Source of the DNA: a virus
Direction: 5' to 3' (one strand)
Length of the DNA: 24,286 bases
IMG/VR virus record: IMGVR_UViG_3300042514_001158
Location: 1 to 24,286 of that record
A model generated the notes under the pieces. It was not told the DNA's origin, made no database searches, and saw nothing but the letters and a program-made list of their open reading frames with translations. The position numbers and the translations under genes are program-made. Below are positions 1 to 24,286 of the stretch, piece after piece. Within the stretch, counting starts at the first letter, position 1, and each line of letters begins with the position of its first letter.

Positions 1-2
1 AT

Positions 3-1157
3 GACACAACAGCACTAGTGGATGACACATATTGTAAGGATAAAATAGAGTTCATGAATCTAATTAAAGATTCTTCTTTTGGCTCCCAATTTGCGTACAT
101 TGACGAAAATAACACATTGGTGTCAAATATCACATCTATAAATGATAACGGCGAACACCCTAATTTTATTTTAAAATCTAGATTTCCAGGTTATGACAAG
201 TTAATTTATCCAAAATTTTTTAAAGTTACAACTCAATCTGAATTAGACACTATAATAGCAAATAATGTTACAAGTGAGTATTTTTTAATGGAGTACCTAT
301 GTAACGTCAATAAACTATGGGAAGGGCATTTAACGGTTATAAGAAGTTTAAACATTTTAGTCCCACCAAATTTAGAATCAATTCAAATTGGCCAATATAC
401 AAAATTGAATCAAAATATGTTACTAGATAATGTGACATATGATTCAATCACATTTGAAGTATATTCAGATTTCAAAGAGAGTTATAGTACAAACCCACCT
501 ACCGGTTTTCAACCTAAATTATTGAATACTGATATGGTAGAAATGGCAGATGGGACATTAAAAACTGCATTGGATTTACAAATTGGGGACGTTATTAAAA
601 CAATTGAAATACCAAATGAAAAGGGAACTAGTATAGATAGTTACGTATCCTCCGAATTTGGGCTTACGTACGATACGTTGGTAAGTGATGCAATATATAC
701 AACTAATGTCGTAACCAAAAAACAAAAAGTAAACACCTTAACTTTTATAAATGAATTAACATTTGAAGATGCTAGTACCTGGGAAGATACTATGGGCTCA
801 AAGTATTTGATAGACAGAGAAGGTGTGGTTATGTTTAAATCATTATGGGGGATATTTCCAGGAGATGTGGTTATATTATTAGATACTACTGATGATAATA
901 TAAATTTTGTAAGAAAAACAGTTACATCAAATATTCAAGTTAAGAGAGTGTTCTCTGGTTGGTTTATTTCAGTTGATACCGCTATGTTATTTTTAACTAA
1001 AACAGCCGGGTCAACCAATAACGAATCATATGTTTCAATTGAACATAACCTTATATCTTGTCCCAATTGGACATGTACAAACGTTTGCTGGTCCGTCTGT
1101 CCATCATGTCCGAAGTATATGTCTTGTCAATCTAATTACTGTTTTCCAGTATGTTAA
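3..1157 (+). CDS. Probable phage structural protein with degenerate Hint domain, 5' partial
   Basis: The frame is open to the left edge of the window, so the true start probably lies outside; the first in-window start candidate is GTG at 18. The N-terminal ~160 residues match no family I recognise. From about 516 the protein resembles a Hint (intein/hedgehog-type) fold: a MADG turn at 543-554 followed by the LQIGDVI segment, a later FPGDVVIL segment near 860, and a final His-Asn pair at 1044-1049. The position where a Hint domain carries its nucleophilic Cys/Ser is Lys (516-518), so autoprocessing looks lost. The last 32 residues hold eight cysteines in short-spaced pairs, suggesting a metal- or disulfide-stabilised knob. 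Hint-like domains occur in phage virion proteins, and the fibre genes downstream fit a virion role. The Hint reading is by eye and moderately uncertain. Confidence 0.5.
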   Translation, partial: DTTALVDDTYCKDKIEFMNLIKDSSFGSQFAYIDENNTLVSNITSINDNGEHPNFILKSRFPGYDKLIYPKFFKVTTQSELDTIIANNVTSEYFLMEYLCNVNKLWEGHLTVIRSLNILVPPNLESIQIGQYTKLNQNMLLDNVTYDSITFEVYSDFKESYSTNPPTGFQPKLLNTDMVEMADGTLKTALDLQIGDVIKTIEIPNEKGTSIDSYVSSEFGLTYDTLVSDAIYTTNVVTKKQKVNTLTFINELTFEDASTWEDTMGSKYLIDREGVVMFKSLWGIFPGDVVILLDTTDDNINFVRKTVTSNIQVKRVFSGWFISVDTAMLFLTKTAGSTNNESYVSIEHNLISCPNWTCTNVCWSVCPSCPKYMSCQSNYCFPVC

Positions 1158-1186
1158 TAACCTTCTTAAATAAATTTAAATAAAAA

Positions 1187-1276
1187 ATGGCAACAATTAT
1201 ATCAAATACAGACATCAATACTTTAAACACCACAATTACAACAATAGGTAGTTTAATTGTAACAGCAAACAGTTAG
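1187..1276 (+). CDS. Small 29-residue Ile/Thr/Ser-rich ORF
   Basis: An ATG at 1187 follows an A/T-rich leader like those before the larger genes here, and the frame runs 29 codons to TAG at 1274-1276. The peptide begins MATIISNTD, is rich in Thr, Ile, Asn and Ser, and has no charged residue except one Asp. It fills almost the whole gap between the Hint-like gene and the first oxygenase gene, with 29 bp before it and 23 bp after it. The alternation of Ile/Leu/Val with Thr/Ser would suit a short beta-strand or needle-like peptide. I recognise no family. It could also be a non-coding spacer, since ORFs this short arise by chance. Confidence 0.35.
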   Translation: MATIISNTDINTLNTTITTIGSLIVTANS

Positions 1277-1299
1277 TATAAAATCTAATAAGTTATTTT

Positions 1300-1833
1300 A
1301 TGATACATTTCATACCAAATATTCTTACTAAGGATGAGTGTGAATACTTAACGAATCAATTTGATTTCGAAAGAAAATATCAAATCTCGGTGGATAATGA
1401 ATATACTGGCACCAATATATCATATGGGTTTGCCCCTTCATTTGCGTTTAATACCTATTTAAATAAATTAAAATCAAAAGTGTTAGAATATAACAATAAT
1501 TTTGATGATTTATTCAATGTAAACACATTTGTTAGGGAATATATGAACACCTCAATGTTAAAAAAACATTTAGATAGAAAAGACATTAGTGTTACTATGT
1601 CTATATGTTTAGAATCCACAATAAATAAAGAATGGCCGTTATGTGCGGAAATCGGAAATAAGGAATATTGTTTCAACACAAATATTGGTGACGGTATTTT
1701 ATTATTTGATGCGGATAAAATCACACATTGGAGGGAACCCTTAATATGTCTGGAGAAAGAAAGAGTTGTCCAATTTTTTTTACATTGGAAACCTTCTGAT
1801 TACGTCGCAAAAAAAACAAAATCATTATTATAA
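1300..1833 (+). CDS. 2OG-Fe(II) dioxygenase-like protein (first of three)
   Basis: This 177-residue protein carries the full set of 2-oxoglutarate/Fe(II) oxygenase ligands. The iron-binding HxD is His90-Leu-Asp92, the distal His is His143 in the segment ITHWREP, and the 2OG-binding Arg is probably Arg155 in ERVVQFFLHW. The N-terminus (PNILTKDECEYL) matches the helix that opens the two other oxygenases at 1845 and 7594. Enzymes of this group hydroxylate proteins, sugars or nucleobases; the substrate cannot be read from sequence. It is the first gene of an eleven-gene accessory run and ends in KSLL, the first example of the shared C-terminal tail. An 11 bp A/T-rich gap separates it from the next gene. 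Confidence 0.75.
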   Translation: MIHFIPNILTKDECEYLTNQFDFERKYQISVDNEYTGTNISYGFAPSFAFNTYLNKLKSKVLEYNNNFDDLFNVNTFVREYMNTSMLKKHLDRKDISVTMSICLESTINKEWPLCAEIGNKEYCFNTNIGDGILLFDADKITHWREPLICLEKERVVQFFLHWKPSDYVAKKTKSLL

Positions 1834-1844
1834 AAAAATAAATT

Positions 1845-2429
1845 ATGCCATTTACATATACAATAGAGTCAACCTTTTTAACAAAAGAAGAATGTGATTT
1901 AATATTAGATTTTTCATTAAAAGAATTAAAATTAGTACCATCGGAAATTCTTACCAATTACACCGATGGTGGCGACGTTAATACCGATATTAGAAAATCA
2001 AATCAAGTATTTTACCCCTATTATAAAAAATTTCCATTTTTATTAGAAAAAATGAGTAAATTATTAAATCAACATATTTTTGTTAAAGGGTTCGATTTAG
2101 ATTTTAAAGAAAGTCAATTTCAGTTTACTGAGTATCATCCAGGCGGACATTTTGGCTGGCATAGAGATGCTCATGGAAAAAAAATAACGGATTATGACAG
2201 GTATTGTTCATTAGTGATACAACTAAATGATGAGTATGGAGAGGGTGATTTACAAATAAAAGATGATCAGAATGGGACCCTAACAGTTGAAAAGGGTACA
2301 GGAAATTTGATATTATTTTTATCAAATATTGAACATAGAGTAGTGCCAGTAAAAAGTGGGATTAGATATACACTAGTTAATTGGGTGAAATTAAAACAAA
2401 AAAAAGATTATAAAAAAACACTTTTATAG
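1845..2429 (+). CDS. 2OG-Fe(II) oxygenase, PKHD/prolyl-hydroxylase type
   Basis: This is the clearest oxygenase in the window, at 194 residues. The core reads HPGGHFGWHRDAH with the HxD pair His106/Asp108, then SLVIQLND, a GEGDL strand, the distal His164 in NIEHRV, and Arg174 in GIRYTLVNWV. This order is that of PKHD-type (PiuC-like) hydroxylases, which are common in marine phages. The reaction would be 2OG- and O2-dependent hydroxylation; the target is unknown, with protein or glycan substrates both plausible given the neighbours. The N-terminus FLTKEECDLI parallels the first oxygenase, so the two probably share ancestry but have diverged strongly. It ends in KTLL, and one base separates its stop from the next ATG. 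Confidence 0.9.
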   Translation: MPFTYTIESTFLTKEECDLILDFSLKELKLVPSEILTNYTDGGDVNTDIRKSNQVFYPYYKKFPFLLEKMSKLLNQHIFVKGFDLDFKESQFQFTEYHPGGHFGWHRDAHGKKITDYDRYCSLVIQLNDEYGEGDLQIKDDQNGTLTVEKGTGNLILFLSNIEHRVVPVKSGIRYTLVNWVKLKQKKDYKKTLL

Positions 2430-2430
2430 T

Positions 2431-2748
2431 ATGAAAATAAATTTTAAAGAAATATTAAATGCGTGGTATAATGTTATAAATCACACACCAGAACAAAAGG
2501 AATTAGCAGATAAAAGATTCGCAATATGTTTAGAATGCCCCTCTAAAATAGAAATTTTAAAATACAAGAAATGGCTTTTTAAATGTAAAGAATGTGGTTG
2601 CCCTTTAGGCGCAAAAGTTTACACTGAAACAACATATCTTACTAAAGACAAATCTTGTCCACTTGATAAATGGAAAGAAGTTGAAATGGAATTTATGAGT
2701 AAACATAGTGACACGATTAAATATAAAACTAAAAAAACATTTCTTTAG
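2431..2748 (+). CDS. Small Cys-rich, probably zinc-binding protein
   Basis: The 105-residue protein has six cysteines in an ordered pattern: Cys33-x2-Cys36 in ICLECP, then Cys52-x2-Cys55-x-Cys57 in CKECGCPLGAK, and Cys76 in SCPLDKW. The arrangement ELADKRFAIC...CxxCxCPL.AK...CPL.KW is a recurring small domain in phage and bacterial genomes, generally taken as a zinc ribbon; I cannot name its function. It lies between an oxygenase and a sulfotransferase-like gene, with gaps of 1 and 2 bases, so it is almost certainly cotranslated with them. It ends in KTFL, a Phe-containing variant of the run's C-terminal tail. A role as adaptor or metal carrier is only a guess. Confidence 0.8.
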   Translation: MKINFKEILNAWYNVINHTPEQKELADKRFAICLECPSKIEILKYKKWLFKCKECGCPLGAKVYTETTYLTKDKSCPLDKWKEVEMEFMSKHSDTIKYKTKKTFL

Positions 2749-2750
2749 TT

Positions 2751-3440
2751 ATGGGTTATTTAATAAACGATGACCTTTTATGGGTGATCACCCCTAAATG
2801 TGCTAGCGACTCAATAGAAACTGCATTATTAAACTCAAGTTTAAATTTAAAAAAATATAGCGAACACTTCGAACAACATACCCATATGCATATACCACTA
2901 AACGAGTGCTTAACTAAGTTTGGTAAAAAAGAAACAATATGTATCACTAGAGATTGGTTTGAAAAATGGTTAAGTTCATTAAATTTTATTTGGGATTATA
3001 TAGAATTATATAGTGAATATGAACCAGTATGTAAATGGGAGGACATCAATAATAATGTTATTTATGAGATATTTGATAGCGAATTTGTAAATAAACTTTA
3101 CTCATTAAATCATACCTCTAATGAAGAATGTTTTTTGAAATTATTAAAAAGGAACACCGAAGATATTATAAACGTACCCAAAGAAATTTATGGAATAATA
3201 ATAACTCTAATATCTGAACGCTATTGGAAAAGTAATGTAAAATGCACATATGAATTTGATATTAAAAAATTAGACGATTTTGTCAATTTCATTGAAAATA
3301 GGTTTGGTGAAAAATTAATAATAGAAAAGAAAAACGTATCTACAAAAAGACCAAATAAATTAATAGTAAATAATGAATTGAAATCTTTTGTTTGGGAAAA
3401 ATTTGAAAAAATATTTGAAAAAAGAAATCAATTAATTTAA
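2751..3440 (+). CDS. Sulfotransferase-like protein
   Basis: This 229-residue protein opens with WVITPKCASDSIETALL (residues 11-27), which fits the 5'-phosphosulfate loop of PAPS-dependent carbohydrate sulfotransferases, where P[KR]C[AG]S[TN]S is typical. The second binding segment is seen at residues 65-76, ITRDWFEKWLSS, with Arg67 and Ser75 in the places of the 3'-phosphate ligands. The middle is not recognisable. If active it would move a sulfate from PAPS to a sugar hydroxyl. It is one of three diverged members of this fold in the run (others at 4111 and 7062). It ends in NQLI, one of the weaker versions of the C-terminal tail, one base before the next ATG. Confidence 0.65.
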   Translation: MGYLINDDLLWVITPKCASDSIETALLNSSLNLKKYSEHFEQHTHMHIPLNECLTKFGKKETICITRDWFEKWLSSLNFIWDYIELYSEYEPVCKWEDINNNVIYEIFDSEFVNKLYSLNHTSNEECFLKLLKRNTEDIINVPKEIYGIIITLISERYWKSNVKCTYEFDIKKLDDFVNFIENRFGEKLIIEKKNVSTKRPNKLIVNNELKSFVWEKFEKIFEKRNQLI

Positions 3441-3441
3441 T

Positions 3442-4110
3442 ATGGCAACTATTTGGACATTTGGGGATTCATTTACTTCTGGAGACGGGTGTGTAGAAAA
3501 CCTAAGAATTAGAGACGGTGATTTTAGATATTATAACGAATATAAAAAACTAGGCAGTGATATATGGCCTAATTTATTAGGTAAAACTTTAGGATATGAC
3601 GTAAAAAATCTAGGAAAAAGCGGTGCAAGTAATGACTATATTTTAGATTCTATTATTGATAATTTTAACATGATAGAACCAAATGATGTGGTGATAATTG
3701 AAAAAACATTTTACCAAAGATTTGATATACCTAAATCAACGGGTGATGGGTTTCAAACAATTTATGCTGAAGGACTTTATCAACTTTCTATTGATTTAAA
3801 AATGGAAAGATATTTTTGTGAAGATAAATTAGAAATTGAAACGGTATTAAATTATGGTGTTTTATTTTCCGACAATAAATTATTTAAAGAAAGACAAGAT
3901 AAACGATTTGAATTTATACAAGCACAATTAAATAATAAAACAGATAAAATATTAATATGGGATGTTTTAGATTTTTTAGACGGTAAAATTGAAACAATAG
4001 GTCAACACACTGAGGGTAATATAAAAGATTATCATTTTAGTTTTAATGGTCATAAAAGATTTAGCGAATTTCTATATAAAAAATTATATATTAAACCCTC
4101 ATTAGTTTAA
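3442..4110 (+). CDS. SGNH/GDSL hydrolase-like protein
   Basis: The 222-residue protein shows the SGNH blocks. Block I is FGDSFTSGDG with the nucleophile Ser10. The Gly/Asn region is NLGKSGASNDYI (Gly61, Asn64). The C-terminal acid/base block is DYHFSFNGH, with Asp196 and His198 at the DxH spacing found in phage and marine relatives. Such enzymes remove O-acyl groups (for example acetyl) from carbohydrates, or act as acyltransferases. Its position between two sulfotransferase-like genes favours a glycan substrate, but nothing here proves that. There is no signal peptide, so it should act in the cytoplasm. It ends in PSLV, and its TAA abuts the next ATG with no spacer. Confidence 0.8.
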   Translation: MATIWTFGDSFTSGDGCVENLRIRDGDFRYYNEYKKLGSDIWPNLLGKTLGYDVKNLGKSGASNDYILDSIIDNFNMIEPNDVVIIEKTFYQRFDIPKSTGDGFQTIYAEGLYQLSIDLKMERYFCEDKLEIETVLNYGVLFSDNKLFKERQDKRFEFIQAQLNNKTDKILIWDVLDFLDGKIETIGQHTEGNIKDYHFSFNGHKRFSEFLYKKLYIKPSLV

Positions 4111-4842
4111 ATGTTAGTCGATAAAAAATTTATTTTTATAAGTTTACCAAGATGCGCATCAACATCATTTATGATTAGGTGTGTTAAAAACAAAATACCA
4201 ATAGAGCATTTCAACTCAAACCATGATAATCAGTTGATTAAAATCAATGAATGGGAAAAAATGGGTAATGAAGAATTGGCGGATAGATTAGTACATGCGC
4301 ACGAACCATTACATATGTTACAAGAAAAATTTGGGACGAACAACCAAATTATTTCAATAAAACGAAATAAGTACGATAGATTTTTATCTTTATGGAAACA
4401 CATCATAGACGAATTACACAGAATTAACAAACTTGATATTGCTGACATCTTTTCAAAATTAACAACTAATGATCTGTTTGTTAATATTAAACCAAATGAC
4501 ATTTATAATTCGGAAAATAGAATTAAAGTTATTGATAATTTTTTATCTAGGTTAGAAATTTCAAAAGAAGAATCTTACACTAAAAATATGTTAGATATAT
4601 TGTTTATGCCAGTAGTTGAACTTACAAATAACGACCCAAATATTATCTGGTTTGATATTAACAGTTTGAGAGATTTAGAAAATTGGGTGTCAAAAAAACT
4701 AAATAGAGATTTTAAAATGGAAAAAATAAATTCAAGTAAACATTTTAATTCAGTAATGGAGAACGATGATAATTTTAAACAGAAATATGATAATCTTTAT
4801 AAAGAATTTGACCAAAGAAAAACAACTAAAACATTATTGTAA
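4111..4842 (+). CDS. Sulfotransferase-like protein (second copy)
   Basis: At 243 residues, this is the best-preserved of the three sulfotransferase-like proteins. The PAPS-binding loop is FISLPRCASTSF (residues 9-20). The 3'-phosphate segment is ISIKRNKYDRFLSLWKH (residues 81-97), with Arg85 and Ser93 in the expected positions. A short HAHEPLHML stretch precedes it, as in carbohydrate sulfotransferases where a His in this region helps shape the acceptor pocket. The predicted activity is sulfation of a sugar hydroxyl. It diverges strongly from the copies at 2751 and 7062, so recent duplication is unlikely. It ends in KTLL, and its TAA overlaps the next ATG by one base. Confidence 0.7.
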   Translation: MLVDKKFIFISLPRCASTSFMIRCVKNKIPIEHFNSNHDNQLIKINEWEKMGNEELADRLVHAHEPLHMLQEKFGTNNQIISIKRNKYDRFLSLWKHIIDELHRINKLDIADIFSKLTTNDLFVNIKPNDIYNSENRIKVIDNFLSRLEISKEESYTKNMLDILFMPVVELTNNDPNIIWFDINSLRDLENWVSKKLNRDFKMEKINSSKHFNSVMENDDNFKQKYDNLYKEFDQRKTTKTLL

Positions 4843-6011
4843 TGGAAATTCAATTTTGGTATAGCGATATTTTACCAAATACAAATATTAGAAATTCAAT
4901 CGAAAAAATAGATAGTGACATCTTATTTAAAAATATCCACACCGATAAGGTAGATGTTACAAAATTAAATTTTTTATTTTTTTTGTTAGAAACTGAATGG
5001 ACTAATTCCGATATCCCAAACATAGCGTATACTCATTCTAGTGAATTTATTGAATTACTAATTAAGTTACAATCTGAAAATTTCTATTTTATGTGTAATA
5101 ATTCTGGGGAAGCCGAACTTTGGGTGGATAATTTATCCTTGAATTTTTTTAATTTGTTAAAAAAAAATAAAATTGATTTTAACAGATTAATAATTGTAAA
5201 TAACGATTCATCTAAAATTGGTATAGGTAAAACAAAATATGGGGATTTTATATTAAACACCTGTTTTTTTCCTAATTTCTTTTTATCTACCTATGAGCAT
5301 TTAAAGTCATATGTAACTGAATTAAACCCTAACACCATACCTGATAAAAAATTCTTATGTTTAAATAGAAGAATGGGTTATGAAAAATATAAATTAATCG
5401 AGAGGTTATATCATATGGGGTTGTTAAATGACACCAGATTTTCTTGGGTAAAAAATAGCACGAATAAAAATCTGTTAAATAAAGAATTACTTAATGAATT
5501 AAACATAGATGTTGATAACTTTAACCCTATTCAGTTAGAAGATGATGTAATGTATGGTGCTGATTTAGTTATGGAAAAGTATCTTTACACCATAAACCCC
5601 AAATGGTATTATAAAAGTAAAGTTAATATTATATTGGAAACAATGCTATACCCAAATTCAATTCATCTGACAGAAAAAACCTGGAAAGCAATTTATTTAG
5701 GTGTCCCGTTTGTTATATATTCACCATCTAAACACTATCTTAAAACCTTAAGGGATATGGGATTCAAGACATTTAATTCTGTGATTAATGAGGATTATGA
5801 TGAGATGCTAGGTAAAGATAAAATAACACAAGTTATAAAAAGCGCTGAAGAACTGGCTAGTATCTATGACACCCCCAAAGTATTAGATATATGTAGATTT
5901 AACCAAGAATTATATTTTAATTTTCAACACAGAAAAAAAATATATAATGAGTTTTTTTTAAATAAAATTTGTGATGTTAAAAACTTAACAATTCCTAAAA
6001 CATTAATTTAA
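4842..6011 (+). CDS. Glycosyltransferase-like protein with GT-B type C-terminal motif
   Basis: The 389-residue protein has an unrecognised N-terminal half and a more telling C-terminal half. A KFLCLNRRMGYEKYKLI segment near residues 170-186 is followed, near 275-300, by HLTEKTWKAIYLGVPFVIYSP and then MGFKTF. The TEK-x-[WF]-K-x-[IL]-x-x-G-x-PF pattern is seen in fucosyltransferase- and exostosin-like GT-B enzymes, where it binds the nucleotide-sugar donor, and in a large family of marine phage proteins. The donor and acceptor are unknown. The neighbours, a sulfotransferase and a radical SAM gene, suit a glycan pathway. It ends in KTLI with its stop directly against the next ATG. Confidence 0.6.
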   Translation: MEIQFWYSDILPNTNIRNSIEKIDSDILFKNIHTDKVDVTKLNFLFFLLETEWTNSDIPNIAYTHSSEFIELLIKLQSENFYFMCNNSGEAELWVDNLSLNFFNLLKKNKIDFNRLIIVNNDSSKIGIGKTKYGDFILNTCFFPNFFLSTYEHLKSYVTELNPNTIPDKKFLCLNRRMGYEKYKLIERLYHMGLLNDTRFSWVKNSTNKNLLNKELLNELNIDVDNFNPIQLEDDVMYGADLVMEKYLYTINPKWYYKSKVNIILETMLYPNSIHLTEKTWKAIYLGVPFVIYSPSKHYLKTLRDMGFKTFNSVINEDYDEMLGKDKITQVIKSAEELASIYDTPKVLDICRFNQELYFNFQHRKKIYNEFFLNKICDVKNLTIPKTLI

Positions 6012-7061
6012 ATGGGTAATAAAATTGATTTAAAAAATTATACGTGTAGTGTGCCATTTACATCATTAGAAATACATAACAATGTTTGTTTTGTGTGCTG
6101 TCCATCCTGGTTACCAAACAAAGTAGAACTTAGTGAAATTCCATTAAAAGATGTTTATAATAGCGAACCAATTATTGATATAAGAAACTCGATATTAGAT
6201 GGTTCATTTAGATATTGTAGTCAAGAGCTTTGTCCTTATTTAAGTAAATTAGTGAAGTATGGTGCGGAATCTGGGCCAGTCACTTTAAAATCAAATTCAA
6301 ATGTTAATAGCCCTATTGTAAAAAATAACGCACCAGATTATTTGATGATGAATTTTGATAGAACATGTAACTACAAATGTCCATCATGTAGAGTTGATTT
6401 AATAGTTGAAAATAGTGAGGGTATAAAACGTGTAGAAAAAACAATAGAGGAGATTGATAATCACTACTCGAAATATGTTAAAACCCTATATATTACTGGA
6501 TCAGGGGATCCGTTTGTTTCTGTCGGATTCAGAAATTATCTAAGAAATTTTAACCCTAAAAAATACCCAAACTTAAATTCCATACACCTACACACAAATG
6601 CGTCTATGTGGAATAAAGAAATGTGGGATAGTATGCCAAACATACACGGATATGTCCACTCTTGTGAAATTAGCATCGACGCTGGTACAAAAGACACCTA
6701 TGAAAATAAAACCAGGTTGGGTGGTAAATGGGATAATTTAATTGATAATTTAAAATTCATAAGCACTCTACCAATTTCAGTTAAAACATCATTTGTGGTT
6801 CAAGATTCCAATTACATGGAAATGGGTATTTTTTACAACTTAATGTACTCAATATTTGGTAAAAGAGTAAATGTGTTTTTTGGTAAGATAACTAATTGGG
6901 GGACATTTTCAGAAGGTGAATTTAAATTAAAACAAGTATGGGATACGGAACATCCAGAACATGAGTTATTTAAAAAAGAGTTTAATAAAGTATGGAAAAA
7001 TGAAAACCTTTTTCATAATTTATATGAGTTTATTGACAACACAAATAAAACTTTAATATAG
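6012..7061 (+). CDS. Radical SAM protein with N-terminal SPASM-like Cys cluster
   Basis: The radical SAM cluster motif is clear at residues 119-126, CNYKCPSC (C-x3-C-x2-C), inside MMNFDRTCNYKCPSCR. A TGSGDPF segment follows for SAM binding, and then SIDAGTKDTYE, a strand typical of the family. Ahead of the barrel lies a second Cys-rich region: Cys12, Cys26, Cys29, Cys30, Cys69 and Cys74. It resembles a SPASM-like auxiliary iron-sulfur site placed at the N-terminus rather than the usual C-terminus. Length is 349 residues. The reaction could be peptide or sugar modification; SPASM members often act on ribosomal peptides, but no peptide substrate is evident. It ends in KTLI, with no gap before the next ATG. 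Confidence 0.85.
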   Translation: MGNKIDLKNYTCSVPFTSLEIHNNVCFVCCPSWLPNKVELSEIPLKDVYNSEPIIDIRNSILDGSFRYCSQELCPYLSKLVKYGAESGPVTLKSNSNVNSPIVKNNAPDYLMMNFDRTCNYKCPSCRVDLIVENSEGIKRVEKTIEEIDNHYSKYVKTLYITGSGDPFVSVGFRNYLRNFNPKKYPNLNSIHLHTNASMWNKEMWDSMPNIHGYVHSCEISIDAGTKDTYENKTRLGGKWDNLIDNLKFISTLPISVKTSFVVQDSNYMEMGIFYNLMYSIFGKRVNVFFGKITNWGTFSEGEFKLKQVWDTEHPEHELFKKEFNKVWKNENLFHNLYEFIDNTNKTLI

Positions 7062-7622
7062 ATGAGAATTTTAATACTATCACATACAAGATGTGGTTCT
7101 ACCACATTATGTAAATGGATATCAAAAGAATTGAATTTTGAAGTAGATTATGATCATTACGATGCTAACACATTTAATTCAATTTTCATTAAAAATAATA
7201 TAATAAAAAAAATTGTTATCGAAGAATACAATCCACCAAATGAAGTTATTGAAAAATTTGATAAAGTTATTTGTTTAAGTAGGGAAAATAATATTGACAG
7301 TGCCATAAGTTTTATTAATGCTGATAACAAAAGCAGGTGGCACGACATATATGAAATAACAAATGAGTGGATTGAAGATAATAAAAATAAAATAATAGAA
7401 ACTGTTTACAAATATGAACAATTAAAAACCTTATTAAAAAATAAAGATTTATTTCAAATAACGTATGAAAATATGTATATTAATAAAATAGACGTTAATA
7501 GAGTTATTAGTTATTTAAACATTGAAAACCCAAAACATTTGGATATGCTTGATTATGATAAAAAATATAGAAAAGACACATATACTTTAACACATGATTT
7601 TAAGAGAAAAAATATCATTTAG
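7062..7622 (+). CDS. Sulfotransferase-like P-loop protein (third copy, diverged)
   Basis: The 186-residue protein starts MRILILSHTRCGSTTLCKWI. Residues 8-16 match the phosphosulfate loop of sulfotransferases, and VICLSRENNIDSAISF (residues 69-84) matches the 3'-phosphate segment, with Arg74 and Ser80. It is shorter than the copies at 2751 and 4111 and lacks much of the acceptor region, so it could be a minimal enzyme or a non-catalytic relative. It is unusually Asn/Lys/Ile-rich, in the most AT-rich stretch of the window. Its 3' end overlaps the next gene by 29 bases. It ends in KNII, a weaker form of the shared tail. Confidence 0.6.
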   Translation: MRILILSHTRCGSTTLCKWISKELNFEVDYDHYDANTFNSIFIKNNIIKKIVIEEYNPPNEVIEKFDKVICLSRENNIDSAISFINADNKSRWHDIYEITNEWIEDNKNKIIETVYKYEQLKTLLKNKDLFQITYENMYINKIDVNRVISYLNIENPKHLDMLDYDKKYRKDTYTLTHDFKRKNII

Positions 7623-8124
7623 TAAAGATGAGTGTGATTACATAATAAATTTATCCAAAGAGTTGGATGAACTTAAACCATTTGGTTATGATGACAATGT
7701 TAATAAAGAAAAAATAACAATTAGATATTTTGTTTGGGTTATCAATAGAAACAATAAAACCCAATGGATATTTGATAAAATTCAAACGTATTTTATAAAT
7801 AAAACTAATATAAAGATAAAAAAAGAATTAGATAAAATATATATACACAAATATGACACCGGCCAACAATTTGAAAAACATGCTGACACATATTATAAAA
7901 CACAAATACACAATGTAGGGGTATGTTTAAACAATGATTATGATGGAGGTGAATTTGTTTTATATAATCCAGAAGAACAATTACCAAAAGAAACGGGTAA
8001 CATATATACTTTCCCTAGTCAAAGAATACATGAAGTAAAAAAAATAATAAAGGGTGAAAGGTGGAGCATTATTGGATTTTTACATATTGATAATTTAGAT
8101 TTCCCTAAAAAATCACTAATATGA
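7594..8124 (+). CDS. 2OG-Fe(II) oxygenase (third)
   Basis: The 176-residue oxygenase has HxD at His96/Asp98 (FEKHADTY), NNDYDGGEF as the following strand-turn, the distal His146 in SQRIHEV, and Arg156 in KGERWSIIGFLH. This is a complete prolyl-4-hydroxylase-like core. The start at 7594 is favoured because it yields ISFSKDECDYII, the same opening helix as the oxygenases at 1300 and 1845, and no later in-frame ATG keeps it. This start lies inside the preceding gene, giving a 29-base overlap in another frame. It ends in KSLI, and its TGA overlaps the next ATG in an ATGA junction. Confidence 0.85.
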   Translation: MILREKISFSKDECDYIINLSKELDELKPFGYDDNVNKEKITIRYFVWVINRNNKTQWIFDKIQTYFINKTNIKIKKELDKIYIHKYDTGQQFEKHADTYYKTQIHNVGVCLNNDYDGGEFVLYNPEEQLPKETGNIYTFPSQRIHEVKKIIKGERWSIIGFLHIDNLDFPKKSLI

Positions 8125-8678
8125 AAATTGGAATAACAGGACATTCTAACGGAATTGGAAATGACATTTATTCAAATTTAATAAAAGAATATGATGTTAT
8201 AGGATTTAGTAGAAGTAATGGTTTTGATATTAAAAATACGGATAAAATTATAGAACAATTGGATGATTGTGATATTTTTATAAACAACGCTTACGAAGGA
8301 AACTATCAAACAATATTATTTGAATTAATTTTTGATAAATGGAAATTTTTACCAAAAACAATTATTAATATGAATAGCAGTTGTGTGTATCATTCATCCG
8401 ATTGGTCGCCAGAATATGCAAATAATAAAAAAGAGTTAAAAGAAGTATCTTTAAATGCGATTAGAAATAATAAAAATAAAAAAGTTAGGGTCATAAATTT
8501 ATATCCATCCACCTTATCAACTCATATGGGGTTTGAAAGTTTAAATAAATTAGATACTGAAAATCTTGCAAAAATTATAAATTGGTTAATAAAACAACCA
8601 CAAGAAATAGAAATTAGAGAGATGAGTATATATTGTACAACATTGGAGAAAGAATTTAAAACAAATAAATTAATATGA
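8121..8678 (+). CDS. Short-chain dehydrogenase/reductase-like protein
   Basis: The 185-residue protein has the SDR dinucleotide-binding start GITGHSNGIG (residues 4-13, the TGxxxGxG pattern), then NNAY (55-58), a catalytic-type Ser in NMNSSCVY (84-90), and the YxxxK pair Tyr99/Lys103. A LYPSTLSTHMG segment corresponds to the post-catalytic PG motif region. It is much shorter than the usual ~250 residues, because the stretch between the Rossmann start and the active site is compact. It probably reduces or oxidises a sugar or small carbonyl with NAD(P)H. It is the last gene bearing the run's C-terminal tail (NKLI) and overlaps the next start in an ATGA junction. Confidence 0.75.
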   Translation: MKIGITGHSNGIGNDIYSNLIKEYDVIGFSRSNGFDIKNTDKIIEQLDDCDIFINNAYEGNYQTILFELIFDKWKFLPKTIINMNSSCVYHSSDWSPEYANNKKELKEVSLNAIRNNKNKKVRVINLYPSTLSTHMGFESLNKLDTENLAKIINWLIKQPQEIEIREMSIYCTTLEKEFKTNKLI

Positions 8679-9445
8679 AATCAATAAAATTTTGGAATAA
8701 AAGCGGATTCGATGTTGCAACTTATAAATGGAATTTATCAGAAAGACGTAATAAAACATTTAATGGCTCTGGTTCGGATGATAGTGAAACCAATACCTAC
8801 ACATATAATGAACTAGGATTCAGAGGTGATTCAATATACAAGGATGGGTTTAGAATCCTGTCTGTCGGTTGTTCACATACGGAAGGTGTGGGGGTAAATG
8901 ACTGGGAAACTTGGCCGCATATATTTTCTAGGTTAATACCTAATGGTATTGATTTAAATGCTGGGTTTGGTGGTAGAAGTAATGATTACATTGCTAGGTG
9001 TATTGTGTCCTTAATTGACACCTTTAGACCCAATCTGGTTAATCTAATGTACACATACCCCTCAAGAAAAGAATACTACAAGTTTAATGGGGATTTAGAG
9101 CCCTTTCATATGACCCCCTGGGGATATTTCAAAGAAGATTCGGAAGGTGTTGATGAATACAAGGCAATCGCAAAGATAACCCATGATGAAAATGATTTGA
9201 TTAATTGGTATAAAAATCATTTATTAATAACCAATTTCCTATCACTAAGAAAAATCCCATATACTTGGAATGGTTCTTTTCTAATGGATGAAGTTATATC
9301 AGATAAACATCGTTTTGATGGTGACTATGGTAACTTCAGAGAGTTTTCCGTTGACGGTAAACATGCAACAGGAAAACACAATGAAGAATATGCCAAAAAT
9401 TTATATGACTTCATTAAGAAAAACTTCCCAACATATATCCCTTAG
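8675..9445 (+). CDS. SGNH hydrolase-like protein (GCSH variant)
   Basis: The 256-residue protein resembles the SGNH fold with a modified block I. Residues 62-73 read LSVGCSHTEGVG, so the GDS turn has become GCSH while keeping the Ser67 nucleophile. The Gly/Asn block is NAGFGGRSNDYIAR (Gly100, Asn103), and the C-terminal pair is Asp227-x2-His230 in DGKHATGKHN. This variant is common in marine phage genomes. The likely role is deacylation of a carbohydrate. It starts by an ATGA overlap with the preceding gene but ends in TYIP, without the tail shared by the eleven genes before it. G+C also rises here, which suggests a module boundary close to its 5' end. Confidence 0.7.
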   Translation: MKSIKFWNKSGFDVATYKWNLSERRNKTFNGSGSDDSETNTYTYNELGFRGDSIYKDGFRILSVGCSHTEGVGVNDWETWPHIFSRLIPNGIDLNAGFGGRSNDYIARCIVSLIDTFRPNLVNLMYTYPSRKEYYKFNGDLEPFHMTPWGYFKEDSEGVDEYKAIAKITHDENDLINWYKNHLLITNFLSLRKIPYTWNGSFLMDEVISDKHRFDGDYGNFREFSVDGKHATGKHNEEYAKNLYDFIKKNFPTYIP

Positions 9446-9486
9446 GGGCTTGGTTTTCTTACAAATTTTCCTTATTTTAGGTACTA

Positions 9487-12207
9487 ATGAATATATTAGC
9501 ACATACGTCGTTTATTGGTACCACTGGGTATGCCAATCATGCAAGGTCGTTTTTCTGCGCCTTAAACAAGTATCACAAAGTAAGGGTTAGAAACCTTACC
9601 ATTGGTAATAGTTGGAATGATTATAATGAAAAGCCACACGAAGGCGAATCATATATCACTGATGAGATGAAGGATATGTTAATCCTTCAAAGTTTGTTTA
9701 ACGCTGATGGTTCAACTAGTGATTATCCAATTTATAACTTTAAAAAAGATTTTGTTCCAGATGTCCACATTGTTTTGGTGGAAACCGACAACATTTATTT
9801 TTATCATGATTATGATGGCTATAAAATAGCGTACAATGTTTGGGAATCAACATTATATCCAGATAATTTCTTCAAGCGACTATTTTACTTTGATGAGGTT
9901 TGGGTGCCGACCAAGTGGCAGTTTGATTGTTTAGTTGCGCAAGGGTATCCTGCTGAAAAAATATCTATAGTTCCAGAAGGTGTTGATGTTGACACATTTA
10001 AACCAATAGAAAAATACCCACAAAGAGATAAGATTAGATTTGTGTATTTTGGTCGTTGGGATTATAGAAAAGGAACGACTGAAGTACTCAGAGCTTTTGG
10101 TGAGGTCTTTAAAGATGTTGATGATGTAGAATTAATTGCATCTGTTGAGAACCCGTACCCGAACGATGGTTTAAAGTCAACAGAGGAACGAATTAAAAAA
10201 CACGAAATTGATACAGAGAAAATAACGTTTCTTAATTTTCCATCGAGAGAAGAATATGTAAAATACTTACAAGAAGCACATGTATTTGTTTCTTGTGCTA
10301 GAAGCGAAGGTTGGAATCTACCGCTTATTGAAGCGATGGCTTGCGGTACGCCGGCCATTTATTCTAATTGGGGTGGTCAACTAGAATTTGCTGAAGGTAA
10401 AGGTGTTCCGGTTAGTATCAAGGAATTAAGACCTGCTAACATAGAAAGAAAAGAATTTCCAGGTGAATATTGTGAACCAGATTGGGATGACCTTAAATGG
10501 AAAATGAGACAAGCGTACGATTATCAAACAGCTATGTGGATTAAATCCAGATCTGATGCTAAAGATATTCACAAGAACTTTAATTGGGAAACAATAGCTG
10601 AAAACGCATCAAAAATAATCAACTCTAGATTCAAGTCATTTGCATTTGTTACAACTGGTAACTTACAATATATGCCGGTTATTGAAAAGTTGGTACAATC
10701 ATTAATGATGTTTTCAAGACACAAGATAATTGTTTATGGTGTTGATTGTGAAGTGCCGTTTGATTATCCTAATGTGATTAGAAAAACAATCAATCCACCC
10801 AAAATATCAGAACACGATAAATGGTATTGGAAACAATGGGCTTGTTTGGAATCATTAAACGAAGATTTTGATTATTATATTTGGGTTGACGGTGATGTTG
10901 TTGTTAATTACAATATCGATACCGTTACAAAATATTTCAAACATGTTGGTAGATATCCATTGTCGGATATACATGTTCAAGAAGAATTCTTTGGAACATA
11001 TGATGACGGTAAAACGCAATTGTTTAATGAAGAGTTAGCTAAAAGATGGGGTGTTGAAAAACAACAACCATACATGCATATTTGTTTCTACATTTACAAT
11101 CAAGGTTCAAGAGCATTTTTTGATGGTATATTGGGATATTATGACACAATGATGAAAGGTAGCCCTGAAGATTATAAACGATATTTTTTATGGAATGATG
11201 AAGGTATTGATAATGCAATAAGATGGAACCACGGTTTTACTAATCATTTACCTATATCAAATTTTGACACATCATCATATGATGGGGATGAAGGGTTTAT
11301 TGATAAAACGTTACATCAGTTTTATAAGTTCTGGAATGAAGATGGTCCACAAAACTTCAATAGAATATTTGGGTATCAATTTATACCAGAAGATAAATCA
11401 AATATATTATATTTCCACGGGAATAAGAATGCTGAGATATCGGACAAGATGATTGAGTTTATTAAAATGAAAAGAGATGATTCATTTTATAAGTCATATT
11501 GTTTTTATACTGACGTATATAAATTGGAAAACTTTAATCAATATTTCAATATTGAAGGGGGTACAATTGAGATAGCAAACAAACATGGTTGGTTTGTTGC
11601 CATATTTCACGAGATATTTAATCTTTTGGATTATTATAAAAATAGAGAGAGAAGAATCTTTGATGGCGACGTTGTAGTTGAGTTGGGTGGGAATATCGGC
11701 ATCTTTAATAGATGGGCGTACAGTCAAGGTGCTAGCAAAGTTATTTCGTTTGAGCCAGATAAAAGATACTTTAAACTTCTCTCATTAAATGCTGATCCGC
11801 GTTCTGTATTATTCAATGCTGCGGGAAGTGATTCTATTGGTGAATTAAGTTTATTTGAGAGCACACACATAGGTGGATCTAATTTATTTGGAACACAGGA
11901 AGGTGCTAAAGAATATAAGGTAAGAACATATACGCTAGATTATCTTTTTGAAACGGGGTTAGTTGATAAAATAGATTTTCTAAAGGTAGACATTGAGGGA
12001 GCAGAACATCACGCGTTCAAAGGTATCAGCGATGAAAACCTAATGAAAGTTAAAAACATTTCAATGGAATATCACCATAGCCACTTTGATTATGACGAAG
12101 AATTGAGACAAGATTTAATTAATCGTATGGTTAGATTAGGTTTTAACCCCTACACATTGTTTATGGGTGACAATAACGCACTACAAATGATATATTTTAC
12201 AAGATGA
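9487..12207 (+). CDS. Three-domain glycosyltransferase (GT4 + GT-A) and FkbM methyltransferase fusion
   Basis: The 906-residue protein carries three enzymes in one chain. Residues 1 to ~370 are a GT4 retaining glycosyltransferase: GTTGYANHARSF near the N-terminus, FVYFGRWDYRKG in the second Rossmann domain, and the donor-binding Glu274-x7-Glu282 in SEGWNLPLIEAMACGTP. Residues ~390-650 look like a GT-A domain, with a WVDGDVVV metal-binding DxD around 466-470. Residues ~690-906 are an FkbM-type SAM methyltransferase, with VVELGGNIGIF near 730 and FLKVDIEGAE near 831-840. Together they could add two sugars and O-methylate the product. A 41 bp gap precedes it, the longest inside the + strand run up to here. 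It overlaps the next gene by ATGA. Confidence 0.85.
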   Translation: MNILAHTSFIGTTGYANHARSFFCALNKYHKVRVRNLTIGNSWNDYNEKPHEGESYITDEMKDMLILQSLFNADGSTSDYPIYNFKKDFVPDVHIVLVETDNIYFYHDYDGYKIAYNVWESTLYPDNFFKRLFYFDEVWVPTKWQFDCLVAQGYPAEKISIVPEGVDVDTFKPIEKYPQRDKIRFVYFGRWDYRKGTTEVLRAFGEVFKDVDDVELIASVENPYPNDGLKSTEERIKKHEIDTEKITFLNFPSREEYVKYLQEAHVFVSCARSEGWNLPLIEAMACGTPAIYSNWGGQLEFAEGKGVPVSIKELRPANIERKEFPGEYCEPDWDDLKWKMRQAYDYQTAMWIKSRSDAKDIHKNFNWETIAENASKIINSRFKSFAFVTTGNLQYMPVIEKLVQSLMMFSRHKIIVYGVDCEVPFDYPNVIRKTINPPKISEHDKWYWKQWACLESLNEDFDYYIWVDGDVVVNYNIDTVTKYFKHVGRYPLSDIHVQEEFFGTYDDGKTQLFNEELAKRWGVEKQQPYMHICFYIYNQGSRAFFDGILGYYDTMMKGSPEDYKRYFLWNDEGIDNAIRWNHGFTNHLPISNFDTSSYDGDEGFIDKTLHQFYKFWNEDGPQNFNRIFGYQFIPEDKSNILYFHGNKNAEISDKMIEFIKMKRDDSFYKSYCFYTDVYKLENFNQYFNIEGGTIEIANKHGWFVAIFHEIFNLLDYYKNRERRIFDGDVVVELGGNIGIFNRWAYSQGASKVISFEPDKRYFKLLSLNADPRSVLFNAAGSDSIGELSLFESTHIGGSNLFGTQEGAKEYKVRTYTLDYLFETGLVDKIDFLKVDIEGAEHHAFKGISDENLMKVKNISMEYHHSHFDYDEELRQDLINRMVRLGFNPYTLFMGDNNALQMIYFTR

Positions 12208-12860
12208 GTACACTAGATAAATTAGCAAAAATGCACGGAACTGATAAGAGTTCTGATATACACAATTACTGTGTTAAGTATGAAAAGTATCTACCATTTA
12301 ATCGTTATGATAAGTTAATGATGATGGAGATTGGTGTGTTAGATGGTAAATCCTTATTAACTTGGAAGGATTATTTTTATCGTTCACACATTCTAGGTAT
12401 TGATATAAATCCTGAATGTAAAAAATACGAAGAAGAAAGAATTACAATTGAGATTGGTTCTCAAGCTGATGGTGGTTTCTTATCTAGAACCAGCGAACAT
12501 TATGGGCCATTTGACATCATTTTAGATGATGGTTCACATATGAATGACCATGTAACTTATTCTTTCCAGCATTTATTTGATTCAGTAAAACCAGGTGGCG
12601 TTTATATTGTTGAAGATTGTGCCACGGCTTACTGGGATGAATATGGTGGCGGTTATTTAAAACCAAGTACAAGTATAGAATATTTTAAATCCTTATCAGA
12701 TGATTTAAACTTCCGTGGACTAATGAATCACAACAAACCAAATGTACACGCAAGAAGGGAAGATTGGTTAATTGAAAATTCAAAAAGCATCCCAACATGT
12801 AGAACGGATATTGAATCCATAAATTTCCTAAATGGAATTATTATTGTAACTAAGAGATAA
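12204..12860 (+). CDS. SAM-dependent O-methyltransferase, MycE/TylF-like
   Basis: The 218-residue protein matches macrolide-sugar methyltransferases of the MycE kind. It begins with an MHGTDK turn near residues 10-15, then YEKYLPF, the SAM loop MEIGVLDGKSLLTW (41-54), the acidic strand GIDIN (65-69), GSQAD, then FDIILDDGSHMNDH with the metal-binding acidic residues, and GGVYIVEDC. Members O-methylate hydroxyls on sugars in a metal-dependent way. The position between two glycosyltransferase genes supports methylation of a glycan. It starts inside an ATGA junction and its last base is shared with the next ATG, so the three genes are probably translated together. It does not carry the KTLL-like tail. 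Confidence 0.8.
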   Translation: MSTLDKLAKMHGTDKSSDIHNYCVKYEKYLPFNRYDKLMMMEIGVLDGKSLLTWKDYFYRSHILGIDINPECKKYEEERITIEIGSQADGGFLSRTSEHYGPFDIILDDGSHMNDHVTYSFQHLFDSVKPGGVYIVEDCATAYWDEYGGGYLKPSTSIEYFKSLSDDLNFRGLMNHNKPNVHARREDWLIENSKSIPTCRTDIESINFLNGIIIVTKR

Positions 12861-14983
12861 TGTACACACAATTCACTGAAGATATATTTGTAATTGATTG
12901 TTGGCTTGACACTAAAGAGAAAGAGCTAGCACTAACTAATTTAATTGAAAGGGTTAAAGTTTATAATATACCAATAATACTATGTGGTCACTACCCAATT
13001 AAACCTGAGTTCCAAGAAATGGTTGATTATTGTATCTATGACAAGAACAATGACATTTTAGAAGAAAAGGATTTTGAAGAGTATGGTGTTGTTAGTGATA
13101 GATGGACAGAGACAGACGATTTTAAAATAAGTAACAAGGTTACATTTCACCATGATTATGCTATATGGTTAACAATGAAGAATGCTTTTAACCTAGCAAA
13201 TCAATTGGGTAAGAAATACATACACTTTCTTGAGTACGATAACCTACCAGATGAGATTCAATATCGTCAAGCGTTTATTGAATACATCAGACATCACGAT
13301 GCGGTTGTTTATGAATATAGTGAAGGATCAACTAATGAACCATCACCCTTTTCGGCTACGTACATATTTTCAATTAAAACTGACATCGCATTAAGTTTGG
13401 TTAATAAGATTAATAGTAAGAAGGAGTTCTTTTTACGAAAACAACATGAATGGCAATTAGAAAAAACATTCTACCAAACATTACAAACTGTAACTAAAAG
13501 AATATTTGTTACAAAATACATAGCAAATGATGACGAGTTAAATCTTTTTGCTGCTTGGAATAGGGATGGTATTAATAGAAACGGCGCTAGATTTCAAACA
13601 TATCTATGTGTTGATGATAATGAAGATTTGTCAATCCATTTTATATCTGGTTTTAATGATAAACCGGCCACACAAGATTATGTGGTTGAAATCAACTATG
13701 GTGATGTTAAAGAGTTTTACAAAATTATCATAGGTAATTTTCATTTAAAAAAACTTGGTAAATACATTAAAGGATTACCTGTTATAGTTTATTATCAAGG
13801 CGTACAAGTATTTTCTGATTTACTTATTGATGATGTTAAAGAATTTAAACGAAAGAATAATATAACAAGAAAAAACAAAGAGATATCAAAAAACATTAAT
13901 GTTAATTTTGTTGATGGACCATTCATTGAGATACTAGAAAAAACCGCCAAAGAATATCGTATTGAATTTATTGATAATAAAAGTGGAAGAGTTTTACATG
14001 AAACAAATATTAAAAGTAATCACTGGGCGAAAGCATCAATAAAATATTATGTTGATTGGTTAATTAAGGTGAGTGGTGTTGATAACGATTTTTATTTTGA
14101 GCATAAATTTAACCCTAATGAAAATAGATTCTTCATTAGTTTTGAGAGCAAATCATTAGGTGACAGTTTAGCATTTATACCATATGTGGATGAGTTTAGA
14201 AAGAAACATAATTGTTCAGTTGTTTGTTCAACATTCTTTAACGATTTATTTAAAAATGAATACCCAGAAATTGAGTTTGTTTCACCTGGTTCAACTGTTA
14301 ATAACATCTACGGTCTTTATCGAATCGGTATGTTCTATAATGATTCTAAAATGATTGATTATGATAAACATTTGACCGACCCCAAAAAGGAGCCATTATT
14401 AAAAATTGCATCAGATATTTTAGGTTTAGATTATAAAGAGGTTAGACCTAAGTTACCAAAAATTGGTAACACTAAACAGAAATTAGTAACTATAGCAATT
14501 CATTCTACAGCACAAGCGAAATATTGGAATAACCCAACTGGTTGGCAAGATGTTGTTGATTACTTAATTGGTAAAGGATACGAGGTTAGGTTGTTATCAA
14601 AAGAAGAAGACGGTTACATGGGTAACATTCATCCAAAAGGTATAACACAACAACCTGCTGGTGATTTAAACAGCGTAATTAAGACAATACAAGAATCAGA
14701 ATTCTTTATTGGGATTAGTAGCGGGTTGAGTTGGTTGGCGTGGGGATGTGGAACACCAACAATATTAATATCCGGATTTACAGATGTATTTGCAGAACCA
14801 TTTCAAAACATTTACCGAGTAATAAATAAAGAAGTTTGTAATAGTTGTTGGTCCGATTATGATTTTGACGCCGGTAACTGGAAGTGGTGCCCAGTACATT
14901 CAAATACTGATAAACAATTTGAATGTTCTAAACAAATAACATCAAAACAAGTTATAGGGGAAATTGATAAATTAATTAACTAA
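12860..14983 (+). CDS. Fusion of a putative GT-A-like domain with an autotransporter-type O-heptosyltransferase (TibC/AAH family)
   Basis: The 707-residue protein has two halves. Residues 1 to ~230 look like a GT-A fold: FVIDCWLDTKEK at the start and YIHFLEYDNLPD (120-131) as a possible metal-binding strand. From about 347 to the end the order of motifs is that of autotransporter strand-loop-strand O-heptosyltransferases: NVNFVDGPFIEI, SKSLGDSLAFIPYVDEFRKK, CSTFFNDLF, YPEIEFVSPG, then the GT9-like part with HSTAQAKYWN and GISSGLSWLAWGCGTP. Four cysteines, Cys660-x2-Cys663-x13-Cys677-x11-Cys689, fit the iron site of TibC. Known members add heptose to many Ser residues of autotransporter repeats. 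The next gene, 45 bp downstream, encodes a Ser/Thr-rich repeat fibre that could be the acceptor. Confidence 0.8.
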   Translation: MYTQFTEDIFVIDCWLDTKEKELALTNLIERVKVYNIPIILCGHYPIKPEFQEMVDYCIYDKNNDILEEKDFEEYGVVSDRWTETDDFKISNKVTFHHDYAIWLTMKNAFNLANQLGKKYIHFLEYDNLPDEIQYRQAFIEYIRHHDAVVYEYSEGSTNEPSPFSATYIFSIKTDIALSLVNKINSKKEFFLRKQHEWQLEKTFYQTLQTVTKRIFVTKYIANDDELNLFAAWNRDGINRNGARFQTYLCVDDNEDLSIHFISGFNDKPATQDYVVEINYGDVKEFYKIIIGNFHLKKLGKYIKGLPVIVYYQGVQVFSDLLIDDVKEFKRKNNITRKNKEISKNINVNFVDGPFIEILEKTAKEYRIEFIDNKSGRVLHETNIKSNHWAKASIKYYVDWLIKVSGVDNDFYFEHKFNPNENRFFISFESKSLGDSLAFIPYVDEFRKKHNCSVVCSTFFNDLFKNEYPEIEFVSPGSTVNNIYGLYRIGMFYNDSKMIDYDKHLTDPKKEPLLKIASDILGLDYKEVRPKLPKIGNTKQKLVTIAIHSTAQAKYWNNPTGWQDVVDYLIGKGYEVRLLSKEEDGYMGNIHPKGITQQPAGDLNSVIKTIQESEFFIGISSGLSWLAWGCGTPTILISGFTDVFAEPFQNIYRVINKEVCNSCWSDYDFDAGNWKWCPVHSNTDKQFECSKQITSKQVIGEIDKLIN

Positions 14984-15028
14984 CATTCAAACGAACAAGT
15001 ATTTATCTAAGTATAATACCATATTTAG

Positions 15029-18000
15029 ATGAATATATTTGACGCACACATATCGGGATCATTATCCGTATCAAGTTCAGCCGAAATTTCGGGTGATTTA
15101 AAAGTTTTAGGAACAATTAGTGGTTCCTTTAGTGGTGATGGCTCTAATATCACAAACATCCCAGCGGGTGGTGTTGTTGGACTTAATTTAACACGAATAG
15201 CTGACGGTGCATCAACAGCATCAATTTCAAATACAGATGGTTTAAGAATTAATACAAATTCAGAAATTACTGGTTCATTAATTATAACCGGTGATTTAAT
15301 TATAAGTGGAACATCTTTTAATGCCGCGACCTCAGGTACATCTGGTACATCAGGAACCTCAGGTACATCTGGAACCTCAGGGTCTTCAGGTTCAAGTGGA
15401 ACATCAGGTACTAGTGGAACTAGCGGAACCTCAGGAAGTTCAGGATCAAGTGGAACATCGGGATCAAGTGGAAGTTCTGGTTCTAGCGGAACGTCAGGTA
15501 CGAGTGGTTCTTCAGGTACATCTGGCACATCAGGAACCTCAGGTTCATCGGGAAGTTCGGGTACGTCTGGAACCAGCGGAAGTTCTGGGTCATCAGGTAC
15601 AAGTGGAACATCTGGTTCATCCGGAAGTTCTGGTTCTAGTGGAACATCGGGATCAAGCGGTACCTCAGGCACTAGTGGAACCTCAGGATCAAATGGTAGT
15701 TCGGGCACGAGTGGTTCTTCGGGTTCATCTGGAAGTTCGGGTACGTCAGGTACTAGTGGAAGTAGCGGTTCTTCAGGAACATCTGGTTCTTCAGGAACAT
15801 CAGGTTCAAGTGGTAGTTCTGGTACTAGTGGAAGTAGTGGTTCTTCAGGAACCGCTGGAACTTCAGGAACCTCAGGTTCTAGTGGTAGTTCTGGAACATC
15901 AGGTTCTAGTGGATCTAGCGGAACCGCTGGTACAAGTGGTACATCGGGATCTTCTGGTTCTAACGGGTCGTCAGGTACTTCAGGAACAAGCGGAACATCT
16001 GGTTCATCAGGAACTTCAGGTTCATCAGGTTCTAGTGGAACGAGCGGTAGTTCTGGTTCATCAGGAACATCAGGTTCTAACGGGTCGTCAGGTACTTCAG
16101 GAACAAGCGGAACATCTGGTTCATCAGGAACTTCAGGTTCATCAGGTTCTAGTGGAACATCTGGGTCTTCAGGGTCAAGCGGTACATCAGGTTCAAGCGG
16201 AAGTTCAGGAACATCCGGAAGTTCAGGGTCTAGTGGTACAGCGGGGACATCAGGAACCTCAGGTTCTAGTGGATCTAGTGGATCTAGCGGAACCGTAACA
16301 ATGAGCGGAACACAAGACAATGGTGTTCTAACACTTAATGGTTCCTCACCAAACGTAACTGCGGAAAATAATTTAAGATTTGATGGTTCACTTTTAACCG
16401 TTGTTGGTAACGAAACAATATCTGGTTCCTTAATTGTGACAAACAATTTTACAGTATTAGGTTCATCCTCAATAACATACGTAACATCATCTCAATTAAG
16501 AGTTGAAGACAATATTATCACAGTAAACACTGCTAGCCCTGGATCTAGATTTGGTGGACTAGAAGTTCATGATTCAGGATCGGTTGGTATTGCTACTGGT
16601 TCAATTCTTTGGGATTCTGTTAACAATAGATGGATTTATCAAAACTCAAGTGAGGCGGGTTATGGTGGCGGTGTATTATTGTCAGGTCCTAGAAGTTCTG
16701 GTTCACTAGGTAGTGAATTAACATTAACTAGTGGTAGAGTTGCAAAGTCAGCGGGCGGAGACCACTTAAATGATTCAAATATAACAGACAACGGTACAAC
16801 CGTTTCGATAAATTCAAATACAGAAATCACTGGTTCATTAATTGTTACTGGTGGTAATAAATTAGTTGTAAATGCTACTGGTGGTGATGAAGGTGGTGAA
16901 ATTTTATTAGGGAAAGCGTTAACTAATACAACACTTGTTGGTGAGGGAGTTACAGTAGATATTTGGCAAAATAGATTAAGATTTTTTGAACAAGGTGGAA
17001 CTGCGAGAGGTGCATATATTGATATCTCAAGTTTAGCGGCAGGTGTTGGTACCAACCTGGTTGGTGCTGGTTCATCAGGTACTTCTGGAACTAGTGGTAC
17101 CTCTGGCACATCGGGTTCTAGTGGAACATCAGGATCTAATGGTTCGTCTGGTACGTCAGGTTCATCAGGAACAAGTGGTACAAGTGGTAGTTCAGGATCT
17201 AATGGTTCATCTGGCACGTCAGGGTCTTCAGGGTCTAGCGGAACATCGGGATCTAATGGTTCATCTGGCACGTCAGGAACATCGGGTTCTAATGGTTCTA
17301 GTGGAACATCAGGTTCTTCAGGTTCTAGTGGAACATCTGGTTCATCCGGAAGTTCTGGTTCAAGTGGGACCTCAGGTTCTTCAGGTAGTTCAGGTTCATC
17401 CGGAACAAGTGGAAGTTCGGGAACATCAGGTTCTAATGGTTCTAGTGGAACATCAGGTTCTTCAGGTAGTTCAGGGTCAAGCGGAACGTCTGGGTCTTCA
17501 GGTTCTAGTGGTACTTCGGGTACTTCAGGAAGCTCAGGAACAAGTGGGTCTTCAGGTTCTTCTGGATCTAGTGGAACATCGGGTTCTAACGGATCTAGTG
17601 GTACGTCGGGTTCATCAGGTTCTAGCGGTTCTAGTGGAACTTCAGGTTCTTCTGGTTCTAGCGGAAGTTCAGGAACAAGTGGATCTTCAGGGTCTAGTGG
17701 TTCAAGTGGAACCAGTGGTAGTTCGGGGAGTTCTGGTTCAAGTGGAACATCTGGGTCTTCAGGAAGTTCTGGTTCTAGCGGGTCTTCTGGTACGTCAGGT
17801 ACTTCTTTTGCTAATAGTTTTAATATAAATCAAAATTTAGGAACAAGTAACTCACCAACATTTGGTGGTTTAACAATTACAGGTGGTGGTTCAGTTAGCA
17901 CAGTATTAACAGGTGCTAACGTTGGTGACTTATTGTATGCATCAATTGCTGATAACGATTATTTCAGATTAAGAGTTGGTGGTACAGCAACAAATGCCGG

Positions 18001-18895
18001 TTATGTTGAAATAGCAACTTCCGATGATGGTACCGAACCAATATATGTTAGACAATACACGGGTGTGTTTAGTAGTATAACTAGGACTGCAACATTACTA
18101 GATGGTAGTGGTAACACATCATTTCCAGGTACAATTACAGCCCCAACATTCTCAGGAGCACTATCCGGAAACGCAACCACTGCAACCACTGCGGGCGCTT
18201 TAACATCAATGAACATTTCACAGTTCACAAATAATAGTGCTTACATCACAGGTATATCTTTTGCAAACGTTTCATCAAAACCAACAACAATAAGTGGATA
18301 TGGAATTACAGATGCAATTACAACAGCTAACATTGGCTCTCAGTCCGTATCATTTGCAACAAGTGCTACAAGCGCAACTACTGCGGGTAGTGCACCAAAC
18401 GCTAGTAATTTAAACGCATCTTATGGTGTATCAACGGGTAATGGAAACGGATTAAAATTTTGGGGAGGTTCCGACACGTATAAAATTCATATGGGTAGTT
18501 CATCTGAATATTATTATGGCCCTGTTACAGATTACTCCATAAAGTGTAATATAGATAGTAATAGTTCGACAAGAGGTTTCACTTGGGGACAAAGTGGAGT
18601 AACACCAATTGCCGCGTTAAACGTAGGAAATGGAAATATGCAAATCGCAGGTACATTCACATCAGGTGGAAGTATATTACCATTAAGTAATGGTACGTTA
18701 AACTTAGGTTCATCTGGAGCAAGATGGAACACATTATTTACATCGGATTTATCGTTATCAAACGGTATTGGTGATTACACAATTGTTGAGGGTGAGGATG
18801 ATTTGTTCTTATATAATAATAAAAGAAATAAAGTATATAAATTTATGTTGCAAGAAGTAAAACCAGAAGATGCAACACCAAAGCGACCAGAATAA
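15029..18895 (+). CDS. Long tail fibre with two Gly-[Ser/Thr]-Ser repeat arms
   Basis: The 1288-residue protein is modular. Residues 1-100 are beta-rich strands of the ISGSLIITG type. Residues 101-421 and 681-926 are almost pure G-[TS]-S triplets with occasional Ala or Asn, forming two rod-like arms. Residues 422-680 are a beta domain with GSLIVTNNFTVLGSSS and ENIITVNT-like strands. The C-terminal part has the phage fibre motif KPTTISGYGITDA near 1084-1096, Ala/Thr-rich strands, and an end reading GDYTIVEGEDDLFLYNN, which is familiar from T4-like marine phage fibres. No intramolecular chaperone is visible. It is likely a trimeric receptor-binding or connector fibre. The start ATG at 15029 follows a 45 bp A/T-rich gap. 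The Ser/Thr-rich arms are good candidates for O-glycosylation by the gene upstream. Confidence 0.85.
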   Translation: MNIFDAHISGSLSVSSSAEISGDLKVLGTISGSFSGDGSNITNIPAGGVVGLNLTRIADGASTASISNTDGLRINTNSEITGSLIITGDLIISGTSFNAATSGTSGTSGTSGTSGTSGSSGSSGTSGTSGTSGTSGSSGSSGTSGSSGSSGSSGTSGTSGSSGTSGTSGTSGSSGSSGTSGTSGSSGSSGTSGTSGSSGSSGSSGTSGSSGTSGTSGTSGSNGSSGTSGSSGSSGSSGTSGTSGSSGSSGTSGSSGTSGSSGSSGTSGSSGSSGTAGTSGTSGSSGSSGTSGSSGSSGTAGTSGTSGSSGSNGSSGTSGTSGTSGSSGTSGSSGSSGTSGSSGSSGTSGSNGSSGTSGTSGTSGSSGTSGSSGSSGTSGSSGSSGTSGSSGSSGTSGSSGSSGTAGTSGTSGSSGSSGSSGTVTMSGTQDNGVLTLNGSSPNVTAENNLRFDGSLLTVVGNETISGSLIVTNNFTVLGSSSITYVTSSQLRVEDNIITVNTASPGSRFGGLEVHDSGSVGIATGSILWDSVNNRWIYQNSSEAGYGGGVLLSGPRSSGSLGSELTLTSGRVAKSAGGDHLNDSNITDNGTTVSINSNTEITGSLIVTGGNKLVVNATGGDEGGEILLGKALTNTTLVGEGVTVDIWQNRLRFFEQGGTARGAYIDISSLAAGVGTNLVGAGSSGTSGTSGTSGTSGSSGTSGSNGSSGTSGSSGTSGTSGSSGSNGSSGTSGSSGSSGTSGSNGSSGTSGTSGSNGSSGTSGSSGSSGTSGSSGSSGSSGTSGSSGSSGSSGTSGSSGTSGSNGSSGTSGSSGSSGSSGTSGSSGSSGTSGTSGSSGTSGSSGSSGSSGTSGSNGSSGTSGSSGSSGSSGTSGSSGSSGSSGTSGSSGSSGSSGTSGSSGSSGSSGTSGSSGSSGSSGSSGTSGTSFANSFNINQNLGTSNSPTFGGLTITGGGSVSTVLTGANVGDLLYASIADNDYFRLRVGGTATNAGYVEIATSDDGTEPIYVRQYTGVFSSITRTATLLDGSGNTSFPGTITAPTFSGALSGNATTATTAGALTSMNISQFTNNSAYITGISFANVSSKPTTISGYGITDAITTANIGSQSVSFATSATSATTAGSAPNASNLNASYGVSTGNGNGLKFWGGSDTYKIHMGSSSEYYYGPVTDYSIKCNIDSNSSTRGFTWGQSGVTPIAALNVGNGNMQIAGTFTSGGSILPLSNGTLNLGSSGARWNTLFTSDLSLSNGIGDYTIVEGEDDLFLYNNKRNKVYKFMLQEVKPEDATPKRPE
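15329..16291 (+). repeat. Gly-[Ser/Thr]-Ser triplet repeat, arm 1
   Basis: About 107 consecutive nine-base units encode G-T-S or G-S-S, with a few GTA and GSN variants. At DNA level the units are scrambled: TCA, TCT, TCG, AGT and AGC are all used for Ser, and ACA, ACT, ACC and ACG for Thr. Apart from one 86 bp exact duplication, perfect tandem copies are short. Confidence 0.95.
15956..16158 (+). repeat. Exact 86 bp duplication at 117 bp spacing inside arm 1
   Basis: Bases 15956-16041 and 16073-16158 are identical by direct comparison, starting at GGTTCTAACGGG in both. The 117 bp offset equals 13 triplet units, so the reading frame and the G-x-y phase are kept. This looks like a recent unequal recombination event that lengthened the fibre arm by 39 residues. 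Confidence 0.9.
17069..17806 (+). repeat. Gly-[Ser/Thr]-Ser triplet repeat, arm 2
   Basis: About 82 nine-base units of the same kind as arm 1 lie between the middle beta domain and the C-terminal fibre domain. Asn-containing units (GSNGSSG) recur several times in the first half, for example near 17133, 17193 and 17250, with near-identical DNA around them. Local unit duplication therefore contributes to arm length. Confidence 0.95.
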
Positions 18896-18944
18896 TATTG
18901 ATTAAATAAAAAATAATCATTATATTTTAACAAACCATAAACCA

Positions 18945-19718
18945 ATGCCTTTAGATATTAATAGTAATATAATCAGTTCATCAGATATAACAAGTACTGG
19001 TATTTTTAAAACTAAAGTGCAGAGAGATGGGATGGTTTTACATTTAGATGCCGGTGATCTTGATTCATATCCAGGTAGTGGAACTGCGTGGAATGATTTA
19101 AGTGGTAATGGTTATAATTTTATTATAAACGCATCGGCTTACAATTCCTCTGGACCAAAATATATGGACTTTAATGGTTCATATGGTTGCGCAAAGAAAA
19201 CAAGTTCAGATGTCCCTTTGTCTGGTAATGCAACATGTATTTGCTGGACTAGAGTTAAAAATAGTACTGCGGAATGGAGAACTTTATTACGAGGTTTAAG
19301 TTCAGGAGCAGACCACCAAGTGATTATTCAATCAGGTGCGTGGGCAATCGGTATGTACGATAACACAAATGGTACAGGTTTTAATAGTAACGGATTTAGC
19401 CAACAAAGTTTACCAGCATATGGCACATCTTCTTGGGATATGTTAGTTTGGAGATGGTACGATGCTGAAGTTCCTTATCATCTCTTTAGTTATAATGAAA
19501 CTGCGGGGGTTATACGAGGATCAATTTCAAGCTCAAATGCAAGATTTAAACATGGTTTTTGTTCTGTTGGCGCATACAACAACGGAGACCAAAATAACCC
19601 AAATGCATCAAGTCAACCTTGGGGTGACATTGGAATGATATCACTATATGATAGAGTTTTACATCCTTACGAAATAAACGAATATTATCAAGCAACAAGA
19701 GCTAGATTTGGTAGATAA
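18945..19718 (+). CDS. LamG/concanavalin A-like adhesin-type protein
   Basis: The 257-residue protein has the layout of phage LamG-like jelly-roll proteins: GMVLHLDAGDLDSYPGSG, then TAWNDLSGNGYNF, a KYMDFNGSYG strand, and a C-terminal GMISLYDRVLHPYEINEYYQ with the usual last strand and helix, closing in RARFGR. Such domains bind carbohydrates or serve as fibre tips. It lies 49 bp after the long fibre gene and 9 bp before a paralogue, so all three probably belong to one adsorption apparatus. It has no signal peptide, as expected for a virion protein. The ligand cannot be predicted. Confidence 0.75.
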   Translation: MPLDINSNIISSSDITSTGIFKTKVQRDGMVLHLDAGDLDSYPGSGTAWNDLSGNGYNFIINASAYNSSGPKYMDFNGSYGCAKKTSSDVPLSGNATCICWTRVKNSTAEWRTLLRGLSSGADHQVIIQSGAWAIGMYDNTNGTGFNSNGFSQQSLPAYGTSSWDMLVWRWYDAEVPYHLFSYNETAGVIRGSISSSNARFKHGFCSVGAYNNGDQNNPNASSQPWGDIGMISLYDRVLHPYEINEYYQATRARFGR

Positions 19719-19727
19719 AATAATTTT

Positions 19728-20555
19728 ATGGGTATAGATATTGGCGGAAACGTATTTGATGCAACTGATTTTAACCCAAGCGGTGAGGCGGCAAGCCCTG
19801 CGGTTGTGACCAGAGGATTGGTGTTATGGTTAGATAGTGGAAACAATGCATCATATATTAACACATCCAACTATTATGATTGTGGATATGGATGTCAATA
19901 CTACTCATCAAATCCCGGCTGTACGAATTGTAACACTCAATGGAAAGATATGAGTGGTAATGGGTACGATGGAACATTCAACGGTGCTACGGCCATCTCA
20001 TATAATGTTGGAGGTGGGTCAATTTATTTTAGTGGGTCTCCTGATTTTGTGAGTGCTGGTAATATAGGTTCATTCTCAACATTTACTGTTGAAATTTGGT
20101 TTAAATCAGATTCAGTTTCTAACTATAAAAATCCAATCGATTGTAATTTTTTAGTGTTTAATGGAGGGGCTAGTGGATATAGTAATATTGGACCAAGATT
20201 GGAACAAGATTCAAATGGAACACTAGGTTGGGTTGTTGGAGATGCTGCGGGAAACTATACTGGAGTTAATGTTGTACCATCAGGATTGAGTTCCTCTGGA
20301 ATACATTGTGCCGTTATTACTAAAACAGGTGCAAGTAGTTTTTTAAGTTATTACAATGGGACTAATGCATCAAGTTTAACTTTTTCAAATTGGACGGGAA
20401 CTATGGGTAACGTAAATATTGGCAGAGGATTTAGCACAAGTGCGGAAAGATGGTTTAATGGTGGTGTGTCAATCGTAAGAATATATAATAGAGCATTATC
20501 CGCATCCGAAATTTTACAAAATTATAATAATGGAAGAGCAAGGTTTGGAGTTTAA
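19728..20555 (+). CDS. LamG/concanavalin A-like adhesin-type protein, paralogue with Cys insertion
   Basis: The 275-residue protein is a diverged copy of its upstream neighbour. It shares GLVLWLDSGNNASY, QWKDMSGNGYDGTF, FTVEIWFKSD and the ending VRIYNRALSASEILQNYNNGRARFG. It differs by an insertion after the first strand that carries four cysteines (Cys52, Cys56, Cys65, Cys68) and several Tyr, which could hold a metal or disulfides. The ALSASEILQNYN helix is a hallmark of LamG-like domains in phage fibres. The tandem copies may sit at different points of the tail or recognise different glycans. Confidence 0.8.
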   Translation: MGIDIGGNVFDATDFNPSGEAASPAVVTRGLVLWLDSGNNASYINTSNYYDCGYGCQYYSSNPGCTNCNTQWKDMSGNGYDGTFNGATAISYNVGGGSIYFSGSPDFVSAGNIGSFSTFTVEIWFKSDSVSNYKNPIDCNFLVFNGGASGYSNIGPRLEQDSNGTLGWVVGDAAGNYTGVNVVPSGLSSSGIHCAVITKTGASSFLSYYNGTNASSLTFSNWTGTMGNVNIGRGFSTSAERWFNGGVSIVRIYNRALSASEILQNYNNGRARFGV

Positions 20556-20569
20556 AATATTTAATTTAT

Positions 20570-22213
20570 ATGCCAGTACAGTTTAGAAGAACAAACATTT
20601 TAGATCCATACTCTTGGGCGGTAGGTTCAGGGGGTACTGGTGCTTTTGGTCAAAATGGTAGTACTGATGAAAACGAAAGAGTAATCGGCACAGACCCTTT
20701 TGGTAATAGTTCAGTTGTCTGGGAATCTAGACCAAACGGTTCCGCAGCTGATGATGGTGGTTGGGGCACAGGATTCTATGATGTGGATGAATATTCATTA
20801 TATAGATGGTCAGTTTGGGTTAAAAGAACAACATCAAGTGCTGGAGGAACATCATATCTGGGACTTTACGGTAGTCCTAATGCTGTTATTAGAATAGATA
20901 ACGGAGCACAAGAAGGTAACCCATATTTTGAATGTAGTGGTACTGGTGCGTATACTCAAAACGTTTGGTATCTACTTGTTGGACATTGTTTTCCATCTAA
21001 TTACACTGGTGGTGCAACAACACACCCTGATTCTGGTAGATACATAACAAGTGGTAGAAATGGTAGTGTTAATTTTTGTAACATTGGCGGTGACGTAAAA
21101 TGGTATCCGGGAACAACAGGTGGATATCATAGAGTATATCATTATTATTGTGGTGATAACACAACCAGATTACAATGGTTTGACCCAAGATTAGATAAAT
21201 GTGATGGTTCAGAACCAACAATATCCGATTTATTAAACAACAGACAAGCAAAGTTAGAATCTACAACCGTGACAGTTGAAGGTGCCGCACTTAAACAACA
21301 AAAAGTAGTTGCAACAGGTGGTGTTATAACAACTGTTGGTGAGTATCGAGTTCATAGATTTAATAGTAGTGGAACATTTACCCTATCATCACTTAGATCG
21401 GGTTCAATAGAGGTTGAATATCTTATTGCTGCTGGTGGAGGTGGAGGTGGAACAAATATGGGTGGTGGCGGAGGTGGAGGAGGCGTTCTATTAGGAACAA
21501 CAATTCTAACCCCAACTTCATATGTAATAACTGTTGGTGGAGGTGGCGCAGGTGCGCCCGCGGGAACCACAGGTGGACACCCAACCGTAACAGGTGCTAA
21601 TGGTGGTAATTCTTCATTTAATGGTTTAACTGCTATAGGTGGTGGCTGGGGTGGCGTTTCATATAACACACAAGGATTAGGTATACATTTTGGTAATTCA
21701 GGTGGTTCAGGTGGTGGAGCTTCGGGTTATAATAATGATGGTGCAGCACCTGGAGCATATGGTTCAGGAGCGGGTACTTCAGGACAAGGATTTAGAGGTG
21801 GTTATCAAGGTAACTCATACTACTCAGGTGGTGGTGGAGGTGCAGGCGCCGCAGGTGCAGATGGAAACAATAGACCCGATGGTGGTGCCGGTAAATTAAC
21901 GGGAATTTTAGGTAAACCATTTTATTTCGGAGGCGGTGGTGGTGGCGGAAGTTACTCACTATCTACAGGTGGTTATGGTGGTGTTGGCGGAGGTGGTGGT
22001 GGTGCGTTAGGTACCGCACTTGGTGGAAGAAATGGTTTAGCGTGGGGTTCTGATGGTGGTGGAGGCGCATGTTGTTCATGGGCTAACACACCTGGCGGAA
22101 ATGGCGCAACAAACACTGGTGGTGGCGGCGGAGGTGGTGCTCACTATAATGCAACAAATAAGGGTGGAGATGGTGGAAGTGGAATAGTTATAATAAGATA
22201 CAAATATAGATAA
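20570..22213 (+). CDS. Adhesin-type protein with jelly-roll N-terminus and polyglycine C-terminal domain
   Basis: The 547-residue protein has two parts. Residues 1 to ~220 look like a carbohydrate-binding beta-sandwich, with YSLYRWSVWVKRTTSS and a WYLLVGH strand. After a short linker (~221-270) comes FNSSGTFTLS, then VEYLIAAGGGGGG and a glycine-rich domain running to the end, with long G-runs, YVITVGGGGAG, GGNSSFNGLTAIGGG, and a closing GGSGIVIIRYKYR. This arrangement is widespread in phage tail proteins. Comparable polyglycine adhesins, such as gp38 of Salmonella phage S16, fold as packed polyglycine II helices with receptor-binding loops. The same type of fold is a reasonable inference here. 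Genes for LamG-like proteins lie directly upstream. Confidence 0.75.
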   Translation: MPVQFRRTNILDPYSWAVGSGGTGAFGQNGSTDENERVIGTDPFGNSSVVWESRPNGSAADDGGWGTGFYDVDEYSLYRWSVWVKRTTSSAGGTSYLGLYGSPNAVIRIDNGAQEGNPYFECSGTGAYTQNVWYLLVGHCFPSNYTGGATTHPDSGRYITSGRNGSVNFCNIGGDVKWYPGTTGGYHRVYHYYCGDNTTRLQWFDPRLDKCDGSEPTISDLLNNRQAKLESTTVTVEGAALKQQKVVATGGVITTVGEYRVHRFNSSGTFTLSSLRSGSIEVEYLIAAGGGGGGTNMGGGGGGGGVLLGTTILTPTSYVITVGGGGAGAPAGTTGGHPTVTGANGGNSSFNGLTAIGGGWGGVSYNTQGLGIHFGNSGGSGGGASGYNNDGAAPGAYGSGAGTSGQGFRGGYQGNSYYSGGGGGAGAAGADGNNRPDGGAGKLTGILGKPFYFGGGGGGGSYSLSTGGYGGVGGGGGGALGTALGGRNGLAWGSDGGGGACCSWANTPGGNGATNTGGGGGGGAHYNATNKGGDGGSGIVIIRYKYR

Positions 22214-22214
22214 T

Positions 22215-22604
22215 ATGGCACATTTTGCACAAATAGATTCTAACAACGTAGTTGTTGATATTTTAGTTGTTCCCGATGAACAACAACATAGAGGAAATGA
22301 TTATTTATCCAGTGATTTACAATTAGGTGGAACATGGATTCAAACATCATATAATGGTAATATAAGAAAAATGTATGCCGGAATTGGGTATTGGTATTTA
22401 CCTGAATTAGACATTTTTTTACCACCCAAACCATTTGAATCGTGGTCTTTAGATACAGTTAATCAAATTTGGAAAGCACCAATTGAATGCCCTGAACAAG
22501 AAGAAGGTAAAGTTCATATTTGGGACGAAGAACCCCAACAATGGAGAACCGAAATTTTACCAATTGCAGATGTTAATAATTTACCAGAACAAGCATTACC
22601 TTAA
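22215..22604 (+). CDS. Small conserved phage protein near tail fibres
   Basis: The 129-residue protein matches a small protein I know from marine T4-like phages: MAHFAQIDSNNVVVDILVV, GTWIQTSYNGNIRKMYAGIGYWY, FLPPKPFESWSLD, and a late WDEEPQQW. The invariant YNGNIRK.YAGIGY core and the PPKP(F/Y).SW motif are its signature. Its function is unknown; it usually sits among structural genes, and here it follows the polyglycine protein with only one base between. A role in tail or capsid decoration is inferred from position only. Confidence 0.7.
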   Translation: MAHFAQIDSNNVVVDILVVPDEQQHRGNDYLSSDLQLGGTWIQTSYNGNIRKMYAGIGYWYLPELDIFLPPKPFESWSLDTVNQIWKAPIECPEQEEGKVHIWDEEPQQWRTEILPIADVNNLPEQALP

Positions 22605-22617
22605 TTAGAAATTTAAA

Positions 22618-22779
22618 ATGGGAGAAGTAACAAACATAGAAATTTATTTAGAAAACCAATGTTGGTACGTAAAATACTTACAAGATGGTGAAACAATTAT
22701 AAGTAATCCATTTATGGAAGAACAACACGCAATTAATTATTGTGCTAGGTACTTACATCAAACAAATATAGATACATAA
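22618..22779 (+). CDS. Small 53-residue protein of unknown function
   Basis: An ATG at 22618 follows the A/T-rich leader TAGAAATTTAAA, and the frame runs 53 codons to TAA at 22777-22779. The protein begins MGEVTNIEIYLENQCWYVKYL and continues with LQDGETIISN and a helix-like EEQHAINYCARYLHQ. This reads as two beta-strands followed by an amphipathic helix, a plausible small folded domain. It lies 13 bp after the preceding gene on the same strand. Alternation of hydrophobic and polar residues and normal composition argue for a real gene; I recognise no family. Confidence 0.55.
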   Translation: MGEVTNIEIYLENQCWYVKYLQDGETIISNPFMEEQHAINYCARYLHQTNIDT

Positions 22780-22856
22780 AATCTCGTACCACTTGTTAAT
22801 TTAAAACTTTACATTTAATAGAAAAATATTTACATTTATTATCAAGTTTATATAAA

Positions 22857-23123
22857 ATGAAACAAGAAACTAAAGGTAAATTTATTAAATCAGAAAAAAC
22901 TTTGGTAGTTCTAGAAACTATCGGTGTAATAATGAGAATTATGGCATTCGGTATGTTATCCATATTAAACAAGGATACACCGTTTTTATTGATGTGGATA
23001 TGGAATACTATCGATGCGTTAATATTAACTTATTGTGCCTGGGAAAGAAGCAACACACCATATATCATACTTAACATATTCTGGTTAATAGTTGGTGCTG
23101 TTGGGATTTATAACAGTATTTAA
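22857..23123 (+). CDS. Small integral membrane protein
   Basis: The 88-residue protein has a basic N-terminus (KQETKGKFIKSEK) and three likely membrane helices at roughly residues 15-37, 43-62 and 67-87. The middle helix contains WIWNTIDALILTYCAW and the last ends in GAVGIYNSI. Such small proteins are frequent in large phages and are usually uncharacterised. A 77 bp A/T-rich gap precedes it, with no hairpin I can see. Its TAA overlaps the stop codon of the opposing glycosyltransferase gene within a shared TTAA, so transcription from both sides meets here. Confidence 0.65.
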   Translation: MKQETKGKFIKSEKTLVVLETIGVIMRIMAFGMLSILNKDTPFLLMWIWNTIDALILTYCAWERSNTPYIILNIFWLIVGAVGIYNSI

Positions 23124-24223
23124 ACTTTTCTCTTAATCTCAATTTTCATATTACCAGTACGATATTCACCCGGATCATATTGTGGTATACTTAATCTTAA
23201 ACGATAAAGTGTCATAATATCTTCTGGTGTAAATTCACCTTCTTCATATACCATAACATCAACAGTTTCAGCGAACAAGAATTTACTTCTTAAATCATAA
23301 TTAGTTGTCTTCTGTTGAACTTCAATATAATCTTCTGGTATCTCACCCAAATCAATTTTGTCGAAGAATGGCTCTATCTCAAATAAGCGATTTCTATTTC
23401 TAGTTGTTAACCCCATTGAGAATGTTTTAAATACAAAAACAGAATCTTCCCAATATCTAATTTCATTAAACATCGAAATAGGTAATCCCCATTTCCTCAC
23501 AAAATTTCTATTAGAATTCATTTCGATTTGAATTCTATTGTGTTTAAATTCTTCGCTGAATCTAGATGTTTGACTAACAAAATGATAAACAACCGCTCTA
23601 TTAGTCGTCTTTAAATCATAACCCTTTAGTTTGGTTCTGATAATAAAATCATCATCTTCACAAAACGCTGGGAAAAAACTAAATCCATCGAAGTGTCCAA
23701 CATCCTCGAATAATTTTTTATATCCACTCATAAAGAATGTACCACCGCTAACAATCTTGCTCTCACGGTTTCTTTGTTCCAGATATTGATTAAATAAATC
23801 GTACCTAAAATCAAGAAATGATGAGCCGAGGTCCATGATTTCTTTCCCCGGCCTAATATGACCTTTAAATATCGGGGGCTCAACAGTCGTGTAACATAAT
23901 AATGTCTTTTCATCTAAATCTTCTTCTAATGCTTCTAAAAAACCATTACCAATAACCATATCATTATGGATTAGAACCAATTTCTCGGTGTCTACCAGCT
24001 TGATTCCGGCGTTATATGTATCGGAGAATGGTAACTTATCATCGTCGTGAATAAATGACAAATTTTCATCCATTAACGACTCTAACCATTCTTTGGTACC
24101 ATCATTAGAACCACCACTACTAATCACTAATGGAGTTGTTGGATACAACTCTCTTAGATGTTTATAACATTCTTTAGTTATAGATAGGTTATTGTAAACA
24201 GCTAATACGAAACTTATATTCAT
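23120..24223 (-). CDS. GT2 family glycosyltransferase
   Basis: The 367-residue protein starts MNISFVLAVYNNLSIT, the classic first strand of GT2 enzymes. SSGGSNDGT (residues 35-43) is the nucleotide-binding turn, LIHNDMVIG (84-92) holds the metal-binding Asp, and FCEDDDFIIR (187-196) the catalytic-base region, followed by VYHFVSQTS. This order is that of rhamnosyl- and galactosyltransferase-like GT2 proteins. The C-terminal ~100 residues are an extension without a recognised fold. The start at 24223 is kept because the first strand begins immediately after it, although it lies within the end of the upstream epimerase-like gene. It is the only complete gene on the minus strand. Confidence 0.85.
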   Translation of the reverse strand: MNISFVLAVYNNLSITKECYKHLRELYPTTPLVISSGGSNDGTKEWLESLMDENLSFIHDDDKLPFSDTYNAGIKLVDTEKLVLIHNDMVIGNGFLEALEEDLDEKTLLCYTTVEPPIFKGHIRPGKEIMDLGSSFLDFRYDLFNQYLEQRNRESKIVSGGTFFMSGYKKLFEDVGHFDGFSFFPAFCEDDDFIIRTKLKGYDLKTTNRAVVYHFVSQTSRFSEEFKHNRIQIEMNSNRNFVRKWGLPISMFNEIRYWEDSVFVFKTFSMGLTTRNRNRLFEIEPFFDKIDLGEIPEDYIEVQQKTTNYDLRSKFLFAETVDVMVYEEGEFTPEDIMTLYRLRLSIPQYDPGEYRTGNMKIEIKRKV

Positions 24224-24286
24224 TTATGTAATCTTCAATATTTTTTTGTGGTTTCCACCCCAATAATTTTTTAGCTAACGAACTAT
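24189..24286 (-). CDS. C-terminal end of a nucleotide-sugar epimerase/dehydratase, partial
   Basis: A minus-strand frame enters from the right edge and runs 31 residues to TAA at 24191-24189. It contains LAKKLLGWKP followed by NIEDYI, which matches the C-terminal helix of extended SDR enzymes such as UDP-glucose 4-epimerases and GDP-mannose dehydratases, where a [AK]xxxLGWxP motif precedes the last helix. It overlaps the start of the GT2 gene by 35 bases in another frame. Making an activated sugar just upstream of a sugar transferase would be logical. The identification rests on a short fragment. Confidence 0.55.
   Translation of the reverse strand, partial: SSLAKKLLGWKPQKNIEDYINEYKFRISCLQ

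Follow-up and report, generated by a model that had tools for sequence, protein, structure and literature searches.

One four-residue C-terminal tail, apparently an address label, on unrelated protein- and sugar-modifying enzymes of an uncultured phage group

Consecutive genes at positions 1300-8678 of a viral sequence of 24,286 nucleotides (IMG/VR record IMGVR_UViG_3300042514_001158; the whole stretch is called the window) encode dissimilar proteins with similar last four residues. This locus raises the question of whether these ends are a signal in the protein or the by-product of a signal in the DNA, and what they would serve for. All eleven tails listed in the first-pass annotation (KSLL, KTLL, KTFL, NQLI, PSLV, KTLL, KTLI, KTLI, KNII, KSLI and NKLI) were exact when re-read, with stops at 1833, 2429, 2748, 3440, 4110, 4842, 6011, 7061, 7622, 8124 and 8678. 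The features concerned are as follows.

1..1157, + strand: 3' part of the gene for F3, the neighbouring gene product; partial ATP-grasp-like domain followed by the Hint domain and the Cys-rich peptide; untailed
516..1049, + strand: Hint/intein-like domain of F3 (residues 283-460); VIA-align Z 14.2 to intein 4o1s
1050..1154, + strand: hypervariable Cys-rich C-terminal peptide of F3 (LISCPNWTCTNVCWSVCPSCPKYMSCQSNYCFPVC); pLDDT < 50 at 462-495
1300..1833, + strand: 2OG-oxygenase-like; KSLL at 1819-1830; PHROG 2954 (E 4e-20), phrog_61 (2OG; E 0.003), no Pfam match
1845..2429, + strand: 2OG-Fe(II) oxygenase; KTLL at 2415-2426; PF13640 (E 1e-13)
2431..2748, + strand: small CxxC protein (family C6), zinc-ribbon-like by motif reading; KTFL at 2734-2745; phrog_13558 (unknown function)
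2751..3440, + strand: sulfotransferase-like by motif reading (family C4, as 4111); NQLI at 3426-3437; no Pfam or PHROG match
3442..4110, + strand: GDSL/SGNH-like; PSLV at 4096-4107; PF13472 (E 5e-4, under cut-off)
4111..4842, + strand: sulfotransferase-like; KTLL at 4828-4839; phrog_3347 (E 5e-5)
4842..6011, + strand: glycosyltransferase-like by motif reading (family C8); KTLI at 5997-6008; no Pfam or PHROG match
6012..7061, + strand: radical SAM enzyme; KTLI at 7047-7058, predicted disordered; PF04055 (E 2e-7)
7062..7622, + strand: sulfotransferase-like by motif reading (family C5); KNII at 7608-7619, downstream of the next gene's start (7594)
7594..8124, + strand: 2OG-Fe(II) oxygenase; KSLI at 8110-8121; PF13640 (E 6e-11)
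8121..8678, + strand: short-chain-dehydrogenase-like (SDR); NKLI at 8664-8675; PF00106 (E 3e-5, just under cut-off)
8675..9445, + strand: last gene of the run, SGNH-like by motif reading (family C7); ends TYIP, untailed here; no Pfam match

PHROG 2954, matched by the product of 1300..1833, bears the label ferrochelatase.

Tails were counted with a loose pattern ([KNRQ][STNKQ][LIFM][LIVFM]-COOH) and a strict one (K[ST][LIF][LIV]), both chosen after the tails had been seen. The loose pattern fits 10 of the 11 ends, PSLV being the exception, versus 19 of 2400 internal 4-mers of the same proteins (binomial 1e-20), and the strict pattern 7 of 11 versus 3 of 2400 (binomial 2e-18). As had been claimed, eight of the eleven tails have the form [ST]-x-[LIV], and the remaining genes of the window are untailed (loose pattern in 0 of 13 others called). 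The description of the proteins as unrelated is fair as regards about seven fold classes, two of which (4842 and 2751) were assigned solely by motif reading, but slightly too strong in that families are shared among the tailed genes: the products of 1300, 1845 and 7594 are all 2OG-oxygenase-like, and 2751 and 4111 form one family. The feature also reaches beyond the run, relatives of the next gene (8675-9445) being tailed in other contigs (QNLI, KSLI; 16 of 48 members of its family).

Across related loci, in which genes were called with an ATG-only ORF script (minimum 40-45 aa), at least three loose-pattern ends were present in 64 of 100 groups. The consensus is K-[T/S]-[L/I]-[I/L]-COOH, about K-T-L-I, and forms the end of a polar stretch. 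It was found on 2OG hydroxylases, radical SAM enzymes, sulfotransferase-like and SET proteins, an Asp/Asn hydroxylase, GT25 glycosyltransferases and tryptophan halogenases, with matches of tailed members to Trp_halogenase (E 5e-89), SET, Asp_Arg_Hydrox, Glyco_transf_25 and Radical_SAM+SPASM; in all, the tag is common to about nine enzyme classes, GDSL and SDR being included by weak matches. The loose tail occurs in 125/193 2OG, 53/87 radical SAM, 40/52 CxxC (C6) and 22/30 C12 proteins and in two sulfotransferase-like families (46/59 and 35/55), while GDSL-like families (20/69 and 16/48) and C8 (16/41) are partly tailed. It is absent from five other families of the neighbourhood, namely F3 (0/68), carbamoyltransferase-like (0/40), C11 nucleotidyltransferase-like (0/32), APS kinase (0/26) and DUF2061 (0/26); the carbamoyltransferase and C11 names, like several sulfotransferase, glycosyltransferase and SGNH names, are motif readings. 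Since the sequences are related by descent, these family and tail counts are non-independent events, and since tag families are defined by containing tails, only the gap, frame and other-family contrasts are free of that choice. Close to F3, the share of tag-family members whose ends do not fit the loose pattern is 28-52%, depending on the F3 type, and the large contig G006 contains F3 and no strict tail. In the radical SAM family (best 80 of 86 in the scan), KTLI is kept in most of 23 aligned sequences, and pLDDT is below 50 at residues 345-349 in the one tailed model.

One DNA-level explanation is that the tail codons serve the following gene as a translation-start or re-initiation signal and are read through as peptide. 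It would fit the gap of at most 3 nt to the next start at 141 of 204 strict tails, the preference for ATA in the last codon (Ile ATA 0.64 vs 0.47 background) and the Shine-Dalgarno-free initiation in Bacteroidota that is described in an excerpt of PMC6847099. Such an ATA excess is expected where ATA-TGA creates an ATGA overlap. Apart from small biases, codon use in the tails lies near the background of their own genes (Thr ACA 0.49 vs 0.51; Leu TTA 0.75 vs 0.68). In tag families near F3, the tail persists without an adjacent downstream gene (63 of 110 cases with more than 20 nt to the next gene), a point that the first-pass annotation had proposed to check; tails persist at gaps of 35, 61, 81 and 121 nt. 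That annotation was also right about the 11 bp that follow 1833 and about the 29 nt by which the genes at 7594/7622 overlap. Conversely, other families near F3 whose next gene abuts are tailed in just 25 of 289 cases. Tail presence is set by family more than by gap, which does count somewhat inside tag families (tailed fraction 0.71 at up to 3 nt, 0.51 at 4-20 nt and 0.57 above 20 nt), and the DNA word of the tail shows no off-frame excess (235 in-frame versus 143 off-frame, antisense or intergenic occurrences and 188 in a reversed control). A start signal is thus extremely improbable as the cause of the tails and leaves a last-codon ATA bias as its residue, and the agreement of codon, gap and frame tests bears out the earlier suggestion that selection acts on the peptide.

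A shuffling of gene cassettes through short DNA homology, likewise suggested before, would suit the enzyme repertoire, which differs strongly from contig to contig. Tail codon identity between families is, however, no higher within contigs than between them (0.84/0.82, 0.43/0.45, 0.53/0.51 and 0.52/0.53 at the four positions), and we give this explanation hardly any credence. A point against the peptide-level docking reading is that identical codons occur more often between tails than expected from pooled use (Lys 0.84 vs 0.66; last two codons 0.53 vs 0.42 and 0.52 vs 0.41). AT-rich chance as the origin of the tails was ruled out by the codon, gap, frame and family tests.

The near-constant companion of the tailed run is F3. 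A complete homologue (495 aa, L003:2077-3564) places the start of the truncated copy, by arithmetic, about 330 nt before the window. In F3, an ATP-grasp-like part precedes a Hint/intein domain, behind which most lineages carry a hypervariable Cys-rich peptide. The first part, compared with ATP-grasp proteins of the glutathione-synthetase type, matches 1m0t in Foldseek with an E of 2.6e-5 but a TM of 0.23, and has invariant E22, N24, R108 and K169; in the VIA comparison, which mainly covered 279-462, the 50 matches listed are all intein or Hedgehog Hint structures and are mute on this part. The Hint fold aligns with 4o1s over 146 residues (Z 14.2, rmsd 2.7). Its terminal His459-Asn460 is invariant (43 of 43 aligned), while residue 283, which corresponds to intein residue 1 by structural alignment to 4o1s, is K in 29, Y in 13 and F in one of 43 sequences (Lys in the window) and never Cys, Ser or Thr; splicing is therefore not expected, and C-terminal cleavage alone is plausible. 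F3 was called in 60 contig groups, and in 50 of them its C-terminus is Cys-rich; among the ten others, the F3 profile gave a weak match or none for L010, L012 and L016. Searches with F3 returned no PHROG (L003), no Pfam family above cut-off in four single-Hint members, no INPHARED match, and a best E of 0.025 against PDB sequences.

All 57 groups in which F3 matched strongly contain at least one tag, 54 having at least three and three having one or two (a single tag may be chance). Of 40 groups without F3, meaning none in the 5-17 kb surveyed around the locus, 31 have 0-2 tags, and the other nine begin inside the run at a sequence edge, two of them with an F3 fragment. Tail sequences vary just mildly from one F3 type to another. 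Groups with a halogenase have more Trp in the core peptide (0.086 vs 0.034, p 0.003), a result that is not leaned on, as many residue-enzyme pairs were tested and all seven groups belong to one F3 type.

The tail is a widespread, peptide-level and family-specific feature that is linked to F3 and disordered in the one tailed model. The shared docking tag proposed in the first-pass annotation appears to be its best reading: on balance, we favour a C-terminal docking tag by which varying sets of modification enzymes are brought to a single partner, most likely F3. The tail would be a short linear motif acting in trans, its free carboxylate and two aliphatic side chains being bound by a single groove in the common partner, and this binding would bring the changing enzymes to one substrate. 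F3 is the best candidate for the partner or the substrate carrier; its Hint domain should in principle be able to cut after its His-Asn, and its Cys-rich peptide is a putative substrate.

The tail could also direct the enzymes to something other than F3, by packaging into the virion or to a phage-made compartment, the membrane or a host protein. This would account for the 7 of 29 tag-family members whose distance from F3 exceeds 30 kb, for some tagged clusters near fibre genes and for F3 type D (L073, L078, L080, L090, L092 and L095), which has no Cys-rich peptide and whose neighbours are still tailed, if more weakly (loose-tail fraction 0.48 vs 0.65 in type A and 0.72 in type B). We consider such a target unlikely, as F3 is the family that occurs in the largest number of tagged contig groups (47 of 50) and none was found in the 5-17 kb surveyed around distant homologues without tail. 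The tailed neighbours of type D do mean that the peptide cannot be the sole substrate.

A degron is a further alternative, in which two C-terminal aliphatic residues expose the enzymes to a host or phage protease and shorten their lifetime. C-terminal degrons in general resemble such disordered, aliphatic-ended tails. Proteases that read nonpolar tails would not need K-[TS] ahead of the aliphatic end, however, and here these residues are conserved too; moreover, tagged proteins belong to a single functional class beside a single partner, and other families in the neighbourhood are spared, which makes a protease signal quite unlikely. The PDZ-type partner envisaged earlier did not emerge: PDZ_2 or PDZ_6 exceeded the cut-off in none of 16 related phage records, which are fragments, and a PDZ protein might come from the host; the search detected PDZ in 14 of 14 control genomes. 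One weak PDZ_2 match (E 0.02) lies inside the SDR-like gene. Class I PDZ ligands have the form [ST]-x-[hydrophobic]-COOH, which eight of the eleven window tails fit; among tag-family members in the vicinity of F3, T or S stands at -3 in 54% for type A and 67% for type B.

Among named phages, the tail was seen in none of the five halogenases examined of 78 INPHARED matches and in none of the four 2OG hydroxylases examined of 329 INPHARED records. The alignments of the ten INPHARED halogenase matches listed stop at or before residue 393 of 405, and the halogenase tail looks like an extension beyond these alignments. All seven halogenases of related contigs, picked by an N-terminal motif, end in two residues of L/I, five fitting the loose pattern. 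That distant homologues have no tail cannot be separated from their divergence (27-43% identity). A C8 homologue, L236, ends in TNLI and has no F3 within its 17 kb; the C8 list omits L250, L252, L253, L255 and L275, whose rows repeat kept loci, and the close L226-L231, L234 and L239-L243, several kept rows still being near-alike. INPHARED held no match to the radical SAM protein, F3 or the sulfotransferase-like product of 4111, nor did GTDB scans, which first require an exact peptide pattern, return the radical SAM protein or F3.

A more tentative and less likely picture is a phage-encoded peptide-tailoring system in which Hint frees the Cys-rich peptide by Asn cyclisation, a pocket in either the ATP-grasp or the Hint part takes the K-[TS]-L-I ends, and the tailed enzymes tailor the peptide. 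Any enzyme evolving the four-residue tail would then be drawn in and could hydroxylate, halogenate, sulfate, methylate, cross-link or glycosylate it, and an exchangeable enzyme set would act on a fast-evolving product, which might serve as an adhesin, as a toxin aimed at competitors or as an agent against the host. The occurrence of the tag with one phage system and its absence in the distant relatives examined suggest a modular, plug-in recruitment of modification chemistry by phages. If the tag docks, it would be a minimal tool for steering enzymes to a target and would make a little-understood accessory region a source of modified Cys-rich peptides that can be put to the test; in any case, the tail is a marker by which further members can be found from sequence.

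Docking motifs, Hint cleavage and tailoring enzymes are known individually, and their combination was not found in the scanned collections or, by word searches, in the open-access literature. KDEL/RDEL on eukaryotic ER enzymes and PTS1 are short free C-terminal labels on unrelated, co-located enzymes; the phage tag is likewise a short free C-terminal label common to unrelated enzymes, but has other residues and belongs to a bacterial virus. RiPP clusters combine a ribosomal peptide with tailoring enzymes, and here a gene whose product ends in a hypervariable Cys-rich peptide, a putative counterpart of the RiPP precursor, lies beside halogenase, hydroxylase, radical SAM, SET, sulfotransferase-like and glycosyltransferase genes. 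The system differs in being carried by phages, in placing the peptide behind an ATP-grasp-like part and Hint, and in the common tag of its enzymes, and F3 matched no known precursor family in PHROG (L003) or, above cut-off, in Pfam (four single-Hint members). F3 resembles inteins, bacterial intein-like (BIL) domains and Hedgehog Hint in its fold with a terminal His-Asn, and differs from splicing inteins at the position aligned to residue 1. In NRPS and PKS-NRPS systems, as set out in excerpts of PMC9113145, a disordered C-terminal motif of fewer than 15 residues recruits the partner; in one solved NRPS-type docking pair the last five residues alone bind, and one motif may serve several partners. 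Like these C-terminal SLiMs with their beta-hairpin docking, the KTLI tail of the radical SAM enzyme is conserved yet predicted, in the one model made, to be disordered; unlike that docking, which according to the same excerpts joins megasynthase subunits pairwise through charged residues, the phage tag ends in hydrophobic residues and is carried by many free-standing enzymes.

The first-pass annotation reported eleven C-terminal four-residue tails on consecutive genes at 1300-8678, and each of them matches the stops of the window exactly; their consensus is approximately K-[T/S]-[L/I]-[I/L]-COOH. The loose pattern [KNRQ][STNKQ][LIFM][LIVFM], which was picked after the tails had been seen, so that the weight rests on wider tests beyond the window, fitted 10 of the 11 ends, compared with 19 of 2400 internal 4-mers of the same proteins; it fitted 0 of the 13 other called genes. 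The run (listed by gene starts) lies beside F3, a near-constant partner gene with an ATP-grasp-like part, a Hint/intein-like domain and usually a Cys-rich C-terminal peptide.

Genes of the tailed run and adjoining F3
1-1157: F3, 3' part
1300, 1845, 7594: 2OG-oxygenase-like proteins
2431: CxxC protein
2751, 7062: sulfotransferase-like (our reading)
3442: GDSL-like (weak match)
4111: sulfotransferase-like (PHROG match)
4842: probable glycosyltransferase (our reading)
6012: radical SAM protein
8121: SDR-like protein

Four genes separate the run from a fibre-like protein of 1288 aa (15029-18895) with long GTSGSSG repeats, across which antisense open frames look like a by-product of the repeats. 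The gene at 9487-12207 encodes a glycosyltransferase group 1 domain fused to an FkbM methyltransferase, and tails were found in 0 of 20 members of its family.

Among 1179 distinct products of the window and 94 viral contig loci (obtained in two scans, several loci sharing a contig), 204 carried the strict end K[STN][LIF][LIVF], most commonly KTLI (71 products). When ten large contigs were added (2722 products, 1049 families including singletons), the 214 strict tails were confined to 24 families. On the large contigs, families containing tailed members (tag families) were tailed in 70 of 107 cases within 12 kb of F3, in 10 of 45 at 12-30 kb and in 7 of 29 beyond 30 kb, and other families in 7 of 163 cases within 12 kb and 14 of 1504 farther away. 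Tails cluster in one accessory region of most large contigs; those outside it are scattered, often on GDSL, sulfotransferase- or glycosyltransferase-like proteins. No strict tail was found in large contig G006, which carries F3. In locus L141 (G010 42581-44022), two neighbouring SGNH-like genes each end in NTYRKSLL, ~26 kb from F3.

The tail is selected as a peptide, not as DNA. Given the residue, its codon use tracks that of the same genes (Thr ACA, 0.49 vs 0.51; Leu TTA, 0.75 vs 0.68; Lys AAA, 0.94 vs 0.89). The largest deviation, Ile ATA at the last codon (0.64 vs 0.47; P 8e-4), fits the frequent ATA-TGA start overlap, whereas Thr, Ser and Lys deviate less clearly (P 0.01-0.04). As to the competing reading as a start signal for the next gene, tag families near F3 kept the tail in 63 of 110 genes, and two aliphatic end residues in 91 of 110, when the next gene was more than 20 nt away, compared with 25 and 56 of 289 in other families near F3 with an abutting next gene. 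The gap has some influence inside tag families near F3, with 211 of 299 genes tailed at up to 3 nt vs 36 of 70 at 4-20 nt. No tailed member was found in the same-neighbourhood families F3 (0/68), carbamoyltransferase-like (0/40), C11 (0/32), APS kinase (0/26) and DUF2061 protein (0/26), the last two names being confirmed by Pfam for one member each; a DUF2061 gene sits between tailed genes with overlaps in contigs L189 and G003. The DNA word for tail plus stop occurred at 235 in-frame gene ends and 143 times elsewhere (18 of these intergenic), with 188 occurrences in a reversed-sequence control. The codon, gap, family and frame tests thus uphold the proposed selection on the peptide, whereas the accompanying idea of short-homology cassette shuffling was ruled out, because tails of different families share codons no more within than between contigs. 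Both values exceed the prediction from pooled codon use, so that AT codons are somewhat more frequent in tails than in the pool.

The tail marks a system rather than a fold. Tails also occur on proteins with matches to tryptophan halogenase (E 5e-89), SET, Asp/Asn hydroxylase, GT25 and radical SAM with SPASM. An N-terminal motif singled out seven halogenases in the fetched contigs, and each of them has L or I at both of its last two positions (KTLI in three, KSLI, KKII, SKLL and KELI), compared with 0 of 5 examined in the named-phage collection INPHARED, where the alignments of the ten halogenases listed stop at residue 393 or less of 405; none of the four 2OG homologues examined from INPHARED has the tail either. 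Tailed or nearly tailed tryptophan halogenases (L185:1983-3200, L187:5071-6285, L186 and, with KELI, L189) adjoin an F3 with a Trp- and Cys-rich terminal peptide. For the 4842 protein, distant homologues from 26 F3-less loci are untailed and 7 closer ones listed are tailed, a comparison confounded by distance, identity being lower in the untailed set; its family as a whole is tailed in 16 of 41 members. An isolated relative amid small unrelated genes (L236:8001-9158, no F3 within the 17 kb covered) ends in TNLI, which suggests that tail and protein move together. In the radical SAM model (pLDDT 87 overall), the main exception is the conserved NKTLI end (<50), which is thus conserved yet predicted to be unfolded, the behaviour typical of short linear motifs. 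A second radical SAM gene (L017:981-2060, end NHLL) lies across F3 from the run on a contig whose run matches the window.

Tags are linked to F3. The F3 family was present in 47 of 50 contig groups that span 12 kb or more and have at least three tags, the remaining three being slices of contigs with F3 elsewhere; the APS-kinase family was present in 22 of the 50. APS kinase is the source of the sulfate donor. The final set comprised 100 groups. Each of the 57 that match F3 strongly has one or more tags (54 at least three; L218 one). Among the 40 without a match, 31 have 0-2 tags; in the other nine, the sequence covered begins partway through the run, and two of these nine carry an F3 fragment. 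Of three weak matches, two are tagless, and the third, L183, has three tags and an F3 that is cut short. A gene of 45-46 aa ending in about KxKHL(S) lies directly 3' of F3 (L185:7016-7156, equivalents in L186-L190); its family occurs in 17 contig groups and is tailed in 0 of 17.

In the F3 model (pLDDT 83.7), a Hint domain occupies residues 279-462 (Z 14.2 to intein 4o1s), and Foldseek pairs the N-terminal part with glutathione synthetase (E 2.6e-5, low TM). Across 43 sequences, His459-Asn460 and Cys464 are invariant, and Lys, Tyr or Phe aligns with residue 1 of the intein; by established intein chemistry, the domain could still cut after Asn, freeing the C-terminal peptide. Among the 60 groups called as F3-bearing, this peptide (25-55 residues) is Cys-rich and hypervariable in 50. 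Of the remaining ten, six (L073, L078, L080, L090, L092, L095) terminate in HNK or a similar sequence, one (L183) is cut short, and three (L010, L012 and L016) are probably not F3 proper. The relative at L080:220-2961 carries Hint domains in triplicate, with three matching stretches for each of the Pfam families Hint and Intein_splicing, lacks a Cys-rich peptide and ends in HNK; those of L073 and L078 are similar in length and end. Neither F3 nor the radical SAM enzyme was matched among 50,697 phage records or by the GTDB scans.

These data show selection at the peptide level, specificity for family and system, linkage to F3 and, in one model, disorder. We infer that the tail probably binds as a docking tag for one shared partner; F3 is the candidate for receptor or carrier, and the Cys-rich peptide a putative substrate. 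Two findings speak against F3 as the sole explanation: tags persist beside an F3 lineage that lacks the peptide (type D), and others are on genes remote from F3. The tail may alternatively serve as a degron, or mark proteins for the virion or a compartment.

A TonB-plug outer-membrane protein and, in our reading, a lipoprotein-like signal sequence on the F3-bearing relative L221 suggest, short of proof, a Bacteroidota host, and tail sheath and baseplate genes on large contig G002 point to a contractile-tailed phage. In the parts available, PMC6847099 concerns initiation in F. johnsoniae, and PMC11118758, on marine ribosomal peptides and phages, deals with host peptides and infection networks. 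The nearest working analogy for the docking tag is the C-terminal SLiM found on NRPS subunits; in one solved complex, binding involves just its five terminal residues (PMC9113145).
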